A DNA stretch of 64,000 nucleotides from Deroplatys truncata (lineage: Eukaryota; Arthropoda; Insecta; Mantodea; Mantidae): contig CM060990.1 in the NCBI GenBank assembly GCA_030765065.1, forward strand, positions 667,070,618-667,134,617, read 5' to 3'. The notes under the pieces were generated by a model. That model worked only from the letters and a program-made list of their open reading frames with translations. It did no database searches and was not told the origin of the DNA. Both the position numbers and the translations under genes were made by a program. Shown one piece after another: positions 1-64,000 of this stretch. Position 1 is the stretch's first letter, and each line of letters opens with the position of its first letter.

Positions 1-106
1 ATTTCTCCATTCCAGATTTCATTTTTGTCTCCATCTTCTGCATTCCAGCCAGCAATATTTTTAAGTATTTTCTCCACTGTGGCACTTAAATCCTACTTCT
101 GACACC

Positions 107-215
107 AGTGTGACTTTGTTCAGTTTTCACACTCACTTCACTAATGTGATTTAGTTCAGTTCTTACTGTCACCTCATTAGTGTGATCTAGTTCAATTTTC
201 ACTTTTCTTTGTGAT
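107..215. repeat. 36-bp minisatellite, three units
   Basis: Three diverged units start near 107, 143 and 179 with the core (A/G)TGTGAttTaGTTCA. Because 36 is a multiple of three, the minus strand keeps an open frame (86-268) that reads as a 12-residue repeat with cores VKIELDHTNE, VTVRTELNHISE and VSVKTEQSHTG. Nothing else supports a gene here. The rest of 1-999 is AT-rich intron of the collagen gene with no recognised feature. Confidence 0.6.
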
Positions 216-999
216 ATAGTGACATAATGAAATATATGCAGAGCAGCCTCTTCTTCCTTCTGCTTCACTCACTGGGGCATCAAACACAAGACCTGTCTAA
301 TAGCAATGCTCACTGTATGTCACAACCTCACTAGTAGAACGCACTAAGTTACCAGCACCTTATGTATCATCTAAAACACACTCACTAGCCCATTCATTTA
401 CTAATTGATGAGCACCCTTGCCTTATATATGGCCACTGGAAGTATTTGAGAGAGATCTGGAATGTTTAAGGGGGGGGGAGAAAGAAGCTTTCAGAACAAT
501 CCCATTATATCTCAATATTGTTTCTGATATTTGCACTGGGTGAGAGCACTACTCTTCCCATTATCTATCTCCTTATCTCTTCCACTGGCCAGTTGGTCGG
601 TCTGTGTCTTTTATATGATAATTGAGGCCCATAGCTGCATCACCATATTTTTATTACACTTTGTAAAGGCAACATCAGTTTTACTAAGAGACTGATTTCC
701 ATTGCTTATTATTTCTGGTTAGTCTGTAGTGGGAGCCTAAATATCTCTATTGAATGTGTCGGTTTAATAGCATGGCTCTATTTTAACTTCAATGTATCAT
801 TATTCAATAGACCATTTTTAGGACTGTAGGGATTTTGCTCAATGCCTTCTGCTGATGATCTGTCAGCACATTTCATACATAATACTTGCTAATGCATTTA
901 AACACAATAATTATAAGTATAAAAGCCTTTAGTATTACATATTTTTCCCTTTGCTTTGAAAATAGAAATGACTAACCAAATTTTGGTAATTATTTTTAG

Positions 1000-1105
1000 G
1001 GGGACAAAGGTGATAAAGGAGAACGAGGCCTAACAACTACACTAAATGGTGACCAATTTCCAACAGGAATAATAGAAGGACCACCTGGCCCTCCAGGGCC
1101 ACCAG
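1000..1105 (+). CDS. Collagen exon A (Gly-X-Y, with an interruption)
   Basis: Internal coding exon of a collagen. It starts in phase 0 after a tatttttag acceptor and ends after one base of a Gly codon at a GTAAGT donor (106 bp). Translation gives GDKGDKGERG, then a non-helical stretch LTTTLNGDQFPTGIIE, then GPPGPPGPPG. Collagens form extracellular triple helices; Gly at every third residue is required, and the 16-residue break would make a flexible hinge. The one-base overhang is completed by exon B, which begins with GA. The short interruption and the basic cluster downstream resemble the transmembrane (MACIT) collagens XIII/XXIII/XXV; a multiplexin (XV/XVIII) is the alternative. Family assignment is inference; collagen identity is directly visible. 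Confidence 0.92.
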
Positions 1106-1638
1106 GTAAGTGCTATATAGTTTTCTTTTCAGAACTGCAATACATAATAAAATCTGCTATTTTGTAGTACTTTTTCTAATATTTTAAGTGCTAGGGACAT
1201 TCAGATACCTTAGTTTAATTCCAGTTGAGAAAAATTCATATATTATAACAATTCTTCATGATATTTATAGCATGACACTATATGCTTAATGAGGTGCAAA
1301 ATAAGTAGTAAATGCTTTTAATGTAATAAAGATTTTATTACCTATGAATAGTTTGCTTTAAGGGCCTAGTAACTATGGAAGTGAATTGGAGTGTTTCTTT
1401 AAATAGAATTATCCTAACTGAATACCCAGCATTTTAGAACATATTTCTTTTTTTCAAAGCTGACATTTCTTTGGGCTAGTTTTCTGTTGTTTTTGTTTTT
1501 CCCCTAAATTTTTCAGTGCAAAATAATCTTAAAACAGCTTATAACACAGCAGAGCTAAAGAAAAGCTGATATATGAGAGGAATTTATGATTAGGAAAATA
1601 GGGATCAATTGACAGAGTGATATGATGTGTTTTGAAAG

Positions 1639-1736
1639 GACCAGAAGGCCAGAGAGGTGAGAAGGGAGAGATGGGTCCAACTGGACCACCAGGAATGCCT
1701 GGAGAAAAGGGGGCAAGAGGCAAACGGGGCAAGAGG
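1639..1736 (+). CDS. Collagen exon B, ending in a basic cluster
   Basis: Second collagen exon of the same gene (98 bp), entered in phase 1 and left in phase 0 at a GTAAGC donor. With the G carried from exon A it reads GPEGQRGEKGEMGPTGPPG and then MPGEKGARGKRGKR, an uninterrupted Gly-X-Y run. It ends in RGKRGKR, which contains two overlapping R-X-K/R-R motifs, the furin-type pattern, and could equally be a heparin-binding basic cluster. The acceptor (gtgttttgaaag) has a poor polypyrimidine tract, so skipping is possible, but skipping would break the frame because exon A ends in phase 1. The intron from exon A is 533 bp, the next about 50.6 kb. Confidence 0.92.
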
Positions 1737-2353
1737 GTAAGCACAAGCAGGAGAATTGGGCAACGCACTATACTCCCTCTTGGTCCCCATTCACTTGGAA
1801 TTCATTATGACTTGAAGCATGGAAAACAGAAATTTTGTTTTTATTATATTCCTAAATAAAACAGTTTAGCTATCTGAATACAACTATATATCAAAGTTGG
1901 ATATTCTCAAATGGTTTTGATAATCAAAACTGCTCACATACTTTTAGTAGTCCTGTGGAATGTAGAAGTGGATGCTATTAATCGTGTAATATTGTTATGT
2001 CTGTAACAGATATGAACCAATTAATCCTTATTCCTTGTTACAAGCTAGAAATGTTAGCATGAATTCAGTGTTAATTGGAGATTAAAAAAATACTGATGTG
2101 TTGTACTTACATGACTTTCTCTGCTCACTCTTCTACAAACAATTCTTACATAAAACTATTCTTCTATCTACATCTTGTTAATCCTGATAAATTTTCAATT
2201 CACATTTACACATATCCTTGTAGGATACTGCAGGTAGAGTGATATATATTTAAAGACAATGTCACATGTGATGGCTTTGAAATTCCATGCTCTTTGCACA
2301 AACATAAGAGAAAAAACAATGAATAACGATTTCCCAATTGAGGAAAGTTTTAG

Positions 2354-2526
2354 GTTTAAATTAATATAACTGAGAGTAGAGGTCGATTAAACACTCAAAA
2401 GGTTTTCTCACCACGTTAACATGCAGGCTGTTGCCTACATCATCAGCTGCCTATGTATATGTGGTGAGTGAAACCTTTCATGTGTTTAATCAACTCCTAC
2501 TCTCAGTTATATTAATCTAAATTGGT
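2354..2526. mobile_element. Hairpin MITE-like element
   Basis: Two arms of about 75 bp in inverted orientation: the left arm begins near TTAATATAACTGAGAGTAG and the right arm is its near-perfect reverse complement ending CTCTCAGTTATATTAA. The short centre is near gttgcctacatcatcagctg. There is no coding capacity. The structure is that of a foldback MITE; no family could be named and no clear target duplication was identified. Confidence 0.6.
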
Positions 2527-3255
2527 TTACTGTATTAAGTTCCTTCTATGTTTAAAAAAAAAAGTTTTTAAGTATTTTAAAGTTCAAACAAAAATCAAGG
2601 AATATCGCAGAAATAATTAACTCCATAAAAAAATGTATTTAACATAAGCTGTGTGCTTTAACGAGATCTACATTTTATTATGTAGTAAGGTTTTGTCTGT
2701 TGATTATGACTTAGCAAAAGTCATTCAGAATGAAAAGGATTTCAGAGGCTATTCGCAGAAAATTCAAGATAAACATTTCATTTGCCATGAAAATGTCTTA
2801 AACATATGTTATTTTAATCAAAATTGGTACAGCCATTTTTAAGAAAATCAAATTTTTAAAAAAATTTCCATTAAAGAGAGTAGTTTGGGGTGGGGGGATT
2901 TTCTTGAAAATCTTTGTGTTGCATCCTTAGAAGATGCTGGATTTAAATACCAAGTTTGGTATTTAAACAAGTTTTCATTTTTGAGTTATGCTGTTCACAG
3001 ATATACAGATAAACAAGACAATAAACACAACACACACATACATACACAGATGGACCCTCTTTTTATAAAAATGCTTTTTCTGGGTTCAGGGGGCCTCAAA
3101 ACATTTATTTATGGTGAAATCTCAGTATCAATTTTTTTTGGTTGAAATATAATACTTCCTCTACTTACTGAAGTATATAGTAGAGAAAGTAAAAGTCAAT
3201 AGAGAAACCCATCTAATTTTAAAATTAAGGAAGTATTTCATAGAAGGTGATGTGA

Positions 3256-3670
3256 TCCATTACTTATCTAAATTACTTTCTGATGAAACATTTTGGGCTC
3301 CCTCTTATGTTACCCATATTTAAATAAAAATGTTAGGTTCTTATATAAAATCAAAATAGAATAACATAAAATTCATGATTTTGAATAATGTAGCTTATTG
3401 TTGTTTATCACATTCCAAAATGCAAATACAGAGGATAATGTTCCATAACTAATCTACGTTACTTTCTGATGATAAATTTTTGGTTCCCTCTTGTGTTAGC
3501 TATATTTAAATAAACAGAACAGAAACTTCATAACATCACAATTAATGATTAGCTTTGATTGAATAATACAGATTATTGTTATTTCATCTTATACCATCAT
3601 ATTTCCCTTGCTAATACAAGGATAATGGAACTCTATAACTCAGTATACTTTACTGATTAAATGATTTTAC
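3256..3670. repeat. About 186-bp tandem repeat, two full units and one partial
   Basis: Unit 1 starts at 3256 (tccattacttatctaaatta), unit 2 at 3442 (tccataactaatctacgtta), and a third, partial unit starts near 3631. Shared landmarks are TACTTTCTGATGA, CCCTCTTRTGTTA, ATATTTAAATAAA and GGATAATG. Unit divergence is visible by eye. It could be a small satellite-like array or an internal duplication within an unidentified element. Between 2530 and 3250 and between 3670 and 4470 I recognise nothing else beyond AT-rich DNA. Confidence 0.6.
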
Positions 3671-4472
3671 AATCAAACCATATTTTTGCACTTAAGTTTA
3701 AGTTCTTGATGTCATGTCACCTTATGTCAGTGTTATAATAGGTACCATTTCTATTTCTAAAACATTATTTATAGAAATTGTCAGTATCTATTTATATCAT
3801 AAATTTTCATAAAATACAAAAATAGGGGTATTCTATGCAGGTTACAGTTCTTAACTGTGGACATATTTGCTTGATATTTTGATAGTTAAAGTTATTTCAA
3901 ATTGTCATTTTACAATTTCTGATCTTTCATGTATTACCATTAAAAGCTAGTAGGCATTATTAAACAAGGTTAATTTTGGATATTTAATTCCTTAAATAAT
4001 CCTTTCTTACAATGCAGAGGTTTGTGCAAAAAAAGAGGTCAAAACGGTGATGGAAAAATGCAGGGTTAGTTTCAAAAGACTGAGGGGGGAGGCTTCCTTG
4101 TCTTCTGAGAGCTGAGTGCCTTGAATGTTGCCAGTTTGGGTCTTGACATGCACTATGCTTTTCTAATAATGTTATTTACCAAGGTGAATATTGCTAAGTT
4201 GTATTTTTCTAGAAGTTAGATCCCAGGTCTTTGTTGAAGAAACAAATATATTCCCTGCATTTAATGGAATGCTCAAGCGAAGTGCACAATAAATGCATAA
4301 GTAAGTCAGCAAAGGGGAGTATAGAGTCATCCAGTTCTAAACACTGGAGCAGAGTTGGCAAGAGATGTGCACACGAGCAAAATATATAAAGGAATTATAA
4401 TCCTGGCCCAAGAATGGGCACTGCAATAAACAATGCATGTAATATCACTCTGTACTTGACATTTCATGAAGA

Positions 4473-5870
4473 ATGGTGGAGCTTCCTCTCTTCCCCTTCC
4501 ACAGCTCATTACCAAGATTGTACACACTCCTGAAAATCCATAAACCAGGCAACAAAGTGAGACCCATAATAAACAATATTCATTCACCAACATATAATAT
4601 GGCAAAATGGCTTACAGAGAAATTCACATCACTACCTAAATACAGCAGCTTAAGCATCAGGAACTCTGAAGAATTAATTACAAAAATAGAACATATAAAA
4701 CTAAAGCTGAAATATAAACTAGTATGAACTCCTACAGCAACTGAAAAAATGGCTTACCCAAAACAATATAACACAAAAAGAAAAAGATGATCTTTTGAAT
4801 CTCACAGAGCTTTGTATCACTCAGAAAAGTTTCACTTTCAACAATAGCGACTATCAGCAGACTTCTGTTTAGCCATTTATAACCTACTATCACCTTTCCT
4901 CGCTGAGTTTTTCATGAGTAACTTAGAAACACACATAACTACCTCCTTTCCACACATTTACAAAGTTTGGCATAGATATGTTGATATATTTGCAATAGTA
5001 CCCAACAAACTCATCCAGGATGCCCTCAAATTATTCAATTTAATAACAAAGCTATACAATTCGCTATGGAAACTGAAAATGAAGCTGCATTACCATTCCT
5101 AGATTTAAAAGTAATTAGAAACCAGAACAAGATCAATTTTGGTATCCATTGGAAGCCTACAAACTACCAAAAAATAATGGTTTCAATTCAGTCCCACACA
5201 AACATGCAGTCCTAAACAGTTTGACCCATTGATTGATTTACTCACCATTAACAGAAACAAAATACAGACACATAGTTAATACAGCTATAAACAATGACTT
5301 TACCAAACAAATCAACAAAAAAGTAGTGCATTTCAAGAAACAGAAACACTTTAAGGACACCACAAAGCTCATCCAAGAAAAAAGCAAAATAATTTTCTAA
5401 AAGTTCAATTTCCACCCAAGAACTCGCTACAAATTCCACAACATCTTCAAGAAGCACAACATCTGTCTAGCTCCAGAAAACAGATTCAATCTAAAGAAAT
5501 TACTCTATAACAAATCAGAGGACCCAATACCTCAGAACAAAAAAGCAGAAATCTATCAAATTAATTGTGCGTAATGTGACCAAATCTACATAGGTAAAAC
5601 AAAAAGAAATTTAGAGACCGGATTAAAAGAGCATAGAGACACGTCAAATACAAACAGATGGATAAATGTGCAGTTGCACATCACTTTTGGATGACAATTC
5701 ACACCAAATATAACACTCCTAAAACCAGCAAAATATGCAGCAGAGTTAGATACTTGGGAAAAGTTATTAATCACAGAACATAAACACTGTGTAATTTAAT
5801 TTTGAGTTGCCACCACCAAATCCATTATGGAAATTCATCACTCCATCAGCAGAGGTCACCACACACAAAC
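4473..5870 (+). pseudogene. Penelope-like element remnant (RT plus GIY-YIG)
   Basis: Decayed Penelope-like retroelement. The N-terminal part (4473-4727) has the typical LPRLYTLLKIHKPG, VRPIINNIHSPTYNMAKWL reverse-transcriptase signature. The middle (about 4890-5100) reads FLAEFFMSNLE, then VWHRYVDIFAIV, in which the RYVDD catalytic box has lost one Asp. Near 5556-5700 a GIY-YIG endonuclease remnant reads EIYQINCA, a stop, then CDQIYIGKTKRNL and LKEH. Stops and frameshifts separate these parts, so it is inactive. The 5' limit is uncertain; the 3' end abuts the LINE that begins about 5915. Penelope elements are eukaryotic retroelements that couple an RT to a GIY-YIG nuclease. Confidence 0.82.
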
Positions 5871-5914
5871 ACAAACCAGACAACACCGTGAGGAACCAGT
5901 CGGCCACTTCCGAT

Positions 5915-6586
5915 GATTCAGCTTCAGATTTATTCACCATTAGAAATCATACAGACTTATTGGTTTAGTCAAAGCAAATATAAACCTATGTACAATAGCA
6001 TAAGTCTACTCAAAGTATGGATACAATAAAATACATGGGGCAAATACATTAACAATTTCAGTTTTATAATGTTAAATTCAAAGCCAGTCTTGCAGGTAGT
6101 CTTCAGGTAGTCACTTGCTCCAATGTATTTCCCGTAGATAGAATAAAACTAGGGATCATGTAACTAAACAAGTTCACAATTAAACTTAACTTTTCCCTCT
6201 GCAATATTCCACATATTCATCTGGGGAGTAAAATTGATTTTTAACAAAGAACCTATGCATTTCTGCCTTATATTTATGTACACAGGTTATATTTTTCAAG
6301 TATCCTGGTACATAGTTAAATACCTAAAGACCATTATATTTAAAGGATGTTGCAAATAGTTTGGTTTTGTGAATAAGAGGGTATAATTTGTGCTTATTCC
6401 GAGTATGATGAGAATGTATGTCACCATTAGTAATAATATCAGAGACATTTGCCTTGATGTAAATCAGCAAGTAAGGTAAAGTCAAAATATTCAAGTAGCC
6501 AAAATGTTCTCTGCAGCTAGCCATCTGACGGATACCAACCAAGATTCTTAGTACTCTTTATTGTAGTTTAAATATTTTGATGCTGT
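5915..6586 (-). mobile_element. CR1/L2-like LINE: 3' end and C-terminal region
   Basis: 3' part of the minus-strand LINE whose RT lies at 6587-7735. The protein end reads RQMASCREHFGYLNILTLPYLLIYI, split by short defects, then NTRNKHK-like residues and LIHKTKLFATSFKYNGL, followed by about 300 bp of non-coding sequence. The minus strand ends with AATAAATCTGAAGCTGAATC. The CREHF...LNILTLP and HTRNK motifs are characteristic of the C-terminus of CR1/L2/Jockey-type LINEs. Confidence 0.7.
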
Positions 6587-7735
6587 TTATAGCATTTCCC
6601 CATAATGGTAGCCCATACAATAGTAAAGAGGGAAAATAAGCATAAAAGCAATTAATAAGAAAAGTGGCTGACACTCGAGATTTAAGGCAATAAGTACAAA
6701 GGAAGCTCTACTCGGCTTCCCTGATAACTTTTCAATATTAATGTCCCAACTTAAGTTTTTATCAATCCATAAACCCAAAAATTTTGTTTCGCACTCTAAA
6801 CTGACCAATTTGTTACCAATTTTGATGCTGGGATTCTCTGTTTTTCTACAAGCCTTATGCTGAAAATTTAAAGCTATAGTTTTCTTTTCATTTATTTGCA
6901 GTTTATTGACTTCAAACCAATTCATTATTCTACTCACAACTGCATATATACTTGACTGAAGGCTCCTATTGTCCTTTCCTGTGATGAGAATGCTTGTACC
7001 ATCAGCAAATAGAGTTAATTTGGCTTGATTAATATTTTCAAGACATGATGGTAAGTCATTTCTGTACAACAGGAATAGCAGAGGACCCAGAACAGAACCC
7101 TGCAGAACCCCTGACGTTACAACTCTTTTTTCAGAATTTTCCTTTCCAAGTTTATTATATCTAGTTTTAATGAAGTCAATTTCGACTCTTTGCTCTCTTT
7201 TTTCTAAGTAAGATTTAAACCAATTGTAGGCCACTCCCCTTACATTGTATCTATACAACTTGTTAAGTAGAATTTTGTGGTCTACAGTAACGAAGGCTTT
7301 CGATAGATCCAGAAATAATACAACCCCAGCTTCACTTTTGTCATGTATGTCATAGACACTATCAAAAAAGTTAATGACAGTCAAACTAGTCGATTTGTTG
7401 CTTAAGAATTTATATTGACAGCTATTGATTATATTATGATTGTTAAGGAAATTCATTAACCTCTTGTACATAACTTTTTCAAAAATTTTTGAAAAGGCCG
7501 AGACTAACACTATTGGCCTGTAGTTGTTAGGGTCTGAGGCTTCGCCTTTCTTAAATACTGGTTTTCTTTTAGTTGTCTTTAGCTCAAGAGGAAATGTGCT
7601 TCTTTGGAGAGATTGGTTTATAATGTGACACACAGGTTTTAAGATGTTCACACTACATTTTTTAATTAAGTAGCTCGAACTTCCATCTGTAGCTTCAGAT
7701 TTTTTGTTTTTAAGCTCCCTAATTATGTCAGCCAA
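6587..7735 (-). pseudogene. CR1/L2-like LINE reverse transcriptase, catalytically damaged
   Basis: A 382-codon open frame covers most of a LINE RT domain: NNYRPIVLVSAFSKIFEKVM, then VLFLDLSKAFVTVDHKILL (motif A, with Val in place of the usual Asp of AFDTVDH), SGVLQGSVLGPLLFLLYRND (motif B) and LTLFADGTSILI (motif C, in which the FADD box is FADG). FADD provides metal-binding aspartates, so this copy should be inactive despite the long frame. The domain continues into the thumb (FLGLWIDKNLSWD). The flanking endonuclease and C-terminal parts are in other frames. It belongs to the LINE extending from about 5915 to 9790. Confidence 0.88.
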
Positions 7736-7739
7736 TTCA

Positions 7740-8280
7740 TTTTCGCATACAGGAGTTAGGAATAATGATTTGTAATATTGTCTTTACATTTTAATTTATA
7801 TTTTCTTTCACTAAAGAATTAGAATTAGTTTCCTTTCTTATAATGTACCACATGGTTTTTTGTTTGTTCGCTGATTTACTTATCTTTCTGGTATTATCTA
7901 ATATTTTAGCAGCTTGAATTATCTTTTTATAGATTGATTTATATATCTTGTAGTAATTTTTAAGCTCCTCTGAGGCACTTCCATTTTTAATTAGATTACT
8001 GTAGAGCTTTAATTTTTTTACCAGATGTTCTTATGCCTTTAGTTACCCATGTAGATTGTTGGTTTTTTATTTTTAGATTAATCAGAGGGAAGGCTGTCTT
8101 GTAGCAGTGTTTAAAGGTGCTTAAGAACCTAGAATAAATAGTATCTACTGAATTTTCCGCATAAACGTCTTCCCAAGTTTCCTGTTGTAGCAAATAATTA
8201 AAATAGTCTATATTTTTCGCTTTCTGTAACCTAACCATTTTAAACAATGTGTTCGGTTCCTCCCCAATCTTCCTATGAGG
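7740..8280 (-). pseudogene. CR1/L2-like LINE: linker between endonuclease and RT
   Basis: Minus-strand coding remnant joining the endonuclease to the RT. An 83-codon frame (7996-8247) reads LLQQETWEDVYAENSVD, FLSTFKHCYKTAFPLI and STWVTKGI, the usual W-(V/I)-T-x-G-(I/L) linker of these LINEs. The remainder is interrupted by frameshifts. Confidence 0.65.
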
Positions 8281-9091
8281 TCAGTTTATGAGTATATATT
8301 GTGCAAAGTGATCAGATAGACAAGTATCCAAAAGATCAACATTTCTAATACAATTGATTAAGTCAATACTTACAGTTATTTGATCTATTGTTGATTTGGC
8401 CAATTCATTGACCGTAGGTGGCATATTTATTGTTGGCTGAAGGCTATAAATACTTAGTAGAGTAATAAACTTTGATCTTTCATGGCTGTGGGCTAAGAAA
8501 TTTATATTTAATTCTCCTAGAAGAATTATAGTTTTCTTTAACTTTAGTAAGCGATTAAGGATATCTAACTTTTCAATAAAGAGATTTATGTTGCTTGATG
8601 GGTTTCTATAAATGCATATTATAATCAGCTTGTTTGCAATTTCTATAATGCTGGCTTCAAAGTGTTCTTCAGCGTTTAATGCCTGAAACATTGGTACAGG
8701 TTTAGCATTTAGATAGTTTTTACTAATATTAAAGACCCCCATTTCTTTTGGCTGATCTACTGAAATCTTGTATTAGTCTAAAGCCTGGTACTCTCAGTTC
8801 AGTTAATTCATAGGGGGTTAGCCAATGCTCAGTTATGCACATTATGTCTACATAATTTAACTCCCCTTCTATTAGTACTTCCAGTTCAAGAATCTTATTT
8901 CGGATACAACAAATGTTCTGATGAAGAATGCACAGAGGGTTTTGAGATTTACTGAGGGTTTTCAGTATCATTACCAAGATTGAAACCCAAGGTGTCAGTA
9001 CTTGAAAATGTATTCCCTGTTCTCTTACAGTCTTCATTTGTATGTTCAGCCATTTTAAGGTTATGACATGCTGAATTGGGTAGTGTAGCAA
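8281..9091 (-). pseudogene. CR1/L2-like LINE: apurinic-type endonuclease
   Basis: Endonuclease/exonuclease/phosphatase domain in two frames. The first (about 8729-9091) has LCILHQNICCIRNKILELE and IMCITEHWLTP. The second (8281-8742) has IICIYRNPSSNINLF, then ILLGELNINFLAHS (normally GDFN/GDLN), ending with STIDQI and LLDTCLSDHFAQYI, which carries the SDH catalytic motif. The enzyme nicks target DNA to prime reverse transcription. A frameshift between the halves and the Glu in GELN indicate decay. Confidence 0.82.
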
Positions 9092-9163
9092 TTTAGTACT
9101 AAGTTAGAACAATTAGATCTATCGCTATCACATTTGCCTAGTTCTTTTTATCTATATGGGAAA

Positions 9164-9447
9164 TGAAATTGAATTTTATTTATATATACTCTTTAACTGC
9201 TATGGTTCTTAGCATCCCATTCTATATTGGGCGCGAAAGACTGGTAATTTTGCTCAGAGGCATCTTTATCAGGCTTGAGGTTCTTTTACGTGGCATAAAT
9301 CTACGACACGGGACCACTGGCTTTACTTCCCTTCCAAAGGAAGCCATGCTAAGGAATTTTTACGCCCAAAAAAAATCCATCGCCCTCTGCTGGGTTTGAA
9401 CCTGCGACCTCGGGAACTAGAGGCTAGCATGGTAACCACTACACCAC
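9164..9447 (-). mobile_element. tRNA-derived SINE inserted in the LINE
   Basis: On the minus strand the head reads TGGTGTAGTGGTTACC (A-box like) and then CGCAGGTTCAAACCC (B-box GGTTCAAACC), as in a tRNA with an internal pol III promoter. A body of about 200 bp follows, including ACGACACGGGACC on the + strand, and an AT-rich tail. Flanks form a target duplication: tctatatggg at 9151-9160 and tctatgtggg at 9448-9457. It separates the LINE endonuclease from the LINE ORF1 remnant. A shorter relative lies at 30416-30564. Confidence 0.8.
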
Positions 9448-9462
9448 TCTATGTGGGATATT

Positions 9463-9790
9463 ACTCTATTCAACAGATTAGCAAACTTAGCTATGCCTTT
9501 TCTATTCAAGTGAAGGCCATCCCTACCTAAATCCCTATCACCTAACCATGCATTACTATCCACGAAAGTACAATTATATTGTTTACAAACCCAGTCAAAA
9601 GTAGAGTTGATCCCATCGATGTACCGAAGCAATAGCTCTTGAAACCGGTCAAGATGAAAAACATTTACTGATAGATCACGAGAAGAAGGCAAGTGAGAGG
9701 AATGTGTAACATCAACACTTTCCTGCATCCGTATCATATTTACGCTCACTGTGTGGCTATGATAAGTATGTTAGGAGGTTATAAACTATT
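9463..9790 (-). pseudogene. SGNH-hydrolase-type ORF1 remnant of the LINE
   Basis: Minus-strand frame with VFHLDRFQELLLRYIDGINS, NCTFVDSNAWLGDRDLGRDG, and GLHLNRKGIAKFANLL. The D-G-L-H-L-N-x-x-G block is the C-terminal Asp/His motif of the esterase-like (SGNH) domain found in ORF1 of several CR1/L2-type LINEs. Its position upstream of the endonuclease, same strand, with only the SINE between, suggests it is ORF1 of the same element. The N-terminal part is not recognisable. Confidence 0.6.
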
Positions 9791-9954
9791 ACACAGTGTT
9801 GTCAAGTACTCACCCATGGCAAGAACCAATGCGTTAACACCTATTACGGCAGTTGCTGTTCCACTAGTATCAGATCTGGCAGCATGGGTGGTTCATTTGC
9901 ACACATAAACACATTTTGTAGTAAATGTAGTAAAAAATCGACAGTACGTGAGCA

Positions 9955-10020
9955 GATAAACAGTTACAGAACCCCGCTCGCCCCTCAGGCCCTGCTCGCC
10001 TTCTTCTCGTTGTCCAATAG
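9955..10020 (-). other. Short collagen-like Gly-X-Y stretch, opposite strand
   Basis: Within a 61-codon minus-strand frame (9893-10078) this GC-rich patch encodes GQREEGEQGLRGERGSV, four Gly-X-Y triplets preceded by one irregular spacing. It is more GC-rich than its surroundings. No good splice acceptor was found directly before it. It could be a relic of a collagen exon, part of the LINE's upstream region, or chance. Confidence 0.3.
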
Positions 10021-10084
10021 TAAGTGATGTTAAGTGTTTCAACTTTGACTCAAATTTTTTAAATGATTTCAAATTCACATCACT

Positions 10085-12085
10085 GTTGCTAGCTCATCCA
10101 TATATTAGAGAAAGCGTTGTTTATTTTTGGGATTTCAAGAAACTGACATTGTTACCTCTCAGTTATCTTAACCACATGCTCTCTTTCACTGCACCAGCAC
10201 TGAGTATTAATGAAATCATACCCTGTACTTTTTAAACTAATTGTATAATTCAAAATGGGTAAAAAATGTTATATAATATCTTTTATTATTAAAAACTTAT
10301 GTGTTAATTGGAGTCCTCGGGTAGTAGTGCGACATTCAGCTCGGAATCAGAAGTAGTGATATCGCTTGAGTTGTCTTCCAGGTCTACCACATGGTTATAA
10401 CACATTCATAGACACAGCAGTTGCTTCTGATATTAATTTAATGACATTCTTAACAGCAAGAATATCATAACACTCAAACAAAAAGTTGAACACATTAAAA
10501 AATACCATGTTATTTAATTTAGCTTGGTAGAAAGAAGAATTCACGCAGTATATTACATTCCAGAAATGATATCTGTATTCATTAAAGTTGGAACATTAAA
10601 TAAAATTGGAAAGAAGATCATAGCTGGAACCACAGATCTTTAGCTTTCTGTATCAATGTGCTATCACTGTGCTGCTTAGGGAAAATGCCCAAATATTCAT
10701 TTAACCTCTTTTACTGATTCATACATCTTGGTAAATCCCCAGGGTAATCTCAGTTACCTATTACAAGAAATGGTACCTTAGAGGTGATGTGCACTGCTGC
10801 AAGTATTTCTAATTGTAGGGTTTTAGTTGACCTTGCTGTAGGGCTAAGTAATACCAGTTGATTTTGCTGTTTATTACTGGTTTTATGTAGGTTAAGGCTG
10901 GAAACTTTAAAAAAAATTAGTGCCATTGCTAGAATAAGAACCACAGATCTTAGGCTCTCTCTGCTGCTTTACTATCATTGTGATATCATGGCAAGAACCC
11001 CAAATGCACAGGGAGAGACCCTGATCCCTTAAAATAAATATTGCTGGTGACAATATATTGAGTATTTCAAAGGACCTCATGGTAATAATTACTTCAAAAA
11101 AACGTAATGTACACCATAATTAGGACCTCATGGTAATAATTACTTCAAAAATAATATAATCTGCACCATAATTATTCTAAACATCATATGGAAACCGCCA
11201 AATCTACTAAGTCCAAAGCTACGAAAATATACAAAATTGCAAACTAAAATAAAATGGAAAGACATTTTTAGAAATTAAAAAAAATGTTTTAAAAACTATT
11301 CTGTACCTCGTTTAATAAAATTTTGTATAAAAGATAGTACAATTAAGGAAAACTCATGTTAAGTGGATATATTGTCATATATACTACAATGTCTCCTATG
11401 TAGTCATGCTTTTTTTTTGCTGTAAATGCCTAGTTTGGAAATCAGTTTTAAAAGTGGAAACACTGTAGTTCAAAAACCTGAGTCTTCACAATCCTACATT
11501 CTTTGAAGGCATTAGTTGCTAGTTTGTTTTCTTTAACTGTCAGTAAAAGCTTGTGAGCAGAAACATGCACATTGCATTAGTTCTGGAAAGAATGGGGGCA
11601 AATTCTATTGTGGAAGGGAAGAAAGAAAGGGAAGAAAAAAGAAACCATTATTTCTTTTACACTAAAGTTTCTCACTGTCTGGGCCCATATCTTTTCCAAT
11701 AAGTGGCCACAATCAATATCTTTGGTTGCAAACAAAAATCTTGCAAAAAGAAGAAAATAAAGAATGCATTATTAGTATGGTCCACACTGCTCATGCACTT
11801 GGCGACATTGCAGTGAATTCCAAAGCAGCATATTCTTGAAACTCAAAATTCAACTTTTGTATTATTTATAGGTATCTGCTGAATGAACGCTTTAAAATGA
11901 TGTTCACGTTTTAAATGGAGATGATGCTTATGAGATCATTTATTTGCCATAATGATTTCTGCTTTCCCAGTTGAGTCTGTTGTGGATGTGTTGGTGGGTT
12001 GTTTTCTCAGGCAATATGTATATGTGGATGGGTTATTAGCTGTCAAGATGTAGTCTCCATTGCCCTTGGCTATTCACTCTTATCT
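10085..12085. other. Intronic stretch with a small tandem duplication
   Basis: Mostly AT-rich DNA with no recognised gene. The segments near 10637 and 10938 share AACCACAGATCTT and its neighbourhood, suggesting an old duplication. At 11071-11175 a segment beginning aggacctcatggtaataatt is duplicated in tandem with a 51-bp period; the two copies differ by a few bases. Confidence 0.5.
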
Positions 12086-12089
12086 TAGG

Positions 12090-12640
12090 TGTGGTCGTGC
12101 AGGTGGATGAATGGACGCTGATTATTAACACTTGGCTTTATTGAATGACACTTGACTTTATTAACTGTTTGCACTTGGCCTCACTAATTATTTACACTGC
12201 TTTACGTTAACACTTTATTTATTATTAATCCGATGTCGTTGCCACTCGCCAACCCCTTAATATGCCGCATTCTTTTCTATACATATCCTGTTATAAACAG
12301 ATGACTTGGCATGAAGCAGGTAGAACTTTATTCTTAAAAATGCGCCCCTATTTCATCCTCGCACTCCCTTTTAAACTAGCCATAATGTTTACAGAGGCTA
12401 TTTTTCCTGGGCGTTTTGATACATTGAATCTCATTTGCTCATTTATATATTTTAAATCTGTTTTATCTATTCTTATTGGCTCACGTCGGCTCACATCTTT
12501 GGAAACCTCTGGAATCTCACACTCCCCCATGTCAACGAATTTTTGAGCCATCTGGAAAGTGTCATGTCTCTCACCCCACTTGTTTCGTCCACCCTTGTGT
12601 CCTGTTGAAGGAGGCATTTCCAGGAAGTAAGGCTAGTGGC
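12090..12640. other. LTR-like, GC-richer segment of unknown origin
   Basis: Sequence composition and layout (repeated CACTTGRCTTTATTRA-like blocks, then a mixed-composition segment ending near catttccaggaagtaagg) look like a long terminal repeat, but I found neither paired TG/CA ends nor a target duplication. The minus-strand frame 12348-12617 has no recognised domain. Beyond it to 13730 I see nothing identifiable. Confidence 0.2.
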
Positions 12641-13689
12641 TCCACTAGATTCCAGTTTTATACTTACATTCAGTTTCTTATAACTAAAACATGTAAACAA
12701 TTTTATATCTATAACATTTGCACATGTAAATCACTATGTATTCAATATGTATATATGTTTCGTCTCAAGTCTGGGACATCAATGTGCTGCAAAGAATGTT
12801 TCTGGGACTCTGGGATAAACAGGAACTTTATAAGACTGTTCCAGAAAATCTAGAATGTAGGTACAGCAGTCCTGAGTTTGAAGGATGTCTAGAGAATAAA
12901 AGAAGAAAGAAACTAAATAAACAGCACAAGCTTTGAAGAAATTGTTTAATATATTGACCTCATTACTACATATTTTTTATTCTGACTTCATCTATTGACT
13001 GAGACCAGAAACAATTGGTCCACATCATTGCAGCCCACAATAAAACTTATATTTGTAACACGCTAGTTATGCTGGACGAATTATGATAATATTTCTACTT
13101 TGATATGTTCTGTGGCATTAGGTTAAGGCTCTTTCTTTAAAATGTATGCAGTATTTTCCTTTCACTTTTTAGTGAAGATTATTGCTGCTTTCTTTACATC
13201 AGAATAATTGCTACTTATTCTTTAACCCTAGATCTGGTGCCCTCTTTAATGTTATTTTAGCAGATGCATGGTATGCGCATAAATGGCAACTTGTTACCAT
13301 TCCTTTACTATTTATGACTAATTTACACTACATCATCCCTTGATTATAAGTAACATCTAACCTTATACTTAACAATAGTTCCATAAATGTTTTGTAAATG
13401 CTGACCAGTTACAACATATTATTTGCAAATTAGTCCTTTTCAAGCTCAGGTGAATGTACACTGTACGTATTTTTTGCGGATGACTGCTGTTTAAGGGTGA
13501 TTTTTTTCAAACAAAATCATTATCTACACGATATACATTTTATAGTTGCAAGCTATTCTTTCCCTTCCACAAATTCCATATCTTTCTAATTTCTTTCTTG
13601 CTGCTCTTTTACATGCATCCTTTGAACTTTTTGACAACACAGCTACATGTTAACATCAACTATTAAGCTTGGTATCACAAATCTTTCCA

Positions 13690-13944
13690 TGAGATGTAGT
13701 TTCATACATTACAAAGAAGGTACTTTATAAAAACTCACCGAGAATGTTTTGTTTGCTTGAAAAATCACCTGTGCATTGATGCCAGCCACTTTCAGGCTCT
13801 AGTCCATCTTCTTGTCATACATGTTACTGAGAAGTTATTCCACATTTGGTCAACAGTATCAACCCTACCCTTTGTTATGCTATCATATAGTGTAATGTGA
13901 GGCTTTCATCTATTGCTCCTTCATTATACACTATTGGTAATATT
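13690..13944 (-). pseudogene. piggyBac transposase remnant, C-terminal part
   Basis: The minus strand reads YDSITKGRVDTVDQMWNN and then FSVTCMTRRW, matching the conserved piggyBac block around YN-x-TKGGVDTVDQM, where the last catalytic Asp lies, followed by a degraded tail including LASMH. Stops interrupt it. It is separated from the rest of the transposase (16133-16969 and 17156-17390) by insertion of LINE copy A. About 40 residues between the two halves are missing. Confidence 0.75.
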
Positions 13945-14762
13945 AGTGTATTTTGTTGTGCTAAGAGTTTTACAAATTTTATTGTCTACTGCACTTTGAC
14001 CCTGGTCACTCATTCAGTAGACAGTCACTACAGTTTATTTACATTTTACAATTTCTTGTCAATAAATTATCTTGCTCTTTTTTTTCAGTTTTTTTCATGT
14101 CCCATTTCCACTTGTTTTTCACTTTTCATTTATTGATTACTTAACCATCACACATTCACTATAGTTTTCCATTCAAAGTAAGATGCGCTACCTCTTACTT
14201 TTCTCTTTCCACTGTCCAAAGCCATTTATTTTTTACTTTACACAAAAACTGTCCAATGCTTCTAGCGTCCTTGCATATCATTTCAATCAAAAGTGTATTT
14301 CTATCCCCCTTCAACCACTTCTTATTAAAAAATTCTTTTCTCCAATTTTCTGTTCCTTGGCACTTAAATACTATGTGTTCAATGTCTTCATTACCACCAC
14401 ATATCAGACATTGGTTCTGAGGAATACCCTGTCTTAGCCCTTTTAGCCTCCATGCTCCAGTTCTTACCCATGCAATAGATTCTCTCTCTTCTTTATTTAC
14501 TATGTCTATATATTTTTCCCTACCCCATGTATTTTTCATTGGCCTATAATAAACTAATGAGCTCTTTTCGGCAATCTCACTGAACATGATTTGTATTTCT
14601 ATATCTTCCAGTCTTTTCCTAGCCTTTTTCCAAAAAATTTTCACATTATTTTCTCTCCTTCTCCATATATCTCCTAACCCATTTTTCTCCAAAATGTTCT
14701 GTAACTTACTTACCCATCCATCATTCATTAAGCTATTCTCTTGGTATTCAATACATTGTCTT
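13945..14762 (-). mobile_element. LINE family 1, copy A: 3' part
   Basis: Minus-strand copy of the most frequent LINE here. Its 3' end is at 13945 and its 177-codon frame (14195-14728) carries the C-terminal zinc knuckle CLICGGNEDIEHIVFKC, a CX2CX7HX4C pattern. The 3' UTR has one repeat unit and the terminal hairpin (13981-13991 with 14015-14026). The copy is interrupted at 14763-15839 by a solo LTR and resumes at 15840. The reverse transcriptase is missing because of 5' truncation. Confidence 0.85.
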
Positions 14763-15839
14763 TGCGAGAGTTTTTTGTGTTGTATTTGTTAGCCTCACGT
14801 TGTGGTACCAATTTGAAGTAAAACAAATTGTATATATTTTGAGCCTCACGTATGGGAGCCAATTTGTAAGTGAATATTGCTTACGTAATGTTTGTAGCGT
14901 AAGTTATTAGGACTTGGAGATCTTATATCGTGTTTACTTCATGTGAGTGGAACCATCTTGTGACGTCATTCATTTGTTTGGTTTGTAGCTCCATCTGGCG
15001 TTAGCAATTTGCATCAATTAGTGTTCGAAAGAATTTAAAGTTTTGTATATTGTCCTCCGGCTAGCTATCATCTTATCTTGGTAGAAGATGTATCTCTATA
15101 CAGGTTGTGAAGCGGAAAGGAACCTTTTATTCAAAAATTACACTTAATGAAGAAATTGGTTTTATAATTTTTATTGTCGAACACGTTCACTAACACTTTT
15201 ACATATTGATTTAGATACTCGCCAAACTGAAACTGTTATAATACTTCTTACTGATCACTTTTAATTCACGTATTTCAGCTTTGTGTATAATTAACTTTAT
15301 AATACTTTAGATTCTCATAATTCTGCTGCGCGTAACTTGACGAACTGAAGGACTGACTGACGACGTGTAATGTGCTAGGAATTTTGATTAACTGAGCGAC
15401 CGACGTGTAATGTATTGAGAATTTTGTTGAACTGGGGGCGATCTACCTCGGACCTGGCTTTATATACTCCCACTCCTTGACATGCCTAAAGATTATAAAT
15501 GAACTACTATTGGCTAATAAAACGCGCCAACATTAGCGTCTATTTTAATATCCAATGAAAACCACGAATACATATTGCTTTTAGGGAAACATTCTAGAAG
15601 GTTCTACCGAAAACGCGCGAACATTACGTAACTTCCTTGTTCCCAGTAATGATAAGCAGCTCATCCCCCTCTCTGCATTATTTCGCTATTATTGACAGTT
15701 TCAGTAAAGCCTTATAAATTTACTTTCCAACAATATTTACAATCAATAAACATCTGAAATCAATGTCACATAAAAATGCATATTCATATTACAATCATTA
15801 TTTACATTTAAGTAATTTGTGATACAAATTACCGTATCA
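14763..15839 (+). mobile_element. Solo LTR 1 (1077 bp) inside LINE copy A
   Basis: The insert starts TGCGAGAG and ends CGTATCA (TG...CA), and the LINE sequence on both sides is duplicated by 4 bp, TCTT, at 14759-14762 and 15840-15843. It has no internal coding region. On the + strand a TATA-like tatatactcc lies at 15461-15470 and AATAAA at 15745-15750, so the LTR probably reads left to right. Near the start the motif GCCTCACGT...CCAATTTG occurs twice, and near 15350-15440 a block with CGACGTGTAATGT is duplicated. Solo LTRs arise by recombination between the two LTRs of a retrotransposon; a 4-bp duplication fits Ty3/Gypsy-like elements. Confidence 0.85.
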
Positions 15840-16132
15840 TCTTAACACATTACTTTTTCCTAGATTTAAAGTTCTGAACCAACTTTCAAAGCTCTTTCCA
15901 TTATCTTCCCCTTAGTTGCCACCCTGCCCATTTGTAATTGTGCTACCTGTCTTACAATTGACTTCGGTAGCCCTAGTATTTCTCTACAAAACATCCTGTG
16001 TACCACATCTATACTTTCCCATCCTCTATCTAATCCCCATATTTCTATACCATACATCATTTTTGCCTCCACAACCATCTCATAAACTTTTTCCAGCCAT
16101 TTAACATTTATATTAGGTACTTTATATTTGCA
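15840..16132 (-). mobile_element. LINE family 1, copy A: 5' part
   Basis: Continuation of LINE copy A beyond the LTR. The frame reads IEIWGLDRGWESIDVVHRMF, CREILGLPKSIVRQVAQLQM and RVATKGKIMERALK, the segment between the RT and the zinc knuckle. Homology to the other copies stops at about 16132, the 5' truncation point, where piggyBac sequence begins. No convincing target duplication was found. Confidence 0.82.
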
Positions 16133-16969
16133 AGTACTACATATTTGTGATACCATGGTAATGTTAGTATTCAATTTCTCTATTTTCTTTTTGGGGTAGC
16201 CAATGGATAGCTAGTGTAGCAATTAATTAATCTTTTAATACATTTCTGTTTATGCCCTTTATCACCATGGTTTGTCTATCCAAAATATCAAATGGCTGGA
16301 AGGACAGAATGATCCTTCCAGGTGTTGGCTACAGTTTCCAACAAGCCAGTGTAGAATGACTTAGCATCACACAAAGCAAATATTTTGATGCCATATTTAG
16401 CTGGTTTGTTAAGAATGTGCTGTATGAAGCTGCAAGGGCCTTTAAATGCTTCTAGTTTCTCATCAGTAGTTACAAATTCAAATACTGTTCATGGAGTTTT
16501 TGACAAACGCATCAAAAAATCTGCTAATAACTGCTAATCTATCTGTTTTATGTCTCATATCCCTAGTTTCTTTATCATAAAATCTTATACTCCTGAGAAG
16601 GAATAGAAATTTCTTGCAGCTCGTGCAAGATCTCAAAATAACCATTCCTGTTTCCTTTGATGAAAGTTCCAATACATTTATGTGGGTCACATCTTTGAAG
16701 ATAGTCAAATAAAGAATGTGTAATACTGGACAAATTTCATTTCTGTCTGTCAGTTTAGCATTCCTATCCCTAGAATAATTTTATTTGCCATACATTTATC
16801 AAATGTATACATTTATAAAATGTAGAATTTAATCTTTCACATCAATTCTGATTAATTTATAGAAAGATTCAATTTCCTGTAAAATAACTTGTGCTACCAT
16901 TTAGGGCCTGGAAACATCTTGACAACAATTTTTGTTTTTGTGTGTGGTACATGGAATGTTTTCTTATAT
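16133..16969 (-). pseudogene. piggyBac transposase remnant, central part
   Basis: A 76-codon frame (16478-16708) reads KFLFLLRSIRFYDKETRDM and KTDRLAVISRFFDAFVKNS, followed in other frames by FVTTDEKLEAFKGPCSF, HILNKPAKYGIKIFALCDAK and SFYTGLLET. These correspond to the piggyBac DDE-type core, including the D-E-K-x-x-x-F-x-G and LCDAK blocks. The frame shifts at about 16470 and 16300. Continuation ends at the LINE insertion (16132). Cut-and-paste transposase, inactive here. Confidence 0.85.
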
Positions 16970-17155
16970 TTGTATTTATTTTGTATTTATTGTGCCAAGA
17001 GTTTTATAATTCGATTGTCTACTGCACTTTGACCCTGGCCACTCATTCAGTAGACAATCTCTACAGTTTATTTACATTTTACAATTTCCCGTCAACGCAT
17101 TCTGTAGACAATCACTACAGTTTTACATTTTACAATTTCTCATCAATAAATTATC
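16970..17155 (-). mobile_element. LINE family 1, copy B (186-bp 3' fragment)
   Basis: Strongly 5'-truncated copy made only of 3' UTR, with two repeat units and the terminal hairpin (17013-17024 with 17048-17059). It is flanked by the duplicated target TGTTTTCTTATAT at 16957-16969 and 17156-17168. It lies inside the piggyBac remnant. Confidence 0.85.
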
Positions 17156-17390
17156 TGTTTTCTTATATATATGTCAGTTGTCAGGCATTTCATTGGTTTG
17201 TCCCTAGCAGTAAGAAACTGTCTTCAATATCAAAGGAAAAAACTCTTTCATCACTCTCAATTTCAGAGTCAAGTCATGAACAGTTGGTGATATTACTTCA
17301 TAATCTCTGTTAGAAAATAAATCTTCAATATTCCCATAGTTGTCTTCAAGTGCCTCTGAAAGGTCCATTGTAATTCCTCCCCCATTAAAT
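17156..17390 (-). pseudogene. piggyBac transposase remnant, N-terminal part
   Basis: Minus-strand translation starts MDLSEALEDNYGNIEDLF and continues as an acidic, low-complexity segment, the usual N-terminus of piggyBac-type transposases, ending in KPMK-like residues before the LINE copy B insertion. Its strand and position match the central part. Terminal inverted repeats of the element were not identified. Confidence 0.6.
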
Positions 17391-18264
17391 ACTTTTTGGA
17401 CCTAAAATTAGAAGCATAAACTATTCACAGCATCTAGTAATAGAGTATAATAATAAACATCTCTAAAATACATCACTTTTTTACCATGTTGCTTTGTGTA
17501 AAATCACAAGAAATAAATTGACAATTGAAATAATACTTACATGGCAAGTTGCAAAGGTACACACCTGTTGATACTAGAATCACAGTTCACACAACTAAAC
17601 TGAAGCTAAACAATGATGTGAAAAGTATCCGCAATTAGATAACTATAAGATTTGGCATTTTTCTGGTAGAGGGGGATTGTAAATCCAGTATTAGCCAATA
17701 TATTGGGAAAGTTCATTCAATTTCTTAAATCAGTATCACTGCAGCTTTTAACCATTCTTGTTTTGTTTAAAATGCTACACTCTTTGTAAGCTGAAAAAAT
17801 ACACTAAACTATTAAACAATTACTTCACAATTGCTTTTAAATGCCCAAAGTAATACATAAATATTTAGCACGATTGTTAGATTAAAAAGAGAGGGTGGAG
17901 GTTAATTAAGGTTACTGTAAAACTCAAATGCAAGGCTTTTATCCTAAATTACTTGACGTATTATAACCATTGCACTTAAGAGTCAAAATAAATGGACATT
18001 TTCCTCTTTACTTTAATTCTTTTAGAAATTAATTTAGTTGCATATAACCCTTAGAAAACATTTTAATTATGCTGGGAAATATAAAATTTTGAACTGTTAG
18101 GTCCCAATCTCAATTTTTTGTCACTGAGACCCCATTATATGCACCAAAATTCTGAACAGTTTCTCACTAATATCAAAATGATAATAAGGTTGTAACTCTT
18201 CTTCTTTTCCAACTCACACTTGTACTTATCTATATGAAGACATTGTTAGTAACCTCTTACTCTC
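17391..18264. other. AT-rich intronic stretch, nothing recognised
   Basis: No coding pattern, repeat or element end could be supported. It may include the outer non-coding end of the piggyBac element. Confidence 0.5.
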
Positions 18265-18435
18265 TGATGTGGAATATTTGAATCCACCAACACCTAAGGT
18301 TACCTGGGATTTGCGTTTTCAGATGAGTGAAATCTCTGGAAAAGCCTCATCCAGGCAGCTTATCCCAACAAGGAATCAAGCCAAGGCCTGCCAGTTGACA
18401 AGCAGATACTTTGTGCCTGAGCTACATTGATGAAC
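18265..18435 (-). mobile_element. tRNA-derived SINE
   Basis: The minus strand reads ATGTAGCTCAGGCACAAAG (A-box), then CTTGGCTTGATTCC (B-box, consensus GGTTCGATTCC), then a body with GGATGAGGCTTTTCCAGAGA and CCAGGTAACC. This layout (tRNA head, GAGGTTTTTCCGAG-like body) is a SINE type seen widely in insects. No target duplication was established. Confidence 0.6.
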
Positions 18436-19390
18436 TGTGAGAAGATTATACATTAAGTTCCTTATTTTTCTATCTCTCCACTTGTGTTTATGTGACCTAT
18501 TTATTCATTCTGTTATTCCTTTATCTTTCTTGTAACTTTCCAGTATACTTTGGAATGGTTTCCACTTATTTGTTTTCTCCTCTTTTCCTAAGCCAATTCA
18601 TGTGATTCTTCTATAGCAATGACTAGTATGTACTAGCTCTCTTTTCCTTTCTTGTACCTTGATTTTGAGCTTGTTTGCTTCTAGTGATTTATCTCCATTC
18701 TTTGTTATCTTCAATTCAAATAATCTTCTAATTTTCTTACCTTTTGTTCTTCTATACAGATTGCTAGAATTTACCCCCTATTCTCTCATTTTCTCTAATC
18801 TTTGATGCCAAGCATCAACTATTGTATTTTTGAAACATTTCTTCCTTATGAAAGTATGTTTCAGTTTTTAAGCACATGCATACTTACTGGAACACCATAA
18901 AAGGTTCACTTGAGTGCTCTAAGAATTGCATTCAGTAGTTTAAGTGTTTCAGTTATGATATACACATAAATTAATTCAGAAATATACAGAGGATACACGA
19001 TATGTGAGTTCTCTATCCCTCGTATACCCCTCTATCTTTTTCTCTCTCTCCCCAAAGAATAATGACAGTGAATCAGTTGGTGATATATATGGGGCTGTTC
19101 CACTGTTCATCTATCTACCAATCCAATGAAAGAATTAGTGTATTGGTGAAACTCTGCTGTGACTAACTTGTTTAAGTTAGTAGAGGAACTTCAAAATTAA
19201 CAGTTAGGTACCCATTTATCTGGAGAATCATTTTACCTTGCAGCAACTCGGTTTTAATTTTTCCAATGGCAGGTTCTTAAAAAAAGTACATAGGTACCAA
19301 CAGAGTTGCAAAATATTCCAGTAATACTGTTATATTTGTAGAGTAGTTGTAATACTACATCACTTACACGTTAATTATGAGGGACTATTC
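18436..19390. other. AT-rich intronic stretch, nothing recognised
   Basis: Pyrimidine-rich patches around 18460-18800 and simple intronic DNA. No gene or element could be supported. Confidence 0.5.
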
Positions 19391-19394
19391 TCTG

Positions 19395-19745
19395 GAGCTT
19401 CCATTTTCAACATTGGTGTCCAATTGCCATTGCTGGTTATAGTTGCCTACAGCCTTCTCTCTGGTGGCAGAATGATGAACTTCTTCACCAAAATGTCATC
19501 TCGAAGGAATCCAAAATTTACATGGTCCTTGTGTGTCCATATTAAAATATTCCCCCAGGTTGTGAGTTCATTGTGGCCTGTTATACCTTTGAGTAATTTT
19601 GGATTTGGTTCCAGGTTATGTTTTTATTCCAAAATTGAGATGCTACTGCTGACTGGTCATCTTGCTTTAAATTGACATTTCCCACATATTCTTTGTTTCT
19701 GGTTTTTAGACTTCTTTAGGTCTTTCCATCGATTTTTGCTATAAA
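19395..19745 (-). pseudogene. Penelope-like element 3' fragment (GIY-YIG), minus strand
   Basis: The minus strand reads IDGKT, stop, RSLKTRNKEYVGN, DDQSAVASQFWNKNI and then WGNILIWTHKDH and FIILPPERRL. The same ending appears on the + strand at 21440-21580. It is the GIY-YIG endonuclease end and terminal part of a Penelope-like element. It lies head to head with the + strand copy starting near 19760. Confidence 0.65.
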
Positions 19746-19759
19746 GTAAAGTAAAAGAA

Positions 19760-19903
19760 AGCTATAAAAGAATTAAGCATCCTCACTGCAGAAAAAAATG
19801 ACAACAGAACATTCAGCAGGTTCATTTATTATCCAAAAGGTTTAGAAGAATTCAAAAATATCTTCAGGCAGAATAATATTATCTTGGCTTCCACAAACAA
19901 ATA
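19760..19903 (+). pseudogene. Penelope-like element fragment, left of the mariner
   Basis: The + strand reads SRFIYYPKGLEEFKNIF and RQNNIILASTNKY, the segment between the RT and the GIY-YIG domain. The frame is cut at the TA at 19902-19903, where a mariner has inserted, and resumes at 21183. It begins just after the oppositely oriented fragment that ends at 19745. Confidence 0.6.
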
Positions 19904-21180
19904 CAGGGTTATTCATAAGTCAATGTCACATTTCCGAAGTTTGTTGTGCAATAAGTACTTGACATATCAGTGTGAATGATCAAATGAAAGGCAATCTCTC
20001 AAAGTTTGTTTGGTATACCTTGCAAGTGTTCAATGATTGTGCCTCTGGTTACACGGGAGACATCCAGATGATAGTTCAGTTCTGCCCACACCCACACCAA
20101 CATGTAACAGTTGATTGTTGCTATCACTGCTGTAATGCAATCTCAGAGATCCTTCAAGTCAGCTGGAAGTGATGGAATGAACACCCTATCCTTCACATAT
20201 CCCAGAGAAAGAAATCACATGGTGTTAAGCCTAGGGATCGGGGCGGTCACCAAAACAATGCGATGTCATTATCAGCATTTTGTCCAATCCAATGTCACAG
20301 TAAGTTCTGGTTCATGTATACACAAGAGTCGATGGAAGTGTGGTGGGGCCCTGTCCTGTTGGAAAACGAGGCCATCTCTGTCTGTCAGTTGTGGCATAAG
20401 CCAGTGTTCTAACATGTCCAGATAAGTGATGTGTGGATTCGGCAAAGAAAAAGTCATAAATCTTGTCCTTTGACAGGACGCAGAACATATTGATCTCTGG
20501 GGAGTCGCGCACATGCTCGACTGTCACATTGGGGGGTTGGGTTCCCCAAATGTGTATGTTGTGACAGTTCACTTTCCCCAACAAGTGAAATGTTGCTTCG
20601 TCGCTGAAGATGAGTCTGTCACCAAAATCATCATCGAACCTCCGTGTCACCATCTGTGAGCACCTGCAGGAGTTCCTGTTTGTACGGTTTCACCTTCAGT
20701 TGCTTGCAAAGAATCCGCAACAGTCAGCTGAGACATTCCCAGCTGCAGACTTGCACAACTTGTCAATTTCTGAGGGCTGCATGCAAGCAACTCACAAACA
20801 TCTGCAACAATGGCGTCAGCCTTCTGGATTGTTTGGATGGACACACACACAACTAGTGCGCTCAAACGTTTCATACCACATCTTGATGGTCCTGCGATCT
20901 GGTGCATCCTTGTGAAAACGAGTGCAAAATTGCCGCTGAACAGTCACAGTAATCTGTTTTCACAAATTACATTACACAAAATGCTCCCTTGTTACCTGCA
21001 AACGCCATTTTGTATACTCCTGCTGCCTAACAACCAACCGCGTCACCACAAGATGCGCGCTTCATGTGACACAAACTTGGAGTGCTTCTGTTTTTATACA
21101 TACATGATTCGGACCCGCACGTCTCATACAACACGCACAAGATGTTTTCCAAATGTGACACTGACTTATGAATAACCCTG
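19904..21180 (-). mobile_element. Full-length mariner-type transposon (1277 bp), inactive
   Basis: Terminal inverted repeats of about 30 bp (CAGGGTTATTCATAAGTCA at both ends) are flanked by TA at 19902-19903 and 21181-21182. The transposase is on the minus strand: the N-terminal HTH region near 20647-20907 includes SPQKLTSCASLQLGMSQLTV, then IFSDEATFHLLGKV (first catalytic Asp), NIHIWGTQPPNVTVEHV, GLVFQQDRAPPHFH (second Asp) and LTPCDFFLW (third Asp), the last followed by a one-base deletion. Stops and frameshifts make it inactive. It belongs to the IS630/Tc1/mariner superfamily; the exact clade is not assigned. Confidence 0.9.
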
Positions 21181-21640
21181 TACTTTATAATAAACATATT
21201 AAATTTAAAAGCAAAAGATGAGATTCCCCCAGACAATAGATCCAGAACATATCAAATTAAGTGTATGAATTGTGAAAACGTTTACATAGGAAAAACCAAA
21301 AGAAGTCTAAAAAGCAGAACGATGGAACACTTTAAAAAAGTGTTAAGTAAGAACAAGAAGACAACTTGGCTGTAACATTTAACTTTTGGAATAAAAACCA
21401 CAACTTGAACTTAAATCTAAAATTACTCTAAAGCATAATAGGCCACAATGAACTCCCAATGCGGGAAAATGTTTTAATATGGAAACACAAGGACCGTCTT
21501 CTAAATTTTGAAACCCCACCAGATAACATCTTCATGCAGAAGCTCATCATTTTGCCATCAGTGAGAAGGTTGTAGGTAACTACAACCAGCAATAGCAGTC
21601 AGACCACTGAGGTTGAAAATGCAAGTAAGAGCCCCAAAAT
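21181..21640 (+). pseudogene. Penelope-like element fragment, right of the mariner
   Basis: Continues the Penelope frame after the TA duplication: DEIPPDNRSRTYQIKCMNCE, then NVYIGKTKRSLKSRTMEHFK, the GIY-YIG endonuclease with TYQI...VYIG, the CxxC pair, Arg and EH residues. After a stop the terminal region reads WKHKDRLLNFETPP and MQKLIILPSVRRL. The GIY-YIG core is close to intact. Confidence 0.82.
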
Positions 21641-21649
21641 TAGTCCCTT

Positions 21650-22925
21650 ATAATTAAATTGTAGGTGATGTAGTGTTTCAACTGACTATAACTATAAAGA
21701 TATAATTTATAAAGTTGAGTTGGAATTCTGAAACAGTAAACATCACTAAGTAAAAAGTACTTTTTAGATACCTCATCTTTATAAATTATCAATACATTAA
21801 TATTTCTAATACTTCTATTGAAATGTAATAAACGTATAATTTGGACATCAGTGTTACTAAATTCCTTTAAACATTAATTTATTCGGTAGAGTTCTCTTAA
21901 ATTATTTGAGATGTTATTCCTTCCAGTAAACATGTTTGTCTTTGGAGTCTAATCCATCAGTTTTAATGCTTCTTCTTCCTTCTAAACAATGGTTTACCAC
22001 ATATTTTTGCTATATAAATCAATGGTGTAGCAAAGGTATTTGAGGGCTTAAAACCCCTCTCAGAGCCTCGCAGAGAAAAATTTAAAATGTGGCTAGCAAA
22101 CTGAGTGCAAAACTGAGCAATCCAGTCGTCCAAAGTCTATTTAACATAGTAAGAAACACATCCACCATATTAAAATTTGGCAGTGAGTGATTCATGCCAT
22201 TTTCTAATGATAAGCAACTCACCACTCAAAGTGATAGATGCAAGAGAATGACTGATATTGCCCAAATGCCAGTTTCAATTACTGAGCTCATTTCACAAGT
22301 ACTTTCTTTGAATTGGTGCTCCTGGTAGCTGTATCTCATTACACCAATGGACTAGTTGTGAGACACAGCCATCAAACTCACAACTGCTACTACCATGGCA
22401 GTCAACTTTGGAGATGTTGGTTAATGTGGAAACATTACTGTAACTACATTTTTTGTTACTTATAGAGTGGAAGAGGAGGCATTCTGAATTTGGTCTTATT
22501 TATTATAGCTAGTGGGTGTAAGTAAGTTATAAAAACTTTAAACCATTAAAGGTATCCATAGCATTGTATCTTTAGGTGCATTTATTTTGTTGCAGAATAA
22601 TTTAGCAGCATTGTAATATTTATTATTATGAATATTTTGGGAAATAATTCTAAAATATCATAGATTTTTAGGAGATCAATCATATAAATTACCCTAATTT
22701 TGAATCAGTATAAATTAAAAGTTTTCAAATGCTCGAATTTCTTATTACAACTTAAACCTTATAGTTTAAGGTTATTTATTTATAGCACTATTTATAGCCA
22801 CCTGCAGTGGCTTGCCTATAAGTTATAAATGTTTAGAAGTCCTCAGTATATTATTATCTTTAATTTTGTTTCGATTTCAACCAAATTTGACATGTGGGGT
22901 GGAATGTTTGTCAGATGTATGTGTG
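21650..22925. other. AT-rich intronic stretch, nothing recognised
   Basis: No coding pattern or element end could be supported. Confidence 0.5.
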
Positions 22926-22927
22926 TG

Positions 22928-23755
22928 TATACTGTATGAGTCACTTAAAACTTGCACCACAGATATCTCTGAAACAAAAATAGGAATTGAAAAACAACTT
23001 TCACAAGGGGCCATTTGAAATGTAAGCAAATATGATTTTCAACATAAAACTTGTAATTTTTTTTAAGCAAACCTAAATTATTAATTAACTAATGAATAAT
23101 CATTTATTTTAACATATTTGATAACATGGAGAATAACATTAAAAATAGTGTTTGTTGCATCACAATAATATGTCAATCGTATCCTGATAAATTGTAATGT
23201 GAAGTTAAAGCTTGAGATGCAATAAGACAGATAAACCTTTATTTATTTTATTTAATTTTTTTGGGGGCTCTGAACTCTAGGTTATTTCCAGCACTATTGA
23301 TTACAGTAAGAATAACATAAAAAAACATTAAAAAAAGCTTTAGTCCCATCGTAATAAGCCAATCACCTTGCAATTATCTTTAATGTGAGGTTCACACTTG
23401 AAACTCAATGACATGGTTGAACCTCAGAATGCACAACTGATGTGCATTTCATTGTATCTCAAGCATCAACTTCATGTTAAAATTTCTTGGGATGTAATCG
23501 ATCTATTGCAATGCAACAGCCACCATTCTTCATTATTTTCTATGTTATGAATTGCCCCAAAAATAATATGAGGTTTCCATTTAAGAAAACATAAGTTTAA
23601 GTTGAAGATCATATTTCCTTATGTTTTTGAATGGCCAATATCACCTACTGTAATGAAACCCTCCCCTACCTTCATGACTGTATAAGTAATTTTTCAATTC
23701 CTGTCTTTGTTTCAGAGATATTTCAGCGCAAGTTTTGGATCACTCATCCAGTATA
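22928..23755. mobile_element. Foldback (inverted-repeat) element, about 0.8 kb
   Basis: The left end TACTGTATGAGTCACTTAAA and the right end, read in reverse as TACTGGATGAGTGATCCAAA, are related and continue into AACTTGC...ATATCTCTGAAAC. Diverged inverted arms of roughly 300 bp follow, with shared landmarks GGCCATT, AAATATGATYTTCAAC, TGTTGCAT and GAAGTTRAWGCTTGAGAT. A third related piece lies between the arms (about 23290-23410). TA dinucleotides flank the ends. There is no coding capacity. Probably a mariner-related MITE. Confidence 0.6.
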
Positions 23756-25980
23756 TATCACAATTTTTCATATTTATAGCTGCAGCAATTTGCTTAAATA
23801 TCATGAATTCTTGTAGGCTCCTTGTAAAATCAACCTATAATTTTGTAATAATCTCAGCTACATTTCAACTATATCAAGAAGTGTTCCTCAAACTTTGATA
23901 TAAAAAACTATAATTTTGTACATGCACAGGCTGACCTAAATGTCTTAGATTTCCATGAGTCTCACCATATGATCTGAATGAATTTGAAAGTCACCAACAA
24001 ATTATATTCAAACTCACATTCACATACTTGCTAACTTTTACAGTTTGCTTGTAAAATGTATGGAAGCAGAGCCATTTTTATAACTTTACAGCAAAGTAGC
24101 GGCTTTGTGGGTAAATTCAAAGTGTTACAGATTTTCACTAAGTATGCTATCATGCATAAAAAATGGCCCATTCCACCATAGTGTTATTCTCTCTGTAAGA
24201 TTACCTTCAGGTAACAAACTTTTGACTCTGCCCGATCAGTATCAACTCTCTATGTGACCGGCCTGAAAAACAATTCATGAGCTATAAATAAACAATGGTT
24301 ATAACCTATGTGGAGTGAAGGTGAGGTAGGACACCACCTCTGTGAAGGAGTTTCACTGCAATTGGTACACTAAACTAAACTAATTACAATCTAATTTGGC
24401 CTTCTAGAGGAAGGGATGAAAAATTATTTGCATGTGAGGTTTAAACTAGATGACAGCCACAAGATTTACACATATGAGAGCTTTCATCAATTACATGGAG
24501 ATGAAGGTTAAGTTTTCGCTGCAATAAGAATACCGGCATTAAGAAAACTTATTGTAGCATGAAAATATAAGGTTTAAGTTGCAATGTTACCCTTCGGGTT
24601 CAGCCATGCTCTGGGGGAGGCAAAGTAAGCTGCTAATCTAATGGCTAGAATTATACTCACAAAACAGAGGTAGTCATGTCGGTAGTATTGGGACTATGTT
24701 TTTGTCAGTACTAACATAAACAGCTCCGTTCCATTATGGGCCACATTTTATGCACTTCAGTATACATGATAAAGGATTAAATTTTATTGCATTATATTGT
24801 AACTTAGGATTATGGACTGAATGTACTGCGCTAATTTCTATACAGTGCTATAATAGACTAGAACTTATCTGTGTGTATCCTTCATCACAGTCATGGTCCA
24901 CCTTCACTGGGTTGCAACAAAATGTATAGCATGATGTAAAATTTGATTTCACCACTAGTGACCTTTAGTAACCAGCAGTAAATGGGTATGAACATTCAGT
25001 TATGGACAACCTGAATAATTTTGGAGTGAACTCCCTCAAGTAAATTGTTCATCTTATTAACATTCTATGGCTGCGGGATATGTTTCCCATTTTGTATTAC
25101 AGTTTTTGTTTATAGTTCATATTATGAAGCATAAAATATGGACTGGAAATCTCAGTATAGGCTAAGGAAGTAACGTTCTTTGATTTAATACATGTTTATT
25201 CTGTTACAAGGAGAAATTTTATCATGTGTGACAGAAAGAAGCAGCACTACAAGGATTCTTATACAACAGAATTCCCAGTTATTTTATGTGTAATTTTTTT
25301 ATATATTTACTGCACTGAATCTTTTACACATTCTAAATTTTATGACATCACAAAGTTATTATGTTTTGCTGAATGAGGGAAAGGTTTCAATTCAAGGAAG
25401 TTGGCAAGTATGCATTTATAAATTTGGACTCTGTACATGCACCAGTTTGCGAGTTGTTTCATGGTTACAGACAGACAATGCAATGCTAATAAATGCTGTC
25501 TGGTAGGAAATGCTAAAGAATCTCAAACATCTCCCAGAATCGGATCCTGGCTAAGCTATTTTGTAGACCACAATACAAAGTTTAGTATGGTAGCATTAAC
25601 CATCAGCAGTCAAAAGTACTAGTACTTATTTTTTTTTTTTTTTTTAAATTTATGGACATAGTGTGGAATGTAAATCATCTCTCAGAAATGTTATTTCACA
25701 GTTTTTTATGTAAGACAAACGTTGGAAACAATACTTTTTTTTATTTAGGAATTATCTACCATACAGCAGTTTTCCTGCAACTAATCATAATTTTATTTTT
25801 CCATAAATCCCTATTTCCTACATCTTCATCTGTTAATCCTCCAGACACCATGCTTCTTCTGACCCCATGCACTCATTGTTCTCTTGATCTTCCCCACCCT
25901 CTGTTTCCTTCAGCTTCCCATTCTGGCACCATTGTTACTATTTTATCATTTCTCATTCTTTTCACATGGCTGAACCATTT
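23756..25980. other. AT-rich intronic stretch, nothing recognised
   Basis: No gene or element could be supported. A T-run occurs at about 25629-25645. Confidence 0.5.
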
Positions 25981-25984
25981 TAAT

Positions 25985-26760
25985 GTTCTCTCTTCTGTTA
26001 TTAATATCAATATCAATATCAATTTATTGTCATTAAACAGTTATATAACTGCAATAGACATTGTCAGTATATACAATAATACAAATTAATAATACAACAT
26101 AAACCACACCTTGTGCAACTTTTACAGCAAAAAAGTAACAATTAAATATCAGATGCATTAAAATCAATAAATTTATTAATAGAATAAAATGGATTATCCA
26201 CAAGCCAAGAATGCAATCGCTTACAAAATATTTTATAAGGCAAATCTTTTACAGCTTGAGGTAGCTTATTAAAAAGTTTAATGCCAATATAGGAGTAACT
26301 TTGAGAAGTTTTCTTAAGTCTATACTGAGGAATATCAATCATTTGACCATTACGGATATTATAATTATGAATATTGGATCTCGTGTCATACATATGTTGA
26401 TTCTGTTTCATAAAACCCAATACAGTATAAATATACAAATTTATAACAGTCAAAATATTATATCTTTTAAAATAGGGTTTACAGTATGTTGTAATAGTTA
26501 TCTTAGCCATAATTCTTATAGCTTTCTTTTGCACAAGTAATACATCTTGGATATATGAGCTATTACCCCAAAGTAAAATACCATAATTAATAATACTGTG
26601 AAAGTATGGAAAATATGAGACACGTATATACTCAAAGGGTATACAATTGCTAAGTTCCTCATCAAGAATAAAACCCTTGACAACTTTCTGCATAAAAATG
26701 TAATATGTGACTCCCAGGTTAAAAATCTATCAATACAAATGCCTAAAAACTTTACATCAG
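25985..26760 (-). pseudogene. CR1-like LINE 2: C-terminal region and 3' tail
   Basis: A 183-codon frame (26142-26693) reads [55 protein letters not shown] and YSYIGIKLFNKLPQAVKDL, the standard C-terminal region of CR1/Jockey-type LINEs. The 3' end has AATAAATTGATATTGATATT, a short microsatellite tail on the minus strand (about 26000-26025). It is a different family from the LINE at 5.9-9.8 kb. Confidence 0.8.
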
Positions 26761-27040
26761 TTCAAAGCTTTGGGACAACAACATTATTTAAGGTAAAAAT
26801 TATATTTTTAGTTTTAGAATCATTAAGTAAAAAATTATTTGCTTGAAACCATTGTGATATATACATTATATTATTTTGAACCTCATTTTCAAGATACTGT
26901 ATATTTGCGTTGTGAATAAAAGTTGTGTCATCAGCAAATAATATGGTTTTAGATTCAGTATTGAATGGTAAATCATTAATCATAATTAACAATACATTCT
27001 TTTTTACATCCATTATTTGATTTAAAATCTTATTTGGTGA
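26761..27040 (-). pseudogene. CR1-like LINE 2: RT fragment with intact FADD
   Basis: The minus-strand frame includes MINDLPFN, then KTILFADDTTFIHN (motif C, FADD intact), ISQWFQANNFLLNDSKT and FTLNN. Upstream sequence is lost, so motifs A and B are absent and the copy is 5'-truncated near 27020-27050. The C-terminal region follows in another frame. Confidence 0.8.
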
Positions 27041-27834
27041 TGTTTTTTATTATTTATTTATAATTATGTCATTTATTATATATTCAAATATCTTATATAG
27101 AGTATACCATAAATTTTTGTATTTCTAATTTTATCCATTCTTGACATTCAAGAAGCCTTCTGTCAAAAAGCCATCTCTGTTGTTAATAATTTTCTGTCTT
27201 GTTGCCTATTCATTGCCTATGTTTCTGCTGCATAGAATAATATGCTTTGTACTATTGAATTATAAACAAACTTTTTAGTTGTATTTAAAATGGTTCAATC
27301 ACATTATAATTATGAATAAACTCTAGGAATCTGTTCAACTTACTAAATTAATTATGTAATCTCAGAACTAAGCTGTACACTTCATACCTTGAAGAGCTTG
27401 ATATGGGAAGTATTTATTAGTTTAAACTCATTCTCATTGTTATGAACATATTTTCAGAAACATTATCTGAGAACAAAAATAATTAAGGATATATAAATAC
27501 TAATAAATGAAACTTAATAGACAAATAGTTTCATATGAAAGGAAGCAGAAAAGAGAAGTGCATCTGCATCTGTAGGAAGAAACAAACATAACTACTAAAT
27601 AATTTGTTTTGATGTGTTCAAGATTTGCTTGCTAACATTCTTTTAATATGACCATATGAGCTTTTCAGTAACACTTGAGTGACATAAGCCTTCTTTTGAA
27701 GATGAAGTATAATATTTTTATGAGAGACAGAACTGTGTTTAACTAAAACACCCATGAGCCCAAAAGAACATAGAGCTCTCCTTCCCCGAGTTTGCACATT
27801 AATATAAAAAATATAATTTGAAGAACTTTTTGGG
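27041..27834. other. AT-rich intronic stretch, nothing recognised
   Basis: No coding pattern or element end could be supported. Confidence 0.5.
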
Positions 27835-28760
27835 TTACGTAATATTATTACGTATATTTGAAAAAGTGTGCTGTTATGTAATTATTTAGCTCCATGTTTC
27901 GGATGCCAATTTGCGATAGTTGTTTGGAGGAGTTTGCCCCACAGTTGTACACCACTTTGAGAAGCATTGAGCCTCGTTGTATTTGTTGCCAACTTTAAAG
28001 ATGTTATTTAGCTGGATGCTGGATGTAAGAACCCCCCACGTATGAGCGTCACTTTGAAGAAGTAGCTTTCTCAATCTGAAGTTTGTAATAGTATTTGCCC
28101 CACATAATTTAGACACATTTTGAAGTTGGTTGATGCTTGGGATGCCAAAATTTGTAGTGAAGATGATGCTTGTTTTACGTAATATTATTTAAATCTGCTG
28201 CGGCTGCTTCAGTCAAACTATAGAATCAAAAGTTCTTGTTCAGGTCGTGATATGACAAAAATTAAAGATGTCACAGAATTTACTTTTAAATTTCACTTCT
28301 TTTTATTTCTTTATACTTACAACACTTTATAAAAGAAAACTGTGAGCACTTTACATATTCTTAATGTATTTACTAGCGGAGAACACAATTTTTGGCATCT
28401 ACACGCTATCACATCATGTCCGCAACTTTTACATCTGCACTCTATAACATCATGCCCGAGACTGACTAATCTTAATGGTAAAAGCCTTAAAGCTTCGGTA
28501 ATGCCAGTAACAATTGGCTAATTCTAGTCCAATAGAATTTAAGTATTCAAACTAAAACTTTTCTTTACTGTTGCTTGGCTAATTCCAAACTGTAAGCGAA
28601 ATTATATCATTACCGATCTTTTCATGACCAGTATTTTTCAAAATTCCAGATACATTGTTGTCACAAAATTTACATTATTACCTCATTATTAACAACCTAA
28701 AACATTTTATTCTTACAGTTTTTGCACTATTAGAGTATATAAACATTTACATAACATTAG
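27835..28760. other. Possible LTR-like region with motif array
   Basis: At 27890-28130 several diverged copies of a motif like GCCCCACRT...GCCAnTTTG recur (gctccatgtttcggatgcca; ttgccccacagttg; ccccccacgtatgagcgtc; gcttgggatgccaaaatt). The same motif lies near the start of both solo LTRs. The 15-mer TTACGTAATATTATT occurs at 27835 and 28175. TGTTATGTAA near 27871 and TTACATAACA near 28748 could be LTR ends, but flanking duplications do not match. Related layout only. Confidence 0.35.
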
Positions 28761-28881
28761 TAAATACGTTTACAATAAAAACTAAGTATTTGCAATGACT
28801 TACATACGATTTAAATAATAATTATATACATATTGTTTTCAAGGTGGGCTGTTATTGAATTTAATTATAATAAAAATTCAA

Positions 28882-29488
28882 TTTATTGTGCTAAGAGTTT
28901 TACAAATTTGATTGTCTACTGCATTTTGACCCTGGTCACTTATTCAGTAGACAATCACTACAGTTTATTTACATTTTACAAATTCTTGTCACTAAATTAT
29001 CTTGCTCTTTTTTTCAGTTTTTTTTTCATGTCCCATTTCCACTTTTTTTTTCACTTTTCATTTATTGATTACTTAACCATCACACATTCACTATAGTTTT
29101 CCATTCAAAGTAAGATGCACTACCTCTTACTTTTCTCTTTCCACTGTCCAAAGCCATTTATTTTTTACTTTACACAAAAACTGTCCAATGCTTCTAGCGT
29201 ACTTGCATATCATTTCAATTATAAGTGTATTTCTATCCCCCTTCAACCACTTCTTATTAAAAAATTCTTTTCTCCAATTTTCTGTTCCTTGGCACTTAAA
29301 TACTATGTGTTCAATGTCTTCATTACCACCACATATCGGAGATTGGTTCTGAGGAATACCCTGTCTTAGCCCTTTTAGCCTCCATGCTCCAGTTCTTAAC
29401 CATGCAATAGATTCTCTCTCTTCTTTATTTACTATGTCTATATATTTTTCCCTACCCCATGTATTTTTCATTGGCCTATAATAAACTA
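28882..29488 (-). mobile_element. LINE family 1, copy C
   Basis: 5'-truncated copy with a 114-codon frame (29127-29471) carrying the zinc knuckle region (SPICGGNEDIEHIVFKC) and the terminal WLWTVEREK. The 3' UTR has one repeat unit and the hairpin 28910-28921 with 28945-28956. The 5' break is at about 29487 and no convincing target duplication was found. Confidence 0.85.
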
Positions 29489-29489
29489 T

Positions 29490-30410
29490 TATTTAGGCAT
29501 TAAAATACTACCTCAAATTCTATGGAATTTAATGCGAGAATAAATAAAAACAGAAGAAAAATATTAAGTAACAATAAAATTAGTAACAGACATACATGGG
29601 AAGAAACTATTTCATTAAGTATATTCTTAAGATACATATATCTCATAACTATTTTCTATTATATGTAAATATTGAAACCAGTGGCAAAATAGGTATACAC
29701 ACACTAACAAGTAAACAGAGTAAACAGTGTAGCTAACAGCGATGAGACTACAAGTTAAAACTTCTCTTACTCATGTCTAAATATACTAAATATCTCTTTG
29801 ACATTGAAGGTGTACTACAAACTGACTCTTTTCTCTAAAATTATTTTTAAACAAATTAGTTTTAGTTCAAGTATTTTGCCACCCCTAAATTCTCTGCCCT
29901 GATCCCAGGCCCTTTGGACCCCTACCTAAATACGGCTCTAATGAGAGAGGCATATGTTTATGTAATGTATGAGTGAACAGCGTGCACATTTAGTTGTAAC
30001 CAAACAATTTCTTTGGATCCTCCACACAATACTAACACTCTATTCAGTAATTCTTGCCATTGAGTTGCATCATTTTACGCATACTCATGCCTGCTCACCT
30101 AGTATAACTCATATGATTTCAGAATTAACTCACCGAGTTTTTCAGCAACTATTAGAGCAGCTATTATGTGCTAATATTGATCTACTCTGTTGGTAAGAAG
30201 CTTGGTTGCAACTTGAGAATGTTCTTTTGTTGGTTAACTTCAAGACTGCAGGAATAACACAATTCATAAACAAGGACTTTTTCTTTTCTTTAGTTGTAAA
30301 TTATTATGTGTAACATATTACCATTATAATTAGTTGTATAAACACTTAATGCTTCTTTAATTTTTGTTACTCACTTAAAATTAAAAATTAAATTACACTG
30401 AGTTTTATCT
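29490..30410. other. AT-rich intronic stretch, nothing recognised
   Basis: No gene or element could be supported. Confidence 0.5.
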
Positions 30411-30415
30411 ATGAA

Positions 30416-30564
30416 CGCTCTTTAACTACTGTGGTTCTTAGCATCCCGTTCTATATTGGGCATGAAAGACCGGAAATTTCTGAAAAAATTCATCGCCCTC
30501 CGCCAGATTTGAACCCGTAATCTCGGAAACTAAAGGCTAGCATGACACCCCTAGACTACGGAGG
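30416..30564 (-). mobile_element. tRNA-derived SINE, short variant
   Basis: The minus strand reads CCGTAGTCTAGGGGTGTCAT (A-box region), then TTACGGGTTCAAATCTGG (B-box GGTTCAAAT), then the tail shared with the SINE at 9164-9447 (cccgttctatattgggca on the + strand). Compared with that copy it lacks about 120 bp of body between the tRNA head and the tail. A minus-strand frame of unknown meaning (30591-30872) lies just beside it. Confidence 0.7.
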
Positions 30565-30590
30565 ATGACTGTTACTCGCTTGAACATGTT

Positions 30591-30872
30591 TCATAGGCAT
30601 ATTGCATATATTCTCAGAAATGTATGACCATCAGTTGTACTGTTTATATCTTTCTCAAATGCTGGAAATCTCTCTGCCAAATGACTGATGAATTTATTCA
30701 AGGGGTTGTCTTTGGCAGCAACTTCCAAATTCCTAAGTGTTGGTTTGTGTTTAACCTTCTGGCAGGCATGCTTAATTCTGTCACATGAGCAGGCACACAT
30801 TGTAAACTTTACAGTATATTTTTGAGTAATAACAAGACATTTCTCAGGATGTTGGATAATGTATTGAAGCAA
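30591..30872 (-). other. Unrecognised open frame, 93 codons
   Basis: It contains TLRNLEVAAKDNPLNKF and HLAERFPAFEKDIN and looks protein-like (charged, helical). I cannot assign a family. It stops next to the SINE at 30564 and could be a fragment of an unrecognised transposable element. Confidence 0.25.
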
Positions 30873-31262
30873 ACAGTTAAATAAATTGTTGTAGGATGCT
30901 ACACCAGCAACTTTAGTTATTTGAGTTCTTGATGATACTAGTTTGTCCCATTATTCTGGGGAGTGTTCACTTTTATCACACCTTTCTATATTTTATGAAT
31001 AATGTTAGAGTCAATTTTTAGATGTTATTTTCAGCATTATTATTATCAGTGATATTCATTAAACTTCTTTTTGTCCTGGAACAATTTTCACAGTTTCTTT
31101 GTTTCTTGACTCTTCAGTAGTCTCACATGGACTTGCAATCTGCACAAAAGTACTTTTTTGTTCTCTTTAAGCTTTTCGAACTTTAGAATCACATGACCCG
31201 AGTACTTCCCTGTAATCAGCAGTATTATGTTATTACTTTGTTTCAGTTGGACTTGTGTTTTT

Positions 31263-31580
31263 TTTTATATAACTGGGGGCGGGCCCCACACCCACCGCCC
31301 CTGGTGACGGATCATCCTCAGAGGCTATATCGTCTCCCCATGCTGTTAGTATCTAACATGCAGCTAGGGGGGTGCTTTGTTAGTAGTGACGTGCTGGTGC
31401 ATGTAGAAAGAAGTGTCTTATATATAGTCGGCTTCCGCGGAAGCACCCCGGTTAGTAATGTTAAACTACTCATGCGAGCATGCAGAACATGCAAGCGTGC
31501 CAGGTGGGGTTTACCGGCACTAGCCATGGCAAGCCCTGGCTGGCACTCGGTGGTTAGTGCTGATTAGGTTAGGGTGATAA
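31263..31580. other. GC-rich segment of unknown origin
   Basis: It starts at actgggggcgggccccacac and contains gcggaagcaccccggttag and ggtggggtttaccggcact, far more GC-rich than its surroundings. No domain is recognised in either strand's frames. It may be a foreign or recently inserted fragment. Sequence to 31860 is also fairly GC-rich. Confidence 0.4.
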
Positions 31581-31859
31581 TGCTAGGGATGCGTTAAAGA
31601 GCTATGGCTTAAAAATTAAATGGGATGGTGCAGGTGTTAACATCATGCAGGTGATCGAAATGAGAGGTGTGGTGGGATTTTACCTTTGGTTACTGTGATG
31701 CTGCTGCAGTGATGCTGTCGTGGTGGATGGCTTATAGGTGGTTCCTTTATGGGCTGGCGCAGTGGCAGGGGCAGACCGTTGTTGGACTTGTACAGCAGTT
31801 ATGGAACGGTTAGCAACTGCAGAATGACAGTCATGCACGAACAGTGATAGAAGTTATCT

Positions 31860-33015
31860 GCAGTGTTGCCATTAGCAGAAATTGTAAAGTTAAGCTATTG
31901 TAGTAATACAATAGTTTATTCTCAGGGAGTTTCTTATTATTAAAGTTCCCTGTCTATTAGTCAGGTTCTTTTTTTCTTTTTGGTCAGTGAATTTTTTTAT
32001 TTGTCTTTTTTGGGTGGTGAGATAGAATGAATCTTTAGGAAACAAGTGTCTGAAAACTGAAAGAATCAGGAATATTGTTGTTGAGATTTTGACAGGGATT
32101 GACCATAAAAGTTGAAGACTAGGACTGAAATATATAATCTGAATCTCTGCAGTATCTAATACAAATATTTCATCCTGTTTACATTATGAAACAGTATTTA
32201 TGAATTTGAAGCACACATAATGCATTAAGATACTTATAGTTTCAATAGAATTGGACAGAATTTACTGTTTTATAAAACATACATACTGAGTAAGTTAAAA
32301 TTTAAATATAATAAATTGTATATTCTGTGTTACTTTGTTGTTATTTAATTGTAAATACATATTTTTCTCTATGCCAACTCACAGTCCGCAGTGACTAGTA
32401 ATGGTACAAAACTTTGCATGACTATTGCAGGGTTAAGTTTTAGCACACTCACTTTTTCACCATCACTTATCTTTGTCTCTTTATATCTAGCTCATTGAGA
32501 TCTTTGCCATCCACCCCTTCCTGTTTGGATTCACTATTGTGGTTTTCTGATTCAACAGAAAATTCATCACTCAAATCATGCATCACTTTCCTTCAGCTCT
32601 GTAAAATCCGCTTAGGTTTCATTATCACTTTCTTCAAATGGTTTGCAAATCTCCCTGTGCAGTAAACCCTTTGAAGTGAAACTAAATAGAAAAACTAACA
32701 AATACACAAACCTACATATCCAGATTTACAAATTAAAGGTGCAACTATTTGAAAAAGGAACACTTATCTCTGTATGCTGACTCCTACAACCAAACACATA
32801 TTCACAACAGGTGCAGGCGCATGTTGTACTTTTTACAACTTTCAACTTCGAATGCATTAAGCCAACTAAGAAAATTAAACTCAAAAACAGTAACAGTCAT
32901 CACATTGATGACTAAGCATCAAGAAATACATTGCGTAAGTGGCACAATACTTTAAAAAATTGATAAAAAATTAATACAGCTGGCACTGTACTTTCTATAA
33001 CAGTGCACCTGCTGG
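31860..33015. other. Intronic stretch, little recognised
   Basis: Mostly AT-rich. The minus strand near 32480-32640 encodes an acidic stretch (for example DLSDEFSVESEN), which might be the N-terminus of a transposase, but this is weak. Confidence 0.35.
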
Positions 33016-33019
33016 AAGG

Positions 33020-33597
33020 TCAAGAATACAAATCTTCTCTCAGATGTGTAATTCTTTTGGTCATTTTAAAAATGTTAGTAGATTTATGTAGTTTGCTATT
33101 TTGTATTCCAAAGTCTAATGCTACCACTGATTTTTCTATTTCGTTGTTCTTCATGTGTCAGATGTTCCTTAAGTTGGGTTCTTATGTTTCTTTTGGTTTT
33201 TCCTATGTACCTCTGTTTGGCATTCTTCACAATTGATTCTAAATATTCCAGGTTTTGTGGGATGAGGGTATTTGATCTATGTTGTTGGATTTGAGATGTT
33301 TTATACTCTATTTGATTTTTAGGGTAAGTATAATGTTGTGGTCTCTGAAAATCTTTGAGATTTTTGTATGGTTTGAGGGTGGTAGGTAAATCTTTTTTGA
33401 CAATTGTCTTCCTTTTCTCTCCTGAGTGGACTTTTAGTGTTGCTATTTATCTCTGCTTTTCTATCATTGTCAGCCGCTTCAATACTGTGATTTTGTTGAA
33501 ACCATTTTTCTGTGCAGTTTTGATTATTTGGGTAAATTCTTCCTCATATTCAGATTTTCTCATAGGTAGTTTTAGTAGTTAATGAAATGAAGTATTA
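33020..33597 (-). pseudogene. Penelope-like element, C-terminal part
   Basis: The minus strand reads LLKLPMRKSEYEEEFTQIIK, then IPQNLEYLESIVKNAKQRY, where YIGKTKRNIRTQLKEHLTHE shows the GIY-YIG endonuclease. It is split by frameshifts. The part nearer the RT lies beyond LINE copy D at 36014-36280. Residues 33585-33597 are the target duplication of that LINE. Confidence 0.7.
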
Positions 33598-36013
33598 TTT
33601 ATTCTGCTAAGAGATTTAAAATTTGATTCTCTACTGAACTTTGACCCTAGCCACTCATTTTGTAGACAATCACTACAGTTTATTCACATTTTACAATTTC
33701 TCGTCAATAAATTATCTTGTTTTTTTTCAGTTTTTTCATGTACCATTTCCACTTGTTTTTCACTTTTCACTTATTGATTCCTTTACCATCACACATTCAC
33801 CATAGTTTTCCATTCAAAGTAAGATACACTACCTCTTACTTTTCTCTATCCACTGTCCAAAACCATTTATTTTTTACTTTACACAAAAACTGTCCAATAC
33901 TCTTAGCGTCCTTGCACATCATTTTGATTATAAGTGTACTTCTATCCCCCTTCAACCACTTCATTTTAAAAATTCTCTTCTCCAATTTTCTGTTCCTTGG
34001 CACTTAAATACTATGTGTTCAATGTCTTCATTACCACCACATATCGGACGTTGGTTCTGAGGAATACCCTGTCTTAACCCTCTTAGCCTCCATGCTCCGG
34101 TTCTTACCCATGCAATAGATTCTCTCTCTTCTTTATTTACTGTGTCTATATATTTTTCCCTACCCCATGTATTTTTCATTGGCCTATAACAAACCAATGA
34201 GCTCTTTTCAGCAATCTCACTGAACATAATTTATATTTCCATATCTTCCAGTCTTTTCCTCGCCTTTTTCCAAAACTTTTTCACGTTATTTTCTCTCCTG
34301 CTCCATATGTCTCCTAACCCATTTTTCTCCAAAATGTTCCGTAAATGACTTACCCATCCATCATTCATTAAACTATTCTCTTAGTATTCTATACAGTGTC
34401 TTAACACATTACTCTTTCCTAGATTTAAAGTTCTGAACCAAAATTTCACAGCTCTTTCCATTATCTTCCCCTTAGTCACCACCCTGTCCATTTGTAATTG
34501 CGCTATCTGTTTTACAATTGCCTTCGGTAACCCTAGTATTTCTCTACAAAGCATCCTGTGCACCTCATCTATACTTTCCCATCCTCTATCTAATCCCCAT
34601 ATTTCTATACCATACATCATTTTTGCCTCCACAACCATCTCATAAACTTTTTCCGCCATTTAACATTTATATTAGGTACTCTATATTTGCAGCTTCTAAT
34701 TGCTGCCATCACCCCTTTACCTTTTGCCAATGCAAACTTCTTTTGTTTCTCCCATTTATTACCTCCATCTATTTTTACTCCTAAATGAATACAGTCACTC
34801 GCCACCCTGTAATCTTTATTCTCTTCCTTCCACTTTTCATATTTGCTTAATTTTCCCCCCCTTTTTTAATACCACAGTCTGTGTTTATCTCTTGATTCGC
34901 TTTTAACCTCCATTCCTTACAATATACATCAATTGCTTGTAATGATTGTTTTAAACCACTTACTGTAATAGATCCTACCACTAGGTCATCTGCAAAAGGA
35001 ACTCCTGGGATTTGGATGTTGTTAATTATTGGTGTACAGTTATTATTCCTTCCAATTTCTAGTAAGACATCATCTATGTATAAATTAAATAAAACTGGGC
35101 TTAACTTACATCTTTGCCCGAGGCCTTTCTTTTGTTGAATTTTTCTTGTTACACAGCCTGTCTCTACCCTTACCCAGAAGGTGTTCTCAAAATACAATGC
35201 TTTAAGAATATTCACCAATTGCTGACTTACTCCCATACACACTAATTTATGCCACCGAAGTTGTAATTCAATTTGGTCATAAGCTTTCTGTAAGTTTACA
35301 AAAGCCATATACAATTTACCCCTTGTTTCTTTTAAATATTTGTCTGCTAATGACTTTATAATAAATAAATTATCAGTTGTTCTCCTTCCCTTGCGAGAGC
35401 CCATCTGGAATTCCAAAAGGATATTATATTCTTCAACCCAAATTTGTAGTCCAGCCACCAAAATGCCCACAAAAAGTTTTCCTATATTAGATAGTAATGC
35501 AATACCTCTGTAGTTATTAGGTTTATCAACATTACCCTTGCCATTATATATAGAATGGATGATAGCTTCCCTCCATTGTTTAGATATATAACCCTTTATA
35601 ATAATTACATTAAATAAATCTAATAAAATTTTCACTCTTCCTGTTTCAGTACACCACTCCTTAAGAAACTCTGTTGGGATGCTATCAATTCCAGTAGCTT
35701 TATTTTTCTTCAATAACTGGACTTAATTTATTATTTCCTCATTCCTAATTTCACCATCCAATATCTCTATAAAAACATTCCCTATTTCCAGAAATCCCGT
35801 AATTCCTATACTCCTGTCCCCCCATATAATGTTTCGAAATACTCCATCCATTGTCCTGGCTCAAATTTTGGTTTAGTTACACATTTATTATAGGTCGACT
35901 TAAGAACCTGCCATACCTTATTAACATTATTTTCATTTAGACACTTTATCAAATTCCTTTAATTACTTTCTCTCCAGTACCTTTTCTTTTGTTCTAACAA
36001 TAAATTATGTGGG
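33598..36013 (-). mobile_element. LINE family 1, copy D (2416 bp), with RT domain
   Basis: The longest copy. A 13-bp target duplication, AAATGAAGTATTA, lies at 33585-33597 and 36014-36026, so both ends are exact. The RT frame (34847-35713) shows NNYRGIALLSNIGKLF, FQMGSRKGRRTTDNLF, LYMAFVNLQKAYDQI (motif A, Asp altered to Asn), GLGQRCKLSPVLFNLYIDDV (motif B) and VPFADDLVV (motif C, FADD intact). The linker and zinc knuckle (33961-34227, 34381-34659) follow. The hairpin copy at 33625-33636/33660-33671 is imperfect, and the 3' UTR has one repeat unit. The endonuclease part is missing (5' truncated). Confidence 0.9.
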
Positions 36014-36285
36014 AAATGAAGTATTAATTATTATATGTTGTGACTTTTTGGGTTTAAGCTATCTGTAAGGGTATCTGTTATGTAGAGTTCAAATGCAGCT
36101 TTTCAGTGTTGCTTTTTATTTTTGGATTTAAACATGGAAGTGTATTGTCTTTTTCTGTGGTGAATTTTACTTCAGGAATTTTGCATATTTAGGGGTTTTA
36201 ATGAATCTTTGGCCCCATTTTTATTAACTACTGCAAAGATGTTCTCAACATACCTGAACCAAGTTATGGAACTCACTGTAATAGT
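36014..36285 (-). pseudogene. Penelope-like element, RT catalytic region
   Basis: The minus strand reads WFRYVENIFAVVNKNG, matching the Penelope RT box WYRYVDDIFAVV with both catalytic aspartates replaced (DD to EN). It is collinear with 33020-33597 and separated from it by LINE copy D. The distance between this box and the GIY-YIG domain, with the LINE removed, is about 280 codons, which is normal for the family. Confidence 0.72.
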
Positions 36286-36289
36286 GATG

Positions 36290-37485
36290 TTAATTCCGCC
36301 TCACTGTGTATGGTCAAGTGCAAAAAATGTGCCAATGCTGTTAGTGTTTTCCATTCTTGAATGTTGGCAGAATCTCCTCATCTATTGTGCTCTGCGCCCA
36401 CCTTAGGTGAGCCATCCTCTAATTGGTTTTAGCTGAAGCCCAATAGACTAGCATTAGCCTATGAAGAAAGGACAGGTCTAGCTAGGCGATGAAAGGGGTG
36501 GGGAATAGGTATATATTACCTGAATGGTGGAAACAATATGCCTCTATTTATAGCCATATTGTTTATAGGCAGACTGTACATACTAGTCCCTGAAGGAGTC
36601 TGGTTCTTATTGGTTCGGCATTAAAGCATTAACCTCTGTAGCCGAATGAGGGATGGAAGGTGCAGCAAAAACATGTTAATTATTGATTGCCAAATTAAAC
36701 TGTGGTTTCTCATATCAGCACATTTTTTTACACCCGATTGTACCACTTCCAGTTGGTTTTTAATTATTATATATAACTTTATGGGATATTATATGCCCAA
36801 ATTCATTTTAATCACCAATTTTTTTTTCAAGTAGGATAGTGTTATTTTTTTTTTAGATATTTGAATGAAAATAGAACACATATTTACTTAAATTATAACC
36901 AGTAAGGGTAAACCTAATGAAGATAAGCATTAATTGCAGTTATATTTTATAATGGCAATGTATTTTTCCTTTTTTTCTTTTTCCTGCTTCTTCGAAAACT
37001 AAGGTAGCTAATTTGGGCATAATATGCGGAGAAGGGAGGTCCGAAGTTACAGGGTAAATCAATGACAGCTAACAAACAGCTTCAGTTTGAAATAATGATT
37101 ATAGAAGCTTGATAGATACTTCACTTCTTCTTGGACCAGGGTTGTCAGATATCTGAAATCAAAATATAGGACAGATGTGCATTTTGTCGCCCCCCCCCAT
37201 GTGCAACTGAGAAACACTTATGGCAATATTTTTAAAAGTGCTTTCTATTTATCATCGACATTGCATACTAACCAATTGCTAATTTCAGTTTAGTTTTCCC
37301 AATCCTTATGAAAAACACACAGCCTTTTATCTTTTTTTAACATGATTAACTTTGTGTTTCAAATTCCTAAACATTTCCATTATTAACATACTTACTGCTT
37401 TTCAACAAATTAATTATGTGTTCATGTTCACTTCGCAAGCATCTAACAAACACCCTTCATTGTTGATGAATATCAAATAAAAGGG
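36290..37485. other. Intronic stretch, nothing recognised
   Basis: Homopolymer patches and a C-run near 37192. No gene or element could be supported. Confidence 0.5.
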
Positions 37486-37492
37486 AACAGTA

Positions 37493-38470
37493 GACAGGTA
37501 GCACAATTACAAATGGGCAGGGTGGCAACTAAGGGGAAGATAATGGAAAGAGCTTTGAAATTTTGGTTCAGAACTTTAAATCTAGGAAAAAGTAATGTGT
37601 TAAGACAATGTATAGAATTCCAAGAGAATAGCTTAATGAATGATGGATGGGTAAGTAATTTATGGAACATTTTGGAGAAATATGGTTTAGGAGACATGTG
37701 GAGAAGGAGAGAAAATAACGTGAAAAATTTTTGGAAAAAGGCGTGGAAAAGACTGGAAGATATAGAAATAAAATCATGTTCAGTGAGATTGCAGAAAAGA
37801 GCTCATTAGTTTGTTATAGGCCAATGAAAAATACATGGGGTAGGGAAAAATATATAGACATAGTAAATAAAGAAGAGAGAGAATCTATTGCATGGGTAAG
37901 AACCGGAGCATGGAGGCTAAGAGGGTTAAGACAGAGTATTCCTCAAAACCAATGTCTGATATGTGGTGGTAATGAAGACATTGAACACATAGTATTTAAG
38001 TGCCAAGGAACAGAAAATTGGAGAAGAGAATTTTTTAATAAGAAGTGGTTGAAGGGGGATAGAAATACACTTATGATCGAAATGATGTGCAAGGACGCTA
38101 GAAGCATTGGACAGTTTTTGTGTAAAGTAATAAATAAATGGCTTTGGACAGTGGATAGAGAAAAGTAAGAGGTAGCGCATCTTACTTTGAATGGAAAACT
38201 ATAGTGAATGTGTGATGGTTAAGTAATCAATAAGTGAAAAGTGAAAAACAAGTGGAAATGGTACATGAAAAAACTGAAAAAAAACAAGATAATTTATTGA
38301 CAAGAAATTGTAAAATGTAAATAATCTGTAGTGATTGTCTACAGAATGCATTGACGGGAAATTGTAAAATGTAAATAAACTGTAGTGATTGTCTACTGAA
38401 TGAGTGGCCAGGGTCAAAGTGCAACGACAATCAAATTGTAAAACTCTTAGCACAATAAATACAAATACAA
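37493..38470 (+). mobile_element. LINE family 1, copy E
   Basis: Plus-strand, 5'-truncated copy. Two overlapping frames (37513-37809, 37731-38168) cover VATKGKIMERALKFWFRTLN to the zinc knuckle CLICGGNEDIEHIVFKC and end at DREK. The 3' UTR carries two repeat units and the tail AATAAATACAAATACAAA. The right arm of the terminal hairpin is damaged (38387-38398 versus 38422-38432). Imperfect flanking repeats around GACAGTAG may be a target duplication. Confidence 0.88.
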
Positions 38471-41120
38471 AGCAGGACAGTAGTTAATTAATAGGTGTCA
38501 TATCCACCAGGCTAGCCAACCCATAAACACTGCCAAATTTACAGACAATGAACCAATTGTAAGTGGGTCAGAACCAACACTAAAACTGTTACAACAGGGT
38601 AAAACTTACCAGGAATTACTTTTTGCAGTATAAATAAAGATAGCAGTTGGTTTTATGAACTCCAGAGGTGAAAATTTTAATTTTTTTTTAAGTTTAAAAA
38701 TACTTAAAAGTATGGGACAATTACTATCCCAAATAGGAACTGTCCAGCACACAGGACATTTAGTACAAATTCAGGACCTCTGGTAATCTGATTTGGACTG
38801 CACTTGTGCAACCTAGCTGAAGATAGAAAGTCACAAGCTAAGGTCAAATGAGCATAACAATTTATCAAGAATTTTTCAGACGTGTTGTTATTCATCCTTG
38901 TTTATACTTTCTTGTATTAACTCCGTGAATCATTAAGAATGCCTTACTACACACACACATGTAAGTAAAGACATGATTTACGACCTTCATAACCTTAATA
39001 TTCAAAACATACTCGCATGATTCAGGGGTGAACAACAGGGAGGTTTCATGCTGTGTAAAGCCTACATTCATAAGACAAAGAAATTTGTATGCATACATCC
39101 TTTATTATAAATAATTCTTCTTGCTGGGATAAACTTCAAAATAAGGTTACAAACACAATGAGACATCACAGGAGGCACACATAATGTGAACTTCTTTTGT
39201 AATGAGTTTTTATCTTGCAATATATTAGAATAGGTAGAATGTGATATGAGTATAATTAGTAGGAGCGAAAAATGTTCATACACACATAAGTCATAAAATC
39301 AAATGAAACATTATGCTAACAGGGGAATACTCCTACACAGCATACTGCAGTTATTACATGAGGTGTATAACAGATTGTATAGTCCACAAGTTAAGTGCAA
39401 AACAACATTTGGTTTAAATTAACATAGCTCTAATTCACACACAGAACCATTTCATCCATAACAGGTGAAGGGCATCCGTGTGTGGTGGAACCGTTATATC
39501 CATAACAGCAATGGTGTTATGCATTTCTACTTATGTAATGTCCACTAATACATTCTCATGACTGACAAAGAACCAATTACTAAAAGGTTACAGTTAGTTC
39601 TTTCCAGAAAAAATGCTAACAACTGAGATTTTTGTAAGTGTTCCTATCCCTTTCCATCACTCTATGCATTATAACATGCATTCACTTATAAATCAGTATG
39701 CTGCAAAACAAAATATGGCTGTAAGAAACTTTTAACTTGAAATCACTCTTTATCTTTACTGCTACACACTTTAGTAGCTTAATTAAATTTATGTATATTA
39801 GCATGGCTTATATGAAACAAACCCAAAAAAAAATTAATATTAAAATTTCAGTGATACTTTTTAAAATTTAAATGCATAATAGGTGTTTCAGCATAGTACT
39901 ATGGAAATTTCTGCAACAACCTTTCTTTACTACAGAATTTTAGCACTATAGGGAAATTTCAAACCTAGTTAACCTCCAACATTAAAATCCTGGCCACCTA
40001 GCTATGTTCAATACTTTAGGCAACTGAGATCATGAGAAGGTGCATAAGCAGATGACAACATACCATTAAGTTTGTAATAGGGATTTTTGTCAAAAGCAAA
40101 TTGATGTTGAAAGGGCATCCTCAGTTTATAAATAAGTGTAAAAATAACATTAACTTACCTCTGCCAACTGGTTTTTGAGATATGATCTATATTATTTCAT
40201 TAATTTATTTATCGTATATGCAATGTGAACAAAAAGATGTGTCAGTTTTTCTGGCCAAAACATATCTTTGTTTTTCCTCACTAAGAGAAAGAAAGACATA
40301 CGCATGTACACACTTTACTCACTAACTTTGACTCTGTGGCTGTGACATATTTTATTCCTTAGATCTGCAAAACAATTAGCTCAGAGACAATAATTGCTCC
40401 TCAGATTTGCCTCTAGTATGATGTCCCTCTCTCATCCATGTGCACAGTGACACATCTTCATACGTGCATTATGATGTTACTCTTCCATACAGCTTAACAA
40501 AAATCTGCCACTTCACAAAGCATTCATTGCTTTTCAATTTCTGTTTAAATAAAATATTTACATTTATTACTTAATCTTAAAAGAATATCTAAAAGTAATG
40601 TAATGTTTGTAGACCTTTTTCATGTATGCATAGTATTGACTTTTTACCCCTATATTCATGCACTACTGATAATAATTCCCAAGATAATTTTATACCAAGG
40701 AAGTGCATTTCAATTAAACATTTGATTGCATTACTCTAGTGTTCCATTAAATGTTGAACATAATCCTCTTCATGAAAATGCGTATAGAATATTAACATGA
40801 AAAACATTAATTTTATCCCTTTATTTGCAAGCATGCACCCAAGCACTGCTAGTTTTCCATCTGTAGGCAACTCCTGAATCATGATACACTATATTCATAC
40901 CTTTAGTACTTCTATTATAATTTTTACAAGCAACAATGGCAAAGTTTGGAGCAATTGAATAGCAAGTTTAATACATGCAAAACAAAAAAGAAAGTGTTAC
41001 ACAGGAGTGCTAATGAAATATCATCCTCACAGTAGGTAATGAAGTAACATTTTGTTACATGGGTAATTGTTTGGGCTACAAATTTAACCCAGATTTTAAT
41101 TATTGTTTTAGTTTCTTTAA
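38471..41120. other. AT-rich intronic stretch, nothing recognised
   Basis: No coding pattern, repeat or element end could be supported in this 2.6 kb. Confidence 0.5.
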
Positions 41121-41123
41121 ATA

Positions 41124-42431
41124 CAGTGTGTCCCGTTGAATCCTTACCACAAAGAAACCTTAATATCTCCAAAACTAATAGACATAGAATAGCCGGAATT
41201 ATATTGTATGTTAGAGGAACTCACCAAGTTTCAATAAATCTCTGCATGTGTGCTTTTGGTGGCCCAAAGAATATCTAGATGGAACTCTATCTCCCTCCAT
41301 GTGTTCTGCAGCATTACTGGTGTGACGGAAGCACAAGCGTCAATTATCTGCCTTCAGAGGTCAGCCAGGTCCTGTACTGGAGATCAATAAACAATGCTTT
41401 TTACATACACTCATAGAAAGAAATCTAAGGGGGTTAAGTCTGGTGACCTTGGAGGCCATTCAATGGGACCTGCTCTTCCAATCCACTTGTTTGGAAATTA
41501 TGTGTTGAGATAGTGTTGAACTTCATGGCTGACATGTAGAGTGGCTTCATCTTGCTGAAAGAAGAACTCATCCGGTATTTTGTGGGACTGCATATTTCTT
41601 CAGTATATTAGGTATGTTGTCCCTGTTACTGTGGTTTCAGCAAAGAAAAAAGGTTTGATCACTGTATCACAAGTTAAAGCATACCACACGTTAACTTTGG
41701 GGCTATCACATTCATATTCCATTATGACACATGGGTTTTCTGCTCCCCATATTCTACAGTTATGGCAGTGCACTTTATCAGATGTGTGAAAGGTTGCTTC
41801 ATCTGAGAATGCAATGTGGTTGAGGAATTCATTGTCATCATCAATGCAGGATAACAGTGCAGTAACAGATAACTTGGCCCATTTGGATTTATCATTCCGC
41901 TGTAACTTTGCATAAGTTGGATTTTTTATGCTCTAAGTCGCAGTCTTTTATGGACAACCATGTGAGCAGTCGTCTTTGGAACACCTAGCTTTAAACTGGC
42001 CGGTCGAATTGACTTCCTTGCGCTACACTGAAATGCTTACCTTACATCTTCAACTGTCGCTGTGGACACTGGTTGTTTGCCGCTTCCCTTTTTCCTCTGC
42101 ACAGATTCTGTATTCTACAGCTTATGTCATTTCACAATGGTATGATGATCTAGAGCATTTGCACCATATTCCTGCCTAAATCATCTTTGTACTGCAATTG
42201 AGAATGTCAATTGGCTAACCAAAAATAACATTTCACTTTCTATTGTACCGTGAATTCCGCCATTTTAACTCTGTGTGTTGTCATACCTTGTGCATGCACA
42301 GTAGTCTCATAATTGCATTGTCACGAAACTTGGGGAGTTTCTACACAAGACAAGCTGAAAAGCATAATTATAACGACTGTGTGAGAAGATATTAACATTT
42401 CTTAGTGGTAATGATTCAACAGGGCACATGG
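41124..42431 (-). mobile_element. Full-length mariner-type transposon (1308 bp), inactive
   Basis: Long terminal inverted repeats: the left CAGTGTGTCCCGTTGAATC continues through TTACCAC...AAGAAA...TTAATATCT and the right end mirrors it for about 47 bp, with patchy similarity up to about 105 bp. TA flanks the left end (41122-41123) and TA lies at 42432-42433. The minus-strand transposase contains SDEATFHTSDKVHCHN, FFFQQDEATLHVSHE and SPDLTPLDFFL, so the three Asp positions are traceable; stops interrupt it. Related to, but distinct from, the mariner at 19904-21180. Confidence 0.85.
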
Positions 42432-42654
42432 TAATTATAAACACTCTCCAGGCTTGTATTATTATTCTTTATACTGCATACTTGCCTTTTATCAAAACTA
42501 TAAATATAACCTACACATCAGAGTATTTCATTAGAAATCAATATGAGCCAAAAGTGTTATGAAATTGTAATATTATTTTTATTTTGTCAACATTAAGGCT
42601 AAGTGCAATATAGGTAATTTATGATGAATTAATGTTTACACTATATAAGTGTGC

Positions 42655-42980
42655 TCAGATAGTTCAGGGTCTTGTTCACAGTTCATCTACTGAGGGTTGA
42701 TGTTTTAATTCCCAATTTGGGGTGGTGATTTTAAGTCGCCTCTATCCAGGCCTACACCTCTTGACTAGCTATTATGAATTATCTCCAAGGCCCAGCAAGG
42801 TTCAGAGACCATGGTAAAAGCTATAGGTCCCCCAGTTCCATTGCCATACTCATTGTCATCCTGTCATTAGATGTAATGGACACCACCTGCAGGATACATC
42901 CAGCTATTAAATGGGTTCAGTCATCACTTGATGGAATGAGGTTCCGTGAATGTCATATGAGACCTTATTGAGAAGATTGG
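42655..42980 (+). mobile_element. Possible tRNA-derived SINE
   Basis: The + strand reads GTGTGCTCAGATAGTTCAGG (A-box like), then TTGATGTTTTAATTCCC (weak B-box), then a body with CCAAGGCCCAGCAAGG and CATATGAGACC. It is diverged and no target duplication was found. Confidence 0.4.
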
Positions 42981-43264
42981 AAACAGTACCAACTTACTTT
43001 TATCACATTTCCATTTGAAGGGTTTTATTTTATTACCACTCTGCATGTAAATGAAATTCTTGTACTACAATGGTGGATACTTAATTCATACCACTACAGA
43101 GCCTTCATTTGGATGGATGGCCAGCCTAATGGGAATTTGCTTGGCACCAGGAAGCACAGTGTTTGCTGGTAGAGCCAGATATTCACTTATATCCAAGGAC
43201 ATGGATTTTTCATGCAAATTATAACCACAGTAACCACATGCTTTAACAAACATGTTGGAAGTTA

Positions 43265-43503
43265 TATCTTTGTATCACTATATCTCTCTCACACCTTCTA
43301 AGAAAATTTTCATTAACATCCGTTAATTCTTCATGGACATGTAAATAAAACTATGCTTTGTCCTTAAAGAAATTAAGCATGAGTCGATAAAGCAATCATT
43401 AATATTAATCAATGCCCAAATACAGAAATTAACTCTATTCACATTACCACATGGTTGCAATTCCGGAATTACACCTTATCTTATAGGATTTTAATTTCAA
43501 AAG
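43265..43503 (-). pseudogene. mariner transposase remnant, part 2
   Basis: The minus strand reads LLKLKSYKI then, after frame shifts, NRVNFCIWALIN and FYLHVHEELTDVN, which resemble the middle of a Tc1/mariner transposase (LKLKPYKI, R-x-x-FC-x-W, DEAWFYL). Part 1 lies beyond the inserted 43506-44218 element. Weakly supported. Confidence 0.45.
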
Positions 43504-43505
43504 TA

Positions 43506-44218
43506 CGAGGGATGTTTTTAAGGTATGGTCCGTTATGCAATAAAATAAGAACTACAAAATATTTTGGTTACCTCATTATTTTATTCCATTGTATATACCT
43601 TAAGTTTTCTTTCCACATAGTTTTCACAGTCAATTAAATTCTCATTCTGATGAGGAATAAATTTTAGTAGCTCTTCTTAATAGAAGTTCGCCGCCAATCC
43701 ATAAAAGAATTGTACAGTTTCTGAGATGCATTTTTCTTGTCTAAGATTCCGTGGCAGAAGAAACTCTGTTATTGGAATCGTTGGTTTCAGGAGGGGGATT
43801 CAAACTAGTGATCCGGAAGTCAGATCTTTTATCACAGAGTAGCTGCAAGAAAACAATTGTGAATCTGCAAGTTAGTGTGATGTTAGTCAAAAACAGACGA
43901 CTCATTATTTATGTCCTTCAAAATGCTTTCGTGCATGTCCTGCAAATTTATTCCTAAGAGATTCCCACAGCTCATTTACAACACAGAAAAATTTTACTCC
44001 AGAAACAGCTACACGTTTCCTAGATGGATTGGCGCCGGAAGTCTGTAACGAGGTCCTAAAAATAATTATGCTACGATAAGGCAAATGCTCGAAATGCATT
44101 GATAACTGGTAGAAAATTAGTGTAAGGTTTGAAGGCTGGAGTAAAAAATAATTATCGAAAAATGTTTAGTAGTTAGTAATTTATTGCAAACCGGACCTTA
44201 CTTTTAAAATACCCCTCG
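43506..44218. mobile_element. Non-autonomous mariner-like element (713 bp)
   Basis: Terminal repeats CGAGGG(g)TrTTTTwAArGTA...GGTCCG at both ends (left cgagggatgtttttaaggta, right in reverse CGAGGGGTATTTTAAAAGTA) are flanked by TA at 43504-43505 and 44219-44220. No recognisable transposase. Inside, at about 43780-43850, the minus strand has a tRNA-like piece (GATAAAAGATCTGACTTCCG and TAGTTTGAATCCC). It splits an older mariner remnant. Confidence 0.75.
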
Positions 44219-44460
44219 TATAGTGGCACCCCAAGCCAAGATTTGCAAAATTCCTGATTCCTGTGCAAGCTTTCTCAAAGATTTCTTTGGACTTCATTCT
44301 AACTTTTCTCTGATGTCATCAAGATTCTCCTTTGTAAGAATACAGTGATTTGCTCCCGGTTCTTATTAAGAATAGATTCCATTTCCCTAATTCTCTTCAC
44401 AAGATTATGAACCATATCTCTGCAAGGGCATGAACATCTGGCAGTGTGTCTATACATTGC
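44219..44460 (-). pseudogene. mariner transposase remnant, part 1 (N-terminal HTH)
   Basis: The minus strand reads LTKENLDDIREKLE, stop, SPKKSLRKLAQESGI, matching the helix-turn-helix region SPxKSxRxLAxExGI of Tc1/mariner transposases, with VHNLVKRIREME upstream. It continues at 43503 on the other side of the inserted element. Between 44461 and 45348 nothing further was recognised. Confidence 0.6.
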
Positions 44461-45348
44461 TGCCTCGCTTCACTAAAAGAGTGAAGAATCACCCATTAAG
44501 ATTCTGTGTGCTAAAGTATACAGAGTTTTTGAAATTATAACAGCACTAACACATTATGATACTGAAACACATGATCTTACAACAAAACCTCTGTACAGAG
44601 ACTTTGTGTCAACTGATTAGCCATAACATGGGGAGGAGGGAAAATTGAGGGGGAACTGAACCAGTTAGAGACAGTGCAGTGCAGGGCAAGCAATTTCCTG
44701 TAATGTGGCCATGCTACATCCTTTTAATATTTTTTCTTTACCGATTGATACAAATATGTTAGTATGTATGTATTTAATTGGTATGTGTGAATGTTATTTT
44801 CATCTGATTTATAATATTACATGTATGTACATTACAATTTAATATATCAAACTTTTAAAATTAGTGTACAGAAGCATTTTAAATATAAAAAACAATCTTT
44901 TTTCAAACACACACAAATTAAAAGTATGTGTCAGAGTAGAAAGTTATTCACTCGTCCATTATCTGTTTGTCATAACATGCTGCGCATGCCAGCATCACGT
45001 GCTTGGTACAGATTTTCTGCTGGCCTTTGCCTACATGCTTCCTAGTTGACTTGTTCCTATTCATCCAGGTAATGTCCATAGATGATTTTTTTTTTAATTG
45101 GAGCTCTTAGCAGTACAATAATTGCTAGAATTAGCTGCCTCATTATCATTACTATTGAATTATACACCAGAGTCGAAATTATGGAAATTTTCCATAACAT
45201 GGTTCTCATCACCCTCTTCACTGTCTCTCTTATCAATATCCATATCATTTCTCTTGATCAACACTTCTTGTAACTGCTGTGGTAACATTTTACCATCTTC
45301 TACATTGTCTACGCAATAAAATTTTCATTTCTCTATCATTGGTAAATA

Positions 45349-46133
45349 TAGGGTAGTTAAATTGTATTCGAACCCACTCACGGCCTCTCTCTACTGCGCA
45401 AGACAGCCGGCAGAGGCAGACTAAAATCCTTACCTTATAATGGATGCTGGAAATGTTGACCTTCTGCTCTCAAACAGGCAGCATATTTCGTGTAAATATT
45501 CTTGCTCATTCTCCGAAGCTCAGCAGCAGGAATTCTTGTGATTTTTTGCGCAATGTTTTCTCTAAGTTCCTGTAGTGTGCGAGGACTGGAACAATACACT
45601 TTGTCTTTTAAAGAAATTCATAAATAAAAATCACAACTCGTTAGGTCAGGAGAATAAGGGGGCCACAAATCAACACTAATTATTCTATCATCAAACACCT
45701 CTCTTATTGCATGATTCTGCTACAGCACATATGGCTGCTGTATCATTACATGCAATAAGAGAGGTGTTTGATGACAGAATAAGTGTTGATTTGTGGCCCC
45801 TTATTCTCCTGACCTAATGAGTTGTGATTTTTATTTATGGGGTTCTTTAAAAGACAAAGTGTATTGTTCCAATCCTCGCGCACTACAGGAACTTAGAGAA
45901 AACATTGTGCAAAAAATCACAAGAATTCCTGCTGCTGAGCTTCGGAGAATGAGCGAGAATATTTACACGAGATATGCTGCATGTTTGAAAGCAGATGGTC
46001 AGCATTTCCAGCATCTATTATAAGGTAAGAATTTTAGTCCGCCTCTGCCGGCGTAATTTCCCCGGCGATTGCCAGCTGTCTCGCGCAGTAGAGAGAGACC
46101 ACGAGTGGGTTTGAATATAATTTAACTACCCTA
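45349..46133. mobile_element. Foldback element: two inverted mariner ends
   Basis: Two arms of about 380 bp in inverted orientation, centred near 45741, end in TAGGGTAGTTAAATT and are flanked by TA (45347-45348, 46134-46135). Each arm encodes the same transposase C-terminal segment: the right arm (45793-46023, + strand) reads YSPDLMSCDFYLWGSLKDK, RENIVQKITRIPAAELRRM and RYAACLKADGQHFQHLL, and the left arm has it on the minus strand with one stop. SPDL...CDFYLW holds the last catalytic Asp. The N-terminal two thirds are absent. The right arm has about 26 bp more near its end. Confidence 0.88.
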
Positions 46134-46549
46134 TATGAGATTTGCCCTACAATGATAACTCAAAGGGATTTAAATAAATATGTCTGCTATCATAAATCTG
46201 AAAGCTTATTGATAATTAAGAATGAAGAATGTACGTAATAAAGCTATTGAAATGCCCACCTCTCTTAGTTCTGTAAAAGCCCTAGAAGATGCGCAGTATG
46301 CACTAGTAAAAATAAACTGACTGGACCACATAGCAAGTGGACTATTTGAGGTTAAGTGAATCCCTTCTCCTTTCCTTTTTTAAGCAGAACCAGCAAATTA
46401 CTCATGGTTAAATTATGTGTTAAACATCGGTCTTCGACATTATTTATATTTATCTAAGCAAACACTCAATAATATTCTCATTAAGTGCTGTTCAAAATAA
46501 TCAAGCTTTTAGATTACTGGAAATTACTTTATGAATGCAATAAAAGTAT

Positions 46550-47095
46550 ACAGGATGTGGAAAAGTAATGTGCAGAAAATTGTACCCTAAAAATGCAGTA
46601 CCAAACTAAGCATTTTTAGGTCATAAATAGGTCATCTTTAGCACATAACAGATGTGCTGCATCAACATAATTGAAATTTGACTGTACAAAACACCTTCAT
46701 TTGCCAGTTGAAATGAAATATAACTCTTATGGCAAGTGTGTACCTACTGTCTCAACTAATTAGTACTGGTGCACAATGAGAAATAATGATTAAATGTGCA
46801 TAATGTACTGTACTCTTTGTGCTAAACAGGATGAGTTTTCAGTATTATTTCACCATCCAGTAGACTTCATGACACAAATGTAGCATTGGTTATCAAGCAT
46901 ACCTAGCGACAGTGACTAGTACTGTACAAGAATGCATTTTGTTTACATTTGACATGCCACAAACAGGTTTCACAATCAGAGACTCTAACATGACAGATTT
47001 AAATTGGCACAGTAAAAAAGCTTCTATTCTCAAAATGCTTATTTTGGTACCTGCCTTTCTAATCTGAAATTTTCTGCACATTGTTATTCTATACC
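46550..47095. mobile_element. Inverted-repeat MITE-like element
   Basis: The left end reads TGTGGAAAAGTAATGTGCAG and then AAAATTGTACC, and the right end in reverse reads ATAACAATGTGCAGAAAATT. Further shared blocks are GTACCAAAnTAAGCATTTT. The arms are about 60 bp, diverged. No coding region. Between 46140 and 46549 nothing was recognised. Confidence 0.55.
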
Positions 47096-47707
47096 TAATA
47101 TAATATGAATTTCTGTGATTAATAAAAAGAATTTTCAAAAGTATATGATACAGTAAAATATAAAATAATAAACAATGCTGTATGTATGGAGTTTTAGCTA
47201 TCATATTATAAACATTTTAAATAACTTCAGCACTTCTTTTGTTTTTTCTTCTTGTTACTCGTGTATCTTTAGCTTACCATTCATTAAGCTAGTAAGAAAG
47301 AATATTTAGTTTGTTAGAAGGGGAAAATACTATTAGCTGATTCAGAAAATTTAATATTCTTACTATGAAATAACTTTAAATCATCATATGAAGCAAACGA
47401 AAACATATAAACATACAGTGTGAACAGTTTTGTCCTTTGATTTTATTGTAATTTAATTTCACTTTATAAATATTAATGCAGTTTAATTCGAAAGGCCTAT
47501 GCTGACTTTGTGTCAATGGTTCCTTTAATGTTTTCCATGTTTACTGTCATGCTTCCATGTGAAAGGACCAATTTTAAGTAGCTATTCCCAGTACAAAATT
47601 GCTATCATAGGTGTTAATGTGCTAAAATACTACTACTAATAATGCTAATTTAATATGGAAACTGAGCAAGTGATGCTTTCCAGAACTTTTAAATGCTGTA
47701 AATTTGG

Positions 47708-47825
47708 GTAACTTTGGGACAGGGGTGTAACTTTGGGACAATGTGTAATTTTCAGCTTTTGTCAGGAAATACAAAAGCTGAAAATTATGCATTGCCCCAA
47801 AGCTACATCCCCATCCCAAAGTTAC
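47708..47825. mobile_element. 118-bp hairpin (inverted repeat)
   Basis: Two 55-nt arms (GTAACTTTGGGACAGGGG... and its mirrored copy ending ATCCCAAAGTTAC) with an 8-nt loop (caggaaat) and few mismatches. The left arm also contains GTAACTTTGGGACA twice. A short MITE or hairpin-forming relic; no coding region. Confidence 0.65.
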
Positions 47826-48290
47826 TCTGATTTATGGTACCTTGTTTCTCTTCTTTGATGTTATGTTTCATTCCCATTCCTTCTAAAATATGTTATCCTA
47901 ATCTTTGATTTAATATTTTACTCTTTTGGTCTGTCTTAGCATGAATATCTGCTTTTATGCATCTGGCATGTATGGAGTCTATGTAGTTGTGCTGATATAC
48001 TACTTCTTTTAAGCTGGGTATAGCTCCACAGCTTGCTGAAAAGTGCTTATTGTTTTTGGTTTAAGGTATCGAGGGCATGCACACACCCACATATGCTCTC
48101 TCCCCGACTCTCCCTCCCCCTTTCTCCTTCCCACAATCTCTCCTCCCTTCTCTCCCCTTATGTCTCTCCCACCTCTCCCCCACATACATTATTATGTGTA
48201 TATTTATATTAATATACCTCTATATCATATTTTCGTATTGTTTTGGATACTCCTGTCTGTATACTATTTAGTTATTCTAAAAGGGGGAGA
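47826..48290. other. Pyrimidine-rich intronic DNA
   Basis: C/T-rich stretch, especially about 48096-48185. The open frames here are compositional and not protein-like. Confidence 0.5.
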
Positions 48291-48291
48291 G

Positions 48292-48372
<81 letters not shown>
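48291..48372. repeat. (GA)n microsatellite, about 80 bp
   Basis: Nearly pure GA dinucleotide run; an accompanying frame of alternating R and E residues is an artefact of the repeat. A second CT-rich patch lies at about 49400-49440. Confidence 0.95.
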
Positions 48373-48378
<6 letters not shown>

Positions 48379-51300
48379 AAGAGTGGGTATATGTGGATGT
48401 CATAAATTTTCCTAAAAACAATACAGTGGACAATAACGAACTCAACTTCAATAATTAATATGTCCTACACCATGAGTAGGGGGCCCATTTTTATAAAATG
48501 TATTTAAGAAGATAGAGCTTTGGGCATTATCTTATGTGTATACATATAATACTATAACCCTTTAGGCAGCATACGTAAGAGGAGGGTGAAAACAAAGTTT
48601 TTGAGGAAGGAAAGTTGAATAAATTCCTATCACACAGATCATTTCTAATACAGATAATTATTACATGTCTATAAATAGCCCATGTCTTCAAGATCAATGT
48701 GTATTCCCTCACTTATTTTCTGATCTGACACTTCTGTGAATGCTAATGTTAAAATACTCTCTTCTTGAATTACATACATATTTCATTGACATTTTTGCAT
48801 ATAGAAAATATATTACATAAGCAGTTATGAACTGATTTTGTATTATTTTCTCCAAGCATATTATTTTAAAATAATCATGAAACACAATAAACCTACTGGT
48901 ATATTTCAACATTAATTAATAAAATATAACAAATTTAGAGTGAGAACATAGGAAAACATAGGATTCAGTTTTTTGGTTGCAGTAATAACTTGTAGAGAAG
49001 AATCAGTGATGTTTCATAAAAAAGTAGTAGTAGCATGGAAGCTAGAGTTTGCATATCCACCTTTATTTTGCTTCATTGTCTTTAAATTGCATGGTTATTA
49101 AAATGAGCAAGTACTTTTCTTCTAGACTGGCAATTCTCATCTATTAGAGTATAAGATTCTTTTATTGTGCATTGTTATCTAAGGGAAAGTAAATGACTTA
49201 CCTATTATGTCTTTCATTTCCATAATAAAGAATGTAGCTCAGTGTTTGAAATCTAATTTAAGAAATACGTATTTGTATTTCATCTTCTTTTATATTTTCT
49301 ATATATGCCTTTGTCCTCTGAAAACTTCAGTCCTTGTATTTTCCATATACCTCTGCATGGTTAATGTCTATATTTACCTAACTATATCAATTGATCCAAG
49401 TTCTCTCTCTGTCTCTCTTTCTCTTTCTCTCTCCCTTCAGATTTCTGTATGTTTAGAACTTAGAGCCTCATCAGTGGATCAAAGTTACATATCTTCTATA
49501 GTTTTGAGAAATATATAATTAATAATCATTCCGCATGCTGATAGATGATTTGTTGCATACTCTTATTACGTAAAATATTTATGTTGCTAACTTCAGTTTT
49601 GTGTTTATTTCTATGCATATTTTTCTAAATAATTGTTCTTGTATTGTGTTTTCTTTTCGCCCAAAACTGATAATTTAATGACATGAAGAACAAATAAGCA
49701 ATAAAATGTCAGTGTTTTCATTTATTCAGGACAGTTACATTAATCAACTCAAATTATGTTACTTTAAAGTAACTTAGCAGCATTCATTTGGTGCATTAAA
49801 ACGTTGGCTTTCTATAATTAAAGCAACTGGTTCCACTTAAATCCATTTACAGATTTTCTAGACTTTGTTTCATTCTACCACTAGTTATTAAAAAGCAGTT
49901 ATGCTTCAAGTGTAAATGCTTTCAGATAATTAAGAGTTTTGCAGAACTATAATGATTTAGAATATAAAAATATACAGAAGTGCAGATTGAGGGAGGAAAG
50001 CATAGGCATCAAAGGTTATAAAACTTTTCTCGCCCCTAGTGTAGTAACAGATTTCTTACATCCAATGGAGCTTATTACAAAACTCTCATTCCTACAAGCA
50101 TCTGTAAATTTTGTTAGGGTGAGAAATAGAAGAAACTCTGAAGAAGACACTAAGCATTTTGCCTAGTCTGAGGGAAGGACTAATGTCATTTTGAGAGGAA
50201 TCAACTCGAAAACTCATTTAAAGCTCAACTTTTTTTATGTTAAATATTATTACTTTCAAAAAATATTTTTTCATTTTCCATGGTTAGAATGAAAATGAAA
50301 AGCATTATTATAATGTGGAAATTTATTACCCACTACTGACAGTTCTATCCAAGCACATGATTCTCTCTATGCATGTTTATGTGTGCATGTGAATGCATTT
50401 TTAGTGCATGGTGTAAGTGCTTGCATATACTTAAATGCAAGTTTCTTGCATAAGCTTTCATGCTCAAGTGTATTCTTAATATTTATTACATATTTCAGTA
50501 AAAAATATTATTATGTTCTATTTGCTGCTTATTAATTTGTATGTGTAGACTATTTAGTCTACTATTATAATTTCTTTAGATACTTATACTCATCAAACAC
50601 AAGCATTACATAAACTCATTGTTGTTTAATTAGTATCTGCTGTGAAGTAGTAAATGAATTACTTTGATAAGTTCTGCTTTCTCATAGTGTAGGTTTGATT
50701 TATTTGGTTATATATTTCCAATAATAGCTGCCATGTGTGTTAAAGCAATACAGTATCTTTTAACTGTACATTAACTGGTTTGAACTCTGCCAAAAATTAT
50801 GTCAGCTTCATGTGGGCTCCTACGTTTAGGGCGAATTGTAAAATGAAGCTGTTGGTATTAAATATAATGTACTTTAAAATGATAATACTCACAAAAGAAA
50901 GTTAATAAAAAAGTATGATGTGAAAGGAATATACCTACATAATTCCTCATTTTTAAATGTGGGGACAAAGAAATGGTGATAAATTATTAGACCAAAAGTC
51001 TTTCTTCATTTTCTGCAACTTTCTGTACAGCATGATCAATAGCATGATCCAATGTAATTAATAGATGCTGTGGGGTATCACTGCACCTTATTATATTTAA
51101 GTATTTATTGCAATAATCTAAATAGCTTTCCTTGTAGACCATACCATTTCCATTATTTCATATTACTCTATGAAAAACACATTATGGACCCATTTTGGAA
51201 TTTTATATTTGATCTATGAACCAGAATATGTTACACAAATATGAAACAGAAGTAGCATAAAGAATATTAAAAAAAATATTTATATAGTTAATTTATACTT

Positions 51301-52373
51301 AATTTTCTAACGTTAAAGTTTCAGTTAGAGTTATGTCTCACTTATATAAGCTGTAAAATTCCTATTTAATATAGGGAAGCATAATAATACCTGTGATGAG
51401 AAAAATGTATGCTTTACAGGGAAAGTTATTTAACACTTTTAGTTATTTGTGCATTTATTTAAATATACTTGGTTTGTCAGTGTCATAGTTAATGGTTTGT
51501 AATTTTGCACTCTTTTAACGTCTAATTTAGAAAATTGTTGTAGCTAAAGCTTTTATATTACACTCAAGTACTCTTTTTTTACTAATTACAGCAGTGTTGA
51601 ATACTAGACAGAGAGATTATGGTGGTGGCAGCACTTTCAACTGTTTTTTGCTTTTTATTTAAGTTTATGTTATAGAGAAGCTAAGCATACATGTGAAATG
51701 CTAAAGTATGTAGTATTCCATGATGGTACCACACACATGTAATAATCTACAGTCATAATAAATAACTGTAACTGTATGTGTAGCAGAGTTCTGTTGTTTT
51801 TGCTTAGTTTGGTTTATTTAATGCTGCACTTGCTTGTACTAATTATAATTTTGTTTATTTCTTAATTTTCACACTAACCACCTAGTTACTAGTTTTAGTT
51901 TATTAACCAGGCCTACACAATCCAATCCACCCTTTATATGTGATGTACGTCTGTGATTTGTGTCATGTGATTGCAACTTCTGGCCAATGGCTGGCCGACA
52001 TGAACCATGTAAGTATGCGCAAATATTTTAATTTTGTTTTGCTATGTAATGTGTATTTTTTAATAGCTCATGCATTTTTTCTCTTAAATGTTGCTGACAT
52101 ATACTATAACAAGATGCCAATTTCCTTCTGTTAGTTGGATTAATACATATTAACTGCCCTGCTAAGAAGAATGATACTTTTTCCTTTCTTTTCTGAATTT
52201 CAACCTATATTATTGCATTGGTTTTGATACAGGAGCAACAATTTAGCTTCTACAAGGTTGGAAAATATATATATTATTAGCATTAGGAATGTTAATTTAA
52301 TGGGAGGGTTGTATCTATATAAATGCTCTTAATATGAAGAAAATATGAATGAAATACATGTTGTTTTCGTCAG
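48373..52373. other. AT-rich intronic DNA before exon C, nothing recognised
   Basis: About 4 kb of AT-rich DNA without recognisable transposon coding sequence or hairpin, the longest stretch without a recognised element in the intron. It ends at the acceptor of exon C. Splice-enhancing elements cannot be judged by eye. Confidence 0.5.
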
Positions 52374-52500
52374 GGTCGTAAAGGTCTGTCTGGTGAAGCT
52401 GTAGAGCGAGGTTTACCAGGGCTTCCAGGCCCCAAAGGGGAGATGGGGGATCCAGGGCCTAAGGGTGAAAAGGGAGAGAAGGGTGACATGGGAATTGCAG
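52374..52500 (+). CDS. Collagen exon C
   Basis: Third collagen exon (127 bp), after a ttttcgtcag acceptor, in phase 0, which matches the phase-0 end of exon B. It reads [19 protein letters not shown] and continues [16 protein letters not shown] and [17 protein letters not shown] is a small imperfection in the Gly-X-Y register. The first residues GRKG continue the basic run that ends exon B, so the joined protein has RGKRGKRGRKG across the splice junction. It ends after one base of a Gly codon at a GTACGA donor. The matching phase, strand and composition are the evidence that exons 50 kb apart belong to one gene. Confidence 0.9.
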
Positions 52501-52918
52501 GTACGATTTTCAAAATGGTACTTTATTAACCCTTAGTTGTTATGTAATAACAAAAAAGAATAATTTATTTTATAATTCACTTCCATAGTTCAAGCTCTCT
52601 TGACAAGAGCGGGACTCAAAACTGTTAGTTAAATTGAATCTGAAAGTAATTACAGTTGTGTCCCATCATAAAGGGTACAAAATTACATTGTAATACATGT
52701 TATATATTAATGGTACCAAATTTGGTTTTCAGATACAAAAATGCATTACAGCAATTTTGTTCCTGAGAACTATATACAAATATTATGTGAAAAATCTGAA
52801 CCAAAGTTTTCTGATCGTATATGCTGATAGCATAAAACCTAATTCTGAGTCACAGACTTAATTAAACAAAAATAATATGTATTTTTGCAGGAAATGCATC
52901 TTTTAATTAATTTTTCAG

Positions 52919-53007
52919 GAACAAAAGGTGATACTGGACCCAGAGGGCCACCAGGAGAAGATGGTCAGAATGGACAGGGAGGTCCTCAAGGTCCTCCTGG
53001 ATTACCA
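52919..53007 (+). CDS. Collagen exon D
   Basis: Fourth collagen exon (89 bp), after ttttttcag, completing the Gly codon of exon C and ending in phase 0 at a GTAAGT donor. It reads GTKGDTGPRGPPGEDGQNG and then QGGPQGPPGLP; one triplet is imperfect (GQGG). The intron from exon C is 418 bp. An upstream AG at 52889-52890 would add an in-frame stop and is not used. The gene continues beyond the window; no further collagen exon is visible up to 64000. A LINE 3' end lies only about 70 bp past this donor. Confidence 0.9.
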
Positions 53008-53074
53008 GTAAGTTTCTCATTTCATTAACTCAGTGAAAGTGAATTTAGCACAATACCATTGCAACGACAACAGC

Positions 53075-53930
53075 AACAATAATAATAATAATAACTTTAT
53101 TCACCTCATAAAATACACAACAGTGGAGCTGTGTCAAAGGCTACTATAAAATCATATAATTTCAATACCATTAAATTAAGATTATTATAATATATTATCA
53201 TTCATATATTCGTGTATGGAGTAATATAAATTTTTAATTAAAAACTCTTTGACTACTTTTGAGAATTCAAAATTGGTTTTGGTCTTAAAGTTGGATGGTA
53301 ATTTATTCTACAATGAAGCCAGCATATGAACCACACTTTAACTAATTTAAGTTCTCTTTCTATGAGATACAAAAATGTCTTCATTGGGTCTAGTAGTGTA
53401 ACTGTACCTGTTAGCATATATGGTGAACACTTGTTTATGCTTGTATATATAAACACAACTCCAGATAAACAGATCAGGTATGGTAAGTAATTTGAAATTT
53501 ATAAAAATTGGTTGACAAGCTGTTCCTAAAGGTTTACCTGCTATTAATGAAGTGTATGCTTTGGCAACATAAAAATATGATTTATTGCAGGTAGATTTCC
53601 CCAAAAAAGTATTCCATATGAAAGGATCAGTTGAATATAGGCATGCTATATCTGCAATAATATATTGCAGGAACAACTTGCCTAAGGCATCCTAAAACAA
53701 TGATCCTAGAAGTAATCCTGGGAGCAAAATATTCTAAATGAGATTTTGAATTTAAGTTATTGACAATAACATCACAAAGAAATTTAAAAGACTTTGTGGG
53801 TACTATGCTTCTCGCATTAAGAGCAGCAATCGACAGGTAGGGTTTATGAGCATATGAAAGTTTCACTTATTTCTCCGCTCTTTTACTAAAAATATCAGTC
53901 TTGTGAAATATTTCAAGCTTTCCGAGCTTA
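53075..53930 (-). pseudogene. CR1/Jockey-like LINE 3' fragment near exon D
   Basis: The minus strand reads SLIAGKPLGTACQPIF, then LLTIPDLFIWSCVYIYKHKQ and YSYTTRPNEDIFV, followed by VSHRKRT, the C-terminal region of CR1/Jockey-type LINEs (LNILTIPDLF, N-TR). The 3' end is a microsatellite-like tail, GTTATTATTATTATTATTG on the minus strand, about 53076-53095. It begins about 70 bp after the exon D donor, in the next intron. Upstream coding is not identifiable. Confidence 0.7.
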
Positions 53931-54245
53931 GCACTGATCAAGTTACTTTTGTTTCCTGAGCTGTGTGTAGCGCAGCCAATAAATCATATCAGAAGGCAAT
54001 GGGAAACTAGTGTATAATGCTTGTCCACCAAACTGTAACATTAGCATTAACTAAGTTGTTTATTTTCAACTTCTGTTTGGATTAAAATTTGTGATTGTTA
54101 TTGTTTTATCATTAAACTTTATCAATAATTAAGATAAGAGCTCTTTCTCTACCATGTAATATTTAGGGGTACTCTCATCTAAGTCTCCATCTAATGAATA
54201 ATCATATATTTGGAGCTTCCCTCCTAAAACAAAGGGAAGTGTTCT

Positions 54246-54535
54246 TTTTTTTTTTTAGTAATATTTAATGACCATTCTTACTGCCTACACAGGCAATGGA
54301 CATTTATGCAAAGGGAAATGAAATGATAATTGGGGAAGGAAGTTTGGGAAGGAAATGTTCCAGGCCTAAGTTTCAGATACCTCCCCAACATTTTCCAGTT
54401 ATGAGGACTGTGGAAAACCTAGAAAAAACCTCGGTCAGGGAGGATGGTCCTGGCAGGATTTAAACTGCAGACCTTTGTTCATGAGTCTGTGCCTTAATGA
54501 CCTCAGCTTTCTATGTTGGTCACAGCGGGACGTGG
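54246..54535 (-). mobile_element. tRNA-derived SINE with poly(A) tail
   Basis: The minus strand reads GAGGTCATTAAGGCACAGA (A-box), CTGCAGTTTAAATCCTG (B-box), CTCGGTCAGGG-type body on the + strand (aaaacctcggtcagggagga), and a poly(A) run (T-run on +, about 54247-54259). Layout and conserved blocks are those of a common insect SINE. No clean target duplication was found. Confidence 0.65.
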
Positions 54536-54539
54536 TGTA

Positions 54540-55080
54540 GTAATAATAATGTAAAGAGTTAGCCTTACATCCAGGGCTGCTCACGGAGGGGAATCATGGT
54601 GCAAGTTTTGCCATTAGAAACATTTTTTGGGGGTGGGGATTCAAAATTTTGGGGAATACAAAAATACTGAAGTGAATGAATGTAGGTAATATAAACATAT
54701 TTATTACAATTTTTAGTCGAGTACTGTAATTGTTAACTTAGTTCATATCTTTAAGTTTGTTAATCTAAATGCGTTGTCTGCCCCCTCCCCCAAGTAATAT
54801 TAAGTACAATTCATACTGTATGGTATAATGTGGCATACGAAGGCATAATTTTTGGAAATGTGTAAAAGGAACTACAGCATTATAGGTATGTGTGTAGTTG
54901 TTCAGAACATATGGTGCTATTACCAGGCAGAGGGGTTTTAGAAAGTAAACAGAGCAATTGTGTGGAGGATAGGTGACATCAGCTATTGTGATGGACATAC
55001 TCCTCCTTTTCTCTTCACAATACCTGGTTTCATGGAGTCTATTCCATTTATTCGCTGTATACAAACCAGTGGAGAACTAT
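54540..55080. other. Intronic stretch, nothing recognised
   Basis: No gene or element could be supported, apart from possible 5' non-coding DNA of the adjacent hAT-like remnant. Confidence 0.4.
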
Positions 55081-55086
55081 GGTAAC

Positions 55087-55995
55087 ATGTCTAAAGTAAA
55101 AAAGAATCACACACCAGAACCATCATCACCATTAGCATCATTTGTGGTGGAATTTGGCAGGGAAAACTTCAGCATAAATGGTGAAACCATCAGATGTAAC
55201 ATATGTCGCATAGAGCTGAAAGGACATTTAAAATATGTTAAACATTATGTCACATTAATACATTAAACATGTCTAGCACATGGTTATTATTGAGTTGCGG
55301 AAGAAAGTAGGGCCTTTTTCTGGATCTCAATAGTTTTATAGCCAACGCAAAAAGGATATTTTGCAAGAAACCATAAAGAATAAAAATATTTAAGGGGACA
55401 TAACCTGGAATTCCCTTGGCTCCACAATCAATTGAAGCTCAGTGGGGGACATGACCACAGGTGGTAGTATACTAACCTCAATATTACACCAAAGTTGTTA
55501 ATGTAATTAATATTTTTGATGAGAGAAAATGCTGCTACATGTTCAGTGAAGGAAACAATTTCATCAGCTTTGTTTAAACAATTTTCATTTATTCAGAATC
55601 ATTTCAGTGATATTGCAACTACAATAACATATGTATGTATTTGCAAGCATACACACTATAAATTTCAGGAGCTCTTGAGGCAGCAGAACAGGTTTCAGAA
55701 ACACGAGTAAGGTTTAAGCTGGAGCTATAGCAAAGGGTGACAAAGAGACTTATAAGTATTCTAGAGAAGAATTCAGGGTACACAGAAATGTGTAAAATGA
55801 GAGGCATGTTACTCAGGCAGGGAATATGAAGCAAGTGTAATATTCCATTTTTTATTTGCTCCTACTATGTCGGGTGATATGGAACATAGTTTTTCAAAAT
55901 ATAACAAATGTCCACATGCTAATTGCATACGATATATGTTCCATGTATTTCAAAAATGCATTATTCTGCATAGTAAAACTCACAGTGCAACAGAA
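55087..55995 (+). pseudogene. hAT-like transposase remnant with BED-type finger
   Basis: It starts MSKVKKNHTPEPSSP and continues VVEFGRENFSINGETIRCNI, with CNIC...VKHYVTLIH, a C2-H2 BED-type zinc finger. Further downstream FYSQRKKDIL appears, and near 55858-55905 PTMSGDMEHSFSKYN matches the hAT dimerisation motif (APxSxDVERSFSxYK). Stops and frameshifts separate them, and the catalytic core is not recognisable. CGGBP1-like domesticated proteins share this layout; decay argues against that here. Confidence 0.6.
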
Positions 55996-56028
55996 AAGCC
56001 AATATAATATGATTTCTATACATTAATA

Positions 56029-57037
56029 TGAGGGTCGTCCAATAAGTAGGATTCCCTATTTTATAAAAAATGTTACACACAATTGAACATGTTGAATTAA
56101 TTTTATTTACATTGTACAATCCTTCTGTTAATTTTCTACATAGTCAATGTGTTTTTCCAAGCATTTTTGGGGATGTGACACAAGTTTTTCCAAGCCAGTG
56201 TTGTATCAGGCTGGGTCCTGGGTTCGCAACCAGCTGTTCACAGATTTGACTTCAGCATTGGTGTTAAAAGTGCTTACCTTTGATTTGGAGGAACATGTGA
56301 AAGTCACTTGGGGCAAGCTCATGAATACGGAGGATACGAGAAAACTTCCAAGTTGAATCTTGACCCAGGCGTAGCTCAGAAGAACTGGGAAGTTTTCTTG
56401 CATCCTCCATATTCACCAGATCTTTTCCCAAGTGATTTTCACATGTTCCTCTGACTCAAAGGTCATTCATGGAGATAAGCACTTTAACATCGTCATGAAG
56501 ATCAATCAGAAGTGAACCAGAAGTTGGGTCCTGTGCTCGTAACCAGCTGTTCACTTCTGATTGATCTTCATCACGATGTTAAAGTGCTTATCTCCATGAT
56601 GACCTTTGAGTCAGGGGAACATGTGAAAAATCACTTGGGAAAAGATCTGGTGAATATGGAGGATGTGAGAAAACTTCCCAGTTGAATCTTCTGAGCTCCG
56701 CCTGGGCCAAGGTTGAATTTGGAAGTTTTCTCATATCCTCTGTAGAGCTTGCCCCCAAGTGATTCTCACATGTTCCCCCAACTCAAAGGTAAACATTTTT
56801 AACACTGATGATGAAGTCAAATTAGTTAACAGCTGGTTGCGAGCACAGGACCCACCCTGGTACAACACTGGCTTAGAAAAACTTGTGCAACGTCCCCAAA
56901 AATGCTTGGAAAAACATGTTGACTATGTAGAAAAGTAACAGAAGGATTGTACAATATAAATACAATTAATTCAGCGTGATCAATTCTGTGTAATGTTTTT
57001 TATAAAATAGGAAAACTTACTTATTGGACGTCCCACA
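56029..57037. mobile_element. 1-kb nested palindrome made of mariner pieces
   Basis: Two arms of about 490 bp (56029-56518 and 56549-57037) with a loop of about 30 nt. The ends, TGAGGGTCGTCCAATAAGTA and (in reverse) TGTGGGACGTCCAATAAGTA, are flanked by TA (56027-56028, 57038-57039). Each arm is itself partly palindromic, so a piece of about 110-150 bp occurs four times in alternating orientation. Translated, the piece encodes PYSPDL...SDFHMFL and TNAEVKSVNSWLRTQDPA, then KLVSHPQKCLEKHIDYVEN, the C-terminal part of a mariner transposase. No intact gene. Confidence 0.82.
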
Positions 57038-57039
57038 TA

Positions 57040-57390
57040 ACTAAATTCAACAATGAAGTGGTTTTATTATATACTACCAATAGCTAGAAATATCTAAATT
57101 GTTTTCTACTGATACTGTGTAATCCTGATCAACCTGTTTTCAAAGCAGGGTGTAGTTCCTTCAGCTGTTCATATTTGTTTACAGATAACACTGCAAGGTC
57201 GCAATTCCTTCCACCTTCCCTTGCCACCAAGCTTCGCCTCATTCCTAATGTGATGATTTACTTACTGAAATCCCTTTGCCTGGTTATTACACTTGCTATA
57301 TTGGTCTAGTTAGATAGATGCAACAGAATATGTTAAAATATCAAGTAATAAAATACACCATTTGCCAAATATTTTTGTTTGTATATATCA
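57040..57390. other. Spacer, nothing recognised
   Basis: AT-rich sequence between the palindrome and LINE copy F. Confidence 0.4.
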
Positions 57391-57394
57391 TATC

Positions 57395-58607
57395 ATTTAT
57401 TGTGCTAAGAGTTTTACAATTTGATTGTCTACTGCACTTTGACCCTGGCCACTCATTCAGTAGACAATCACTACAATTTATTTACATTTTACAATTTCCT
57501 GTCAATGCATTCTGTAGAAAATCACTTCAGATTATTTACATTTTACAATTTCTCGTCAATAAATGCTGTTGTTTTTTCAGTTTTTCATGTCCTATTTCCA
57601 CTTGTTTTTCACTTTTTACTTATTGATTACTTAACCATCACACATTCACCATAGTTTTCCATTCAAAGTAAGATACACTACCTCTTACTTTTCTCTATCC
57701 ACTGTCCAAAGCCATTTATTTTTGACTTAACACAAAAACTGTCCAATGCTTCTAGTGTCCTTGCACATCATTTTGATCATAAGCGTATTTCTATCCCCCT
57801 TCAACCACTTCTTATTAAAAAATTATTTTCTCGAATTTTCTGTTCCTTGGCACTTAAATACTATGTGTTCAATGTCTTCATTACCACCACACATCAGACA
57901 TTGGTTCTGAGAAATACCCTGTCGTAACCTTCTTAGCCTCCATGCTCCGGTTCTTACCCATGCAATAGATTCTCTCTCTTCTTTATTTACTATGTCTATA
58001 TATTTTTCCCTACCCCATGTATTTTTCATTAGCCTATAACAAACCAATGAGCCCTTTTCTGCAATCTCACTGAACATGATTTGTATTTCTATATCTTCCA
58101 GTCTTTTCCTCGCCTTTTTCCAAAAATTTTTCACGTTATTTTCTCTTCTTCTCCACATGTCTCCTAACCCATTTTTCTCCAAAATGTTCTGTAAATTACT
58201 TACCCATCCATCATTCATTAAGCTATTCTCTTGGTATTCTATACATTGTCTTAACACATTACTTTTTCCTAGATTTAAAGTTCTGAACCAAAATTTCAAA
58301 GCTCTTTCCATTATCTTCCCCTTAGTTGCCACCCTGCCCATTTGTAATTGTGCTACCTGTCTTATAATTGCCTTCGGTAACCCTAGTATTTCTCTACAAA
58401 ACATCCTGTGCACCTCATCTATACTTTCCCATTCTCTATCTAATCCCCATATTTCTTACCATAAATCATTTTTGCCTCCACAACCATCTCATAAACTTTT
58501 TCCAGCCATTTAACATTTACATTAGGTACCTTATATTTGCAGCTTCTAATTGCTGCCATCACCCCTTTACCTTTTGCCAATGCAAACTTCTTTTGTTTCT
58601 CCCATTT
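57395..58607 (-). mobile_element. LINE family 1, copy F
   Basis: 5'-truncated copy with the 196-codon frame 57823-58413 (HRMFCREILGLPKAIIRQV to the zinc knuckle CLMCGGNEDIEHIVFKC). The 3' UTR has two repeat units and the perfect terminal hairpin: 57423-57434 pairs with 57458-57469, a 12-bp stem with a 23-nt loop. Homology stops at about 58607. The flanks share a TTTTTGTTTGT-like block, a possible target duplication. Confidence 0.88.
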
Positions 58608-59400
58608 TTTGTTTGTTTGTAGTTTTTGCTGTAAATATTATGATTTTTGATTGATTTTAACTTTTCAATTATTTGTTTAAGCTTTTATTGTGTACTGGTA
58701 TCACAATAGCTACTATAGTACCTATAACACAGCCCCTTTGGGAAGCTTTACAGTAACATAGAAAACGAACTAAATAGTTTAAATTTAACTCTCAGAAAAA
58801 TGGTGGGGGATAATTGTTTTGGGGGTGTACATAGCCTTTGGAGAGATGGGTATCTGTGCCTACATCAGAACAATTCCAAACAGGCAGCCATTTTTTGTGT
58901 GGTTTTTGTTTTTCAATTAGCAATAAACTTTTAGTTTACTAAATAATTTTTCTGGTTGAAATTACAATAATAAATAATTCAGGTCATCCACTTTTCATCA
59001 AATGCAGTTCGACTCACTATTCTGCAGGCTTTTGTGTGGTTTCATGCATAAAGCTTCAGTTCCACTATTATCCATAAATTCCATTGTTGTGTTGCATTTT
59101 CACTTGAACAGGATTTTACATGTTCCATTTTCATTTCTCAGGCATGGAAGAGGCATAAATTAGTTGTGTGTGTACACATAGTGCCTTATATTGTGTCAAG
59201 TATAATCATAGCATATCCATGTAAAAGTTGAACAATGCCACTAACACAACAGTTATAATTCAGGAAATTAAATCACAGTATAATAGGTAATTGTGATGGC
59301 ACATTTACATAATGGATCATTTCATTATCTCCATTAACTTTTGGGAAATGCTAGTTTTGTATGACTCATGGACATAACACACATAGCAACTAAGGAAATA
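58608..59400. other. Intronic stretch, nothing recognised
   Basis: No gene or element could be supported. Confidence 0.5.
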
Positions 59401-59408
59401 ATAACTAG

Positions 59409-60424
59409 TAGTGATGGGACGATACCACTATTTCTCAATACTTGATACTGATAATGGTTTTTGAACGCTGATACTTGATAATACGTTATACTCTCTTTAT
59501 AAAACACTGTAAAAACGATAGCTTTTTAACTGAAGAATTTTCTTATTAGTAGTTTTCTGTATAAATGCATGTAACAAATTTTGTATTGTATGCTAATTCT
59601 GAAATATTTCCTGTTTGACCTCCAATTGGCAGCATTTTTTTTTATCTTGGTAATTCCACAGGTTATATATCCCCTATGTTTAGTCAAGGCTTTTAATATG
59701 ATAATGCTAATGATAATTTATTTGCTTCCCTGGTTATGTAACAATATTTAGAGTTGAAAGCTGTCTTTCAAAAGATTTTCTGCCCATAAAAAAACCAATA
59801 TTAGAAATACTTTATTCTGCAATCTTGAAAATATAAACTAATATATATTTTTTGTGAAGCTCAAACAACTAGAAATCACTAACATTTCCATGCGCTGTAT
59901 TATCTATCACGTCTTAAGTTCTGGTTTATTTCTGCTGGATTCACAGATTTTGATCACCAGAATAGGTAAATGTAATGGCTGAAAGTGAGTCACAAACCAG
60001 GCTATTGCAGTAATGTGATTTAGTGCATCAGCTAAATCAGCTTCATTCACAACTTGCTTAATGCTGCGTGTTACATGAGTACCTCTGCTCCTTTCCTGAT
60101 TGTTTTGCATTTTCATTTAGATGCAAGATTCTATGGAATGTTGCATTCATTCACCCACAGGAAACACAGTCATCAAGGTCTATCAAGAACTATAGTCCAG
60201 CAACTCTTTGGGAACATGTGTAAAGCAATAACTTGAAGTCTTGACTCTTTTCATTCCTTATCTAGCATAAAGTTAAACATAATACCTTTCAATAATGCAA
60301 AACATTTAAAAGTATTGAAAAAGTATCAAATATTTATCTCAAAGTATTAGATATGCTTCGATACTACTGAATATCAAGAATATTGAGGTATTGAGGTATC
60401 GATGGTACTGACGTCCCAATCCTA
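59409..60424. mobile_element. hAT-type non-autonomous element (1016 bp)
   Basis: The ends TAGTGATGGGACGATACCA and (right end in reverse) TAGGATTGGGACGTCAGTAC are similar in their first 13 bases, and the flanks ATAACTAG (59401-59408) and ATAACTAA (60425-60432) form an 8-bp target duplication with one mismatch. This is the signature of the hAT superfamily. The inside has no complete transposase. Confidence 0.75.
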
Positions 60425-60432
60425 ATAACTAA

Positions 60433-61025
60433 GGATTGATTTTTTAAAATTTATTTTTAAAAATAAATATATAGTTATTACATTCATCTTTTATAGGGCA
60501 CTAAATATTTGAGTGCACATGTCCTCCGGTATTCCCCTATGTCAATGATTAAAATAAATGCATTACATTTTTCATAAGGCAGAATTTAGTCTTAGAATTT
60601 AATTTGATACTTACTTTGTTGTGGTTTGTGATGTAAGAAATAATAAGTCATGTAATTTTGCACTAAAGGCAATTGAAGTCTGTTCTTAGGTGGGGAATAA
60701 TAAATCTTTCATCGATAATGTTCTACAACTGAGATAAATAACCCTTATTTAGCTCAGCAATAGCAGTAATTTAGCTCAATGCCAGTTTCCTATAGTTACA
60801 AACAATGATACAAAAACGATTGTTCAGAAGCTAGGTGCAGTGATACAGTTATTATATAAATTTATAATTGTAATTCAGGAACACAAACAGCACTAAACCT
60901 TTTAAACCCTATAACATTGGTTTAGAACATTTTGTTCTCAGCAGCTGGAACTTAAAGACTTATGGTGCTGTTTTGGAGTTAATAATGGAGACACCTTCAG
61001 CTGGTGGGATGAATTTCAGAGAATT
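60433..61025. other. Intronic stretch, nothing recognised
   Basis: No gene or element could be supported. Confidence 0.5.
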
Positions 61026-61029
61026 TATG

Positions 61030-61402
61030 TATGAGGGCCACTCAGGAAGTTTTAGACATGGGTTCCTCAAAACTTACCATCACATCTTTTCAAAGTACTC
61101 TCCCACAGTCTCTGTACATCTTTGCATTCTTCTAAACCATGAGTCAAAACACAGGTGCCAGTTGCTCTCACGTAATGCTCCATGCTCCTTTTTCTACACT
61201 GCAACAGTATCTTCAGGTGATGAAAACTGCTTTTCCCGCAATTGGTTCTTCACGGTAAGAAACAGGAAGAATTCGCAGGGTGCCAGGTCTGACTGTAGAG
61301 AGGATGGATCAGTAGTTGAATAGGGGTCGCCTGGAGAAAATTCAATGTCACATGGACAGTGTGGGCAGATGCATTGTCATGATGCAAGAAGATGCCCCTC
61401 TC
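61030..61402 (-). pseudogene. mariner transposase fragment, interrupted by LINE copy G
   Basis: The minus strand reads GIFLHHDNASAHTVHVTL, the catalytic D-N-A motif, then LLIHPLYSQTWHPA (a degraded SPDLAPCDFF box), VKNQLREKQFSSPEDTVA and SWFRRMQRCTETVGEYFEKM, the C-terminal end of a mariner transposase. A possible inverted-repeat end begins at about 61031 (tgagggccactcaggaagtt). The sequence stops exactly where LINE copy G begins, so the LINE inserted into it; the N-terminal half should lie beyond the window. Confidence 0.82.
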
Positions 61403-61448
61403 TTTTTGTGGGCATTCTGGTGGCTAGACTACAAATTTGGGTTGAAGA
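61403..61448 (+). mobile_element. LINE family 1, copy G: 5' end
   Basis: A 46-bp stretch matching the other strand's copy D (tttttgtgggcattctggtg, then gactacaaatttgggttgaa). It contains the AAGA target of the LTR at 61445-61448. The LINE resumes at 62385. Confidence 0.8.
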
Positions 61449-62384
61449 TGAAGTGGAATATTTGTAGGTAGTTGGAAGATGCATCATGTTTATCTGCACA
61501 ACGTATGGAAGCCAATTTGTCGCGGCCACTTCGTGTTATCTTTTTGCTGGGCGCCTGTTATTGTATTACTATTTTTAAATTTGGGTTCAATGTCCTCCGG
61601 CTAGCTATTATTTCTCGGTCAAGCACATCTCTTGAACAAGGTGTGTAAATGGAAAGGAGTTGTTACTCAAAGATAACACTGATAAAAGAATTTGTTTTTA
61701 CACTTTTATTACCGTCACAATTAATTAATTTCACATATTGACACTTGATACATGCCCGACTGAAACTGTTATATTTTCTAATATCACTATAATCACTTAT
61801 TTGTTGCACCTTATTAATTCGCGTATTTCACATTTATAACTAGCTTTACGATGCGAGAGATTCTGTAGAATTGCGACCTGTAACTCGCCAACGATTCTGA
61901 TGAACTAAGCGACGTTTAACTTCTGAATGATTCTGTTGGACTCAGCGACGTGTAACGCGTGGATGCTTTTGTTGAACTGGGCAATACTTGCCTCTGGCTT
62001 TAGCTTTTTATACTCCCTCACCCTAATATGCCTAAAGATTATAACCGAGCTGGTATTGGTTAATAAAACGCGCCAACATTAGCGTCTGTTTTTATATCCA
62101 ATCAAAAATTACGAAAACATATGCTCTAGGGAAAAAATTCCTGCCATTTCTCAGAAAAACGCGCCAATCTGTTGTCATTTGCTTGTCTCTAATAATTGAT
62201 AAACAACTCACCCCCTCGCTCATTGTTACCCGCTCTTATTGTCAGTTTCAGTGAGGCCGTGTAAACTTATTTCCTAACAATGCTTATAATTAACAAACAT
62301 CTCAAATCAGTGTCATACAATAATGCTTATTTACACTACAATCACTCTGGTATTTACATTGTTGTAATATAAATTACTGCCACA
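61449..62384 (+). mobile_element. Solo LTR 2 (936 bp) inside LINE copy G
   Basis: It starts TGAAGTGG and ends CTGCCACA (TG...CA), with the 4-bp duplication AAGA at 61445-61448 and 62385-62388. It is clearly homologous to solo LTR 1 (shared tgtcctccggctagctat, gttataatt-like blocks, ataaaacgcgccaacattag). The TATA-like box ttttatactcc is near 62006-62016. No internal coding region. Divergence between the two LTRs is substantial, so these are separate insertions of related elements. Confidence 0.85.
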
Positions 62385-64000
62385 AAGAATATAATATCCT
62401 TTCGGAATTCCAGATGGGCTTTCACAAGGGAAGAAGAACAACTGATAATTTATTTATTATAAAGACATTAGCAGACAAATATTTAAAAGAAAAAAGTGGT
62501 AAACTGTATATGGCTTTTATAGACTTAAAGAAAGCTTATGACCGAATTGAGTTACAACTTCTGTGGCATAAATTAGTGTGTAAGGGAGTAAGTCAGCAAT
62601 TGGTGAATATTCTTAAAGCATTGTATTTTGAGAACACCTTCTGTGTAAGGGTAGAGACAGGCCGTGTAAAAAGAGAAATTCAACAAAAGAAAGGCCTCAG
62701 GCAAGGATGTACGTAAAGCCCAGTTTCATTTAATTTATACATAGATGATGTCTTACTAGAAATTGGAAGGAATAATAACTGTGCACCAGTAATTAACAAC
62801 ATCCAAATCCCAGGACTTCGTTTTGCAGATGATCTAGTAGTAGGATCTAATACATTAAGCTGTTTAAAAGAATCATTACAAGCAATTGATGTATATTGAA
62901 AAGAATGGAGGTCAAAAGTGAATCAAGAGTAAACACAGATTGTGGTATTCAAAAAGGGGGGGGGGAAATTAAGGAAATATGAAAAGTGGAAGGGAGAGAA
63001 TAAAGATTACAGGTTGGTGTGTGACTGTATTTATTTAGGAGTAAAAATAGATGGAGGTAATAAATGGGAGAACAAAAGAAGTTTGCATTGGCAAAAGGTA
63101 AAAGGGTGATGGCAGCAATTATAAGCTGTGAATATAGAGTACCTAATATAAATGTTAAATTGCAGAAAAAGTTTATGAGATGGTTTTGGAGGCAAAAATG
63201 ATGTATGGTATAGAAATATGGGGATTAGAATGAGGATGGGAAAGTATAGATGAGGTGCACAGGATGTTTTGTAGAGAAATACTAGGGTTACCGAAGGCAA
63301 TTGTAAGACAGGTAGCGCAATTAGAGATGGGCAGGGTGGCGACTAAGGGGAAGATAATGGAAAGAGCTTTGAAATTTTTGTTCAGAACTTTAAATCTAGG
63401 AAAAAGTAATGTGTTAAGACAATGTATGGAATACCAAGAGAAAAGTTTAATGAATGATGGATGGGTAAGTAATTTATGGAACATTTTGGAGAAAAATGGG
63501 TTAGGAAACATGTGGAGAAGGAGAGAATATAAAGTGAAAGATTTTTGGAAAAAGGCGAGGAAAAGACTGGAAGATATAGAAATACAGCTCATGTTCAATG
63601 AGATTGCCAAAAAGAGCTCATTGGTTTGTTATAAAAATACATGGGTTAGGGAAAAATATATAGACATAGTAAATAAAGAAGAGAGAGAATCTACTGCATG
63701 GGTAAGAACCGGAGCATGGAGGCTAAGAGGGTTAAGACAGGGTATTCTTCAAAACCAATGTCCGATATGTGGTGCTAATGAAGACATTGAACACATAGTA
63801 TTTAAGTGTCAAGGAACAGATAATTGGAGAAGAGAATTTTTTTAAAAAGAAGTGGTTGAAGGGGGATAGAAATATGCTTGTAATCGAAATGATGTGCAAG
63901 GACGCTAGGCGCATTGGACAGTTTTTGTGTAAAGTCAAAGATATATGGCTTTGGACAGTGGATAGAGAAAAGTAAGAGGTAGTGTACCTTACTTTGAATG
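62385..64000 (+). mobile_element. LINE family 1, copy G, continuing out of the window
   Basis: The RT frame 62414-62716 shows GFHKGRRTTDNLF, LYMAFIDLKKAYDRIELQLL (motif A with the catalytic Asp intact) and KKGLRQGCT (motif B, then a stop). Further on LYIDDVLLEIGRNN and RFADDLVVGS (motif C) are readable with the stop ignored. A poly-G run at 62957-62965 breaks the frame. The C-terminal frame 63255-63845 ends after the zinc knuckle CPICGANEDIEHIVFKC. The 3' end and hairpin lie beyond 64000. Confidence 0.88.

Follow-up and report, generated by a model that had tools for sequence, protein, structure and literature searches.

We found that the element at positions 56029-57037 of the window (by which we mean the whole 64,000-nucleotide stretch of Deroplatys truncata DNA that was analysed) very probably belongs to a non-autonomous, mariner-derived family that is present in high copy number and was founded by a palindrome of palindromes. 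The assembly comprises 4.29 Gb in 818 contigs, and the window site lies 667 Mb along a 707-Mb contig. The family suggests that an element can stay mobile even when one of its ends has been overwritten with a copy of the other on more than one occasion.

Structure and transposase content of the window element

The original prediction had described a 1-kb TA-flanked unit with arms of about 490 bp, and these dimensions were borne out. The element is 1,009 bp long, with TA at 56027-56028 and 57038-57039, and its two arms measure 489 bp each (56029-56517 and 56549-57037) with a 31-nt turn between them. Self-comparison paired element positions 1-1009 with 1009-1 at 86.7% identity over 1,026 columns (E 0.0). 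The inverted copies predicted inside each arm were also recovered in this comparison, as an inner pair on the left at element positions 248-435 (window 56276-56463; 77.6%) and another on the right at 485-836 (window 56513-56864; 70.3%). Each arm of the window palindrome is itself an imperfect palindrome. For the native sequence without shuffles, the plus-strand RNA was predicted to fold into a single long hairpin (-741.9 kcal/mol).

The 3' end of a mariner transposase gene is present four times in alternating orientation, as had been claimed, and in transposase sense the quarters run Q1(-) Q2(+) / Q3(-) Q4(+). Next to the left TA lies the left terminal inverted repeat (TIR; 56029-56050, plus strand), for which the family consensus reads CGAGGGGCGTCCAATAAGTAAG and the window copy TGAGGGTCGTCCAATAAGTAGG. 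It forms part of Q1 (56029-56361, minus strand), a quarter of the outer type (O) that contains the TIR, the 3' untranslated part, the transposase C-terminus and the catalytic region, reading outward. The first inner turn (56362-56382), the left copy of the putative first-round junction, leads into Q2 (56383-56517, plus strand), a quarter of the inner type (I) that comprises the catalytic region plus the beginning of the C-terminus and has NWEVFLHPPYSPDLFPSDFHMFL at 56383-56451. After the central turn (56518-56548), the putative second-round junction, the order is reversed: Q3 (56549-56690, minus strand) is again of the inner type, with RFNWEVFSHPPYSPDLFPSDF at 56627-56689; the second inner turn (56691-56708) is the right copy of the first-round junction; and Q4 (56709-57037, plus strand) is of the outer type, where the final 48 transposase codons (56792-56935) precede a TAA and the right TIR occupies 57016-57037 on the minus strand.

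The outer quarters Q1 and Q4 thus extend from the catalytic region all the way to the terminal repeat, by way of the C-terminus, the stop codon and some 100 bp of 3' sequence, while Q2 and Q3 have the catalytic region but break off early in the C-terminus. Both outer arms read outward from the stop codon through the 3' part to the TIR, and both ends of the element derive from the same parental end, the mariner 3' end. An 80-aa composite of the pieces matched the C-terminal catalytic domain of the SETMAR and Mos1 mariner transposases (E 1.6e-12 to 8.6e-12), and these six sequences were the only ones found at E up to 0.1. Pfam returned no match for four of the element's pieces or for the composite, and relatives of the element were sought in viral_contigs, genome_contigs and plasmids and none was found there. 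There is no intact single frame in the window element, and the frames are also broken in the consensus of 40 copies. By its TA duplication, mariner TIRs, transposase homology without a working frame and copy number, the element is a non-autonomous, MITE-like member of Tc1/mariner.

The family in the genome and the candidate transposase source

A DNA search of the whole assembly with the window element gave 3,887 first-look candidates, of which the best 40, the window copy included, were scored; these are the copies nearest to the window copy and not a random sample. At least 958 of the 1,009 bases were matched in all 40. The other 39 copies showed 86-90% identity in the better orientation, and each of the 40 also matched in the reverse direction (80 rows). 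When these 39 were retrieved with 300-bp flanks and compared together with the window copy, the flanks were unrelated save for one weakly similar pair (70 bp, 77%). The ends of most of the 40 consist of TA followed by CGAGGG[G/T]CGTCCAATAAGTAAG, and the consensus terminal repeat, CGAGGG..GTCCAATAAGTAAG, is of the mariner type. TA was present on both sides in 31 of the 40 copies, the other nine being without it on one side at the end called by the script. Foldback (FB/Galileo-like) elements have a longer target duplication that is not TA, and are set apart from the present family by the TA at both ends of those 31 copies. The central junction occurred exactly once in each of the 40 copies; the inner junction was detected twice in 38 and once in two (the window copy and L024) at the threshold used.

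A search for copies with the same ends had been suggested as a way to see whether the unit transposes as such. All 40 scored copies were near full length and at different sites, and a unit that stands at so many unrelated TA sites has moved as a whole. The original prediction had also named a single genomic copy, with arms produced by assembly error, as the finding that would speak against it. Since the structure is common to all 40 scored near-full-length copies at their different sites, and since the window arms differ by 13%, we rejected an assembly or library artefact, the probability of which is negligible.

The 40-copy consensus is 1,019 bp long. Mean identity to it was 94.5% (92.6% for the window copy), the mean pairwise difference was 9.0%, and substitutions from the consensus amounted to 4.8% (1,930 of 40,462 sites), with CpG sites changed twice as often (0.098 vs 0.045). 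Outside the centre, the outer arms of the consensus are identical save for one base, and at only three site pairs (7, 446 and 480) are the arms unlike in a majority of the 40 copies. Between I and O, on the other hand, substitutions in the consensus come to about 15% (23 of 158 aligned sites), and there are indels as well (31 gap columns, which partly reflect an unpaired end). Four residues absent from O are kept in I and present in L102, an open-frame mariner of the same genome, and so O carries a 12-nt deletion; conversely, an Ala is kept in O where I has Phe. Each type is broken in its own way, and so the two probably diverged as dead sequence. Of 20 sites that differ between O and I in the window copy, nine could be placed in codons (four first, three second and two third positions) and 11 were not placeable.

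A protein search of the assembly gave 87,836 first-look candidates, the best 150 of which were scored, and 54 loci were inspected (rows 1-50 and four picked later rows; L048-L101), two of them, L052 and L062, being already among the 40 copies. No autonomous or full-length progenitor was recognised among these 54 loci of the best 150 scored. L070 and L101 were rejected as full-length parents because both stop inside the inner turn with no mariner coding upstream, and L072 because it is without mariner sequence upstream. When a Mos1-composite chimera served as the query, 134,139 first-look candidates came up, and the best 150, which were scored, had 42-47% identity; by hand count, about 35 of these 150 had a stop-free match in a frame of at least 402 aa. 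L102, one of many similar matches, has an open frame of 400 residues in the retrieved stretch, shares 55% protein identity with the composite and has a 3' end like that of the palindrome family at 20 of 24 positions. Judged from its sequence, L102 is possibly active, and it and its kind are candidate drivers of the family, not its parent.

Order of the two inversions and the single-palindrome relatives

Over the columns that the four quarters of the window copy have in common, the split Q1Q4|Q2Q3 is supported by 20 sites, Q1Q2|Q3Q4 by two and Q1Q3|Q2Q4 by none; besides these there are 20 single-quarter changes and five complex sites. Both inner turns are one and the same junction. The two rounds of inverted duplication that had been proposed for the alternating pieces are supported by this 20:2:0 pattern, by the same inner junction in both halves, and by the consensus, in which the outer arms are nearly identical and the inner ones diverged. 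The shared junction together with matched outer and diverged inner arms indicates that one inverted duplication came first and the second later. The data support a first palindrome, O'-I, that would already have had unlike arms before one half was copied whole, and they support a second inversion that probably took place shortly before the family spread.

Among the 54 loci, the inner junction was present at threshold in 51 (it was missing in L072, L082 and L099). The central junction accompanied two inner ones at eight loci and fewer than two at 15, 27 loci had one inner junction only, two had two inner junctions without a central match, and two had none. L048 falls in the first of these classes because two elements adjoin there; it was rejected as an undeleted dimer, as it consists of a 698-bp short copy, about 240 bp of other DNA and then a truncated 1-kb copy. 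Several of the 54 loci carry single palindromes of 685-720 bp that run from TIR to TIR. Their consensus (14 copies) is 703 bp long; its arms are the same throughout the outer ~210 bp and diverge further in, and the 1-kb consensus corresponds to positions 1-495 of this short form (99.6%) followed by the inverse of positions 1-529 (99.1%). The right arm of the short form starts I-like and finishes like the O consensus in all 21 copies or fragments, as judged against the O 3' end alone, and the match of these 21 to O suggests that I's own 3' end is absent from the short forms.

The switch from I to O occurs at four or more places among the short copies: before TCCAACTCAAAGG in the L051 cluster, L060 and L100; at TTTAACACCG in L054, L048 and L098; just after GAAGTGAAC in L063, L068, L086, L094, L096 and L101; and beyond GGTTAC in L074, L083 and L099. 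L069 and L089 are mosaic in the switch region, small patches of O occur in L094 and L099, and L075 carries a deletion there. The L051 cluster comprises four short-form copies (L051, L056, L061 and L064) within 0.8 Mb of contig C6 (191.2-192.0 Mb), each with an extra terminal-repeat-like match (4-5 mismatches) about 570 bp off. It is a local amplification and was counted as one event.

The arms do not keep a clean record of age. The inner pair of the window copy shows 4 differences in 133 sites, the outer pair 42 in 335 (Fisher p 0.00097), and the inner pair also differs less than the matched outer segment (17 of 138; p 0.005). This speaks against a simple history, under which both pairs should be equally old. 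The case for a special event in the window copy was nevertheless weakened by a mild trend across the family, the mean arm difference in the 40 copies being 0.062-0.079 over pairs 201-450 vs 0.09-0.14 over pairs 1-200. Moreover, among the 40 copies each of the four possible arm combinations is seen both at site pair 7 and at site pair 446. The arms thus seem to exchange sequence, and arm identity is no clean clock.

As to how the inversions arose, we infer the following course. The 3' part of a dead mariner would have been inverted-duplicated, or joined to a diverged second copy, to give O' and I. The left ~495-529 bp of this first palindrome would then have been duplicated in inverted form from a break in the I arm, either through fold-back priming or because the two sides of an excision gap copied one and the same template end, and the product, O'-I / I'-O, would have had its two termini alike; we hold this second step, by one of these routes, to have about an even chance of being right. 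Transposase supplied in trans would have spread the doubly folded element. The absence of sites joining Q1 with Q3 and Q2 with Q4 fits the copying of one half, whether through fold-back or with one template end serving both sides of the gap, and argues against each broken end copying its own side through the centre. In the latter case, with the gap ends running past the centre of the palindrome and their over-long tracts being joined, both ends and the TA would also be kept, but Q1 should resemble Q3 and Q2 should resemble Q4. There are 0 such sites against 20 of the other kind, and later arm exchange would need to have erased the signal; we rejected this history as highly improbable. Instead of a second round of copying, two neighbouring copies could have been joined. 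Two near-identical single palindromes, adjacent and in opposite orientation, would give the same product if the DNA between their I arms were lost. Passages of PMC4678618 propose such a dimer deletion, through abortive gap repair, for the mariner lineages Rpmar17 and Rpmar49, and L048 has a short copy and a truncated 1-kb copy close together. The central join, where the left tract ends in GAAGTGAAC and the right in ...CAGGACCCGACCTGG, is asymmetric, with AC in common and two adjoining bases changed; its 2-nt overlap resembles end joining, and the join can equally well be parsed as a 7-nt repeat of CAGAAGT. In either parse it fits end joining without proving a route. Dimer deletion requires, however, two adjacent copies of ~99% identity with inner ends facing, and no facing pairs were recognised in the end listings of the 54 loci, which were not a specific search for them; we consider it unlikely.

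The alternating arms of the 1-kb element would act as direct repeats, and recombination between Q2 and Q4 or between Q1 and Q3, the simplest reading of the short forms, would repeatedly give single palindromes of about 700 bp, a step to which we give somewhat better than even credence. As we infer the order of the 1-kb and 0.7-kb forms, the single palindromes look for the most part as though deletion had generated them repeatedly from the 1-kb form. In the reverse order, a ~700-bp single palindrome would be the direct progenitor, the 1-kb form would have arisen later when the left 495-529 bp of that palindrome were duplicated in inverted orientation, and the varied I/O switches would reflect arm-to-arm gene conversion. 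This order deserves serious attention, though it seems to us the less probable one. The short-form consensus yields both 1-kb halves at 99.1-99.6%, arms do exchange sequence, and the 14 short copies are slightly more diverged from their own consensus than the 40 long ones (5.7% vs 4.8%; mean pairwise difference 10.5% vs 9.0%). This divergence leans weakly towards older short forms, or reflects the choice of long copies, which were picked by likeness to one copy. Against this order stand the O-like 3' ends of all 21 short copies or fragments and the four or more switch positions, for which repeated conversion would be needed; both are natural if short copies were cut from 1-kb elements. The doubly folded layout may itself be a generator, as each of its half-turns creates direct repeats within an inverted repeat: cycles of cutting and repair might re-cut the 1-kb element into fresh single palindromes, swap arm sequence, keep the ends matched and throw off sub-families. 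We put this forward as a tentative and rather doubtful suggestion.

Relation to known systems and neighbouring repeats

Mariner MITEs whose long TIRs arose by end replacement are already known, and the double fold is what is new here. In Rhodnius prolixus, according to passages of PMC4678618, Rpmar17 and Rpmar49 are non-autonomous lineages in which the 5' part was replaced by the 3' part, with consensus lengths of 922 and 970 bp, TA sites and, in Rpmar17, varied breakpoints. The window family shares with them the lack of autonomy, long inverted ends both taken from the 3' end, the TA sites and (for Rpmar49) transposase homology in the arms. It differs in having two nested inversions, whereas those passages give a single replacement and do not mention palindromic arms. 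The left TIR of the window copy is nearer to Rpmar16 (20 of 28 positions) and Rpmar9 (18 of 28) than to Rpmar17 (14 of 28). Dromar7, Dromar11 and other rearranged Drosophila mariner MITEs, as described in part of PMC4161770, likewise have long TIRs from one end copied over the other, but there the 5' part replaced the 3' part, in a single event. The Mos1 3'-3' constructs resemble the family in having two identical ends (the preferred ones in Mos1) and differ in being engineered; the relevant passages report them as 26-fold more active than the natural pair in vitro (PMC4505599) or about 20-fold more active (PMC3419177). Double-strand breaks in yeast yield fold-back inverted duplications (passages of PMC10622511) in which sequence is similarly copied back on itself at a short turn, although on the chromosome scale and not within a transposon.

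No mariner palindrome with palindromic arms was recognised in the literature, judged by titles, abstracts and passages, and the original prediction likewise knew of no description of the structure; the 'nested palindromes' in the relevant passage of PMC1925063 are only a hypothetical series of shrinking palindromes. The same part of PMC4161770 calls the origin of the rearrangement, and of the long matching ends in miniature mariners, elusive. Here the steps are layered in a single element that has surviving relatives and readable junctions, and the one genome yielded 3,887 first-look candidates. Sequence alone can serve to test in what order the events took place and by which route the DNA was repaired.

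The window contains other repeats. A second TA-type palindrome (45346-46136; 791 bp, 86%) has ends AGGGTAGTTAAATT and holds the C-terminal portion of a different Tc1/mariner-like transposase twice, in inverted orientation (DDE_3 at E 0.17 for a composite, below the cut-off). It is an ordinary one-round palindrome with another transposase, and single folding therefore recurs in the window. An older long palindrome with TA at its ends lies at 22926-23757, its outer arms being 66-80% identical in 50-column steps, and a 717-bp stretch at 43504-44220 with 62-nt inverted ends near TACGAGGG is probably another mariner-type MITE. At 19899-21185 and 41110-42445, element-sized inverted pairs surround decayed frames that resemble transposase by eye, and both are likely Tc1/mariner copies. 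Short near-complete palindromes of 167 and 136 bp occur at 2355-2521 and 47699-47834. One LINE-looking repeat, recognised by eye, has copies at 14000-16100, 29000-29500, 33600-35700, 37500-38400, 57400-58600 and 62000-64000; two of them carry a 54-bp tandem repeat, and one lies just to the right of the 56029-57037 palindrome.
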